DNA of 43,123 nt, from positions 1-43,123 of the forward strand of contig JAJKHS010000047.1 of the NCBI GenBank assembly GCA_021154885.1, given 5' to 3'. The stretch comes from Thermoanaerobaculum sp. GTDB lineage: Bacteria; Acidobacteriota; Thermoanaerobaculia; Multivoradales; UBA5704. Shown piece after piece: positions 1 through 43,123 of the stretch. The notes under the pieces were generated by a model that ran no database searches, was not told where the DNA came from, and worked only from the letters and a program-made list of their open reading frames with translations. Position numbers and translations under genes: made by a program. The first letter of the stretch is position 1; every line of letters starts with the position of its first letter.

Positions 1-219
1 CCCGAAGGGGCAAAGGCATGTAGCCCGGGGCTGGCGCTTTTTGCCAGCCCCGGGTCAACGTAGCCAACAAAATCCTCAAGCCCCGAAGGGGCGGCGGCAG
101 TAGGCTTCCAACGATGAGCTGCCGCCGCCCCTTCGGGGCTCTGGGATCTTTTTGGGTTGGGTTCCCGGGGCTGGCAAAAAGCGCCAGCCCCGGGCTACAT
201 GCCACTACCCCTTCGGGGC
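1..219. repeat. Large palindromic interspersed repeat, left edge
   Basis: Two arms of about 100 bp (1-100 and 119-219) are near-reverse complements around a ~18-nt centre. Each arm contains a CCCGAAGGGG-type small palindrome and a nested hairpin GCCCGGGGCTGGCGC-TTTTT-GCCAGCCCCGGG. The same block returns, partly degraded, at 42876-43030. There is no ORF of protein-like composition here. I read it as an interspersed palindromic repeat and not as a terminator, because no gene ends next to it in the window. Confidence 0.85.
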
Positions 220-308
220 AGAAAACCTGACAGATGATCCAGTCTCGAGCTGCCACTCCGGACAAACCGCGAAACGAGCCGGCGGACGCTGCGTGACCCC
301 AACGTGCC

Positions 309-770
309 CGTAGAGACGTCCCAGCCCGTTACGACACCCTGTCATCGACCTCGGGGACGGAGGGTCGTCTCGGGGGCGGAGACGTCGATCCGATCACCCT
401 TACCTGAAGACGGGGCGACACCGGATTCGCAAAACGCCGGGGTGGTGACGCCCGCGGAATGCGGAGGTCCACCGATCCCTCCGCGCCGGAGACGCCCCGC
501 CGTCCCCGGGGTCTGCCGCGGGTCTCGTATCGGGTCTGGGTCGTCTCTACGGACCGGTCTCGCGATGGCCAAGGATGGCGATTACGGGAACATGAAGCGG
601 AATCTCCCAACTTCTCCGGAACCTCTGTCTCCGGCCGCGTCTCCGACGTTCCGTAGAGACGACCCAGACCCGATACGAAACCGTTTTGGAGGCCATGGGG
701 ACGGCGGGTCGTCTCCGATGCGGCGATGTCGGTCCGGTCGACTCGCATCTCCGGCGTCGCGGGTCCAAGC
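309..770. repeat. Three copies of a ~110-bp repeat in mixed orientation
   Basis: Copy A (about 309-420, + strand), copy C (about 440-552, reversed) and copy B (about 653-770, + strand) all start with GTAGAGACG followed by a CCCAGnCCCG block, then a GGGGACGGnGGG core and a CGTCTCCG-like box. Copies B and C form a perfect 28-bp inverted repeat: 525-552 is the exact reverse complement of 651-678. Open frames across this stretch change identity with the repeat phase and look like no known protein, so I treat it as non-coding. Confidence 0.75.
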
Positions 771-890
771 TAATGAACAGCGCCCCCTGAAGGGGACCTT
801 CCCCAAAAGGGGACTTCGCAAGCCGGTTCATCCGGCGTCGTTCCTAGCCTTCCAGTCAGGTCGGCAAGCTCCTCCCCAGTCCCTGCGACC

Positions 891-1185
891 TTGGCAGGAG
901 TCATCGCTGCCGCAGCGTGAGCCCTCGCTGGCTCGGCGTGAGTCACTGCTGCCACGGCAGCAGTCATTGCTTCCATGGTAAGCGGTCATCGCTGCCATGG
1001 CAGCAGTCATTGCTTCCATGGCAGCGGTCATCGCTGTCTTGGCAGCAGTCACCGCTGCCACGGCAGCAATCATCGCTGGCTCGGCAGCAGCCATCGCTGC
1101 CACGGCAGCAGTCATCGCTGTCGCGGCAGCAGTCATCGCTGCCGCGGCAGCAGCCGTCGCTGCCATGGCAGGAGCCGTCGCTGCC
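891..1185. repeat. 14-unit 21-bp tandem array of hairpin units
   Basis: Fourteen contiguous units begin at 891, 912, 933, 954, 975, 997, 1018, 1039, 1060, 1081, 1102, 1123, 1144 and 1165. All are 21 bp except the unit at 975, which is 22 bp. The consensus is NYGGCAGCAGTCATCGCTGCC. Most units can fold as a short hairpin (GGCAGC, 7-nt loop AGTCATC, GCTGCC). There are no spacers, so it is not a CRISPR array. Nearly every frame is open through it because the unit is a multiple of three, which explains long spurious ORFs. It ends about 118 bp before the CHAT-SAVED start. Confidence 0.9.
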
Positions 1186-1290
1186 TCGACAGGGCCAAGC
1201 CCTGGGCGGGAGAAGAGGGCCGATGAGGATCTTGGGAGGGCCACCGGCGCGGCCGGCAATCTGTCAAACTGGATTCAAGAGCGCCCCGGA

Positions 1291-1306
1291 AGGAGGAATC
1301 CGATTG
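1291..1306 (+). promoter_or_regulatory. Strong RBS fixing a TTG start for the CHAT-SAVED gene
   Basis: AGGAGG at 1291-1296 lies 7 nt before the TTG at 1304. The frame is open further upstream, to an ATG at 1223 (with a weaker purine-rich stretch before it) and to 917. However, that added sequence is repeat-derived or low complexity, while the CHAT-protein-like sequence begins right after this TTG. Confidence 0.65.
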
Positions 1307-3265
1307 CCCGAGACCGATCTCTTCGAGGACGTCGCGCTGGAGATCCGGAGCCTCGACGGTGGCCGGTTCGAGGTCCGGCTCTCGACAGCGGCTTTCGGCG
1401 AGGTGGCCGCGGAATTCATTCCGCCGGTCGATCCCGGAACGCTGGGAGCGGGGTGGAGCGGAGCCGCACGCGACCTCGATGCTCCTGACGAGGGGACGCG
1501 GACGGAGATCTCCGCGCGGGACTTCGGAAGCGAGCTGTTCACGGCGCTGTTGCCGGCGGCGCTCCGCCGTCTCTTCGACCCGAAGCGCGCCTGGCTCGAC
1601 GAGCAGGACCCGGAGGGGCGCGACCGCAGACTGCGTCTCCGTCTGCACCTGAACCTGGAGGATGGGGCGCTCCGCCCCCTGGCGGCGCTCCCCTGGGAGC
1701 TGCTGCACGATCCCGACTTCAAGATCTTCTATGGTCACGGCCGGCGCCGCCTCCTGGTGCGCCAGCTCGGATCGCCCCAGGACGCGGCGCCCCTCGCTGT
1801 GCAACCGCCCCTGCGCGTCCTGGCCGTGGCTCCGTCGCCCCGCGGCGCCACGCCCCTGGAGCTCGCGACGGAAGCTCGCGCCCTGAAGGAGACGCTGCAG
1901 GAAAACGACCGGCTCAGCGTCCTGCCGCTCGCCGGCCCGACGCTGGACGAGACCCTGCGCGCGCTGGAGAGGGAGCGGCCGCACGTCCTCCACTTCATGG
2001 GACACGGGAGCTTCGACGCGGCCACGGGCGAGGGGCGCCTCCTCTTCGAGGACGGCGCGGGCGGGGCCGGGCCGGTGGACGGCGAGCTGTTCGCGGAGCT
2101 GCTGGCGGATTCTCCGGCGGCTCGCAGGCACCTCCGGCTCGTGGTGCTGAACGCCTGCCGGACGGCCGAGATGCCACGGTCGCCGGATCGATCTCCCTGG
2201 GCCACGGTGGGAGCGGCTTTGAGCCTGCGGGGGTTCCCGGCGGTGGTCGCCATGCAGTTTCCCGTCGCCGACGCGAACGCGATCCGCTTCAGCGAGGTGT
2301 TCTACGGGGCGCTCGCCGGCGGCGAGCCGGTGGACGTGGCGGTCGGCGAGGGCCGGCGGGCGCTCTACGTCCTCGACCGCCATTCGCCGCAGTGGGCCGC
2401 GCCCGTCCTCTTCCTGCGCGCCAGGGACGGCCGGCTCTTCGCCCTGCCACGGCAGGACGAGCCACCGGCCGCCCTCATCGCCCCGACCCTCTTCTCCCAG
2501 CCTCATTCCGGGAGAAGAGGGAGCTCTGGGTCCTCTCGGCTGGGCATCCGCAGCCTCGAGCCCTGGGGAGACCGCCCCGAGACCACCCTCGACCTGCGAG
2601 GCCCTTTCGAGGGGCGGACGATCCGCGACCCCGCCCTCTGGCAGACGGAGGTCCTGCCCAGGCTGAAGGAGTTCCTATACGACGCGGCGAAAGACCGCCG
2701 GCCGTTGCACCTCGACTTCGCGGCCCACGCCAGCATCGCCTTCGCCGCCGGCTGGGTGCTGGAAGCGAAGAGCGGCCTGGACGTCACGCTCATCCAGCGG
2801 CAGCAAGGCCGGCCGGACCAGCCCTGGAACCCGGACGACGCGCCCCTGCCGGAAGGTCCCTTCTGGAAAGCCGAGGACGACCTGATCCTGGACGAGAGCG
2901 CCACGGACGTGGCCGTGGCCGTGGGGATCACTTGGCCGGTGCTGGCCGACGTCCGCGCCTACCTCGCCCGCGAGCGCCTGTCCGTCCGGCGCCTCGTGAG
3001 GGCGACCCTGTCGCCGGAGCCGAGCCAATCCGGAGTGAAGAGTGGCGCCCACTGCCTGGCCCTGGCGCAGACGCTGGCCTTGAGGATCCGCACCCACACC
3101 CAGCAAGAGCACCCGGGCACGCTGCACCTCTTCATCGCCGGCCCGAACGTCTTCCCCTTCTACCTGGGCCAACTCGCGACAGGCCTGGGGAGGATCCAGA
3201 TGTACGAATTCGCCTACGGGACGGGAGTGCCCGGGGCCTACACGCCGTCGATTGCACTCCCCTGA
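1304..3265 (+). CDS. CHAT protease-SAVED fusion, type III CRISPR effector
   Basis: A protein of about 653 aa from the TTG at 1304. Residues ~1-125 are a beta-rich lead-in common in CHAT proteins. Residues ~130-380 form a caspase-like CHAT peptidase domain with the predicted catalytic dyad His234 (HFMGHG) and Cys285 (LNACRTA). A low-complexity linker (~395-440) leads to a C-terminal SAVED domain (~455-645) ending in HLFIAGPNVFPFYLGQL and a QMYE motif shared with the TIR-SAVED protein downstream. SAVED domains sense cyclic oligonucleotides, so the likely role is a protease switched on by the Cas10 product. CHAT-SAVED proteases of type III-B systems are known from Haliangium, where they trigger a caspase cascade; no neighbouring caspase or sigma-factor substrate is seen here. 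It lies 180 bp upstream of cmr1 on the same strand. The domain calls are firm; the substrate and the activating nucleotide are unknown. Confidence 0.88.
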   Translation: MPETDLFEDVALEIRSLDGGRFEVRLSTAAFGEVAAEFIPPVDPGTLGAGWSGAARDLDAPDEGTRTEISARDFGSELFTALLPAALRRLFDPKRAWLDEQDPEGRDRRLRLRLHLNLEDGALRPLAALPWELLHDPDFKIFYGHGRRRLLVRQLGSPQDAAPLAVQPPLRVLAVAPSPRGATPLELATEARALKETLQENDRLSVLPLAGPTLDETLRALERERPHVLHFMGHGSFDAATGEGRLLFEDGAGGAGPVDGELFAELLADSPAARRHLRLVVLNACRTAEMPRSPDRSPWATVGAALSLRGFPAVVAMQFPVADANAIRFSEVFYGALAGGEPVDVAVGEGRRALYVLDRHSPQWAAPVLFLRARDGRLFALPRQDEPPAALIAPTLFSQPHSGRRGSSGSSRLGIRSLEPWGDRPETTLDLRGPFEGRTIRDPALWQTEVLPRLKEFLYDAAKDRRPLHLDFAAHASIAFAAGWVLEAKSGLDVTLIQRQQGRPDQPWNPDDAPLPEGPFWKAEDDLILDESATDVAVAVGITWPVLADVRAYLARERLSVRRLVRATLSPEPSQSGVKSGAHCLALAQTLALRIRTHTQQEHPGTLHLFIAGPNVFPFYLGQLATGLGRIQMYEFAYGTGVPGAYTPSIALP

Positions 3266-3276
3266 CTCCTCGCTCG

Positions 3277-3317
3277 CCTGGGAGCGCCGGCGTCCCGCCG
3301 GCAGCTAACTCCGTTTT
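3277..3317 (+). terminator. Hairpin plus T-run terminator after CHAT-SAVED
   Basis: A GCCGGCGTCCCGCCGGC hairpin is followed by AGCTAACTCCG and a T-run (TTTTTT), starting about 12 nt after the stop codon. The same module recurs at 13462-13575 and 19716-19766, so it is a repeat that can also serve as a terminator. If it works here, cmr1 needs its own promoter. Confidence 0.55.
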
Positions 3318-3382
3318 TTCTTCCCCGTCAGGGAAAAAGTTGATTTGGGTCTATAAACATTCCTCGATGGAAGGTGTCTTAC

Positions 3383-3411
3383 TTGTCGATAGGGGCGGCC
3401 TGCTGTAGGCT
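3383..3411 (+). promoter_or_regulatory. Candidate promoter for the cmr operon
   Basis: TTGTCG (3383-3388), a 17-bp spacer and TAGGCT (3406-3411) lie 35 nt before the cmr1 ATG. The arrangement matches a sigma-70-like promoter, and the same TAGGCT hexamer at 17-bp spacing is found before the gene at 29435. It is based on pattern only. Confidence 0.35.
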
Positions 3412-3445
3412 CTCCTGAAAAAGCAACTTCTGAGAAGGCGGTGGA

Positions 3446-4672
3446 ATGCAGCGCGAGACCTTTCAGCTCGAGTTCGTGACGCCTTGCTTCCTGGCCGGTG
3501 CGGAGGGGAGGACGGAATGGCGTGCCGCATCCATCCGTGGCCAACTCCGCTGGTGGTTCCGGGCGGTGGCGGGGGGATGCTGGGGAGGCGATCTCGACCG
3601 AGTCCGGCGCGAAGAGGCGCGGCTCTTCGGCTCGACCGAGCGGAAGTCGCTCCTCCAGGTGCAGGCCCTCAACGCGCCGGATTCGACCAAGAACCGCTTC
3701 GGGCGGCCACGCAATGCCGCCGAACTGGCGCGGTCATGGGGCGACGAAGAGCCCGAGACCGTCCAAAGGCTGAAGCTCGTGCGCAAAGGCGAGGAGGTGC
3801 CCTCCAATCCCGTCCAGTATCTCGCCTTCGGTCCGGTCGCCTTCAAAGACCGCGATTTGATCATCCGGCCCTACTTCCCGGCCAAGTCCGAGGCGACGTT
3901 CAAGCTCCTTTGGGGCGCCGGAATTGTGGAAGAAGAGACTCGAAAGGTTTTCGCCAGGGCGTTGTGGGCCTGGCTCAACCTCGGCGGCGTAGGGGCCAAG
4001 AATCGCAAAGGTTTCGGCTCGCTGAGGTGCAAGGAGCCGAACAAGATGTATCGCGGTCCTGCAAGCCGCGAAGAGTTTCTCGCGGAGGTCAAGGTCCTGC
4101 TGCGGGAGGCCCGCGAATTCACAGAGCTTCCGGTCTGGACCCATTTCTCCTCGCGATCCCGCATTTTCCTGGCAGCTCACCCTGCCCATTCGTGGGAGGA
4201 GGCCATGGAGTGGCTTGGGGCCTGGCTCATCGGCTTCCGGCGCCGCTACGGATTCCCAGGGGATTCCCGGACCTTGGGGAAAGTCGCGCTGAAGAATCGC
4301 GACTACGAATGGGCGGCCCCCAACGGACACCACGCCCGCGAAAACGTTCCGGACCGGGCGGGTTTCGGGCTCCCCCTGCCGTTCCGCAAGAAGAAGGACG
4401 GCGAGACCGTGATCTGGGGTTTGGAGGGCGAACAGGAAGAGTCGGACGCCCGCCGGGCCTCGCCGCTTCTCCTTCACGTCGCGAAATTCGGCAGTCTCTT
4501 CGTTCCCGTGCTTACCTATCTCCCCGCGGAATTCCTCCCGGAGAAAGCGCGATTCAAATTCAAGGATCATCCGGAGGAGTCCTTCGGCATGACCGCCGAG
4601 CAGAAGGGTATCATCGATCAGTTTCTTGGCGATCTCCTCAAGAAAGACCTCATCCAGGAGGTCACCCCATGA
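3446..4672 (+). CDS. cmr1: Cmr1, type III-B RAMP protein
   Basis: A 408-aa RAMP-superfamily protein and subunit of the Cmr effector complex. In characterised Cmr complexes Cmr1 sits near the 3' end of the crRNA and helps target RNA capture. The sequence starts with the typical beta strand of Cmr1 (FQLEFVTPCFLAGA) followed by the hallmark RGQLRWWFRA motif at ~31-40, and has a glycine-rich loop GGVGAKNRKGFGSL at ~177-190. The length fits the family. A purine-rich stretch (GAGAAGGCGG) precedes the ATG. Its stop overlaps the cas10 start (ATGA at 4669-4672), so the two are translationally coupled. Confidence 0.95.
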   Translation: MQRETFQLEFVTPCFLAGAEGRTEWRAASIRGQLRWWFRAVAGGCWGGDLDRVRREEARLFGSTERKSLLQVQALNAPDSTKNRFGRPRNAAELARSWGDEEPETVQRLKLVRKGEEVPSNPVQYLAFGPVAFKDRDLIIRPYFPAKSEATFKLLWGAGIVEEETRKVFARALWAWLNLGGVGAKNRKGFGSLRCKEPNKMYRGPASREEFLAEVKVLLREAREFTELPVWTHFSSRSRIFLAAHPAHSWEEAMEWLGAWLIGFRRRYGFPGDSRTLGKVALKNRDYEWAAPNGHHARENVPDRAGFGLPLPFRKKKDGETVIWGLEGEQEESDARRASPLLLHVAKFGSLFVPVLTYLPAEFLPEKARFKFKDHPEESFGMTAEQKGIIDQFLGDLLKKDLIQEVTP

Positions 4673-6270
4673 GCCGGGAGACCGCGCTCCTCACCTTCGG
4701 CATCGGGCCGGTGCATTCGTTCATCGCCCAGGCGCGGCGGGTGTCGGACGTGTGGGCAGGGAGCTATCTCCTCTCCCATTTGACGCGGCAGGCGATTGCT
4801 GTCGTGAAAAACGACGAACATTGCCAGATGATCTTCCCCTACATCGAAAAGGGGCAGGATGTTCCGGACGGCCTTCCCAACCGGTTCGTCTGCCGGGTTC
4901 CTCTGGCGAGGGCGGACGAGGTTGCCCAGACGATGAAGGCGGAGATCGAACGGGTTTGGGACGTCTCGGTCAAGAGAGCCGTCAAAGATCTGGGCCCGAG
5001 CCTCTCTCCCCCTCCGAGCCTGTGGACGCCGGAACGCGATCCCAGACGGCCGCGCCAGACCGATCGCCTATTGGACATCGTCTGGTCGTGGGTCGCCGAG
5101 CAGCCTGATTACGGTTCGGCCTCGCTGGAAGGAGCCCGGCGGTTCACGGCATCCCGGCACTTCAGGCCGTTCTCGCAGATCTGGGAAAAAGGAGAAAAGT
5201 GCGCCATCTGCGGCGAGCGGACGGCTCTTCCCAACGGTGACCGGGCCGATGTGAGGAAGGCATGGCAGAAGGCCGAGCAGGAAGCGAAGGAGACGCCCGG
5301 GAGCCACCTGGCCCGGTTTCTTCGTGAGGACCAGGGCCGGCTCTGCCTCGTCTGCGCCACGAAACGTTTCTTTCCTCTCGATGAGGTGCAACACCAGAGG
5401 TTCGCGGCCTTCGACGAGTTCCAGCCCTCCGAAGAGGCTCCCTACTTCGCCCTGGTCAAATTGGATGGAGACCGCATGGGGCGCATCCTGAGCCTGGATT
5501 CGAGCCAGGTCCAGGGCGGCAAGCTCGAGGGCTTCCACCGGGAGGTATCGAAGGCTCTGACGGAATTCGCGGACGGCCTGCGAATCAAGAATTCGGCGGA
5601 CCTGAACCTCACCGCCTTGGAAAACCCTCCAATCGCGAAGCGGCCTCCCCAACTGATCTACGCCGGGGGAGACGACGTGCTTCTCGTCTGCGATCCGCGG
5701 GATGCCTTGCCTCTCGTTCGGAGCATTCGGGAGCGCTACCTCGCGGCGTTCAAGGATGCACGGCCTTATCTCAAGGAGACAGGCGAGCCGTTCACGATCT
5801 CCGCCGCAGTGCTGTTCGCTCATCCCACGCATGCCGCGGGCGTTGCGTTGCAGGATCTGGAAGACCTCCTGAAGTACGGGGCCAAGGCTCGCGCCAACCG
5901 GGACGCCGTAGCGATCCGCCTGGTCAAGCGTGGCGGAGTCCCGGAGGAGGTGGCCTTCTCCTGGAGCGACAAGGAGGCGCCGTCCGAAGGCTGGATCGGG
6001 CGGATGGAGGCCATCGTCGACCGGCTTCACGAAGGAGGGGTCAGCTCGCGCCAGACGTTCACACTCCGCCTGGAGGAGCAGACTCTGCTGGGCGTCTTCC
6101 AAAAGGATTCTGCGCGCTGGACGCGCTGGCTGGCGGACCGGCTGTCGCGCAACGAGGTGGAGGCGGGCCAGGCCGAATCCCTGGCCGGCCTGGTGACCCC
6201 TTTCTTCGTTCACGACCATGCAGCGGCGCTGCGCATCGCCCGCTTCCTCGGACGGGAGGTGGTGCGGTGA
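4669..6270 (+). CDS. cmr2: Cmr2/Cas10, cyclase-type without HD domain
   Basis: The large subunit of the type III-B complex, 533 aa. It begins directly with the GIGPVHSFIAQARR...WAGSYLLS block that in full-length Cmr2 follows the HD nuclease domain, so the HD domain is missing. A zinc ribbon is formed by C178xxC181 and C226xxC229. The first palm motif is LDGDRMG (265-271) and the cyclase motif GGDD is at 333-336, followed by a helical C-terminal region. Family knowledge: GGDD palms convert ATP to cyclic oligoadenylates when target RNA is bound, and the HD domain cuts ssDNA. I infer a complex whose Cas10 only signals, consistent with two SAVED receptors encoded alongside. Full-length homologues are usually 800-1000 aa. 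The ORF is open upstream in this frame, but that part overlaps cmr1 and is not Cas10-like. The stop overlaps the cmr3 GTG start. Confidence 0.95.
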   Translation: MSRETALLTFGIGPVHSFIAQARRVSDVWAGSYLLSHLTRQAIAVVKNDEHCQMIFPYIEKGQDVPDGLPNRFVCRVPLARADEVAQTMKAEIERVWDVSVKRAVKDLGPSLSPPPSLWTPERDPRRPRQTDRLLDIVWSWVAEQPDYGSASLEGARRFTASRHFRPFSQIWEKGEKCAICGERTALPNGDRADVRKAWQKAEQEAKETPGSHLARFLREDQGRLCLVCATKRFFPLDEVQHQRFAAFDEFQPSEEAPYFALVKLDGDRMGRILSLDSSQVQGGKLEGFHREVSKALTEFADGLRIKNSADLNLTALENPPIAKRPPQLIYAGGDDVLLVCDPRDALPLVRSIRERYLAAFKDARPYLKETGEPFTISAAVLFAHPTHAAGVALQDLEDLLKYGAKARANRDAVAIRLVKRGGVPEEVAFSWSDKEAPSEGWIGRMEAIVDRLHEGGVSSRQTFTLRLEEQTLLGVFQKDSARWTRWLADRLSRNEVEAGQAESLAGLVTPFFVHDHAAALRIARFLGREVVR

Positions 6271-7451
6271 GCAGTGACGGCTGGCAGGCGTTCGAGCTCG
6301 TGCCGAGCGACGTCCTCTTCTTTCGGGACGGCAAGCCCAGCACGATGGGAGCGGATCATTATTTGCGATCACTTTTTCCACCCTTCCCCTCCACGCTCTA
6401 TGGAGCGGTGCGCACCCGGCGGCTCCTCGATAGCGGAGTGGAATTGGAAGGGCTGGTGGAGGCGAGCTGGAGCCGCCGTCTTGAAGGGCTCACCGGTGAG
6501 GTGGGCGCCTGGGGCGGCTTCGGCTCGCTCGAATTGCGAGGCCCATGGCTGATCCGCGACCAGGAGGTCCTCTTGCCCGCTCCCGCCGATCTCGGAATCA
6601 CCCTGAAGTGCGCACTGCGGTCGAAGGAGGAGAGACCGAAAATCGACCAGGTGGTGCGCTTCCGGCCCGTCGATGATGCGGACAGGCGCCGGTGGTCCCA
6701 TCCTCTGACCCTTCTCTTCCCGTTCACTTTCGACGGCCAGGAGTGGAAGCCCTGGAAAATCTCCGAGCCCCGGACAGTTGCCGGGGAATGGTTCCTCTCT
6801 CCCAAAGGCCTTTCAGCCTGGCGCAGCGGCGGTGCTCCCGAGCCAGAGGACTTCGTGCACTCGACAGATCTCTGGCACTCCGAGACGCGGACCGGGGTCG
6901 GGCTGGAAACGGATCGGCGGACCAGCAAGCAAGGCCTCCTCTACACCTTCGGCTTCGTCCGTCTTCAGACAGGCGTATCCCTGGGCTTCGAGGTCAAGGG
7001 GTCCGGGCTTCAGCCCGATGGACTCGTTCGCCTGGGAGGAGAGGCCCGCACGGCCTCTCTGCAAGCGGGGCCAGCCCTGCCCGCATTCGGAGGAGGACCG
7101 GCAAGCGGCCGCTTCAGCCTCTGCTTCGCCACTCCGGCGCTCTCTGCGACGGGAGGTTATCCGCCGGGGTTCGCCGCGGACCGGCTGGAGGGGATTCTCG
7201 GGGGCAGGCGCTGCCGGCTGGTGGGCGCAGCCGTGTCCCGCTTCGTCCTCGCCGGCGGCTGGGACCTCGCCCGGCAGTTTCCAAAGCCGCTGCGGCGCGC
7301 CATTCCCGCCGGCTCCGTATTCCTTTTCGAGCCCATGGAGGGCGAGACCGTCTCCCCTGGCGACCTCGACGGGCACTGTTTTTCCGATTTTCCCGGGGAA
7401 GAGCTTGCACGGCAGGGCTTCGGGCTCGCCGTGGCGGGCGTCTCCCATTAG
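6267..7451 (+). CDS. cmr3: Cmr3, type III-B RAMP protein
   Basis: A 394-aa protein starting at a GTG that overlaps the cas10 stop (GTGA). The N-terminus carries the Cmr3 signature LVPSDVLFFRDGKPSTMG (about residues 12-29) followed by FPPFPSTLYGAVR. Near the C-terminus is a glycine-rich segment around GQGFGLAVAG-like residues. In known Cmr complexes Cmr3 binds Cas10 and the crRNA 5' tag. The length is normal for the family. The next gene follows after 9 nt with its own strong RBS. Confidence 0.94.
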   Translation: MSSDGWQAFELVPSDVLFFRDGKPSTMGADHYLRSLFPPFPSTLYGAVRTRRLLDSGVELEGLVEASWSRRLEGLTGEVGAWGGFGSLELRGPWLIRDQEVLLPAPADLGITLKCALRSKEERPKIDQVVRFRPVDDADRRRWSHPLTLLFPFTFDGQEWKPWKISEPRTVAGEWFLSPKGLSAWRSGGAPEPEDFVHSTDLWHSETRTGVGLETDRRTSKQGLLYTFGFVRLQTGVSLGFEVKGSGLQPDGLVRLGGEARTASLQAGPALPAFGGGPASGRFSLCFATPALSATGGYPPGFAADRLEGILGGRRCRLVGAAVSRFVLAGGWDLARQFPKPLRRAIPAGSVFLFEPMEGETVSPGDLDGHCFSDFPGEELARQGFGLAVAGVSH

Positions 7452-7460
7452 GAGGAGCTC

Positions 7461-8378
7461 TTGGCCAGCAAAACACTTTCTGAGATCGGCGTCCTCGGGC
7501 TCTACACCGAGACGGCGCTCCACTGCGGCACCGAAGGCGGCACCGGTTACGTCGATCTGCCGATCCAGCGCGAGCGGCATACGCACTACCCGGTCATTCC
7601 GGGCTCGACGATCAAAGGCGTTCTCCGTGACGAGTTGTCGGGACTGGGCCCGGAGAAGATCACCGCCATCTTTGGCAAGCAGGACGCCCAGAGCCCCGGT
7701 CCCGGCAGCGTCTCGTTCGGCGACGGTATCCTCGTCGCATTCCCTGTCCGCTCCTCGGGCGCGCCGTTCCATTGGGTGACGTGCCCGTTCGTCCTCGAAA
7801 GGGTTTTCAGAAGCCTCGGCGCAGTGGTGAAGGTGAGCGCGCCCGGGTCCGGCCGGGCCTTGGGCGGCGGCGACAAGGAAGAGAACGTCCTGCTGGAAGA
7901 GATCCGCCTGAAAAAGGTTCCGGAGCCCGAGTTCTTCAAAGAGGATGGCCCGCTCGGTCATCTCCTGAAGCTCCTCCCCGCAGGCGAAACCTTCGATTAC
8001 ACCCGCAGGCTCTTCGCCCGGCAGCTCCTGATCGTCTCGGACCACGACTTCAAAGAGTTGGTCGAGACCGGGACAGAGGTGCTGACCCGCATCAAGCTCA
8101 ATTTCCTCGGCACGACGCGGACGCTCAAACCCGAGGACCTTACTGAAGAGGAGCGGCAAAAGGCCGGTCCCGCAGATCTCCAAGGAAACCTTTTCGTCGA
8201 GGAGGTCGTGCCGCCGGAGACGCTGTTCCTCGCAGCACTGCGGGGCGGCGAAACGGCGGGCGATCTGGTGAAGGCCATCCAGGCCCGGTCCGTGATCCGC
8301 TTCGGCGGCGACGAGACGATCGGCCGGGGAATTACACACGTGACCTTCTTCGAGCGGCGCAACGGGAAGGCGGGCTGA
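7461..8378 (+). CDS. cmr4: Cmr4, backbone RAMP and target RNA nuclease
   Basis: A 305-aa backbone subunit. The start is a TTG at 7461 supported by GGAGGAG at 7451-7457; no ATG gives the conserved N-terminus. Residues 13-50 match the Cmr4 core: LYTETALHCGTEGG, then YVDLPIQRERHTHYPVIPGS and TIKGVLRDEL. Asp32 in VDLPIQRE corresponds to the catalytic Asp of Pyrococcus Cmr4 (D26), so target RNA cleavage should be retained. Several copies of Cmr4 normally coat the crRNA. The gene ends 4 nt before cmr5. Confidence 0.95.
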   Translation: MASKTLSEIGVLGLYTETALHCGTEGGTGYVDLPIQRERHTHYPVIPGSTIKGVLRDELSGLGPEKITAIFGKQDAQSPGPGSVSFGDGILVAFPVRSSGAPFHWVTCPFVLERVFRSLGAVVKVSAPGSGRALGGGDKEENVLLEEIRLKKVPEPEFFKEDGPLGHLLKLLPAGETFDYTRRLFARQLLIVSDHDFKELVETGTEVLTRIKLNFLGTTRTLKPEDLTEEERQKAGPADLQGNLFVEEVVPPETLFLAALRGGETAGDLVKAIQARSVIRFGGDETIGRGITHVTFFERRNGKAG

Positions 8379-8382
8379 CCCT

Positions 8383-8766
8383 ATGGCGACCCAAGAACAG
8401 GAGCGCGCGGCCTTCGCTCTCAAGAAAGTGGAAGAGATCGACAAGGACAAAGCGAAGTTCAAGACCCAACTTTTGAAGCTGCCGGCGAGGCTGCACAACA
8501 ACGGCCTCGGGCAAACGGTAGCGTTCTATCTTTCGGCGGGCAAGGAGAAGCCGGAGGTCATCATCTGTGGTTGGATCGAAGCCTGGCTTCAGGACCGGCG
8601 GATTTATCTGGGCGGCAGGTTGATCGACAACATTGCGGGTCAGAGGCTACCTCCCGACGAAGCCGAGGTCCGGTATCGTGAGGCCTCGGTGGAGGTGCGA
8701 GCCCTCGCGGTCTGGCTCAAGCGCTTCGCCGAAGCCTTCATCGAGGGAGAGGAAGAGGCGAAGTGA
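8383..8766 (+). CDS. cmr5: Cmr5, small subunit
   Basis: A 127-aa helical, charged protein with the size and position of Cmr5, the small subunit that lines the inner filament of the Cmr complex. The motif HNNGLGQTVAFYLS (about residues 38-51) is typical of the family. Its ATG is 4 nt after the cmr4 stop, and its own stop overlaps the cmr6 GTG start (GTGA at 8763-8766), in keeping with a single operon. Confidence 0.93.
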   Translation: MATQEQERAAFALKKVEEIDKDKAKFKTQLLKLPARLHNNGLGQTVAFYLSAGKEKPEVIICGWIEAWLQDRRIYLGGRLIDNIAGQRLPPDEAEVRYREASVEVRALAVWLKRFAEAFIEGEEEAK

Positions 8767-9848
8767 GCGGAATTCCCCTCCCTCAGCGTCTCCGGGAGCT
8801 TCTCCCCCTGGGCTCGCCGGGCAACCGCTCCCTCCTCTTCGACAAGGGGATGAATCGGTACGACGGCTCCTGGAAGATCGGCGCCGGCGACAAGGAAGGT
8901 TTCCTCAGCGATTTCGCGGCCGAGTTTGCCAAGCATGGAGGAGAGCGGTACGAATCCTTCCTGGCCCGGAGGGGCGCGGCTCTGGGAGTCGAGCCCGTCT
9001 CCCTCTTCACTCAGACGCGGCTCGTCATCGGCCTTGGCCTCCCGAGCCCCATCGAGACCGGCTTCCTCTTCGACCGTCTCACCGGCTGCCCCTATCTGCC
9101 GGGCTCGAGCGTCAAGGGCCTGCTGCGCGCCACCGCACGGCTGGTGCAGCAGGGAGAGCTCGAAGGTGACAGAGACTTCTGGAGCAAGAACCTCGATCGG
9201 ATCTTCGGACCCGAGATCACTCCGGAATCAACGCCGAAGACCGGCGAAGCGATCTTCTACGACGCCTTTCCCACCCGCTGGCCCGTGCTGGAGGTGGACG
9301 TCCTCACGCCCCACTACGGCAAGTATTACCGGGAGGACGATGTAGCTCCGGGCGACTGGGACAACCCGGTTCCCGTTCCCTTCCTGGCCATCGCCGCCGG
9401 CACGCCGTTCCACTTCTATATCCGGGCTAAGAAAGACGATTCCGGACCGATCAGGAAGCTCCTTGCCACCGGCCTCGACTGGCTGGGTATCGGAGCGAAG
9501 AAGTCGGCGGGGTATGGCGTGTTCGGCAAGGAAGAGCCTGCGAAGCAGGCCAAGGCCCAGGCCGCGCCATCCAAGTCGTCCAGACCGCCGGAGCCGCCAC
9601 CCCCGCCACCGCCACCTCCTACAGTTCCGATCCTTTGGGCTGACGTCGAGCTGAGCCTGCGCGAGGGCGCGGTCGTCGCGCGCAAAGGCAGGCAGACCGC
9701 GAGCTGTCGGCGGGATGAGGTGGCACGGGAGGTTGCAGATGCCTTGAAAAAGAATCGCGAGCTGCGCGCAGATGTTGAAGTCGTCAAAATCCCTGGAGGC
9801 GAATATCGAATCCTCAGCGTCAAGAGCTGGAAGGTTCCCGGAAAATGA
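8763..9848 (+). CDS. cmr6: Cmr6 with an unusual C-terminal extension
   Basis: A 361-aa protein. Residues ~1-255 are a normal Cmr6 RAMP: the block LFTQTRLVIGLGLPSPIETG, then FLFDRLTGCPYLPGSSVKGL, and a GIGAKKSAGYGVFG glycine-rich loop near residues 239-252. After this comes an Ala/Lys-rich stretch, a polyproline run (about 275-287) and a further ~70-residue alpha/beta segment (291-361) that I do not recognise. In known complexes Cmr6 caps the crRNA 3' side. The extension could be a small docking domain or a flexible tether. It starts with GTG overlapping cmr5 and ends overlapping the TIR-SAVED ATG. Confidence 0.93.
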   Translation: MSGIPLPQRLRELLPLGSPGNRSLLFDKGMNRYDGSWKIGAGDKEGFLSDFAAEFAKHGGERYESFLARRGAALGVEPVSLFTQTRLVIGLGLPSPIETGFLFDRLTGCPYLPGSSVKGLLRATARLVQQGELEGDRDFWSKNLDRIFGPEITPESTPKTGEAIFYDAFPTRWPVLEVDVLTPHYGKYYREDDVAPGDWDNPVPVPFLAIAAGTPFHFYIRAKKDDSGPIRKLLATGLDWLGIGAKKSAGYGVFGKEEPAKQAKAQAAPSKSSRPPEPPPPPPPPPTVPILWADVELSLREGAVVARKGRQTASCRRDEVAREVADALKKNRELRADVEVVKIPGGEYRILSVKSWKVPGK

Positions 9849-11071
9849 CCAATCCGCTGGGGCGGTCCTTCCTGAGCTATAAGCGTGATCGCAAGGCTGA
9901 GGCCGAGTTGCTGATCGCGGCTCAGCACGACGTGGGAGTCCCCACCTGGCGGGATGTGGACGACCTCGATGAGCTGCCCACCGAGGATGAGATCCGGCGG
10001 GTCCTGCGAGATCCTGACACGGCGAACGCGATCCTCTGGCTCACTCCTGAAGTGGCGAAGTCGGAGATGATTCGTAAAGTCGAGGCGCCGCTGATCCTCG
10101 AAAGGACCCGTCAGGATGGAGTCTTCTTCGTGATTCCCGTGGCTGCCGGTGGTCTGGACTACTGCGAGGCGGCTGCGCTCCTCGATCCGAGCTTCACCCT
10201 CGAAGACTTGAAGCAATGGAACCTCCGAAAGCTGGCGGCCGACCCCATAGGGCCGGCAGAGGCCGCGGAGGTTGCCATGCGGGTCCTCCGCCGGCGAGTC
10301 GCTGCCATTCACGCATTCCTTCCGGCCGGCACCCCCCTGAAGATGGCCCTGCACACTCGTAAGGCTGCGGCAAGCATGGCAAACTCGTTGAGCCTCCGCT
10401 GGCAACATCGCTGCGAGGGGCGCGAAGCCAGGCCGGGAGCCTGGAAGGACTTTCTTCTCCCGGCTCTGCAGACCGTCGCCAAGGTGATCGAAGAGACGGC
10501 GCCAGAGCGTGCCGTCGAAGCGTCAGGCCTGGCCAGCATCCCCGCGATTACCGCTCTCGGTTGTGAATTCCTGGCGCCCCGCCGTCTGCCGATCTCCTGG
10601 GAGCAATATAACGAAAGACGTGGCTCCCAGCTCTGGTCTCTCAACGCTCCGCGCGAGAGCACGGGGTTCCAGGCGAAATGCGAAGCCAGGGATCTGAGCG
10701 GCCGGGATTTGGCCGTCCTCATCTCGGTGACCGATCACGTCGAGCCGGCCTTCAAGGTAAGCCGGTCCGACCTTCCACCTTTCCGCGCTCTTCTGAGGGT
10801 ATGGAAAGGCGGCGATCCGCCACACGATCTGGAGAACGCAGGACAGGCCGCCGAGCTGTCCTACTTGATCCAGAAGGAGATCCGGAAGGCTCTGAAGGAA
10901 TATCCGGAGATCGTCTGTGTCCATCTCTTCATGGCCATACCTCTCGGGCTCGCCATGATGACCGGGCAGCTCCTCAACAACGTTAACTCCGTGCAGACCT
11001 ACGAGTTGGTGTCGAGCGAGGCCGGTAAGAGCTACAGGCCCGCGGCCCTTCTCCATCCTTCGGGTTGCTGA
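9845..11071 (+). CDS. TIR-SAVED effector
   Basis: A 408-aa protein in two parts. The N-terminal TIR domain (~5-150) has the first strand RSFLSYKRDR, a conserved Trp35 (VPTWRD) and a helix with Glu80 (IRKVEAP), the best candidate for the catalytic glutamate of TIR NADases. The C-terminal SAVED domain (~190-400) ends in VHLFMAIPLGLAMMTGQLLN and a VQTYE motif, aligning with the end of the CHAT-SAVED protein. In a studied CBASS TIR-SAVED, cyclic tri-AMP drives filament assembly and NAD+ destruction. Here the ATG overlaps the cmr6 stop, so Cas10-made cyclic oligoadenylate is the expected trigger. The nucleotide size cannot be read from sequence. Confidence 0.9.
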   Translation: MTNPLGRSFLSYKRDRKAEAELLIAAQHDVGVPTWRDVDDLDELPTEDEIRRVLRDPDTANAILWLTPEVAKSEMIRKVEAPLILERTRQDGVFFVIPVAAGGLDYCEAAALLDPSFTLEDLKQWNLRKLAADPIGPAEAAEVAMRVLRRRVAAIHAFLPAGTPLKMALHTRKAAASMANSLSLRWQHRCEGREARPGAWKDFLLPALQTVAKVIEETAPERAVEASGLASIPAITALGCEFLAPRRLPISWEQYNERRGSQLWSLNAPRESTGFQAKCEARDLSGRDLAVLISVTDHVEPAFKVSRSDLPPFRALLRVWKGGDPPHDLENAGQAAELSYLIQKEIRKALKEYPEIVCVHLFMAIPLGLAMMTGQLLNNVNSVQTYELVSSEAGKSYRPAALLHPSGC

Positions 11072-11089
11072 GCAGCCGCAAGCTCCTGC

Positions 11090-11600
11090 CGCCCTTTCAG
11101 GGCTTGAACTGCCTGGGCTCCGGTTCCTGGGGCTGACGCCCCAGGCTTTACTCTGCCGCCCCCTTCGGGGCTGGGTCTGAGGCGGTGCCATGGGCTTTCT
11201 CCCTGGGCGTCTCCTTGGGTGGCAGTGTCTTCAGAGGATCGAACCACCGGCCCAACGGGCCGGGAGACCCCAGCCCAGGGCTGAGGCCGAAGGCCGATGC
11301 CCTGGGAAGAAGAAGGCACTCCATCCTTGCGGCCTGAAAGGCCGCGAGAGCCCGGCTCGACAACGCGTGGGATGGAAAGCTCTCGCGGGCCTTTCAGGCC
11401 GCAAGGCTTTTGTCATCTCTCCACCCAGGGCATTGGCCTGCGGCCTTAAGCCCTGGGCTCCGTTCTCCCGGCCCGTTGGGCCGAACGGGGCCGGCGGTGC
11501 AGCGCCTCGGATGCGAGCTTCCAAACACCCTCTGAGGCGACTCCATGGGCTTCCCTTGGAACCCAACCGCCCCTTCCCACGTATCTCCAAGGTGAGCCCT
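11090..11600. repeat. Composite palindromic repeat block
   Basis: This 553-bp gene-free stretch between TIR-SAVED and the hydrolase is made of nested palindromes. Arms at about 11246-11350 and 11380-11483 are inverted copies carrying, in mirrored order, GGCCCAACGGGCC, CCCAGGGC/GCCCTGGG and GCGGCCTGAAAGGCCGC. Smaller hairpins lie at about 11129-11150 (CTGGGGCTGACGCCCCAG). The same module set recurs at 32724-32992. No credible ORF is seen; open frames are by-products of high GC. Confidence 0.8.
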
Positions 11601-11624
11601 CACGCTCTCACCTGAGGAGGTGTC

Positions 11625-13442
11625 ATGTCCCGCAAGCCGTCTCCCCGTTCTCTCCTGCTCGTCGCCGTCCTGGTCCTCGCATCGCTGACGGCCTCCGCGC
11701 AGACCGGCGCCCCGCCCGCCCCGAAGAGCGCGAAGGTCTCATCCTTCGGCAGGTACTCGGGCTACTCCGAGCCGGTCTACGACGGCTGGGTGCGCAGCTC
11801 GCGGTACGTCACGGTGCGGGATGGGACGCGGCTGGCGGTCGACGTCTTCCGGCCCACGCGCGGAGGGAAGGTCGCCGCGGAGAAGCTGCCGGTCGTGTGG
11901 ACGCATCACCGGTATCAGCGGGCCGTGCGGGACCAGGGGAAGGTGTACACGATCGTGGACTCTTTCTCGTGGCTGCCGGACGTGCTCCGGCATGGCTACG
12001 TGGTGGCCGCCGTCGACGCGCGGGGGAGCGGCGCGTCGTTCGGCCGGTTCGAGGGGATGTTCAGCTCCAAGGAGACGGACGACGCTTACGACGTCACCGA
12101 GTGGCTCGCGGCTCAGCCGTGGTCCAACGGCAAGGTCGGCATGTATGGGCGGTCGTATCTGGCGTTCACCCAGTATCTCGCCGCCAGCCGCAAGCCGCCT
12201 CATCTCAAGGCCCTCTTCCCCGAGGTGGGCGGCACCGACATGTATGAGCTGATCTATCGCGGCGGCATCTATCACGGCCCGTTCATCGAGATGTGGAGCA
12301 ACCTGGTGCGGGAGCTGGACGTGGACAAGCCGGCCCTGCCCGTGGACGAGGACAAGGACGGCGCTCTGCTCAAGGCTGCCGTGGAGCAGCACAAGGCCAA
12401 CCGCAGCGCGGCCGAGATCTTCGCCGCTCTCCCCTTCCGCGACAGCGTCGACGCGGCCTCCGGCGTGCCGGTGTTCCGCGACTGGACTCCCATCACTTTT
12501 CTAAAGGAGATCCGCGAGTCCAAAATACCTGTCTATCTCCTCGACGGCTGGAATGATCGCTATGTGCGGGACGAGGCGATCCTCTTCAACAATCTGGACA
12601 ATCCGAAGCGGCTCACCATCGGACCGTGGACCCACACCCAGGACGATCACCTCGATTTCGCCGCCGAGCACCTGCGGTGGTGGGACTACTGGCTCAAAGG
12701 AATTGATAATGGGATCATGCAGGAGGATCCCGTCCATTATTACGTGATCGGCGCGCCGGAGGCGACCGCCTGGCGGTCCGCGAAGCAGTGGCCGTTGCCG
12801 AATGAGAAGCGGACGGCGTACTGGTTCGGCGCGGGAAGCCTGGGGACGGCGGCGCCCACGGCCCCCGCAGACAATGGAGCCAAGGACGAATTCACGGTGG
12901 ACTACTCGGCCGAGGTCTCGCCCGATCCGCGGTGGGGCCTCGGTCACGATTTCCCGGAGCTCGCCGCTCACGACGCCAAGGGGCTCTCGTGGACGACGAC
13001 GCCCCTCGCCGCACCGCTGGAGGTGACGGGCCATCCGGTGGCCCACCTCTGGATCTCGTCCTCGGCGCCGGACGCGGACGTCTTCGTCTATCTGGAGGAG
13101 GTGAACGAGAAGGGCGAATCGCGCTACGTCTCCGAGGGGATGCTCCGCGCCTCGAACCGCGCTACGGCCAATCCCGGCTACAACCTCCTGGGGCTCCCGT
13201 ACCATCGGGGTCTGAAATCCGATCAGGCCCCACTGATGCCGGGTCAGCCGGTGGAGCTGGTGATCGACCTCTACCCCACCTCCACGTTGTTCGCCGCCGG
13301 CCATCGCCTCCGCGTCACGGTGACTGGAGCGGACAAGGCCAATGCCCGCACGCCGCAGCAGTCGCCGCCGCCGCGGTTGACGGTGTGGCGGGAGGCGGGG
13401 CGGGCGTCGTGGGTGGAGGTGCCGGTGATTCCGGCTCGGTAA
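11625..13442 (+). CDS. Secreted CocE/NonD-family S15 hydrolase
   Basis: A 605-aa alpha/beta hydrolase of the X-Pro dipeptidyl-peptidase/cocaine esterase class. A Sec signal peptide with cleavage near ASAQ|TG (about residue 26) places it outside the cytoplasm. The nucleophile elbow is GRSYLA with Ser177; the acid is probably in DGWND and the base in GPWTH. The C-terminal third is the jelly-roll domain typical of this family (EVTGHPVAHLWISSSAPDAD and following). A GAGGAGG RBS precedes the ATG. Substrate (acyl peptide, amide or ester) cannot be set from sequence. It faces the next gene convergently across a bidirectional hairpin terminator. Confidence 0.88.
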   Translation: MSRKPSPRSLLLVAVLVLASLTASAQTGAPPAPKSAKVSSFGRYSGYSEPVYDGWVRSSRYVTVRDGTRLAVDVFRPTRGGKVAAEKLPVVWTHHRYQRAVRDQGKVYTIVDSFSWLPDVLRHGYVVAAVDARGSGASFGRFEGMFSSKETDDAYDVTEWLAAQPWSNGKVGMYGRSYLAFTQYLAASRKPPHLKALFPEVGGTDMYELIYRGGIYHGPFIEMWSNLVRELDVDKPALPVDEDKDGALLKAAVEQHKANRSAAEIFAALPFRDSVDAASGVPVFRDWTPITFLKEIRESKIPVYLLDGWNDRYVRDEAILFNNLDNPKRLTIGPWTHTQDDHLDFAAEHLRWWDYWLKGIDNGIMQEDPVHYYVIGAPEATAWRSAKQWPLPNEKRTAYWFGAGSLGTAAPTAPADNGAKDEFTVDYSAEVSPDPRWGLGHDFPELAAHDAKGLSWTTTPLAAPLEVTGHPVAHLWISSSAPDADVFVYLEEVNEKGESRYVSEGMLRASNRATANPGYNLLGLPYHRGLKSDQAPLMPGQPVELVIDLYPTSTLFAAGHRLRVTVTGADKANARTPQQSPPPRLTVWREAGRASWVEVPVIPAR

Positions 13443-13461
13443 GACCGTTCAGTAAGGCCCC

Positions 13462-13575
13462 CCTGGGACCGCCGGCGTCCCGCCGGCAGCTAACTCCGTT
13501 TTTCTGTTTTTGAAGGAGAAAAAGAAAAAAAGAAGCGGAGTTAGTTGCCGGCGGGACGCCGGCGGTCCCAGGGGG
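13462..13575. terminator. Bidirectional hairpin terminator built from repeat arms
   Basis: Arms at 13462-13500 and 13536-13575 are ~39-bp inverted copies of CCTGGGACCGCCGGCG...CTAACTCCG with a T/A-rich loop. T-runs follow the stem on either strand. It lies between the 3' ends of two convergent genes. Each arm is the same repeat seen singly at 3277 and 19716. Confidence 0.75.
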
Positions 13576-13591
13576 TTTTACTCCAGGCCCT

Positions 13592-16432
13592 CTACTCCGC
13601 CAGATCCGGCTCCCCATAGCGCTCCAGCATCGCCTTCCTCACCTGGTCGCGGAGCTTGATGCCGGCGTGCCAGCCGGTGCCTTCGGGGTGGACGGGCGGG
13701 GCCACGATCACCGTCACCTCGCCGCGGCGGAGGAGGCGCTCGCCGGCGCGCAGGATCGGGCGCGTGCCGCGGAGGACGACGGGGACGACGGGCACGCCCG
13801 CGTCGACCGCCACGGCGAAGGTGCCCATGCGAAAGGGGAGGAGGCCGGGGTAGCGGCGGAAGGTGCCTTCGGGAAAGATTGCCAGCGACTCGCCGGACCG
13901 GAGGGCGTCCAGGGCCTTGTGCGTCTCCCCGGCGCTCTGGACGGCGTCGAAGCGCTCCACGAAGAGAGCTCCCAGCCGCCGCAGGAAGATGCGCGAGATG
14001 AAGCTCTTCTCCAGCTCCCGCTTCACCACGAAGGAGACCTCCGGCGGCAGCAGCGCCGTGAGCACCATGCCGTCCAGGTAGCTCGCGTGGGTGGCGGCCA
14101 CGATCCGCGGTCCGCCCGTCTCCAGGTTTTCGGCGCCTTCGAGGCGGAGGGGGATGCCGGCGCCGGTAAAGAGGAGCCGGCCCACGCGCCGGCTCATCCG
14201 CCGCCGGCGGGCGAGCCCCGGCGTCAGCACGACGGCGAGCCAGCCCGGCACCGCGAGGAGGGTCAGGAAGCCGTAGGCGCGGACGGCGTAGAGCCCCTCC
14301 CCCAGGGAGCGGACACGGCGGGCGAGCTGCGATTTGAGGCCGGTGAGCGCCAAGCGGGCGAGCTGCCAGCCCAGGGCCCCGCCGCCGCGGTCCACCTTGC
14401 CGGATTCGTAGAGCTCGCGCGCCGACGAGCGCCGGATCTTGCCGCTGGAGGTCTTGGGCACGCCATGCGGCGGTACCAGGGCGACCACGTCGGCGGGCGT
14501 GCCGAGGAGGTCGACGGTGACGTTCTGGACGGCTTGGCGGAGCGTCTCCAGCGCGGCCTCGTCCCGCTCGCGGGTCTCGGCCATCACCACCAGGCGCTCG
14601 GTGCCGGTCTTCGGATCGGGGCTGCCGAAGACCGCCACGCACCCCTTGCGGATGCCCGGCACCTCGCCTACCGCGCCTTCGAGCTCGTGGGGGTAGAGGT
14701 TGCGCCCGCCACGGATGATGATGTCCTTGACCCGGCCGGTGATGTAGACCTCGCCGGCTGCGAGGTAGGCGCGGTCGCCCGAGTCCCGCCAGTCGCCGTG
14801 CACCAGTTTGGCGGTGGCCTCGGGGTTTCTGAAGTAGCCGCTGCTGGCGGACGGTCCCTTGAACTCCAGCCGGCCCTCCCGGCGCTCTTCCACTTCGTGG
14901 CCGCTCTCGTCGACGATGCGGACCTCGTGGCCGGAGAGGGGGAAGCCGCAGGAGATGAAGCGCAGGGCGTGGGGATCGTCCCCCGCCGAGGGTGCCACGG
15001 GCACGGCCTCGCCGGTGCGCTGAAAGGCCTCGCGGTCCACCACGTCGACAAGCGGTGGCCGGCCGAGCGGCGGGAAGGCCACGGCGAGGGAATTCTCGGC
15101 CAGGCCGTAGACGGGCGAGAGGGCACCGGGGTTGAAGCCGTAGGGCGCGAACCGCGAGAGGAAGCGCCGCACGGCCTCGGGGCTCACGGGCTCGGCGCCG
15201 TTCAGGGCCATGCGCCAGGAGGAGAGGTCGAGCCCCTGGATCTCCTCGTCCGGGACCTTGTTGACGCACAGCTCGTAGGCGAAGTTGGGCGCCGCGGAGA
15301 GCGTCCCGCGGTGGCGATGGATGGCCCACAGCCAGCGCGACGGGCGGGCCAGGAAGGTCAGGGGGGACATCAGCATGAGGGGGACGCCGAAGTAGACGCT
15401 TCCCATCCAGCAGCCGATCAGCCCCATGTCGTGGTAGAGCGGCAGCCAGCTCACGATCACGTCGTCCGGCCGCACGTCCGCGCCCTTCTGGATAGCCCGC
15501 AAATTGGCCAGCAGGTTGGCGTGAGTGAGCATCACCCCCTTGGGATTGCCGGTGCTGCCGGAGGTGAACTGGAGGAAGGCAAGATCGCTCTCCTTGACGG
15601 TGACGGGGGCGCCCGCGGTTGTTTCCTTTTCGGCCGACAGCTCGGCGACGGTGACCACCTTGCGCAGCACCGGGAGCTGGGCGCGCAGCAGGCGGGCGAG
15701 GGTGAGCACCTCGGGAAAGGTGACGAGCACCTCGGCGCCGGCGGTCTGGAGGATGCCGGCCTGGCGCCGCAGGTGGTCCTCGATCTGGCTGCGCCGGGCC
15801 GGTGGATAGAGCGGGACGGGGACGCCGCCCGCGAGCTGGACGCCGAAGAACGCCGCGAAATATTCGAGGCCGGTGGGGAGCATGAGCCCCACGGCCTGGC
15901 CCGGCCCCACGCCCAGGCTCGTGAGGCCGGCGGCCACGGTGCGGGCACGGGCGAGGAGGCCGGCGTAGGTCAGCTCTTCGGGCTCGCCGTCGCCCGGCAG
16001 ATAGAGGACGTGCCGGCGGTCCGGGTGGCGCTGGGCGTGCCACTCCAGCACCTCGACGAGGGTGCGCGTGCGGTCCGGGGCCGCCTCGGCCGCGGCGTCT
16101 GCGAGGGGCTGCTCCACGATCTGGAGCGCCGCGCCCTCGGCAACGGCCGGGTGGCCGGCGAGGACGGCCTGGAGGAGGTCGCGAGGGGTCTCGGACGAGG
16201 CCAGGACCTGCTCGGCGAGGTGGACGCCGAAAGCCTTCTCCAGCCGGCCCAGCAGCTCGACGCGGCCCAGGCTGTCCAGCCCCAGGTCGCGCTCCAGAGA
16301 GGAGTCGAGGGTGAGGGACCGCCCGGCGTGGCGCTGCGGCTGCAGCTCCCGGGCGAGGGTCTCGGCGATCTCCAGCACCGCTTCCGGCGACGGAGGATCG
16401 GGGGAAGCGGCTGGAGCTTTCTCGGAAACCAT
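13592..16432 (-). CDS. ACP-FAAL-acyltransferase fusion protein
   Basis: A 946-aa three-domain protein. Residues ~15-95 form an acyl carrier domain with the phosphopantetheine site Ser54 (LGLDSLGR). Residues ~120-690 form an AMP-forming ligase with P-loop TSGSTGNPKG (290-299) and the FAAL-like LPLYHDMGLIG. Residues ~740-940 form a PlsC-type lysophospholipid acyltransferase with H782-A-S-Y-L-D787 and FPEGTFRR, preceded by hydrophobic segments that probably anchor it to the inner membrane. The order suggests that a fatty acid is activated as acyl-AMP, loaded on the fused carrier and passed to an acceptor by the acyltransferase. Acceptor unknown. The gene starts ~155 bp downstream of the cytochrome gene and could share its transcript. 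Confidence 0.87.
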   Translation of the reverse strand: MVSEKAPAASPDPPSPEAVLEIAETLARELQPQRHAGRSLTLDSSLERDLGLDSLGRVELLGRLEKAFGVHLAEQVLASSETPRDLLQAVLAGHPAVAEGAALQIVEQPLADAAAEAAPDRTRTLVEVLEWHAQRHPDRRHVLYLPGDGEPEELTYAGLLARARTVAAGLTSLGVGPGQAVGLMLPTGLEYFAAFFGVQLAGGVPVPLYPPARRSQIEDHLRRQAGILQTAGAEVLVTFPEVLTLARLLRAQLPVLRKVVTVAELSAEKETTAGAPVTVKESDLAFLQFTSGSTGNPKGVMLTHANLLANLRAIQKGADVRPDDVIVSWLPLYHDMGLIGCWMGSVYFGVPLMLMSPLTFLARPSRWLWAIHRHRGTLSAAPNFAYELCVNKVPDEEIQGLDLSSWRMALNGAEPVSPEAVRRFLSRFAPYGFNPGALSPVYGLAENSLAVAFPPLGRPPLVDVVDREAFQRTGEAVPVAPSAGDDPHALRFISCGFPLSGHEVRIVDESGHEVEERREGRLEFKGPSASSGYFRNPEATAKLVHGDWRDSGDRAYLAAGEVYITGRVKDIIIRGGRNLYPHELEGAVGEVPGIRKGCVAVFGSPDPKTGTERLVVMAETRERDEAALETLRQAVQNVTVDLLGTPADVVALVPPHGVPKTSSGKIRRSSARELYESGKVDRGGGALGWQLARLALTGLKSQLARRVRSLGEGLYAVRAYGFLTLLAVPGWLAVVLTPGLARRRRMSRRVGRLLFTGAGIPLRLEGAENLETGGPRIVAATHASYLDGMVLTALLPPEVSFVVKRELEKSFISRIFLRRLGALFVERFDAVQSAGETHKALDALRSGESLAIFPEGTFRRYPGLLPFRMGTFAVAVDAGVPVVPVVLRGTRPILRAGERLLRRGEVTVIVAPPVHPEGTGWHAGIKLRDQVRKAMLERYGEPDLAE

Positions 16433-16483
16433 GACGAAGAATTGAAGGTATCCGCGACAGGGGAGAAAGACAAGGGCGGAGCT

Positions 16484-16583
16484 CAGGGACGGCAGGGACT
16501 CCAGAGGCGAGGAAGCTCCGTGTCCCTGCTGTCCCTGCCGTCCCTGCCGTCCCTGCCGTCCCTGAAGTCCCTGCTGTCCCGCC
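16484..16583. repeat. 9-bp GTCCCTGCC tandem repeat with inverted partner
   Basis: About seven 9-bp units of the type GTCCCTGCC/GTCCCTGAA run from ~16521 to 16583, with an inverted partner GGGACGGCAGGGACT at 16486-16500. It lies between the cytochrome stop and the FAAL fusion start. A near-identical arrangement is found at 23515-23610. Confidence 0.75.
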
Positions 16584-16587
16584 GGCG

Positions 16588-17121
16588 CTAATCGATGTGC
16601 GGAATGCTCCGCAGGTACTCGTAGATGGCGCGGAGGTCTTTGTCCGTCATGCTCTGGTAGACGGGCCAGGGCATGACCTGGAGGAGGTGGCTCGGCGCGT
16701 CGGGATCGTGGCCCGTGCGCATGACGCTCTTGAACTCCGCGAGCGTCAGGCCCGCGGGCAGGCCGTCGGCGTCGGGGGTGATGTTGCGCGAGATGAAGGG
16801 CCCGAACGCGGTGCCGCCGGCCAGGTAGCGGGCGGCGTTGAACTTCTTCGGCTGACCCTGATAGGGATCTCCCCCGGGCGCGAAGGGCGGATTGGTATGG
16901 CAGTCATTGCAGGCCGCCTGGGCGTTGACGATGTAGCTGCCCAGGCCGACCAGGCTGTGGTCGCGGTTGTGCAGGTTCAGGGGGACCGGCGCGATCCGGT
17001 ACCCGATGGCGATGCGGTCCCCGTCGGGATCCGCCGAGGCCCGCTGGCCCTGGGACGCCGGCGACAACGTCAAGGCGAGCCCCACCAGCGCGAACGGGAT
17101 GATCAAAATCCTCAATCTCAT
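16588..17121 (-). CDS. Periplasmic monohaem cytochrome c
   Basis: A 177-aa protein with an N-terminal signal peptide (hydrophobic residues ~4-22), one haem c attachment motif CNDCH near residue 72, and a late Met in LQVMPWPVYQ that may be the sixth haem ligand. The C-terminus LRAIYEYLRSIPHI is the usual last helix of cytochrome c domains. GGAGGAG lies just before the ATG. It is likely to carry electrons in the periplasm; its redox partner is not encoded nearby. It is divergent from the CBS-domain gene across 122 bp. Confidence 0.87.
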   Translation of the reverse strand: MRLRILIIPFALVGLALTLSPASQGQRASADPDGDRIAIGYRIAPVPLNLHNRDHSLVGLGSYIVNAQAACNDCHTNPPFAPGGDPYQGQPKKFNAARYLAGGTAFGPFISRNITPDADGLPAGLTLAEFKSVMRTGHDPDAPSHLLQVMPWPVYQSMTDKDLRAIYEYLRSIPHID

Positions 17122-17243
17122 GCTGTTGTCTCCTCCAAAGTAGGTTCCTCTCGGAACGGAAAAATTCTATCTCCGATCGTCCGGGAAAGAGAACCTCTCC
17201 GCGGCCCTGTCGAGGTTATGATGAACGCCGCGGAGGCGGGGCG

Positions 17244-18479
17244 ATGTTCTTCCTGACAGCGATCATGGATCGGCCCGTCGAGGGCAAGGCCGGCGAAGCG
17301 ATCGGCCGCATCGAGGACGTCATCGTCCGCATGGGTGACGACCGCTATCCGCCCATCAGCGGCCTGGTGGTGCGCGACGGCCCGCGCCGCTTCTTCGTCT
17401 CCGCCAACCTGCTGCAGAAGCTCAACGGCGCGGCCCGTCTCTCGTCCTCGACCGTGGATCTCCAGCCCTTCGCCCGCCGCTCCGGCGAGGTCCTGCTGCG
17501 CCGCGACGTGCTCGACCACCAGCTCATCGACATCACCGGCCGGCGGATCGTCCGCGTCAACGACGTGCAGCTCACCCTCGTCGAGGGCGCCTACCGCGTG
17601 GTGGGGGTCGACATCAGCCCGCAGGCGCTGCTGCGCCGGCTGGGTCCCCGCGCCCTGGCCGGCCGTATCGTCGGCCGCCAGATCGTGGACTGGACGGACG
17701 TCCAGTACCTGGCCAGCACCGCTCCCGTGCAGCTCAAGGTCTCCTACGACCGGCTGGCCGAGCTCCACCCGGTGGACCTCGCGCGCATCGTCGACGCCCT
17801 CTCCTACCGCGAGAGCGCCGAGATCGTGGCCGCTCTCGACGAGGAGACCGCCGCCGAGACCCTGGAAGAGGTCAGCGACGAGCGCGTGGCCGACCTGCTC
17901 GAAGGCATGGACCAGGAGCGCGCCGCGGACATCCTCGAGGAGATGGCTCCCGGCGCCGCCGCCGACGCCCTCGAGGACTTGGACGACGAGGTGGCCGAGC
18001 AGCTCCTGGCGCGCATGGAGCCCGAGGAGGCGGCCGACGTCCAGGCCCTGCTGGAGTATGACGAGGACAGCGCCGGCCGCATCATGACCACCGACTTCGT
18101 GCGCGTCCCCGCCAGGTCCACCGTGGGCGAAGCCCTGGCCCTGATCCGCTCGCTGGAGGAGGTCCCCGATCCGCTGCTCGCCGTCTACGTGGTGGAGCCG
18201 GAAGACCCCGCCACCCTGCGCGGCCTGGTGCGGCTGCGCACCCTCATCCTCAGCGCTCCGGCGACGCCGGTGACCGAGGTGATGGACGAGGACCTCCCCA
18301 CCGTCGCGCCGGAGGACCGCGCCGAGAACGCCGCGCGCATCCTCGCCGAGTACAACCTCCTCGCGGTGCCGGTGCTCGACGAGGAGCGCCACCTGCTGGG
18401 CATCGTGACGGTGGACGACGCGCTCGCCGTGCTGCTGCCCGAGATCTGGCAACGCCGGGGCGGCCGGACCTTCGCCTGA
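17244..18479 (+). CDS. PRC-barrel, MgtE_N and CBS domain regulator
   Basis: A 411-aa soluble protein. A PRC-barrel-like N-terminal region (~1-160) is followed by an acidic helical repeat matching the MgtE N domain (~165-275) and a CBS pair (~280-400, with VTEVMDEDLPTVAPED and NLLAVPVLDEERHLLGIV). There is no membrane segment, so it is not an MgtE channel itself. In MgtE this cytosolic module senses Mg2+ and gates transport. The stop overlaps the start of the Nramp-like transporter by one base (TGATG), so I infer that it regulates that transporter. Confidence 0.85.
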   Translation: MFFLTAIMDRPVEGKAGEAIGRIEDVIVRMGDDRYPPISGLVVRDGPRRFFVSANLLQKLNGAARLSSSTVDLQPFARRSGEVLLRRDVLDHQLIDITGRRIVRVNDVQLTLVEGAYRVVGVDISPQALLRRLGPRALAGRIVGRQIVDWTDVQYLASTAPVQLKVSYDRLAELHPVDLARIVDALSYRESAEIVAALDEETAAETLEEVSDERVADLLEGMDQERAADILEEMAPGAAADALEDLDDEVAEQLLARMEPEEAADVQALLEYDEDSAGRIMTTDFVRVPARSTVGEALALIRSLEEVPDPLLAVYVVEPEDPATLRGLVRLRTLILSAPATPVTEVMDEDLPTVAPEDRAENAARILAEYNLLAVPVLDEERHLLGIVTVDDALAVLLPEIWQRRGGRTFA

Positions 18480-19708
18480 TGCGCAAGCGCCTGTGGCCTT
18501 ACCTGCTGGCCCTCGGTCCCGGGCTGCTGGCGGCCAGCGCCGGCAACGACGCCGGCGGCATCGCCACCTACGCCTCGGCCGGCGCCTCCTACGGCTACGG
18601 GCTGCTGTGGGCCATGGTGGTGGTCACCATCTGCGTCGGCGTCGTCCAGGAGATGAGCGCCCGCATGGGGGCCGTCACCGGCAAGGGGTTCTCGGACCTG
18701 GTGCGGGAGACCTTCAGCCTGCGCCAGACGGCCCTGATCCTGCTGACGCTGCTGATCGCCAACATCGGCATCATCGTCTCGGAGTTCATCGGCGTGGCCG
18801 CGGCGGCGGAGCTGTTCGGGGTCAGCCGCTATGTCGCCGTACCGCTGGCCGCGGTATTCGTCTGGCTGCTGGTCACCCGCGGCTCCTACGGCTGGGTGGA
18901 GAAAATCTTTCTCTTCCTGACGCTGGCCTTCCTGGCCTACATCGGCGCCGCCTTCCTCGCCCGGCCGGACTGGGGGCGGGTATTGCACGAGACGTTCGCC
19001 CCCCGCCTGCACCTGGAGTACGGCTACCTCAACCTCCTCATCGCGCTCATCGGCACCACCATCTCCCCCTACATGCAGCTCTACATCCAGTCGTCGGTGG
19101 TGGAGAAGGGGGTCACCCCGGAGGACTATCGCTACACCCGCTTCGACGTCGTCGTGGGCACGGTCTCGGCGGGCGTCGTGGCGGTGTTCATCATCATCGC
19201 CACAGCCGCCACCCTGTACCCGCGGCATATCGTGGTGGACACCGCCGCCAACGCCGCCCGTGCCCTGGAGCCTGTCGCCGGCCACTACGCCGAGGCGCTC
19301 TTCGCCATCGGCCTGTTGGGGGCGTCGCTGCTGGCGGCGGGCGTCCTCCCCCTCGCCACGACCTACATGCTGAGCGAGGCGCTGGGATTCGAGCGCGGCG
19401 TCTCCCGCTCGTGGTCCGAGGCGCCCATCTTCATGGGCACGTTCACCGGGCTGATCGTCCTGGGCGCGGGGATCGCCCTGATCCCGGGCCTGCCGCTCAT
19501 CCAGGTGCTGGTGGGTGTCTACGTCCTCAACGGCCTGCTGCTGCCCGTGGAGCTCTTCGCCATCCTGCGGCTGATCAACGACCGCGAGCTGATGGGCGAG
19601 CACGTCAACGGGCGGACCTACAATTTCATCGCCTGGGGAATTGCGGTCGTGGTGAGCGTGCTGTCGCTGGCGCTGATCGTGATGACGGTAGCGGGGTGGT
19701 TGCGGTAG
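18479..19708 (+). CDS. Nramp-family divalent cation transporter, atypical site
   Basis: A 409-aa polytopic membrane protein with about 11 helices and an Nramp/SLC11 fold (starting GPGLLAASAGNDAGGIATY). The canonical DPGN of helix 1 reads DAGG (Asp24 kept, Asn replaced by Gly), and the helix-6 MPH motif reads SPY in GTTISPYMQLYIQSS. The Met that selects Mn/Fe is therefore absent. Nramp-related magnesium transporters also lack that Met. With the overlapping MgtE_N-CBS gene, Mg2+ is the best guess for the substrate; this is inference. The gene ends at a hairpin repeat. Confidence 0.85.
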   Translation: MRKRLWPYLLALGPGLLAASAGNDAGGIATYASAGASYGYGLLWAMVVVTICVGVVQEMSARMGAVTGKGFSDLVRETFSLRQTALILLTLLIANIGIIVSEFIGVAAAAELFGVSRYVAVPLAAVFVWLLVTRGSYGWVEKIFLFLTLAFLAYIGAAFLARPDWGRVLHETFAPRLHLEYGYLNLLIALIGTTISPYMQLYIQSSVVEKGVTPEDYRYTRFDVVVGTVSAGVVAVFIIIATAATLYPRHIVVDTAANAARALEPVAGHYAEALFAIGLLGASLLAAGVLPLATTYMLSEALGFERGVSRSWSEAPIFMGTFTGLIVLGAGIALIPGLPLIQVLVGVYVLNGLLLPVELFAILRLINDRELMGEHVNGRTYNFIAWGIAVVVSVLSLALIVMTVAGWLR

Positions 19709-19715
19709 GGTGCGA

Positions 19716-19766
19716 AAATAAAAACGGAGTTAGTCGGCCGGCGGGACGCCGGCGGTCCCAGGGGGG
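19716..19766. terminator. Single-arm hairpin repeat between convergent genes
   Basis: AAAAACGGAGTTAG is followed by GCCGGCGGGACGCCGGC and GGTCCCAGGGG. This is the inverted form of the element at 3277-3317. The T-run falls on the minus strand, so as a terminator it suits rtcB (minus strand), whose stop codon lies immediately beside it. Confidence 0.5.
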
Positions 19767-21236
19767 CTATCCCTTCACCACCCCCAGCGGCACGAGGCGC
19801 GCGACCTTGCGGGCGAGGCCGGCGTCGTGGACCACGTCCACCACCCGGTCGACGTCCTTGTAGGCGTGGGGGGCCTCCTCGGCCAGCTCGCCGGCGGAGG
19901 CGCAGCGGACGATGATCCCCTGGTCTTCCAGGGCCTTGCGCACCTCGTTGCCCTTCTGCACCTTCTTCGCGGCCGTGCGGCTCATGGCCCGGCCGGCGCC
20001 ATGGCAGGTGCTGCCGAAGGAGAGGCCGAAGCCTTCGTCCGTGCCCACCAGCACGTAGGAGGCCGTGCCCATGCTGCCGGGGATCAGCACCGGTTGGCCA
20101 ATCTCCCGGTAGGCCGCGGGCGTCTCCGGATGCGACGGCCCGAAGGCGCGGGTGGCCCCCTTGCGGTGGACGAGCAGGTCCTCGTCGCCGTGGCGCTCCG
20201 GCTTGGCCATGTTGTGGGCCACGTCGTAGATCAGCCGCAGGCGGCCGTCCTCCTCGCCCAGGGCGCGGCGGAAGACCTCGCGGGCGGCCCAGGTGATGGC
20301 CTGGCGGTTGGAGAAGGCGAAGTTGGCCGCCGCGCACATGGCGCCGAAGTAGCGCTTCCCCTCCGGCGAGTCGAAGGGCGCGCAGGCCAGCTCGCGGTCC
20401 GGGAGCTCGATACCGTGGCGGGCCATCACCGCGTCCATGCCGCGCACGTAGTCCGTGCAGACCTGATGGCCCAGGCCACGGGAGCCGGTATGGATGAGCA
20501 CCGTGAGCTGCCCCTTCCACAGCCCCAGGGCCTCGGCCGCCGCGGTGTCGAAGATGCGGTCCACCTTCTGCACCTCGACGAAGTGGTTGCCGGAGCCGAT
20601 CGAGCCGAGCTGGCCACCGCCCCGCTGCTTCGCGCGCTCCGAAACGCTCCCGGGATCGGCGGCCGGGAGCGCCCCGCCGGCCTCGATGGTGGTCAGGTCC
20701 GCCGCCGTGGCGAGGCCGCGCTCGGCGAGGAAGGAGCACCCTTCGCCCAGGACGCGGTCGAGCTCGGCGGCGGTGAAGCGGAGGTGGCTCCCTTTTCCCG
20801 TGCCCGAGGGGATCGAGCGGGCGAGGTCGCCGACGATGGGCTCCAGCCGGTTCTTCACCTGGCCGTGTCCCACCTCGGCGGCGAGGAGGCGAACGCCGCA
20901 GTTGATGTCGTAGCCCACGCCGCCCGGCGAGATGATGCCGTCGCGGGCGCGGAAGGCGGCGACGCCGCCGACCGGAAAGCCATACCCCTCGTGGGCGTCG
21001 GGCATGGCGTGAGCAACGCCGGCGATTCCGGGGAGAGTGGCGACGTTGACGATCTGCAGGAGCGTGCGGTCGCGGGCGATCTGGCGCCACAGCTCCTCGT
21101 CGGCCCAGACATGGACGGGCACGCGCATGCCGGCGCGGGCCGAGGCCGGAACTTCCACCAGCGTCGGGCTCACGCGGTGCGCGAAATGGGGCAGGGCCCC
21201 GGATCTGGATTCGGGAGACTCAGGGGTCGTGCTCAT
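19767..21236 (-). CDS. rtcB: RtcB RNA ligase
   Basis: A 489-aa tRNA-splicing/RNA-repair ligase that joins 2',3'-cyclic phosphate or 3'-phosphate ends to 5'-OH using GTP and Mn2+. Family marks are AMPDAHEGYGFPVGGVAAF (78-95), the metal site DINCGVR with Cys113, GSGNHFVEVQ (214-223), and His412 in CHGAGRAMSR, the expected guanylylated histidine. Full length. The cofactor archease is the gene immediately upstream on the same strand, 7 nt away. No tRNA or known repair substrate is nearby. Confidence 0.96.
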   Translation of the reverse strand: MSTTPESPESRSGALPHFAHRVSPTLVEVPASARAGMRVPVHVWADEELWRQIARDRTLLQIVNVATLPGIAGVAHAMPDAHEGYGFPVGGVAAFRARDGIISPGGVGYDINCGVRLLAAEVGHGQVKNRLEPIVGDLARSIPSGTGKGSHLRFTAAELDRVLGEGCSFLAERGLATAADLTTIEAGGALPAADPGSVSERAKQRGGGQLGSIGSGNHFVEVQKVDRIFDTAAAEALGLWKGQLTVLIHTGSRGLGHQVCTDYVRGMDAVMARHGIELPDRELACAPFDSPEGKRYFGAMCAAANFAFSNRQAITWAAREVFRRALGEEDGRLRLIYDVAHNMAKPERHGDEDLLVHRKGATRAFGPSHPETPAAYREIGQPVLIPGSMGTASYVLVGTDEGFGLSFGSTCHGAGRAMSRTAAKKVQKGNEVRKALEDQGIIVRCASAGELAEEAPHAYKDVDRVVDVVHDAGLARKVARLVPLGVVKG

Positions 21237-21243
21237 ACGTCGC

Positions 21244-21648
21244 TCATACGTCGAAAATCACCTCCGCCCGCCAGGAGCCGTCGCGCTCATCGACCCGCAG
21301 ACCATGCAAAGTCGCGGCCTTGACGCTCGACGGCACCTCCGCCACCGGCACCCCCCGCGCCGCGACCCGCAGATGCGTGGGGGACGACTCCGCCACGTCA
21401 AACTCCACCGGCACCCACCGCTGCGTTTCGGCCACGAACAGGATCTCGTTCAGCCAGTCGACGAGCAGGGCGTCGCGATCGACGGACGAGACCTCCAACG
21501 TCCGCGCCGGTCCGGCGACCTCCGCCAGCGCTCCCCGCAGCATCAGCAATCCCAGGGCCCGCCCCGCCTCGACGGCCAGCCCGGCCGGCGATTCCGCCTC
21601 GACCTCGAGCTGCACTTCCGAGGTGTGGTCCAGCCAGCGGTAGGCCAT
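21244..21648 (-). CDS. Archease, RtcB activator
   Basis: A 134-aa archease. The N-terminus YRWLDHTSEVQLEVEAES and the C-terminal SSVKAATLHGLRV/WRAEVIFDV are family marks. Asp and His residues in LDHTSE and the C-terminal Asp (IFDV) match the metal site that helps RtcB guanylylation and multiple turnover. It lies between the DUF885 gene (10-nt gap) and rtcB (7-nt gap), all on the minus strand. Confidence 0.94.
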   Translation of the reverse strand: MAYRWLDHTSEVQLEVEAESPAGLAVEAGRALGLLMLRGALAEVAGPARTLEVSSVDRDALLVDWLNEILFVAETQRWVPVEFDVAESSPTHLRVAARGVPVAEVPSSVKAATLHGLRVDERDGSWRAEVIFDV

Positions 21649-21658
21649 GAGGGGCGCC

Positions 21659-23440
21659 TCAGCGCGCCGCCGCCGCGCCCGTCCGCTGCTTCTCGATCCA
21701 CCCGTTCACGTTCTTCTCCAGGACATCGAGCGGTACGGCGCCGCTGCCCAGCACCACGTCGTGAAAGTCGCGCAGGTCGAAGCGCGGGCCCAGGGCCTGC
21801 TCGGAGCGGCGGCGCAGCTCCTTGATCTTCAGCTCTCCCAGCTTGTAGGCCAGGGCCTGGCCTGGCCAGGAGATGTAGCGGTCCACCTCGGTCTCCACCT
21901 CGTGGAGGGGGAGCGCCGTGTGGGAGCCGAGGTAGTCCAGGGCCTGCTGGCGCGTCCAGCCCTTGGTGTGCACCCCGGTGTCCACCACCAGCCGGCAGGC
22001 CCGCCACATCTCGTAGCTCAGCCGGCCGAAGTTGCTGTAGGGATCGGTGTAGACGCCGGCCTCCAGCCCCAGCCACTCCGAGTAGAGCCCCCACCCCTCG
22101 CCGAAGGCCGAGATGTAGGAGTTGCGCCGGAAGTCCGGAAGACCCGTCAGCTCGCGGCTGCGCGCGATCTGCAGGTGATGGCCCGGCACGGCCTCGTGGA
22201 GCGTCAGGGCCACGACGTTGTAGAGCGGCCGGGTCTCCACTTTATAAATGTTCACCCAGTAGATGCCCGGCTGGGTGCTCCCCTGGGGCGACTCCACGTA
22301 GCGGCCGGAGGTGTACTTGGGCGCGATCGACTCCGGCACCGGCTGCACCGTGTAGGGGAGCCGCGGCAGGGTCTTGAACAGGCTCGGCAGCTTGCCGTCG
22401 ATCGTCTTGGCAACCCAGGCCGAGCGCTCCAGCAGCTCCTGCGGCGTCTTGGCGTAGAAGCGGGGATCGGTGCGCAGGAACTGGACGAAGGCGGCGAAGT
22501 CCCCGTGGAAGCCGGTCTGCTTCATCACCGCGTCCATCTCCTTCGAGATGCGGTCCACTTCGGCGAGGCCGATCTTGTGGATCTCGTCGGGGGAGAGGTC
22601 GAGGGTCGTGTACTCATGGATCCGCCGTTGATAGAAGGCGAGGCCGTTGGGCAGGTCCGCGGCGGCGATCGTCGTGCGGGCGTGGGGCAGGTACTCCTGG
22701 CGATAGAAGTCCAGGAACGTCCGGTAGCCGGCCACGGCGCTCTCCATCACCGCCTGCCGCCCTTCCCGCCGCAGGTGCTCGCGATCACCCTCGGGAACCG
22801 TGGAGGGGAACCGCTCGAACGGTTTCCAGAAAACGCTCTTCTCGGGAGCCTCCACCACGTGGGCCGCGATCGTCCCGTCGTAGCCGGTGAGCACCGCCCG
22901 GGGGACGGTCAGGCCGCGCTTGATCCCCAGGCGCATCTGGCCGATCTGCTCGCCCATGTACCGCGGCCAGGCCCGCAGCCGGCTGACGTAGTTCTCGTAG
23001 TCCTTCACCGTGGCCAGCGGGACGACCTCCGGCAGCCGGGAGAACTCGGAGTGGAAGCCCGAGTCGGCGTTGAAGGGCATCTGGTCCTCGCCCATCTCCC
23101 AGGCGGCGATTCCCTCGGCGAGCTGATTGTGGAAGATGTCGTAGTTGACGGCGTCCTCGGCGGAGAGCTTGCCGCGGTCGATGGCCGCGAGCTCGGCGAG
23201 GAAGGCCTTGTCCTCTCCGGCCCGGCGGGCGAGGTTCTCCGGAGTCGCCGAGGGGAGCCGGTCATCGTACTCATGCCGCCCCACCGTGGTAGCGAGCAGG
23301 GGGTCCTCCTTCAAGCGGTGCTCCCACTCGCGGTGGAAGAGATCGTGAAGGCGCGCCGGCTCATCCGCCGCGGCCACGGGCAGCGGCAGGCAGGCGAGGC
23401 CGAGACAGAGGAGCGGCAGCAGAGGCTTATGGAGATTCAT
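21659..23440 (-). CDS. Secreted DUF885 family protein
   Basis: About 593 aa from the ATG at 23440, which has GAGGGG 8 nt upstream. The frame is open further upstream, but that part is repeat-encoded (SLLSLPSL). The signal peptide (about residues 1-23, ending VAAADEP) predicts export. A zinc-peptidase-like HEAVPGHH motif lies in the C-terminal half, followed by GEGWGLYSEWL, the pair typical of DUF885. Members are predicted metallo-hydrolases or peptidases; the substrate is not known. It is the first gene of a minus-strand run with archease and rtcB, a grouping that looks positional and not functional. Confidence 0.88.
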   Translation of the reverse strand: MNLHKPLLPLLCLGLACLPLPVAAADEPARLHDLFHREWEHRLKEDPLLATTVGRHEYDDRLPSATPENLARRAGEDKAFLAELAAIDRGKLSAEDAVNYDIFHNQLAEGIAAWEMGEDQMPFNADSGFHSEFSRLPEVVPLATVKDYENYVSRLRAWPRYMGEQIGQMRLGIKRGLTVPRAVLTGYDGTIAAHVVEAPEKSVFWKPFERFPSTVPEGDREHLRREGRQAVMESAVAGYRTFLDFYRQEYLPHARTTIAAADLPNGLAFYQRRIHEYTTLDLSPDEIHKIGLAEVDRISKEMDAVMKQTGFHGDFAAFVQFLRTDPRFYAKTPQELLERSAWVAKTIDGKLPSLFKTLPRLPYTVQPVPESIAPKYTSGRYVESPQGSTQPGIYWVNIYKVETRPLYNVVALTLHEAVPGHHLQIARSRELTGLPDFRRNSYISAFGEGWGLYSEWLGLEAGVYTDPYSNFGRLSYEMWRACRLVVDTGVHTKGWTRQQALDYLGSHTALPLHEVETEVDRYISWPGQALAYKLGELKIKELRRRSEQALGPRFDLRDFHDVVLGSGAVPLDVLEKNVNGWIEKQRTGAAAAR

Positions 23441-23494
23441 GGGTGGTTCCCCTCGAGGTCGGTTCGTGGGCTTGGGGGAGTGTACTCCAGGGGA

Positions 23495-23625
23495 GCGGGA
23501 GCGGCAGAAAAGCCGAAACAGGGACGGCAGGGACAGCAGAGACACGGCAGATTCGGTCTCGGAGGATCTCCTCGTCCCTGGAGTCCCTGAAGTCCCTGCT
23601 GTCCCTCTTCGGCTTTCTGCCGCGC
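23495..23625. repeat. Hairpin with GTCCCTG 9-bp repeats
   Basis: An outer inverted repeat CGGCAGAAAAGCCGAA (about 23501-23516) pairs with TTCGGCTTTCTGCCG (about 23607-23621). Inside are GGGACGGCAGGGACAGCAG on one side and GTCCCTGGAGTCCCTGAAG with GTCCCTGCTGTCCC on the other. It lies between pcm and the DUF885 gene, both on the minus strand, and is the same family as 16484-16583. Confidence 0.7.
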
Positions 23626-23644
23626 AGGCTCCTAGAGCCCTACT

Positions 23645-24313
23645 TTACCGTGCCGGCCCACCCTCCGCGTCCCATCCCTGAGCGCCGATCAGGGGCACGA
23701 AGCGCACCGGGCCGAGCTCCTCGCGGACGTCGCCGTCCGTCCCGCGGCGCACCCGCACGAGGTCCTGGGAGCGCGGGTCCGATCCGATGGGGATCACCAG
23801 CCGGCCGCCCATGGCAAGCTGATCGAGCAGCGCCTGAGGGACCTCCGGCCCGCCCGCGGCCACCACGATCGCGTCGTAGGGCGCGTGCTCGGCCCAGCCC
23901 AGCGTGCCGTCCCCATGGAGCACCTGGACGTTCGTATAACCGAGCCGCGCCAGCCGCTCCCCCGCCTCCCGGGCGAGCGACTCATGGCGCTCGACCGCGT
24001 AGACCTCGCCGCCGAGCCGCGACAGCACCGCCGCCGCATATCCCGAGCCGGCGCCGATCTCCAGCACCTTGTCCCCCGGCTCGATCTCCAGGGCCTCGGC
24101 CATGAGGGCCACGACGTAGGGCTGGGAGATCGTCTGCTCCTCCGCGATGGGCAGAGGGGAGTCGTCATAAGCGAATTCCGCCAAGCCCTCGGGGACGAAC
24201 GCCTCCCGGGGAACCGCCCGCATCGCCTCCAGCACCCGCCGGTCCCGCACTCCACGGCCGGCGATCTGGCGATCGACCATCTGGTTGCGCAGGGCTTGGA
24301 AGTCGGTGGTCAT
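23645..24313 (-). CDS. pcm: Protein-L-isoaspartate O-methyltransferase
   Basis: A 222-aa SAM-dependent enzyme that methylates L-isoaspartyl residues and starts their repair. Residues 12-20 (MVDRQIAGR) and SPLPIAEEQTISQPYVVA (52-69) are family signatures. The SAM-binding loop is VLEIGAGSGYAAAVL (83-97). The frame is open well upstream, but the conserved N-terminus begins at this ATG (MTTDFQALRNQMV). It is divergent from the SDR gene, with a 78-bp gap. Confidence 0.94.
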   Translation of the reverse strand: MTTDFQALRNQMVDRQIAGRGVRDRRVLEAMRAVPREAFVPEGLAEFAYDDSPLPIAEEQTISQPYVVALMAEALEIEPGDKVLEIGAGSGYAAAVLSRLGGEVYAVERHESLAREAGERLARLGYTNVQVLHGDGTLGWAEHAPYDAIVVAAGGPEVPQALLDQLAMGGRLVIPIGSDPRSQDLVRVRRGTDGDVREELGPVRFVPLIGAQGWDAEGGPAR

Positions 24314-24391
24314 GGGTGTGGGTGCACATCCATTATAAGTGGAGATCACTGGAGGTGGTAGGCTCTGTGGAGCCTCTGCAAGGAGAGAGGA

Positions 24392-25183
24392 ATGAGCTCC
24401 AGCAAAGTCATCGTTATCACGGGCGCCAGCAGCGGAATCGGAGCGGAGTTGGCCCGGCAGCTCGCGGCCCAGGGTCACCGGCTGGCGCTCGCGGCACGCC
24501 GGGAGAAAGAGCTCGCGGAGGTGGCGGCGCAGTGTGGACCCGAGGCGCTCGCCGTGGTCACGGACGTGCGGCGGCGGGGTGACGTCGAGCATCTGCGCGA
24601 CCGGACCCTCGACCAGCTCGGGCCTGTCGACGTGTGGATCAACAATGCCGGTCGCGGTATCGGCCGGCGGGTGCTCGACCTCACCGATGAGGACGTCGAC
24701 GAGATGGTCGCCGTCAACCTCAAGTCGGCGCTCTACGGGATGCAGGCCATCGTCCCCCACTTCATGGAGCGCGACGCGGGGCACCTCATCAACGTTTCGT
24801 CGTTCCTGGGGCGGGTCCCTCTCGCCACGGTCCGCTCCGTCTACAGCGCGTCCAAAGCCGCGCTGAATTCGTTGACGGCCAACCTGCGCATGGACCTCAA
24901 GCAGGAGTACCCGCGCATTCACGTCTCGCTCGTCATGCCGGGGATCGTGGCCACGGACTTCGCCAGCAACGCTCTGGGAGGGACGCCGGCCGCCTCGCCG
25001 CCCCCGGGGGCGCTGAAGCCGCAGTCCGCCGGGGACGTGGCAGCGGCCATCGCGGCACTGATCGAGAATCCTGCGCCCGAGATCTATACGAATCCGGCCC
25101 TGGCGGGCATCGCGCGCCGCTACTACGAGGATGTCGGGGCTTTCGAAGCGGGCTTTGGCCAGGCGCCGCCGAGATCCGATTGA
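24392..25183 (+). CDS. Short-chain dehydrogenase/reductase
   Basis: A 263-aa classical SDR with a Rossmann fold. The cofactor motif TGASSGIG is at 10-17, NNAG at 84-87, the catalytic Ser at 136-137 (NVSS) and YSASK with Tyr151/Lys155. Arg36-Arg37 after the second strand favours NADP(H). An AAGGAGAGAGG RBS precedes the ATG. The substrate cannot be assigned. Confidence 0.93.
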   Translation: MSSSKVIVITGASSGIGAELARQLAAQGHRLALAARREKELAEVAAQCGPEALAVVTDVRRRGDVEHLRDRTLDQLGPVDVWINNAGRGIGRRVLDLTDEDVDEMVAVNLKSALYGMQAIVPHFMERDAGHLINVSSFLGRVPLATVRSVYSASKAALNSLTANLRMDLKQEYPRIHVSLVMPGIVATDFASNALGGTPAASPPPGALKPQSAGDVAAAIAALIENPAPEIYTNPALAGIARRYYEDVGAFEAGFGQAPPRSD

Positions 25184-25261
25184 ACGAGCGTCTCGTCGTT
25201 CCGGCACAACGTTTCGGGGCCCTCTTCCGTATGATGAGAGTAGGATCGAAAGGGGGTAGGC

Positions 25262-26320
25262 ATGAAATCAGGACTCTCCGAGTCGTATCGCTGGCAGCGC
25301 GGCTATTCGGCCCCTCCCTGGGGGATCGATCTCCTGCTCACGGACGCCTGCAACCTGCGCTGCAGCTACTGCCCGATCTGGGGCGAGAACGCGGTCGTGC
25401 CGGCACGCCCCCACATGATGGACACGGATTCCGCTCTCCGCCTGATCCGCTCGGTCGTCGATTTCCATCCCATGATCCGCCTCTTCGGCGGCGAGCCGTT
25501 CGTGCACCCCGAGTGGAAGAAGATCGTGGACTTCGCCCACGGTCTGGGGCTCCATTGCACGGCCGTGAGCAACGGCATGCGCCTGGCGCGAGAGGCGGAG
25601 GACGTCGTCCGCTCCGGCCTGCTGGCGGTGGGCATCTCGCTCGACACCACGGATCCCGCCAACGACGCCTCACGCGGCCAGGACTCGACGGCCACCGTGC
25701 AGCGCGGCCTCGCCGCGTTGAGCGAAGCGAAGAAACGGCTGGGCTCGCGGACGCCCGTGGTCGAGATCTACACCACGGTGCACGAGGGAACCTATCACCG
25801 TCTCGCCGAGTGGGCGGAGGAGCTCTCCTCGTGGGACATCGACAAGTTGCGGTTGCAACACCTGATCTGGTTCTCTTCCCAGCAGCTCCAGTCTTCCATG
25901 GACCTGCTGCGGCGGGACGTGATGCCGGACCCCTCTTTCTTTCGCTCGGAGGATGCCTCCTACACCCAGGACCGGCTCCCTCGCATCGACGTCAAGATCC
26001 TCGCGGAGCAGCTCCAGACGATCCGCAGCAAGGAGTACCCATTCCGGATCGAATCCCATCCGGACCTCTCGGTCGAAGAGATGGTGCGTTATTATGGCGA
26101 GACTGAATTCCAGCGGCACGACAAGGTGACTTGCACGACGATGGAGAACTACGCCTTCATCGATCCCAAGGGCCGTCTCTATCCGTGTCTCACACTCGAC
26201 ATGGGAAACGTCTTCGAATCGTCTTTCCAGGAGGTCTGGAACGGAGCTCGTTTCCGGTCCTTCCGCCGGCTCATCCGGCGCGAGAAGCGGCTCCCTCTCT
26301 GCCATCGCTGCCCGGATTGA
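25262..26320 (+). CDS. Radical SAM protein with SPASM-like C-terminus
   Basis: A 352-aa protein. The radical SAM cluster motif is C30-NLR-C34-SY-C37. The C-terminal part has further cysteines (CTTMENYAF, LYPCLTLDMG and a terminal C347-HR-C350) arranged like a SPASM or twitch auxiliary iron-sulfur site, as in peptide-modifying and dehydrogenase maturases. AAAGGGGG is just before the ATG. No precursor peptide is recognised beside it, so its substrate is open. Confidence 0.87.
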   Translation: MKSGLSESYRWQRGYSAPPWGIDLLLTDACNLRCSYCPIWGENAVVPARPHMMDTDSALRLIRSVVDFHPMIRLFGGEPFVHPEWKKIVDFAHGLGLHCTAVSNGMRLAREAEDVVRSGLLAVGISLDTTDPANDASRGQDSTATVQRGLAALSEAKKRLGSRTPVVEIYTTVHEGTYHRLAEWAEELSSWDIDKLRLQHLIWFSSQQLQSSMDLLRRDVMPDPSFFRSEDASYTQDRLPRIDVKILAEQLQTIRSKEYPFRIESHPDLSVEEMVRYYGETEFQRHDKVTCTTMENYAFIDPKGRLYPCLTLDMGNVFESSFQEVWNGARFRSFRRLIRREKRLPLCHRCPD

Positions 26321-26332
26321 GAGCTTGAATCG

Positions 26333-26902
26333 ATGAAGACGCTGCACGTCACCACTCGCGAAGAATGGCGCGCGTGGCTCGCCGCGCACCACGCCACCGA
26401 GCGCGAGATCTGGCTCGTCTACTTCAAGCAGCACACGGGGCAGCCCCGCGTCTCCTACGATCACGCCGTCGAGGAGGCCCTCTGCTTCGGCTGGATCGAC
26501 AGCATCGTCCGGCGGCTCGACGACGAAAAGTATGCGCAGAAGTTCACGCCACGGAGGAACACGGCGAAGTGGTCCGAGTCGAACCGCCGCCGGTTCGCCG
26601 ATCTGGTCAAGGACGGGCGGATGACTCCCGCGGGATTCGCCAAGGGTCCACCGGCTTTGGAAACCGATTCCGCAAAGCCGAGCGCGCCGGATCGCAGCGC
26701 GGAGGTCGAGCTGCCGGAGTACATACAGCAGCGGTTCCAGGAGAACCCGAAGGCCTGGCGATTCTTTCAGGATCTCGCGCCGTCGTACCGTCGGCTCTAC
26801 GTCGGGTGGATCAAGGCGGCGAAGCGGGAGGAGACGCGGCAGAGGCGGCTGGAGGAGGCGATCGCACTTCTTGAGCAGAACAAGAAACTGGGCCTCAAGT
26901 AG
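26333..26902 (+). CDS. YdeI/OmpD-associated family protein
   Basis: A 189-aa cytoplasmic protein. It carries the block REIWLVYFKQHTGQPRVSYD, then the family motif EALCFGWIDSIVRRLDD (about residues 48-64) and FTPRRNTAKWSESNRRR. The C-terminus FFQDLAPSYRRLYVGWI also fits YdeI/DUF1801-like proteins, whose biochemical role is poorly known. It starts 12 nt after the radical SAM stop, so the two probably share a transcript. Confidence 0.88.
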   Translation: MKTLHVTTREEWRAWLAAHHATEREIWLVYFKQHTGQPRVSYDHAVEEALCFGWIDSIVRRLDDEKYAQKFTPRRNTAKWSESNRRRFADLVKDGRMTPAGFAKGPPALETDSAKPSAPDRSAEVELPEYIQQRFQENPKAWRFFQDLAPSYRRLYVGWIKAAKREETRQRRLEEAIALLEQNKKLGLK

Positions 26903-26915
26903 ATGTCACCGTTCA

Positions 26916-26953
26916 GGGCGGGTCGAGCCCCCTCCCGCCGTCCAGACCCGCCC
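26916..26953. terminator. Hairpin between convergent genes
   Basis: GGGCGGGTC (26916-26924) pairs with GACCCGCCC (26945-26953) across a 20-nt loop, between the YdeI-like stop and the HD gene stop. It lacks a long T-run, so any terminator role is likely rather than proven. Confidence 0.5.
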
Positions 26954-27670
26954 CTACCCTAAGCCAAGCTCCTCCCCATCCCTCCCCTCCCACTCCGCGT
27001 AGAAGCGGGCGAGGAACTGTTCGAGAAACGCGTGACGCCCCTGCGCGATCCGGCGGCCGGTCTCGGTGTTCATCCTCTCGGCGAGAAGCAGGAGCTTCTC
27101 GTAGAAGTGGTTGATGGCGGTTCCCTGGTTGGCGTAGTAGCTCTCAGCGCTGGCGTGGAGATCGGGGCGCTGCTCGGGATCATGCATCAGCCGCCCCTTG
27201 TGGCCGCCGTAGGCGAAGCAGCGGGCAATGCCGATGGCGCCGATCGCGTCCAGGCGGTCGGCGTCCTGCACCACCTGCCCCTCGCGGGTGCGCATCGGGG
27301 TCGGAACGCCGGCCCCCTTGAACGACAGGTCCGCGATGATCTCGCAGACGTGGGCCAAGATCTCCTCGTCCACTCCCTGCGCCGCGAGCCACTCGCGAGC
27401 CACCTTGGGGCCAAGGGTGACGTCGCCGCCGTTGAGCTTGCGGTCGGAGAGGTCGTGGAGGAGCGCTGCCAGCTCGACCACGAAGCGGTCCGCCGGCTCT
27501 TCCCGCGCGATGGCGAGGGCGTTCTTCCAGACCCGGTAGACGTGCCACCAGTCATGGCCGGAGGACTCCCCCTCCAGCGTCCGGCGCACGTGCTCGACGG
27601 TGCGGTGCACGATCTCGCTGCGATCGGCCGGATCCGTCGGATCGGTTCGATCGGTAGGATTGATCTCCAT
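26954..27670 (-). CDS. HD-domain phosphohydrolase (YedJ/YpgQ-like)
   Basis: About 238 aa from the ATG at 27670. The metal ligands of an HD hydrolase are visible: His39 or His43 (GHDWWHVYRV), His72-Asp73 (LLHDLSD) and DADRLDAIGAIG further on, followed by FAYGGHKG. These match the uncharacterised HD group related to predicted nucleotide phosphohydrolases. The first ~17 residues (PTDRTDPTDPADR) are low complexity and come from a short DNA repeat. It is divergent from the amidohydrolase gene, with only 38 bp between starts. Confidence 0.88.
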   Translation of the reverse strand: MEINPTDRTDPTDPADRSEIVHRTVEHVRRTLEGESSGHDWWHVYRVWKNALAIAREEPADRFVVELAALLHDLSDRKLNGGDVTLGPKVAREWLAAQGVDEEILAHVCEIIADLSFKGAGVPTPMRTREGQVVQDADRLDAIGAIGIARCFAYGGHKGRLMHDPEQRPDLHASAESYYANQGTAINHFYEKLLLLAERMNTETGRRIAQGRHAFLEQFLARFYAEWEGRDGEELGLG

Positions 27671-27708
27671 GGGATCGAGTATAGTCGCCAGCCACCAAGG
27701 AGGACACG

Positions 27709-29391
27709 ATGAAGAGATGGCTCTGCTGCCTCGCGGCGCTCCTGTCTGCGGCGGGCCTCGCCGCCCAGGAGGCGCCCTATGACCTGGTGATCCGCAACGG
27801 CCGGATCGTGGACGGCACGGGCTCGCCCTGGTACGCGGGCGACGTGGCCGTTCGCGGCGGCCGCATCGCCGCCATCGGCCATCTCGGCACGGCGAGTGCG
27901 AAGCGCTCGATCGACGCCGCGGGCAAGATGGTCGCACCCGGGTTCATCGACATGCTGGGCCAGTCGGAGCTGACCATCCTCGTCGAGCCGCGGCTGCCGT
28001 CCAAGATCTACCAGGGGATCACCACCGAGATCACCGGCGAGGGCGGGTCCGCGGCGCCACAGTCCGACGCCCTCGTCAAGGCGGACAAAGTCGGCTACGA
28101 GCACCTGCGCATCGACCCCGACTGGCGGACCTACGGCGAATACTTCGCCCGCCTGGAGAAACAGGGGATCGGGATCAACGTCGCCGACTACGTGGGCGCC
28201 ACCCAGGTGCGACGCATGGTGCTTGGCGACGACGACAAGCAGCCCACGGCGGCGCAGCTCGACCAGATGCGCGCCTTGGTGCGCGAGGCCATGGAGCAGG
28301 GGGCCGTGGGGGTCTCGACGTCGCTTCAGTACCCGCCCGCTCCGTACGCGAAGACCGAGGAGCTGATCGCCCTCGCCACCGAAGCCGCGCGCTTCGGCGG
28401 CGTCTACGCCACCCACATGCGCAGCGAAGGGGATGGCATCCTGCCGGCGCTCGACGAGGCGGTCCGCATCGGCCGCGAGGCGCACATCCCCGTCGAGGTC
28501 TGGCACCTCAAAGTGGCGGGCAAGACGAACTGGGGCCGCATGCCCGAAGTGGTCGCCAAAATCGAGGCGGCCCGCCGCGCCGGGGTCGACATCGCGGCCG
28601 ATACCTACGCCTACCCTGCCTGGTACAACAGCCTCTCGGCTTTCGTGCCGCCCTGGGCGCACGACGGCGGCACGGAGAAGCTCATCGCGCGGCTGCGCGA
28701 CCCGGCGATGCGGGCGCGCATCCGCAAGGACATGGAGACCCCCTCCGCGGCGTGGGACAACGAGTGGCAGGAGATCCCCGGCCCCGAGGCGATCCTGCTC
28801 TGCTCGCTGCATGCCCCGGCGCTCCGGCCGCTGGTCGGCAAAACCCTGGCCGAGGCCGCGAAGCTCCAGGGAAAGGACCCGATCGACGAGCTGTTCGACA
28901 TCCTGATCCAGGACGAGGCCTTCACGGGCGTCGCGGTCTTCGCCATGTCCGAGCCGGACGTTTCCCTGGCCCTGGTGCAGCCCTGGGTATCGATCAACAA
29001 CGACTCCGAGGGCACCTCGCCGGAGGGGTTGCTGGGCGAGCAGCACCCGCACCCGCGGGCCTACGGCACCTTCCCCCGCATCCTGCGCAAGTACGTCCGC
29101 GAGGAGAAGAAGCTGAGCCTGGAGGAGGCGGTCCGCAAATTCTCCGCTCTGCCCGCCGCCCGCCTGCGCCTCGCCGACCGCGGCGTGCTCAAAGCCGGAA
29201 TGTGGGCCGACGTCGTGATCTTCGATCCCGAGACCGTGCGCGACGTCGCAACCTTCGAGAGCCCCAATCAACTTTCGCAAGGGATGGAGTACGTCCTGGT
29301 CAACGGCGTGCCGGTGATCGACGGCGGCAAGATGACGGGCGCCCTGCCGGGCCAGGTGCTGCGGGGGCCAGGGTGGAAGAGGCGTTCTTGA
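27709..29391 (+). CDS. D-aminoacylase-like amidohydrolase, metal motif changed
   Basis: A 560-aa exported amidohydrolase (signal peptide 1-20, ending GLAAQ). Overall it follows N-acyl-D-amino-acid deacylases: DLVIRNGRIVDGTG, GVYATHMRSEGDG, and HLKVAGKTNWG in the barrel. However, the first metal motif, usually a PGFID-HxH form, reads PGFIDMLGQSE (77-87), so both histidines are missing, and the usual GNCG-type cysteine is Glu111 (TGEGGS). It may use one metal or have shifted activity. AAGGAGG precedes the ATG. Substrate unknown. Confidence 0.85.
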   Translation: MKRWLCCLAALLSAAGLAAQEAPYDLVIRNGRIVDGTGSPWYAGDVAVRGGRIAAIGHLGTASAKRSIDAAGKMVAPGFIDMLGQSELTILVEPRLPSKIYQGITTEITGEGGSAAPQSDALVKADKVGYEHLRIDPDWRTYGEYFARLEKQGIGINVADYVGATQVRRMVLGDDDKQPTAAQLDQMRALVREAMEQGAVGVSTSLQYPPAPYAKTEELIALATEAARFGGVYATHMRSEGDGILPALDEAVRIGREAHIPVEVWHLKVAGKTNWGRMPEVVAKIEAARRAGVDIAADTYAYPAWYNSLSAFVPPWAHDGGTEKLIARLRDPAMRARIRKDMETPSAAWDNEWQEIPGPEAILLCSLHAPALRPLVGKTLAEAAKLQGKDPIDELFDILIQDEAFTGVAVFAMSEPDVSLALVQPWVSINNDSEGTSPEGLLGEQHPHPRAYGTFPRILRKYVREEKKLSLEEAVRKFSALPAARLRLADRGVLKAGMWADVVIFDPETVRDVATFESPNQLSQGMEYVLVNGVPVIDGGKMTGALPGQVLRGPGWKRRS

Positions 29392-29394
29392 GGC

Positions 29395-29423
29395 TTGGAC
29401 CCGATCCCGGATTCCTGTAGGCT
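29395..29423 (+). promoter_or_regulatory. Candidate promoter for the GATase/ATP-grasp unit
   Basis: TTGGAC (29395-29400), a 17-bp spacer and TAGGCT (29418-29423), with transcription expected only a few bases before the ATG at 29435. No RBS is visible, so a very short leader or leaderless mRNA is possible. Confidence 0.4.
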
Positions 29424-29434
29424 CTTGACGGGCC

Positions 29435-30565
29435 ATGTCTTTCCTCTGCCGCCACAAGCTCTCCGGTAGCCCCCAGCTCTGCGGTTCCGACCGTCCCGAG
29501 GACGCGCCCTGCGGCGCCTTCGAGTACGTCCGCGTCGAGCGGCCGGAGGATCTGCCGCCCCCCGATCCCAGCCTCGTCGATGTCGCAGTGCTGGACATGA
29601 ACCACGGCTGGCCCAACCTCGGCCACGACTGCCTCGTCCACGGCCTGCTCGACGTCGCCTGCGAGCTGCTGCCCATCGCCGAGGAGACCGGGGTCCGCGT
29701 CCGCGCGCTGTCCTTCGACGTGCGCCGCGCCCGGCGGATCCCCGAGCCGCCCGGCGGGCGCTTCTCGATCTATCTCGGCACGGGCGGTCCGGGCCATCTC
29801 GATCCTCACGCCAACGACGGCACCTCCAAGTACAGCCAGGGCCTGCGTGAGGACCCCTCCTGGCAGGCGCCGATCTACAAGCTCTTCGACGACATCCTCG
29901 CCGACGAGAGCGCGTCCCTCCTCGCCGTCTGCCACACGTTCGGCGTGATGTGCCACTGGTCGGGGCTGGCCCAGCCGGTCTTCCGCGGCCCGGAGAAGGG
30001 GGGCAAGAGCGCCGGCGTGCTGGAGAACGTGCTCGCGCCCGAGGCCGGGGACCACCCCTGGTTCCGCCGCTTCGGCCAGGAGTTGGCGGCCGGCGGGCGG
30101 CTGCGCATCCTCGACAACCGCCTCTTCGACCTCATCCCGCGCCCCGGCGCGTTCCCGGCCGGGACCGTGCCGATCGGTTGGGAGACGCTGGGCGTCGGCG
30201 GTCCCCGGGGCGACGCGCTGACCATGCTCGAATTCGCGCGCGACAGCGGCGGGGCCATGCCGCGGGTCTTCGGCGTCAACCACCATCCCGAGATCGTGGA
30301 CCGGGCGCGGCAGCTCATCCTCCTAGAGCAGAAGCTGGAGTGCGGCGAGGTGAGCGCGCAGTGGGCAGCGGAGCGCCGGGAGGCCCTGACCCGCGCCTAT
30401 CCGGACGAGGACTCCGACGCCCGCCTGCGGCTCACCTCGGACTACACGCTGCTCGGACCGCTGCGTTTCCACCTCCGGCGGCAGATGCGGCTGCGGACCG
30501 AGTCGCTGGGGTTCCGGGCCGATCTGCACGAGGACAGGGTGGCGGGGAGCGTCCGAAACCCGTGA
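29435..30565 (+). CDS. Class I glutamine amidotransferase-like protein
   Basis: A 376-aa protein with a GATase1 fold. Residues 113-120 (YLGTGGPG) are the oxyanion strand, the nucleophile is Cys166 (LAVCHTFG) and the other triad members are His283/His284 and Glu286 (GVNHHPEI). It is longer than a bare glutaminase domain; residues ~290-376 are helical and unassigned. The stop overlaps the start of the ATP-grasp gene by one base (TGATG). I infer that it feeds ammonia to, or processes a product of, that ligase. Confidence 0.85.
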   Translation: MSFLCRHKLSGSPQLCGSDRPEDAPCGAFEYVRVERPEDLPPPDPSLVDVAVLDMNHGWPNLGHDCLVHGLLDVACELLPIAEETGVRVRALSFDVRRARRIPEPPGGRFSIYLGTGGPGHLDPHANDGTSKYSQGLREDPSWQAPIYKLFDDILADESASLLAVCHTFGVMCHWSGLAQPVFRGPEKGGKSAGVLENVLAPEAGDHPWFRRFGQELAAGGRLRILDNRLFDLIPRPGAFPAGTVPIGWETLGVGGPRGDALTMLEFARDSGGAMPRVFGVNHHPEIVDRARQLILLEQKLECGEVSAQWAAERREALTRAYPDEDSDARLRLTSDYTLLGPLRFHLRRQMRLRTESLGFRADLHEDRVAGSVRNP

Positions 30566-32100
30566 TGCCGCAACCGCCGTTCGCCGTGGATCTCACCCCC
30601 GAGGCCGAGATCGCCAGGTTCCGGGAGCTCCAGCCTCGCCTCCAGGCGGTGTGGGAAGCCCTCATGATGCGCGACGAGGAGCCCCACACCTCGGTCGTCG
30701 TGCCGTCCATGACCCTCGACCAGAGCGAGCTGCGGAAGATCGACGGCGCGAGCTTCTACGAAGAGCGCCTCCTCTTCCTGCTGATCCGGCTTCGCAACCC
30801 GCGGGCGCGGGTGGTCTACGTCACCTCGCAGCCGGTGCACCCGATGATCCTGGACTACTACTTCCAGCTCCTCGCCGGCATCCCCGCGAGCCACGCCCGG
30901 TCGCGCCTGACGCTGCTCTGTGCTCACGACGCCTCGCCGCGCTCGCTGACCGAGAAGATCCTTGAACGACCGCGCCTCGTCGAGCGCATCCGCGAGGGCA
31001 TCCACGACCGCTCGCGCGCCTACCTCACGGTCTTCAACTCGACGCCGGCAGAGCGCCGGCTCGCCGTCCTGCTCGGCATTCCGCTCAACGGCTGCGATCC
31101 CGACCTCGCCCACCTCGGCACCAAGTCCGGCAGCCGCAAAGTCTTCCGTCAGGCCGGAGTGCCCCTGCCCGAGGGCTTCGAGGACCTCCACGGCAAGGCC
31201 GAGGTCGAAGAGGCGCTCGTCGAGCTGGCGGCGCGGCGGCCGGGCCTGCGGCGTGCCGTCGTCAAGCTGAACGACAGCTTCTCGGGCGAGGGCAACGCCA
31301 TCTTCCGCTACCCCGAGGCGGCCAGCCGGGCCGCGGTGCGGGAGGCGCTGCACCGCATCGAGCTGTCGGTGGCCAACGAGACCGTCGAGGAATATTTCGA
31401 GAAGTTCAGCCGGATGGGGGGCATCGTCGAAGAGTTCATCGACGCCGCCGAGAAGGTCTCGCCGAGCACCCAGCTCCGCGTCAGCCCGGGCCGAGAGGTG
31501 GTGCCCATCTCGACCCACGACCAGATCCTCGGTGGCCCTTCCGATCAGGTTTTCCTCGGCTGCAGCTTTCCGGCGCGCAACGAGTATCGGTTGGCCATTC
31601 AGGAAGCGGCGATGCGGATCGGCGAGGTCCTCGCCGCCGAAGGCGTGGTCAGCCGTTTCGCCGTCGACTTCCTGCTCTGGCGCGACGACCCGGCCGCGGC
31701 CTGGAGCCTCGCGGCGCTGGAGATCAACCTGCGGATGGGCGGCACCACCCATCCCTACCTAGCCCTTCAATTTCTCACCGGCGGCCGTCTCGATCGCGAG
31801 ACGGGCCTCTTCTTCTCGCACTCGGGGAACGCCAAATACTACCGGGCGACCGACAATCTCCGCTCCGAGTCCTACCGCGGCCTGCTGCCCGAGGACCTGA
31901 TCGACATCCTCACCGAGAATCGCCTCCACTACAGCCTCGCGACGGACTCCGGCGTCCTCTTCCACCTGATCGGCGCCGTCTCCGAGTTCGGTAAGCTCGG
32001 GTTGACCGCGATCGGCAACAGCCGCGAGGAGGCGGATGGTCTCTACTACAAAACGTTGGAGGTGCTGGACCGGGAGACGGCGTATGGTCGGGCGGGTTGA
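30565..32100 (+). CDS. PGM1-like ATP-grasp ligase
   Basis: A 511-aa protein resembling the ATP-grasp peptide ligase family named after PGM1 of pheganomycin biosynthesis. Visible features are an N-terminal preATP-grasp region (~40-170), KVFRQAGVPLPEG at the ATP-grasp entry (~192-204), a glycine-rich SFSGEGNA loop (~239-246) and the late metal/ATP motif EINLRMGGTTHP (~387-398). It should join a carboxylate to an amine through an acyl phosphate. It overlaps the GATase gene. Product unknown. Confidence 0.83.
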   Translation: MPQPPFAVDLTPEAEIARFRELQPRLQAVWEALMMRDEEPHTSVVVPSMTLDQSELRKIDGASFYEERLLFLLIRLRNPRARVVYVTSQPVHPMILDYYFQLLAGIPASHARSRLTLLCAHDASPRSLTEKILERPRLVERIREGIHDRSRAYLTVFNSTPAERRLAVLLGIPLNGCDPDLAHLGTKSGSRKVFRQAGVPLPEGFEDLHGKAEVEEALVELAARRPGLRRAVVKLNDSFSGEGNAIFRYPEAASRAAVREALHRIELSVANETVEEYFEKFSRMGGIVEEFIDAAEKVSPSTQLRVSPGREVVPISTHDQILGGPSDQVFLGCSFPARNEYRLAIQEAAMRIGEVLAAEGVVSRFAVDFLLWRDDPAAAWSLAALEINLRMGGTTHPYLALQFLTGGRLDRETGLFFSHSGNAKYYRATDNLRSESYRGLLPEDLIDILTENRLHYSLATDSGVLFHLIGAVSEFGKLGLTAIGNSREEADGLYYKTLEVLDRETAYGRAG

Positions 32101-32128
32101 AGGGATGACGGCGTGAGAGGAGAGCGAA

Positions 32129-32581
32129 ATGCCGCAGTCCCTGGCCCGCATCCTGGTGCACATGATTTTCAGCACGAAGAATCGCGTCCCGGTTCTGACT
32201 CCTGAGATTCAGGATGAGCTCCATCCGTACCTCGCGGTCGTATTGCGCGAGTACGATTGTCCTCCGTTGCAGGTCGGCGGCGTCGAGGACCACGTCCATA
32301 TGTTGTTTGGTCTGTCACGGACCCGAACCGTGGCGCAGGTGGTCGAAACGGTGAAGACCAGCTCGTCCAAATGGATCAAGACCAAGGGACCGGCCGTCGC
32401 GCAATTTCATTGGCAGACCGGCTACGGCGCCTTTTCGGTCAGCCAATCGAACGCCGACTCCGTGATGCGATACATCCAGAATCAGGCGGAGCACCACCGC
32501 AAGGTGACATTCCAGGAGGAGTACCGGAAATTCCTGCGGCGATATCAGATCGCCTATGACGAGAAATACGTCTGGGATTGA
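32129..32581 (+). CDS. IS200-like (Y1/RAYT-type) transposase
   Basis: A 150-aa HUH single-strand transposase. The HUH pair is His55/His57 in VEDHVHMLF and the catalytic Tyr is Tyr115 in VMRYIQNQAEHH. There is no accessory TnpB. It is followed at ~140 bp by a large composite palindrome, the arrangement expected of REP-associated transposases that act on palindromic repeats in trans. GAGAGGAGAGCG precedes the ATG. Intact, so possibly active. Confidence 0.9.
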   Translation: MPQSLARILVHMIFSTKNRVPVLTPEIQDELHPYLAVVLREYDCPPLQVGGVEDHVHMLFGLSRTRTVAQVVETVKTSSSKWIKTKGPAVAQFHWQTGYGAFSVSQSNADSVMRYIQNQAEHHRKVTFQEEYRKFLRRYQIAYDEKYVWD

Positions 32582-32723
32582 AACCGCCTCGGAGATGGTC
32601 ACCCATTGGGACCGATGATCGCGCCCTGTCGGAGGGCCGTGATCCACCGGTCACCCAATTGTAGTTCTAATCGGCGCTCGCCGGATACTGCTGCATTGCC
32701 GGCCTTCATCGTGGACCTGGCTG

Positions 32724-32992
32724 CCGGTTTGAGGCCCAACGGGCCGCCCTCCCTAAGCCCAGGGCAACGCCCTGGGTTGGGGTTGCGTCGATTTCCGATG
32801 CGGCCTGAAGGGCCGCGCTAGCCAAGGCCGAGAGGGGCCGCCGCCATTTCTCCATCGTCCGAGGAGAAGACGGTTTGCACAGCGCCCGCTGGTTAGCGCG
32901 GCCCTTCAGGCCGCATCGATATTTCCAATTCCTTGAAACCCAGGGCGTTGCCCTGGGCTGAGGGAGGGCGGCCCGTTGGGCCTCAAACCAAC
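32724..32992. repeat. Composite palindrome beside the transposase
   Basis: Arms at about 32724-32823 and 32890-32992 are inverted copies holding, outward to inward, GAGGCCCAACGGGCCGCCCT, CCCAGGGCAACGCCCTGGG and GCGGCCTGAAGGGCCGCG. This is the same module set as at 11090-11600. The gene-free stretch 32582-33098 otherwise holds only the remnant at 33024-33094. Confidence 0.85.
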
Positions 32993-33023
32993 GGTCAGAT
33001 CATGACGAGAGCCGTGGGATACC

Positions 33024-33094
33024 GCGAGATGACCTATAATATTACAAGACTTTGGAGGTGCTCGACCGGGAGATGGGTTCTGGGTGGAACAGGT
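33024..33094 (+). pseudogene. 3' remnant of a second PGM1-like ATP-grasp gene
   Basis: The stretch encoding YYKTLEVLDRE at the end of the ATP-grasp gene (about 32045-32080) recurs here as TAC AAG ACT TTG GAG GTG CTC GAC CGG GAG, with 3 mismatches in the best 30 nt and an in-frame stop just upstream. It looks like the tail of a diverged paralogue lying beyond the transposase and palindrome. It is not an exact target-site duplication. Confidence 0.55.
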
Positions 33095-33098
33095 AAGG

Positions 33099-34265
33099 TC
33101 AAGCCCCGCTCTGCCAGACGAGGAAGTGGGATTTGCCCCGGGAGGGGACACGCTCCCGCCCCACAAGACCCTCGACTCGAAGTTCTTCTGTGGATTGCCA
33201 TTCTTTGATCCACTTCTTGAGATCACTCTCCCAGACAAGGGGTGACTCAAGGGCCAAGATCCACGCGTCGTCAAACAAGACGCGCTTGCGAATCCTTAGA
33301 AGATCCAGAACGCTCTGCCTCGCCTTGCCGATATAACGGTCCCGAAGCTGACTGTAGTACGGGCTTTCAGTCGCCGTCTCCCTCGCCCAAGAGAGCTCTG
33401 TCTGCCCCGTCCGCTCCTCTCGTTTCCGTCTCTGTGCCCCCTCCCTCAATCGCTCCATCTCCTGCATCGCCGCTTTTTCGGCTTCCTTGAAAACTTCGAC
33501 CCCCTTCGGATGACGTGTGGCATAGATCAAATGGAAATGGGGTCGGTCAATTTCGGGATGTAGAACGATTGCCGGAAGCACGTGCGTAAAGCGCCCCTCC
33601 CGCCTCAACATGCCCCTATACTCGCGGACGAGAGCATCATCAAGATCCTGGCCCGTCAGACCTGCAACTCTATCCCTGACTTCAGCGGACCCGAAAAGTT
33701 CCTCAAAGCTCTGGCGAGAGTTTTCATCCTTCAGGAATCTCCGGATGTGGCTCGTCATGAAGTTGATCAAGACCTCTCCCGGGTCGAGCTTCAGTAGGGG
33801 AGAGATTCGGTGGCAAGCGAACCCCGTCCATCCTGTAGGGTCGATGAAAATGAAAGGGAAAGTCCCTTGAGCTCCTTCGCGGATGAACTTCAGGATAGAG
33901 CTTACCGATTGCTCGAAGGAACCGTTCTGGGGTTTTATTTCCGCGTCCTTCACACCCTCAGCAAAGCTTTCGAGCTGCTGATAGGCGGCTCGATCCTCCT
34001 CCAGAAAGAAGCATCGCAGCCGGAGGTTCTTTCCCTTCTCTCTGTGAGTGGCGCGGGCCTTCCGAAGCTCGTCCAAAGCGATGGCAAACGAGCTGTCCTT
34101 GAGATCAGGAGAGCGGACATTCCATGGGCCAGCAAACCCGTCAATATAGGTGATCGACTCCCATTTGTGGGCAACTATATGCGCGAAACGTTCGAGGTAA
34201 TGCCGAAGAATGTCGTGCTTAACGCGTGTCTGCTCGCGCCTTTCGTAGAGCTCGTCGTTCGTCAT
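33099..34265 (-). CDS. tcmP: Three-Cys-motif partner protein TcmP
   Basis: A 388-aa protein matching the TcmP family that accompanies three-Cys-motif proteins. It has an N-terminal TRVKHDILRHYLERFAHIVA block, YIDGFAGPW, FIFIDPTGWTG and HFHLIYATRHPKG. The FIDPTGW/DGFAGPW elements resemble a methyltransferase-like Rossmann fold, but catalysis is not established. The frame is open upstream of the ATG at 34265; that ATG starts the conserved region and lies 7 nt after the stop of its partner gene. Confidence 0.88.
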   Translation of the reverse strand: MTNDELYERREQTRVKHDILRHYLERFAHIVAHKWESITYIDGFAGPWNVRSPDLKDSSFAIALDELRKARATHREKGKNLRLRCFFLEEDRAAYQQLESFAEGVKDAEIKPQNGSFEQSVSSILKFIREGAQGTFPFIFIDPTGWTGFACHRISPLLKLDPGEVLINFMTSHIRRFLKDENSRQSFEELFGSAEVRDRVAGLTGQDLDDALVREYRGMLRREGRFTHVLPAIVLHPEIDRPHFHLIYATRHPKGVEVFKEAEKAAMQEMERLREGAQRRKREERTGQTELSWARETATESPYYSQLRDRYIGKARQSVLDLLRIRKRVLFDDAWILALESPLVWESDLKKWIKEWQSTEELRVEGLVGRERVPSRGKSHFLVWQSGA

Positions 34266-34272
34266 GCAAGTC

Positions 34273-35064
34273 TCAGCAGAACGCCTCGACTTCGGCCAGA
34301 GCACTTCGGAGCGATTCGACATCCACGACCGCAGGGATTTCGCGATGTGGCGTCTCGTCGTACGTCCGCCCACCGAGCTCGCGACCGGCGCGCGCTTTCT
34401 GCTTTCCTCCCCACTGTTTGAAGAAGAAAGGAACCTCCGCCTCCAAGCACTGGTCGCGGATCTGCACGACCCAGGACTCTCGGATCGGACGTGCACCCGG
34501 ACCGCTCTCCCCGCCGACGATGACCCAACCGATCGCGGAGAGATCGATCCTGCCGAGCGACTCCAGGAGCGGCTCGATCGACAAAAATCGGATTACCGCC
34601 GGAGCGGCTCGGAGGTGGTCGATCCGAGGTAGTCCCTGTTTCCGGTTTTCAACGCTCACTCCCCACCAGATGTGCGGATCCCCCGCGGCAAACCGCAGCT
34701 TCGTCTTCAGCAGGTCGCGCAGCCTCTCGGACCGCTTGGTGAGGACCTGGTAGGTGTGCCAACTCGCGAGCTGCATGACGCGGACGACCCGGACGATGTA
34801 ATCGTCGGGGACCTCTTCGTGGAACAGGTCGCTCATCGAGTTCACGAAGATCATTTTCGGCTTGCGCCAGAGCAGAGGCTGGGTCAACTTCTCGGGGACC
34901 AGGCGCAGGTCGAATCCCTGTTCGTAGGGGTGGCCCGGAACTCCGCGGAAGCGCTCCGCGAAGGTCTCCGCGTAGCAGTGGGCACAGCCGGAGGTGATCT
35001 TGGTGCAACCTCGCACAGGGTTCCACGTCGCATCCGTCCACTCGATGGCTGAGTGCTCGCTCAT
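34273..35064 (-). CDS. DUF5131 (phage Gp37/Gp68) three-Cys-motif protein
   Basis: A 263-aa protein of the Gp37/Gp68 family from the ATG at 35064. The N-terminal IEWTDATWNPVRGC...GCAHCYAE holds C20, C27 and C30, the three-Cys motif thought to bind an iron-sulfur cluster in a radical-SAM-like barrel. FVNSMSDLFHE and VGGESGPGARP are further family marks. It occurs next to TcmP in many genomes and phages; the function of the pair is unknown. Longer upstream ORF sequence is not conserved-looking. Confidence 0.88.
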   Translation of the reverse strand: MSEHSAIEWTDATWNPVRGCTKITSGCAHCYAETFAERFRGVPGHPYEQGFDLRLVPEKLTQPLLWRKPKMIFVNSMSDLFHEEVPDDYIVRVVRVMQLASWHTYQVLTKRSERLRDLLKTKLRFAAGDPHIWWGVSVENRKQGLPRIDHLRAAPAVIRFLSIEPLLESLGRIDLSAIGWVIVGGESGPGARPIRESWVVQIRDQCLEAEVPFFFKQWGGKQKARAGRELGGRTYDETPHREIPAVVDVESLRSALAEVEAFC

Positions 35065-35128
35065 GCTGTGAGAATAGCCGGCAACGGGGCGTAAAAGCAA
35101 GAGAGGCTGCGATAGGTAGAGTTGGCCC

Positions 35129-36571
35129 TTACGGGAGACTCCCGGCGAATCGCACCACGGTCCCCGCCGCAGAGGAATCGATGCTGAGGCGACCGCCGAG
35201 GCGACCCGCCCGGCGCCGCATGGTCTCCAATCCCTCGCCGTGGCTGTTCCGGCGCTCCGGGTCGAAGCCCCGGCCGTCGTCCCGCAGCTCGACTTCAAGC
35301 CGGCGCCGGCGCAGGCTCACGGACAGCTCGGCCTGACGACAGCCGCTGTGGCGCAGGGCGTTGCAGAGGGCCTCCTTGAAGAGGAGGTGGAGATCCTTGC
35401 GGTAGGTCATGGGCAGGCGAGCTCTTTCGAAAGGCGAAAGATCCCCCACTTCGAGCTGCGCACCGGCGTGGACGAACAGCTCGGCGTAGGAGTCCTTGAG
35501 ACGCAGGAAAAGCTCGTACAGAGAGTCCTGCCGCGGGTTGACCAGCCAGACGATGTCCCCCATCCCGTCCACCAGCTCACGGGCGGTGGCGGCGACTCGG
35601 GCGAGCTCCGGCAGGTCGTCGGCCTTGCGGGCCGCCACCTCGGAGAGGATGGCGATGTCCGTGAGGCCGGCCCCGACCTGATCGTGGAGGTCGGCGGCGA
35701 TCGAGGCGCGCAGACGCTCCATCTGCAGCAGCCGGCGCATGCGAGCGGCGGCGTACAGGCCCGCAGTCAATAGGGCGAGCCCGATCACGGCGAAGACGAT
35801 GGCCAGCTCCGGATTCCGGCTCCACCAGGGAGGCGCTTGAAGGGTAATCGAGAGCCGCGCGGGCTCGCTCCACAGGCCGGCGTCGTTCAACGCCAGAACC
35901 TCGAAGAAATAGGCGCCGGGTTGCAGGTTCGGATAGTAGGCCGAGTGCTGTGCCGTCTCCATCCAGCCCGGGTCCAGCCCGGTCAGCCGATAGCGAAACC
36001 TCGTGGCAGGAGCCGCGAGATCGATCCCCGTGAACGAGAGGGTCAGGCCGTTGCGGGCCGGGCTTGCGGCTTCCGCCACTCCCCCGGAGGTCGGATGGAA
36101 GACGTGAACCTTCGTCAGCCGGGCGCGGGGCCGGTGGCCTGGAGAGTCGTCAGCAGTCGACCCGGAGGACTCCGGCTCGTGGATCGGGGGGCTCACCTCG
36201 AAATGGAAGGGCCCGTCGTCCACCGAGACCGGAGGGAGACGCTCCTGTTCGTCCGCCCGGAGGCGCAGGACTCCCGAGTCCGAGTCGCCCAGGTAAAGAT
36301 CCCCCTTCTCGCCGTTGGACAGGGAGAGGATGCGATAGCCTCGCGTCGCAGGAGCAGGCTCGGCTTGAACGGCGTCATGGTCCTCAACCACCTCGTCGTC
36401 CCGGTCCCCATCGAGCGTAGACGTCCTAGGATTGGCCAACCCATCATCCATCGAGAAGCCGCGGAGACTCCGGTTCTGGGCCATCGCCGCGGATGGTAGG
36501 CAGGCGGTGCCGAGCCACAGCGCGAGCACCGCGAGCCTCCCACCGAACGGCTGGATGAAACGAAGCGTCAT
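35129..36571 (-). CDS. NarL-type sensor histidine kinase with shortened sensor
   Basis: A 480-aa protein with a signal peptide, a periplasmic Y_Y_Y domain (~165-250, TFRYRLTGLDPGW-like), one membrane helix (~255-280), a HisKA_3 dimerisation helix with phospho-acceptor His296 (ADLHDQVGAGL) and an HATPase ending DDGRGFDPE/GTVVRF. Related kinases carry a ~600-aa Reg_prop beta-propeller before Y_Y_Y. Here only fragments (SMDDGLANPR, GDLYLGDSDSGVLRL) separated by acidic low complexity remain, suggesting a large internal deletion. It is co-oriented with, and downstream of, the LuxR regulator. Confidence 0.88.
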   Translation of the reverse strand: MTLRFIQPFGGRLAVLALWLGTACLPSAAMAQNRSLRGFSMDDGLANPRTSTLDGDRDDEVVEDHDAVQAEPAPATRGYRILSLSNGEKGDLYLGDSDSGVLRLRADEQERLPPVSVDDGPFHFEVSPPIHEPESSGSTADDSPGHRPRARLTKVHVFHPTSGGVAEAASPARNGLTLSFTGIDLAAPATRFRYRLTGLDPGWMETAQHSAYYPNLQPGAYFFEVLALNDAGLWSEPARLSITLQAPPWWSRNPELAIVFAVIGLALLTAGLYAAARMRRLLQMERLRASIAADLHDQVGAGLTDIAILSEVAARKADDLPELARVAATARELVDGMGDIVWLVNPRQDSLYELFLRLKDSYAELFVHAGAQLEVGDLSPFERARLPMTYRKDLHLLFKEALCNALRHSGCRQAELSVSLRRRRLEVELRDDGRGFDPERRNSHGEGLETMRRRAGRLGGRLSIDSSAAGTVVRFAGSLP

Positions 36572-36577
36572 GGTCTC

Positions 36578-36805
36578 CTATTTCTGTTCACAGGCGCCGG
36601 TCCGCGTGTGGCCGTTGGGGCACAGGTAGACGCAGCAGATCGCGTTGCCGAAATCTCCGATGTGGTCGAAGTCACAGCCGAGGAACGTCGGGAAGCACTG
36701 CAGGGCCTGGGCCGGCTGGGCGGTGATGGTGAAGACGCCGAAGGAAGCCAGCGCGGCGAGCAGGGCGAGACACAGCAGGCGGGTCAGGGTCGACTTTCTC
36801 ATCAT
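36578..36805 (-). CDS. Small secreted six-cysteine peptide
   Basis: A 75-aa precursor from the ATG at 36805 (a second ATG follows directly). An AAAGGAG RBS lies upstream. A clear signal peptide (basic RKSTLTR, hydrophobic 9-27) is predicted to be cut at AQA|LQC, leaving about 40 residues with six cysteines (QC, GC, ICC, LC, AC). Its stop is 6 nt before the histidine kinase start, and it lies downstream of the response regulator. A signal, a ligand for the kinase or a disulfide-rich effector are all possible. I recognise no family. Confidence 0.72.
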   Translation of the reverse strand: MMRKSTLTRLLCLALLAALASFGVFTITAQPAQALQCFPTFLGCDFDHIGDFGNAICCVYLCPNGHTRTGACEQK

Positions 36806-36944
36806 GTTTACGATCTCCTTTCGCAGGGTTCGTTGCTGCTTTCCACGAAGACGAGTCTGCGGGGAAAGAAGCCTGCGGAAAAGCCGCATGATGAGATGGT
36901 CGTGAATTCAGGAGAGCCGGCCCCTGCACGATCATGCGGTCTTC

Positions 36945-37601
36945 TCAAAGGAGCCCCTGGCGCAGGGCCTTGGCCACGGCCTCGGATTGGGAATGGGCCT
37001 GAAGCTTGCGATAGATCTTCCGGATGTGAAAACGCACCGTATCGGTGCTGATGCCGAGGCTGCGGGCGGCGGTCTGATAGGTGTTGCCGGCGGCGAGGCC
37101 GCGGAGGATCTCCCGCTCGCGCAGGGTGAGGCGGTGGCCGTCCTCCCCGGCGGTCTCCGCTGCGGTCTCCACCCGCAGGGTACGGAGCACCTCCACCACG
37201 CGCCGGGCGATCTGCGAGCTCATAGGCGAGCCCCCCTCGTGAGCCTCCCGGATCGCTTCGAGGAGCCGGGCCGGCGGAGTTTTCTTCACCAGATAACCAC
37301 AGGCCCCAGCGCAGAGGGCCTCGAGGACGAGCTCGTTGTCCTCGTGGACAGTGAGCATGAGTATGGGGAGTTGGGAGAGGATCTCCCGCGCCCGGCGCGC
37401 GCCGTCGATGCCGGACATGCCGGGAAGGCCGATGTCCAGGAGGAGGATGTCCAGGCGGGCTTCAGGGAGCCGGGCGAGCATCTCCTCGCAGGTCCGCCAG
37501 GCGCCGGCGCAGCCATACCCCGGCGTGCCGCCGATCAGAGCCGTGAGACCCTGGCGGGTCAGGGTCTGATCCTCGACGAGCCCGACCTGGATCGTGGTCA
37601 T
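36945..37601 (-). CDS. NarL/LuxR-type response regulator
   Basis: A 218-aa regulator. The receiver domain has acidic residues LVEDQ near residue 10, phospho-acceptor Asp56 (ILLLDIGLPG), the Thr in MLTVHED and Lys in LVKK. The C-terminal LuxR helix-turn-helix (~150-215) reads LTLREREILRGLAAGNTYQTAA...FHIRKIYRKL. It is the expected partner of the HisKA_3 kinase downstream in the same run. The 139-nt gap to the peptide gene may contain a regulatory leader, but nothing definite is seen. Confidence 0.93.
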   Translation of the reverse strand: MTTIQVGLVEDQTLTRQGLTALIGGTPGYGCAGAWRTCEEMLARLPEARLDILLLDIGLPGMSGIDGARRAREILSQLPILMLTVHEDNELVLEALCAGACGYLVKKTPPARLLEAIREAHEGGSPMSSQIARRVVEVLRTLRVETAAETAGEDGHRLTLREREILRGLAAGNTYQTAARSLGISTDTVRFHIRKIYRKLQAHSQSEAVAKALRQGLL

Positions 37602-37651
37602 GCTCCCTCTTGTACGAAGGGAGCACCGAAAGAGTTTTCCCGGGGCTTGGT

Positions 37652-39304
37652 CTACGAACCCTGCCGCAGGCGGAAACGCTGCAGCTTTCCCGTCTCGGTG
37701 CGCGGCAGGGTGTCCACGAACTCGATTTTCCGCGGGTATTTGTAGGGCGCGATGTGCAGCTTGACGAACTCCTGGAGCTCCTTGACCGTCGCGATGCCCG
37801 GCTCGGCTCCCGGATTCAGGATCACGAACGCCTTCACGATCTGCCCCCGCTCCTCATCCGCCACACCCACCACACCGCACTCCTTCACCTTGGGATGCTG
37901 GAGCAGCACGCTCTCGACCTCCGGCCCGGCGATGTTGTGACCCGAGGAGACGATCATGTCGTCCGTGCGCGCCTGATACCAGAAGTGGCCGTCCGCGTCC
38001 CGTAGATAGGCGTCGCCCGTGAGGTTCCAGCCGTGCTGCACGTACTGCTGCTGCCGCTCGGGATCGGCGAGATAGCGGCAGCCCGTGGGACCGCAAACGG
38101 CGAGCCGGCCGATCACTCCGGACGGGACCTCTTCGCCATCGTCGTCCACGACCTTCGCTTCATAGCCGGGGACGGCCTTGCCGGTGGAGCCCGGCAGGAT
38201 GTCGCCGTCCGAGGTGCTGACGAACTGGTGCAGCATCTCGGTCGAGCCGATGCCGTCGATGATCTCGATGCCCGTGGCCTGCTTCCACGTCTCGAACGTC
38301 GCGGCCGGCAGCGTCTCACCCGCCGAGACGCAGCGGCGCAGACTCGAAAGATCGTATTTTTCAACCAGCCCGGCCATGGCGCGGTAGGCGGTGGGAACGG
38401 TGAAACAGATCGTCGCCCGGTAGTCTTGAATCCCTTCCAGCAGGGTCGCCGGCGCCGACTGCTCGAGCAGCAGCGTGGCGGCGCCGAAGCGCAGGGGGAA
38501 GAACAGGAGGGCGCCGACGCCATAGGCGAAGGCGAGCGACGGCGAGCCGCAGAAGACGTCGTCCGCCGTGGGCTTCAGGACGTAGCGTGGAAAGCAGTCG
38601 GAGACCGCCAGGACGTCGCGATGGAAGTGCAGGGTGCCCTTGGCCAGGCCGGTGGTGCCCGAGGTGAAGAGGATCAGGGCCGAGTCGTCCGCGGCGGTGT
38701 CGCAGGGAGAGAAATCGGCGGGCTTGTCCCGCATCAGGGCCTCGAGCGAGCCCTCGCCGCTGTCCCCGCCGGTGCCCTGAAAATGAACGACCCGCGTGCC
38801 CTCGCGCGGCGAACCGTCGCCTTTCGTGCGCATCGCCTGCTCGCACTCGGCGGCGATCCGGGCATCGGTGAGGGCGAGGCGGATCTGGGCCTTGTCCGCG
38901 ATGTAGGTCAGCTCGCGCACGCGCAGCATCGGCATCGTGCAGACCACGACCCCGCCCGCCTTCGCCACCGCCAGCCAGCAGGCCGCCAGGAGCGGCGTGT
39001 TGGGCCCGCGCAGCAGCACCCGGTTGCCCGTCACCAGGCCCAGGTCCTCCACCAGGACGTGCGCGATGCGGTTCACCGTTTCCTGGAGATCCCGATAGCT
39101 CCAGCGTCCGCCCGGAAAGACGATCGCCGTCTGCTCGCCGTCGCCGGCGGCAATGCGCGCGTCGAGGAGCTCGGCGACGCAGTTCAGCCGTGGCGGATAG
39201 GCCAGCTCCGGCACGCCGTCGAAGATCATCCGGGGCCACAGCTCGCGCGGCGGCAGCGAGTCCCGGCAGAAGGTGTCGAGGTGCGCAGTGGGCTCCTGGG
39301 TCAT
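37652..39304 (-). CDS. Benzoate-CoA-ligase-like acyl-CoA synthetase
   Basis: A 550-aa ANL-superfamily enzyme. The P-loop-like motif LFTSGTTGLAKGTLHFHRD, the adenylate motif IDGIGSTEMLHQF and the hinge/catalytic motif YQARTDDMIVSSGHNI and LPRTETGKLQR with a C-terminal Lys are present. The GST-E-MLH and SLAFAYG elements match benzoate/2-aminobenzoate-CoA ligases best. It would convert an aromatic or small carboxylate to its CoA thioester with ATP. No downstream aromatic-degradation genes are in the window, so the substrate is tentative. Confidence 0.88.
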   Translation of the reverse strand: MTQEPTAHLDTFCRDSLPPRELWPRMIFDGVPELAYPPRLNCVAELLDARIAAGDGEQTAIVFPGGRWSYRDLQETVNRIAHVLVEDLGLVTGNRVLLRGPNTPLLAACWLAVAKAGGVVVCTMPMLRVRELTYIADKAQIRLALTDARIAAECEQAMRTKGDGSPREGTRVVHFQGTGGDSGEGSLEALMRDKPADFSPCDTAADDSALILFTSGTTGLAKGTLHFHRDVLAVSDCFPRYVLKPTADDVFCGSPSLAFAYGVGALLFFPLRFGAATLLLEQSAPATLLEGIQDYRATICFTVPTAYRAMAGLVEKYDLSSLRRCVSAGETLPAATFETWKQATGIEIIDGIGSTEMLHQFVSTSDGDILPGSTGKAVPGYEAKVVDDDGEEVPSGVIGRLAVCGPTGCRYLADPERQQQYVQHGWNLTGDAYLRDADGHFWYQARTDDMIVSSGHNIAGPEVESVLLQHPKVKECGVVGVADEERGQIVKAFVILNPGAEPGIATVKELQEFVKLHIAPYKYPRKIEFVDTLPRTETGKLQRFRLRQGS

Positions 39305-39331
39305 GAGATCGGCTCCATGCGGCCCGCGGGT

Positions 39332-39739
39332 CTAGATCACTCTGATTTCGATCAACCCTTGTAGGCCCTGGAAGTCTTCTGGATTCCGAGTATAGAGCGG
39401 AAGCTTGTGGGTTAACGCCGTGGCGGCGATCCACAAGTCCATGATTCGAGCCCTGGGCTGCCTCCCGGCCATCTTCACGGCGTGAGCGACTGCGGCGAAG
39501 GAGCGGGCCACGGCGGAGTCAATCGCGATCGGTTCAAAACTCGACTCCACCACGCCAAGGCGCTGAAGCCGATACTGACGCGTTATCTCATCCTTGGCGA
39601 CCAGGACACCGTAGTGCAGCTCTGCAAGAGTTGCCGCAGAGATGGAGATTTCCTCGGGGAGGTTCTCTTCGACGCTGGCGTCTTCGTCGCGAGCGATGAC
39701 CACAGAAGTATCGAGGAGACCTCGACTCACCTCTCCCAT
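39332..39739 (-). CDS. vapC: VapC-type PIN ribonuclease toxin
   Basis: A 135-aa PIN-domain protein from the ATG at 39739. A GTG at 39730, overlapping the antitoxin stop, is an alternative start. The acidic site is visible: Asp10 (LLDTS), Glu in LAELHYG, Asp in MDLWIAATA and a final acidic RNPEDF. VapC toxins cut tRNA or rRNA. It is translationally coupled to its antitoxin gene, whose stop is inside the toxin start region. Confidence 0.9.
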   Translation of the reverse strand: MGEVSRGLLDTSVVIARDEDASVEENLPEEISISAATLAELHYGVLVAKDEITRQYRLQRLGVVESSFEPIAIDSAVARSFAAVAHAVKMAGRQPRARIMDLWIAATALTHKLPLYTRNPEDFQGLQGLIEIRVI

Positions 39740-39984
39740 GGATCGCCCAGGTCGTCCAGATGCCCCCCCATGTCCTTGACATCCTCGAAGAATGTCGGAT
39801 CGGGAGTCTGGCTCTTCAAGATCTTCAGGAATTCCGCCTTGGGTATCCACTGCCGCCGTTGAACGGGTCCCAGCACAGCCACCGGGCGGCCTTCCACGGT
39901 AATCGTGAACCGCTCGCCGGACTCGGCCCGGCGAAGGATCTCGCCGCTATGATTCCTGAGCTCGCGCTGGGGGATGGTCTTCAT
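39727..39984 (-). CDS. vapB: Phd/YefM-type antitoxin for VapC
   Basis: An 85-aa antitoxin. The N-terminus MKTIPQRELRNHSGEILRRA...GERFTITVEGRPVAVLGP is the Phd/YefM DNA-binding and dimer fold. The C-terminal part (DPTFFEDVKDMGG) is the flexible toxin-binding region. Such antitoxins repress their own promoter, expected just upstream of 39984. The toxin gene overlaps its end. Confidence 0.92.
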   Translation of the reverse strand: MKTIPQRELRNHSGEILRRAESGERFTITVEGRPVAVLGPVQRRQWIPKAEFLKILKSQTPDPTFFEDVKDMGGHLDDLGDPWER

Positions 39985-40054
39985 GACTCGCCGAGTGTAG
40001 CATAAGTGCTACGCGATGAAGCGGAGGGATTGAGGCTACTTCCAAGAGCACCCG

Positions 40055-40591
40055 ATGATCCACCTGGTCCCCTTCACCGAGGCCGATGTCGACCGCCTCA
40101 TCGGCTGGATTCCTTCGCTGGAGGCGCTCCAGTTGTGGACGGCGTCCAGCTTCGACTTTCCGCTGACCCGGGAGCACCTGGAAGGACATCTGCGCGACAG
40201 CGCCCAGCGCGGCGACCGGCTGATCTTCAAGGCTGTCACTCCAGACGACGGAAAGGTGATCGGGCACGTCGAGCTGGGCGCCATCGATCACCACCACCGG
40301 TCGCTGCGCATCGGCCGGGTCCTGCTCGACCCGGAAGCGCGCGGCCGCGGTCTCGGGGCCGGGATGCTGTGCAGTGCTCTGGTCATCGCTTTCGAGACGC
40401 TCCAGATGCACCGCGTCGAGCTCAGCGTCTTCGACGTCAACCCCCGCGCCATCGCCTGCTACGAGCGGGTCGGCTTCCGGCGCGAGGGCATGCGCCGCGA
40501 ATCGTTCCGTGTCCGCGGCGCGCCCGGGCTCTACTGGAGCGACGTCGTCATGAGCATCCTCGTCTCCGAGTGGGCTGCCCTGAAGGCCTGA
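40055..40591 (+). CDS. RimJ/RimL-type GNAT acetyltransferase
   Basis: A 178-aa acetyltransferase. The acetyl-CoA loop is visible as LLDPEARGRGLGAGML (about residues 90-105), followed by VELSVFDVNPRAIACYERVGFRREGMRRE, the typical GNAT ending. The order is like that of RimJ/RimL N-acetyltransferases and small-molecule modifiers. It lies between two PIN-toxin modules and is divergent from VapBC; no functional link is evident. Confidence 0.9.
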   Translation: MIHLVPFTEADVDRLIGWIPSLEALQLWTASSFDFPLTREHLEGHLRDSAQRGDRLIFKAVTPDDGKVIGHVELGAIDHHHRSLRIGRVLLDPEARGRGLGAGMLCSALVIAFETLQMHRVELSVFDVNPRAIACYERVGFRREGMRRESFRVRGAPGLYWSDVVMSILVSEWAALKA

Positions 40592-40614
40592 TCTCACTTC
40601 TTCGACGTAGGACA

Positions 40615-41037
40615 TCAGAGCAGGGGCAGGAGACAACTGAAGCCTGCCTGCTCGAAATGGCGATCATTGGTGAATGCCTCATGTATCCCTTCGTCTTGCA
40701 TCACGAGGAAGCTGGCGCAATCCACCAAACCCCAAGTCTTGTCAGGGCGACTGGCATAGAGGTCGAGGGATCTCTGAAAGAGCTGTCCCGAGATGGAAAT
40801 CAGGCGAGCCCGCGGGCTCGATCGAATCATTCCAACGGCACGGGAGAGCTGCTTCCGAGCGCTGGTTCGAGCCAATCCGTTCCCAGTCTCCGCGATGATC
40901 CATTCTGTCAGAACGACCGAATAGCCCCGTTTCAGCAATCCCGTCCAAGTCGTTTCGGCCAAGGAGTGGAGAGCATCCGAAGAGTTGAGGAGAGCGAGCC
41001 AGCCGTTCGTGTCGAGAAAAGCCAGTCTAACCGGCAT
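40615..41037 (-). CDS. PIN-domain toxin, second module
   Basis: A 140-aa PIN-domain ribonuclease from the ATG at 41037. Acidic residues are Asp9 (FLDTNGWLALL), Glu in WIIAETGNG, Asp in LVDCASFLVM and Asp in FTNDRHF. It overlaps its antitoxin gene by 11 nt. The longer upstream open frame is the antitoxin read in another frame. Confidence 0.87.
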   Translation of the reverse strand: MPVRLAFLDTNGWLALLNSSDALHSLAETTWTGLLKRGYSVVLTEWIIAETGNGLARTSARKQLSRAVGMIRSSPRARLISISGQLFQRSLDLYASRPDKTWGLVDCASFLVMQDEGIHEAFTNDRHFEQAGFSCLLPLL

Positions 41038-41263
41038 TGCTGGCTTTCGGGTGTCCATACAGATAATGATCGATGTTCGTGGCGAGATCTGAGATCCCCG
41101 TCTCCACTGCCAGATCCGTGATATGGAATAAGGGGTCGGAGGCACCCTCTTCCATGCGCGCCTCGGCGGATTCCAATTCGATCCTCACCGAGGAGCCTTC
41201 GGGAAGCTCAATTCCTGGCTCCAAGACGATCGTGCCATCTTTGACTCTGCCTCGGTAGGTCAT
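41027..41263 (-). CDS. AF2212/DUF104-like antitoxin
   Basis: A 78-aa protein from the ATG at 41263. The N-terminal YRGRVKDGTIVLEPGIELPEG is the SpoVT/AF2212-like (DUF104) beta fold found in small antitoxins; the C-terminal SDLATNIDHYLYG is a likely toxin-wrapping helix. Its 3' end overlaps the PIN gene, so the pair forms a second toxin-antitoxin module distinct from the Phd-type one 1 kb away. Confidence 0.85.
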   Translation of the reverse strand: MTYRGRVKDGTIVLEPGIELPEGSSVRIELESAEARMEEGASDPLFHITDLAVETGISDLATNIDHYLYGHPKASNAG

Positions 41264-41280
41264 ACGCTGCCTCTCGGTCC

Positions 41281-41292
41281 GTATTCTATACT
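41281..41292. promoter_or_regulatory. Shared -10-like palindrome for divergent genes
   Basis: GTAT-TCT-ATAC lies in the 35-bp gap between two divergent starts (41263 minus, 41299 plus). TATACT on the plus strand (41287-41292) is spaced so that transcription would begin at about the ATG itself, suggesting a leaderless mRNA. The minus strand reads TATAGAAT. No clear -35 box. Confidence 0.35.
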
Positions 41293-41298
41293 GGTTCC

Positions 41299-42729
41299 AT
41301 GCCAATGCAGCCTCGGGACGCAGTCATCGTGGGAGCGGGACCGAACGGTCTGGCGGCGGCCATCGCCCTGGCTCAGGCGGGGTGGTCGGTCGAGCTGTTC
41401 GAGGCGGCGGCGACGGTGGGGGGGGGCGCGCGGTCGGCGGAGCTGACGCTGCCGGGCTTCGTGCACGACGTCTGCTCGGCCATCTATCCCCTGGCGGTCG
41501 GCTCCCCCTTCCTCTCCCGGCTGCCTCTCGAGCAGCACGGGCTGCGGTGGGTCCATCCTCCCTTTCCCCTGGCGCACCCGTTCGACGACGGCACGGCCGC
41601 CGTCCTCGCCCGCGGCACCAAGGAGACGGGCGAGAGCTTCCACGAGAGCGCCGACGCGCGGGCGTGGGACCGCCTCTTCCGGCCGCTCGCCGCGGCCTGG
41701 GAAGGGCTCGCGCCGGACCTCCTCGGGCCGTTTCACTGGCCCCGGCACCCGTTCCAGATGGCGGGCTTCGGCCTGCGGGGCCTGCGCTCCGCGTCCGGCT
41801 TCGTCCGTGGCCGCTTCCGCGGCTTTCGCGCCCGGGCGCTCTTCGCCGGCCTGGCCGCCCACTCGTTCCTGCCGCTGGAGCAGACTCCCACCACCGCCGT
41901 CGGCCTGCTGATGGGCCTCACCGGCCATGCCGTGGGCTGGCCCCAGCCCGTGGGCGGCGCCCAGCGCATCCCCGACGCCCTGGCGAGCCTGTTGCGGGAA
42001 ACCGGAGGGACGATCACCACCGGCCGCCTCGTGCGCTCAGTCGGCGAGCTCCCCCGCGCCCGGGCCTACCTCTTCGACCTCACGCCGTCCCAGATGCTGC
42101 GACTGGACGGCCTGCGCTGGCCCCCCCGCTACCGCCGGCGCCTGGACGCGTATCGCTACGGCCCCGGGGTCTTCAAGATCGACTGGGCGCTCTCCGGGCC
42201 GATCCCCTGGAAAGCCCCGGAGTGCCGCCAGGCCGGCACGGTCCACGTCGGCGGCACCCTGGAGGAGATCGCAGCCTCGGAGCGGGCCTCCTGGACGGGA
42301 AAGGAGTGGGATCGGCCGTTCGTCCTGGTGGGTCAGGCGAGTCTGTTCGACCCCAGCCGCGCGCCGGCCGGGTCCCATACGGGTTGGGCTTACTGCCATG
42401 TACCGAACGGCTCGACGGTGGACAGGACGGAGGTGATCGAGCGGCAGATCGAGCGCTTCGCGCCGGGCTTCCAGGACCTCATCCTCGCCCGGTACATGCG
42501 CAACACGGCCCAGCTCGAAGCCTACAATCCCAACCTTGTGGGCGGTGACATCAACGGCGGCGCCGCCACCCTCTCGCAGCTCTTGACCCGGCCGGTCGCC
42601 CGGCTCGACCCGTACGCCACGCCCGATCCGCGGGTCTTCCTCTGCTCGTCGAGCACACCACCAACCGGCGGCGTGCACGGCATGTGCGGCTACCACGCGG
42701 CGCAGTCGGTGCTGTCACGGCGTCTATAA
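41299..42729 (+). CDS. Phytoene-desaturase-like FAD oxidoreductase
   Basis: A 476-aa flavoprotein. The dinucleotide-binding motif VIVGAGPNGLAAAIALAQAG lies at ~9-28, followed by the acidic end of strand two (ELFEA). The C-terminal SSTPPTGGVHGMCGYHAAQ is the FAD-binding signature of NAD(P)/FAD-dependent desaturase/isomerase-like enzymes related to carotenoid desaturases. No carotenoid genes are adjacent, so the substrate is uncertain. No RBS is visible before the ATG. A second ATG lies 6 nt on. Confidence 0.87.
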   Translation: MPMQPRDAVIVGAGPNGLAAAIALAQAGWSVELFEAAATVGGGARSAELTLPGFVHDVCSAIYPLAVGSPFLSRLPLEQHGLRWVHPPFPLAHPFDDGTAAVLARGTKETGESFHESADARAWDRLFRPLAAAWEGLAPDLLGPFHWPRHPFQMAGFGLRGLRSASGFVRGRFRGFRARALFAGLAAHSFLPLEQTPTTAVGLLMGLTGHAVGWPQPVGGAQRIPDALASLLRETGGTITTGRLVRSVGELPRARAYLFDLTPSQMLRLDGLRWPPRYRRRLDAYRYGPGVFKIDWALSGPIPWKAPECRQAGTVHVGGTLEEIAASERASWTGKEWDRPFVLVGQASLFDPSRAPAGSHTGWAYCHVPNGSTVDRTEVIERQIERFAPGFQDLILARYMRNTAQLEAYNPNLVGGDINGGAATLSQLLTRPVARLDPYATPDPRVFLCSSSTPPTGGVHGMCGYHAAQSVLSRRL

Positions 42730-42874
42730 TGGACCTATCTGGACGAGGGATCCCGGCGAGGTCGAGCGCTATTCCCGCATGATACTCGCCGCAGCGCGCG
42801 AACGCCATGAAAGGTCGACGCGGGAATGGCCACGGGTTCTGGAACGGCTCGCCGGGTTGGCGGCTTCGCGCTGA
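42729..42874 (+). other. Possible coding remnant after the oxidoreductase
   Basis: In one frame this reads YNGPIWTRDPGEVERYSR then MILAAARERHERSTREWP and VLERLAGLAASR before a stop at 42872-42874. This is protein-like, amphipathic composition unlike repeat DNA. The only in-frame ATG gives 33 residues and has no clear RBS. It may be the tail of a broken gene or a short ORF. A TATAAT hexamer overlaps the preceding stop codon (42725-42730). Confidence 0.3.
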
Positions 42875-42875
42875 A

Positions 42876-43030
42876 CTGCCGTCGCCCCAGGTTTTTGTCC
42901 CGAAGGGACAGTGGCATGTAGCCCGGGGCTGGCGCTTTTTGCCAGCCCCGGGTAAACACCCAACAAAACCCATCAAGCCCCAAAGGGGCGACGGCAGCTC
43001 ATCGGTTGCACCAAACTGCCGTCGCCCCTT
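42876..43030. repeat. Palindromic interspersed repeat, right edge
   Basis: One long arm with CATGTAGCCCGGGGCTGGCG, a TTTTT loop and GCCAGCCCCGGGTAAACACC, flanked by CTGCCGTCGCCCC and GGGGCGACGGCAG. It is clearly the same family as 1-219, with one arm shortened. The last 93 bases (43031-43123) show nothing recognisable. Confidence 0.8.
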
Positions 43031-43123
43031 GTATTCTACCCTCCGTAGGAAGTAGTGGCTGCCAGCGACAACCGTCGCTGTGGCGGCTGGGGAGCTGAGG
43101 CAAGCGCCGGAGGGGGAGGAGGC

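Follow-up and report, generated by a model that had tools for sequence, protein, structure and literature searches.

The two adjoining genes described here belong to a conserved cassette of ligases and hydrolases. They lie in a stretch of Thermoanaerobaculum sp. DNA of 43,123 nucleotides (contig JAJKHS010000047.1, hereafter the window), and a second contig of the same genome carries three of the cassette ligases missing there. One gene encodes a protein with the fold of class I amidotransferases (GATase) and the other an ATP-grasp ligase of the PGM1/BesA type. Their membership in the cassette is strongly supported by related loci and genomes. We think it quite possible, if still tentative, that the pair is the split-off half of a cassette whose enzymes make and trim a small glutathione-like peptide or amide of the gamma-glutamyl type.

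The gene pair in the window

The GATase-fold gene (positions 29435 to 30565, forward strand) is an open reading frame for a product of 376 aa, and the ligase gene (30565 to 32100, forward strand) encodes 511 aa. Base 30565 is common to the TGA stop of the former (30563-30565) and the ATG of the latter, in the string TGATG, so the one-base overlap given in the preliminary description is correct. This overlap was found in the window only; the tblastn matches of 18 relatives lie 15-181 nt apart. In 18/63 related loci the ligase gene comes 3' of the GATase gene in the same orientation, and because this order recurs the arrangement is not due to chance. An amidohydrolase gene on the same strand ends 43 nt 5' of the GATase gene. 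Its best NCBIfam model is the subfamily PRK09061, below the cut-off (221 vs 340 bits). Together with the two peptidase genes (M20 and M29-like) that the genome carries in its cassette locus, this neighbour would suit a salvage or turnover module, in which the GATase-fold protein trims a gamma-glutamyl compound, the ATP-grasp enzyme re-ligates the freed amino acid and the amidohydrolase may take part. However, a search of 87 related loci with the amidohydrolase found nothing at E<=1e-8. Its proximity therefore looks accidental, we rejected it as a cassette member, and we consider such a module very improbable. Among the window neighbours scanned, nothing suggested an alkyne amino-acid or pheganomycin cluster.

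The GATase-fold protein was aligned with its relatives from 57 of the 63 loci (L029, L048, L059, L064, L084 and L085 were left out of alignment and tree), giving 58 members with the window. It has a cysteine nucleophile, a His-x-Glu motif and a glycine-rich loop, as expected of the class I GATase superfamily. The nucleophile is Cys166 (29930 to 29932, forward strand), and the catalytic His284-Pro-Glu286 lies at 30284 to 30292 on the same strand (His 30284-30286, Glu 30290-30292). The triad Cys166-His284-Glu286 and the intervening proline are invariant in 58/58 members. The sequence GTGGPG at residues 115-120 (29777 to 29794, forward strand), which we take to be the oxyanion loop, is near-invariant (54 to 58/58 per position): G120 is found in all 58 members, and G117, G118 and P119 each in 57, with one gap. 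Thus, the class I assignment with an intact Cys-His-Glu triad made earlier stands, yet none of the 58 members matched a Pfam GATase family at E<=0.1. The nucleophile elbow reads C-H-[ST]-[FY] in 58/58 members, followed by G in 57 and by E in one. The canonical elbow of glutamine-using class I GATases is CxGxQ. This motif is absent from 58/58 members, whereas it is present at all six places of the same genome that match PF00117 (for example, as CYGMQ and CRGLQ at two of them), and the window gene is not among these places. NCBIfam gave weak matches only, with the glutamine amidotransferase model PRK09065 in 5/58 members (best E 0.0021). A direct search of the window protein against the PDB gave no match, a profile of 17 GATases gave weak matches only, and a search of plasmid records gave none. 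The GATase-fold proteins form a family that Pfam does not recognise and whose elbow is altered.

The predicted structure of the GATase-fold protein (pLDDT 87.9, pTM 0.89) matches GATases and same-fold relatives such as homoserine transsuccinylase among the matches listed (Z 15.7-19.1), the exception being 6mtg, whose title is uninformative. The top match is the plant enzyme GGP1 (Z 19.1, rmsd 4.9, 237 aligned residues), tied with TM1158, a GATase without an assigned role (Z 18.6, rmsd 3.8, 228 aligned). The small subunit of carbamoyl-phosphate synthetase is also close (Z 17.2, rmsd 3.1, 205 aligned). The fold does not separate a hydrolase from an amidotransferase.

The ligase carries a PGM1_C domain (PF18105; 31894 to 32049, forward strand), which is the sole PGM1_C match of the genome and lies above the curated cut-off (48.6 vs 22.5 bits). 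An ATP-grasp core is found with it (ATP-grasp_IQCH, 79.4 vs a cut-off of 27), and the PreAtp-grasp match is below the cut-off (21.4 vs 27.5). These matches bear out the earlier identification as a PGM1-type ligase. The motif E386-I-N388 (31720 to 31728, forward strand), presumably the ATP-grasp ExN metal site, is invariant in 17/17 sequences and aligns with the EIN of the solved BesA (8yi6; E 2.4e-46). The only NCBIfam match is also BesA (NF042917, L-propargylglycine--L-glutamate ligase), at 170.4 bits.

Seen from the window, the two genes could encode a two-subunit glutamine-dependent amidotransferase, in which the GATase takes ammonia from glutamine and the ATP-grasp partner turns a carboxylate into a primary amide. 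The intact triad and oxyanion loop agree with this, as do the likeness to the carbamoyl-phosphate synthetase subunit, the TGATG coupling and the same-strand adjacency in other loci. The profile of 17 GATases also puts GMP synthase first in the PDB, although only at E 0.018. Against it, the CxGxQ elbow is missing throughout the family, and the name of BesA, the closest relative of the ligase with a solved structure, is that of an enzyme linking two amino acids. Together with the distribution of the genes described below, these points make such an enzyme unlikely.

Cassette membership across genomes

The 63 GATase loci were collected with two short peptide patterns and are not an exhaustive set. 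The cassette that they reveal comprises RIMK2 (a RimK-like ATP-grasp), GCS1 (a GCS2/YbdK carboxylate-amine ligase), either AG5 (an ATP-grasp of the glutathione/glutathionylspermidine-synthetase fold) or CP9 (a circularly permuted ATP-grasp), and either the GATase or an M29-peptidase-like enzyme. Many genomes add the PGM1/BesA-like ATP-grasp, and an alpha/beta esterase is frequent (23/63 GATase loci). Near the GATase gene, one or more of the five ligases were found in 46/63 loci (GCS1 in 32, RIMK2 in 29, the PGM1-like ligase in 18, AG5 in 16 and CP9 in 12; where a ligase match was split, in L030 and L059, the pieces were joined by their coordinates and the ligase was scored as present). None was found in 17 loci, 11 of which form one divergent clade. 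In the relative L042, of which L089 is a duplicate, GATase, PGM1-like ligase, esterase, RIMK2, GCS1 and AG5 stand in one row. In the genome of the window itself, contig C2 (locus L086) carries RIMK2, GCS1, an M29-like gene, an M20 gene and AG5. The preliminary description had noted that no known pathway genes adjoin the pair, which holds for the window; in most of the related loci, ligases lie near the GATase gene. A neighbourhood survey of the kind that it proposed recovers the same-strand pair, which belongs to this larger cassette. Moreover, the next cassette gene downstream of the GATase is AG5 rather than the PGM1-like ligase in 15/63 loci, which argues against the pair as a unit of its own and against an amidotransferase made of these two subunits.

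The position between GCS1 and AG5 is filled by the GATase in 15 loci, by an M29-peptidase-like gene in ten, by neither in four and by both in none (L089 skipped). This exclusion is in part a product of selection, since 9/10 M29 loci were fetched because the GATase is missing from their genomes. Both genes are present in the genome of the window. Genes for CinA, GpsA, ZnuA, GlmU, YvcK, RecA and ABC transporters also neighbour the loci of some clades; being clade-local, they were counted as background. Three cassettes (L036, L039 and L041, one of which was scanned) have a gene for an aromatic amino acid lyase beside them.

Co-occurrence was followed in a panel of 32 genomes, 18 with the GATase and 14 without, the latter hand-picked within the same order and class. 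G055 and G138, in which the GATase is a fragment at a contig end, were excluded, as was G267 with its distant match (E 3.5e-7). RIMK2 was present at E<=1e-40 in 18/18 GATase genomes and in 0/14 of the others, and was the sole ligase found in all of the former. AG5 was found in 14/18 vs 0/14, and the four GATase genomes without it all have CP9 (E<1e-100). GCS1 was not GATase-specific (14/18 vs 8/14, p 0.27). By contrast with RIMK2, the PGM1-like ligase was found in only 12/18 GATase genomes, the other six giving no match, and in 3/14 genomes without the GATase. The constant pairing expected of a two-subunit amidotransferase is thus missing, and the earlier view of a stand-alone biosynthetic pair is at best partly supported. 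Its authors had named a constant place inside a characterised pathway as evidence against that view, and we found no characterised pathway around the pair. Plasmid records gave six matches to the ligase (30-52% identity). No other cassette gene was found within about 3 to 8 kb on each side of it on the two plasmids inspected, from Gemmatirosa and Nonomuraea, or in the GATase-less genomes G246, G313 and G152.

Among 297 genomes of the phylum, strong RIMK2 (E<=1e-90) was found in 18 of the 19 GATase-positive ones, with 5.0 expected (Fisher p 1e-10, kinship ignored). The RIMK2 cut-offs were chosen after the results had been seen, and weaker relatives occur in GATase-less genomes, with best E values of 5e-35 (protein) and 2e-53 (profile, in ten of the 297 genomes). 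This association would also fit a true amidotransferase subunit partnered by RIMK2, with the PGM1-like gene as an accessory. However, strong RIMK2 is found in 78/297 genomes, AG5 in 37 and the GATase in only 19; RIMK2 therefore does not need the GATase, and cassettes without the latter exist. The M29-peptidase-like gene in the same slot of ten cassettes also speaks against a RIMK2 partnership, and we know of no chemistry by which such enzymes supply ammonia from glutamine. We regard this arrangement as decidedly improbable.

The identity of the companion ligases is of varying firmness. The GCS1 copy of the window genome matches YbdK (PDB 1r8g) at E 3.7e-53, and that of L055 matches the carboxylate-amine ligase model NF010039 with 531.6 bits (cut-off 371). 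The RIMK2 label is soft (TIGR00768, 25.9 bits vs a cut-off of 143), as is that of CP9, with CP_ATPgrasp_2 at about 24 bits below the curated cut-off of 32. AG5 gave no useful Pfam match. Its fold matches YgiC (Z 26.6, rmsd 3.5, 346 aligned residues) and human glutathione synthetase (Z 23.9, rmsd 3.8, 367 aligned). By profile, AG5 is related to CP9 (E 5e-6, probability 86%); homology between AG5 and RIMK2 was considered and rejected (probability 3.8%).

A possible gamma-glutamyl chemistry

We tentatively read the cassette as one for gamma-glutamyl-type ligation and hydrolysis. GCS1 would form a gamma-glutamyl amide, which RIMK2 and AG5 or CP9 would extend by acyl-phosphate chemistry. The PGM1/BesA-like ligase would attach one more amino acid, perhaps glutamate, as in the BesA reaction. 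Cys166 of the GATase-fold protein would then form a gamma-glutamyl thioester and pass the glutamyl group to water, as a peptidase, or to another amine, in the manner of plant GGP1; the scheme has no ammonia feed to a synthetase. Hydrolysis or transfer of gamma-glutamyl groups, as a hydrolase/peptidase or a transferase, is the most probable activity of the GATase-fold protein. The amide or peptide product proposed earlier for the pair remains plausible, but ammonia donation is less favoured than gamma-glutamyl hydrolysis.

A bolder version, which strikes us as rather doubtful, is that up to four different amide ligases produce a glutathione-like gamma-glutamyl peptide not described before, perhaps polyamine-capped or a thiol, in Acidobacteriota and in some Eremiobacterota and Elusimicrobia. 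A new class of GATase-fold gamma-glutamyl peptidase, replaceable by an M29-type enzyme, would maintain the peptide, and the window pair would be the half that moved away. Bacterial GshB (TIGR01380) was above its cut-off in 0/18 GATase genomes and in 2/14 of those without; the best score among the former was that of a full-length match in G067 (183 vs a cut-off of 299 bits). The thiol reading is unproven. A published gene survey predicts bacillithiol in Acidobacteria (PMC6282198), so that a second thiol is not needed. Glutathione-synthetase-fold ligases also make non-thiol amides, an example of such a ligase being Cp1B of E-64 (PMC12568646).

Relation to known systems

A literature search, thin on subscription papers, found no description of this cassette, including in the accessible parts of PMC2922099, PMC4431377 and PMC13307308. 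If our reading is true, it provides a concrete pathway for a small peptide widespread in Acidobacteriota (strong RIMK2 in 78/297 genomes, AG5 in 37/297) and adds two families that Pfam does not see, the elbow-altered GATase fold and the glutathione-synthetase-fold ligase AG5. It also carries a caution: an adjoining GATase and ATP-grasp ligase need not be an amidotransferase, and here co-occurrence indicates another constant companion.

GGP1 of Arabidopsis (PDB 9k7i-9k7l) shares the class I GATase fold with the window protein and cleaves a glutathione conjugate in vitro (PMC3042935). The two differ in sequence (11-12% identity) and in length (chains of 244-251 residues vs 376 aa), and the window protein is bacterial, with the elbow CH[ST][FY]G. 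The window ligase is homologous to BesA (8yi6) over positions 51-493, including the EIN motif, and shares with PGM1 of pheganomycin a PGM1_C domain above the cut-off; unlike BesA, it stays at 170 bits where the equivalog cut-off is 750. AG5 resembles human GSS, GspS, trypanothione synthetase, YgiC and Cp1B in fold (Z 22.6-26.6 over 330-367 residues, rmsd 3.4-4.0), but its identity to the glutathione/glutathionylspermidine synthetase group is 11-15%. GCS1 belongs to the same carboxylate-amine ligase family as YbdK/GCS2 (1r8g) and, unlike it, stands among several other ligases. Finally, the amidoligase operons of Iyer et al. 2009 reportedly mix ATP-grasp enzymes, GCS2-like ligases and hydrolases and lead to small peptides, and the cassette shares with them the general idea of a mixed ligase/hydrolase operon.

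The gene pair and its GATase-like family

The preliminary description singled out two genes of the window, a GATase-like gene (29435-30565) and an ATP-grasp gene (30565-32100). Both are borne out by the ORF calls, with a one-base overlap in which the A of TGATG is common to the two. The second protein had been regarded as PGM1-type, and its PGM1_C domain indeed scores above the cut-off; its top PDB match is the solved structure of BesA (E 2.4e-46, the runner-up standing at 0.33). The catalytic Cys-His-Glu of the first protein is likewise intact, as Cys166, His284 and Glu286 are unchanged in all 58 aligned members, including that of the window.

Searches of Pfam and NCBIfam assigned the window GATase to no family. 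Among the 58 members, no Pfam GATase family was found, and NCBIfam returned a weak glutamine-amidotransferase match in five (best E 0.0021). When applied to the window's own genome, the Pfam GATase model matched six other places and missed the window gene. The GATase-like protein is a family of its own. Its predicted structure (pLDDT 87.9) settles the fold as that of a class I GATase. The plant gamma-glutamyl peptidase GGP1 heads the matches (Z 19.1, rmsd 4.9, 237 aligned), in a tie with TM1158 (Z 18.6, rmsd 3.8, 228 aligned). Behind these two come the small subunit of carbamoyl-phosphate synthetase (Z 17.2, rmsd 3.1, 205 aligned) and then PuuD (Z 16.4, rmsd 3.7, 222 aligned).

The nucleophile elbow reads C-H-[ST]-[FY]-G in this family and CxGxQ at each of the six places that the Pfam GATase model matched in the window's genome. 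In ordinary GATases, the final Q of CxGxQ touches the glutamine substrate, and its loss here argues for an altered substrate. The N-terminal extension (29435-29515), modelled at low confidence, is rich in cysteines (Cys 5, 16 and 26) and is a possible metal site. Across the 58 members, many of them gapped in this region, Cys occupies column 5 in 20, column 16 in 21 and column 20 in 18.

A recurring cassette in related loci

Two short peptide patterns, run against genomes from 84,980 species, yielded 63 GATase loci. All are titled metagenome-assembled; 54 are acidobacterial, with three each from Elusimicrobia and Eremiobacterota, two from Planctomycetota and one from Riflebacteria. Their content was read by ORF clustering and targeted tblastn. 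The gene pair of the preliminary description stands and its interpretation there is supported in part, but this neighbourhood survey places the pair in a larger cassette. GCS1, a GCS2/YbdK carboxylate-amine ligase, occurs in 32 of the 63 loci, and RIMK2, a RimK-like ATP-grasp whose nearest relatives are RimK and D-Ala-D-Ala ligases (every match weak), in 29. An alpha/beta esterase is present in 23 loci. Eighteen have the PGM1-like ligase, in each as the next cassette gene downstream; AG5, a glutathione-synthetase-fold ATP-grasp, occurs in 16, next downstream in 15 of these; and CP9, which comes nearest to circularly permuted ATP-grasps with scores below the cut-off, in 12. At least one of these five ligases is found in 46 loci. 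Eleven of the 17 loci lacking them all form a single, well-supported divergent clade, often with CinA, GpsA or ZnuA-type neighbours, and in two genomes of this clade (G098 with locus L076, G176 with L070) RIMK2, AG5 and the PGM1-like ligase are encoded away from the GATase locus. In one locus (L042, duplicated as L089), GATase, PGM1-like ligase, esterase, RIMK2, GCS1 and AG5 all stand in one row.

AG5 has no useful Pfam match. Its model (pLDDT 92.5) resembles YgiC (Z 26.6, rmsd 3.5, 346 aligned), glutathionylspermidine synthetase (Z 24.0, rmsd 4.0, 348 aligned), human glutathione synthetase (Z 23.9, rmsd 3.8, 367 aligned), trypanothione synthetase (Z 22.6, rmsd 3.7, 330 aligned) and, with the same fold, fungal Cp1B (Z 22.9, rmsd 3.4, 360 aligned). 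Profile comparison relates AG5 to CP9 (E 5.2e-6, probability 86%; in a second comparison 1.8e-5, 78%), and the two substitute for each other: CP9 is present in all four GATase genomes without AG5, and one genome (G005) has both.

An aromatic amino acid lyase gene lies directly upstream of the GCS1-RIMK2-CP9-GATase cassette in three loci, L036, L039 and L041 (the L041 copy was scanned). The elusimicrobial cassette L052 (7358-14861) surrounds its GATase with RIMK2, two AG5-like proteins of 576-580 residues, an M20 peptidase and a 304-residue protein that, on reading its sequence, looks like an S51/cyanophycinase-type peptidase. Of the two AG5-like proteins, the one tested, of 580 residues, is a further relative (E 8e-7, probability 92%). 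The Radical SAM/SPASM protein of the window (25262-26320) resembles cofactor and peptide maturases, and no match to it was found near GATase in the related loci.

Distribution across genomes and within the window's own

Co-occurrence was assessed in 32 hand-picked genomes, of which 18 have GATase and 14 lack it. RIMK2 at E<=1e-40, a cut-off fixed after the gap was visible, was present in 18/18 GATase genomes versus 0/14 others. The corresponding counts were 14/18 versus 0/14 for AG5, 12/18 versus 3/14 for the PGM1-like ligase, and 14/18 versus 8/14 for GCS1, which is thus not specific. Among 297 genomes of the phylum, GATase occurs in 19, strong RIMK2 (E<=1e-90) in 78, with ten more at 1e-45 to 1e-53, and full-length AG5 in 37, plus one fragment. 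Strong RIMK2 accompanies GATase in 18 of the 19 genomes against 5.0 expected (p 1e-10, uncorrected for kinship). These counts indicate that genomes with GATase fall within a wider group that has RIMK2, and that the PGM1-like ligase is optional.

Further ligases of the cassette sit together on another contig (C2, locus L086) of the genome that the window comes from: RIMK2, GCS1 and AG5, accompanied by an M20 peptidase and an M29-peptidase-like gene. The esterase was not found there. Hence, the window pair is an unlinked part of the cassette. An IS200/Y1-type transposase-like gene (32129-32581), which begins 28 nt past the ATP-grasp stop, may be a trace of how the pair became separated.

The slot between GCS1 and AG5 is taken by GATase in 15 loci and by an M29-like gene in 10; no locus has both there, and 4 have neither. 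In these four (G107, G299, G297 and G119), GATase lies outside the slot. Since the absence of GATase from the genome was the reason for retrieving nine of the ten M29 loci, this exclusion is suggestive rather than proof. The presence of a peptidase-like gene in this position speaks for the GATase acting as a hydrolase.

Elsewhere in the window, a type III-B CRISPR (Cmr) region (1145-11068; Cas10/Cmr2 at 4678-6267) is bracketed by two SAVED proteins of unlike kinds, CHAT-SAVED (1145-3262) and TIR-SAVED (9848-11068). On the reverse strand (33102-35070), a 401-residue protein adjoins a DUF5131 protein, both matching the PADLOC candidate defence systems PDC-M30 and PDC-M41. At the left end (1-230), GC-rich stretches are repeated, direct and inverted, as judged by eye.

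Proposed chemistry

What the analysis shows is the triad, the cassette, the co-occurrence and, as a prediction, the GATase fold; the chemistry is a proposal. GCS1 would make a gamma-glutamyl amide, which RIMK2 and AG5 or CP9 would lengthen; the PGM1/BesA-like ligase would add an amino acid, and the GATase-fold enzyme would transfer or hydrolyse the gamma-glutamyl group. Canonical GshB scored above the cut-off in 0 of the 18 GATase genomes and in 2 of the 14 others. GGP1 cleaves a glutathione conjugate (PMC3042935), and fungal Cp1B forms the initial amide bond in an E-64 type compound (PMC12568646). Because Cp1B shares the fold of AG5, a glutathione-synthetase fold is no proof of a thiol product. 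Two protein families of the cassette are invisible to Pfam; the cassette itself is a variant among ligase cassettes for small peptides, a kind already known.
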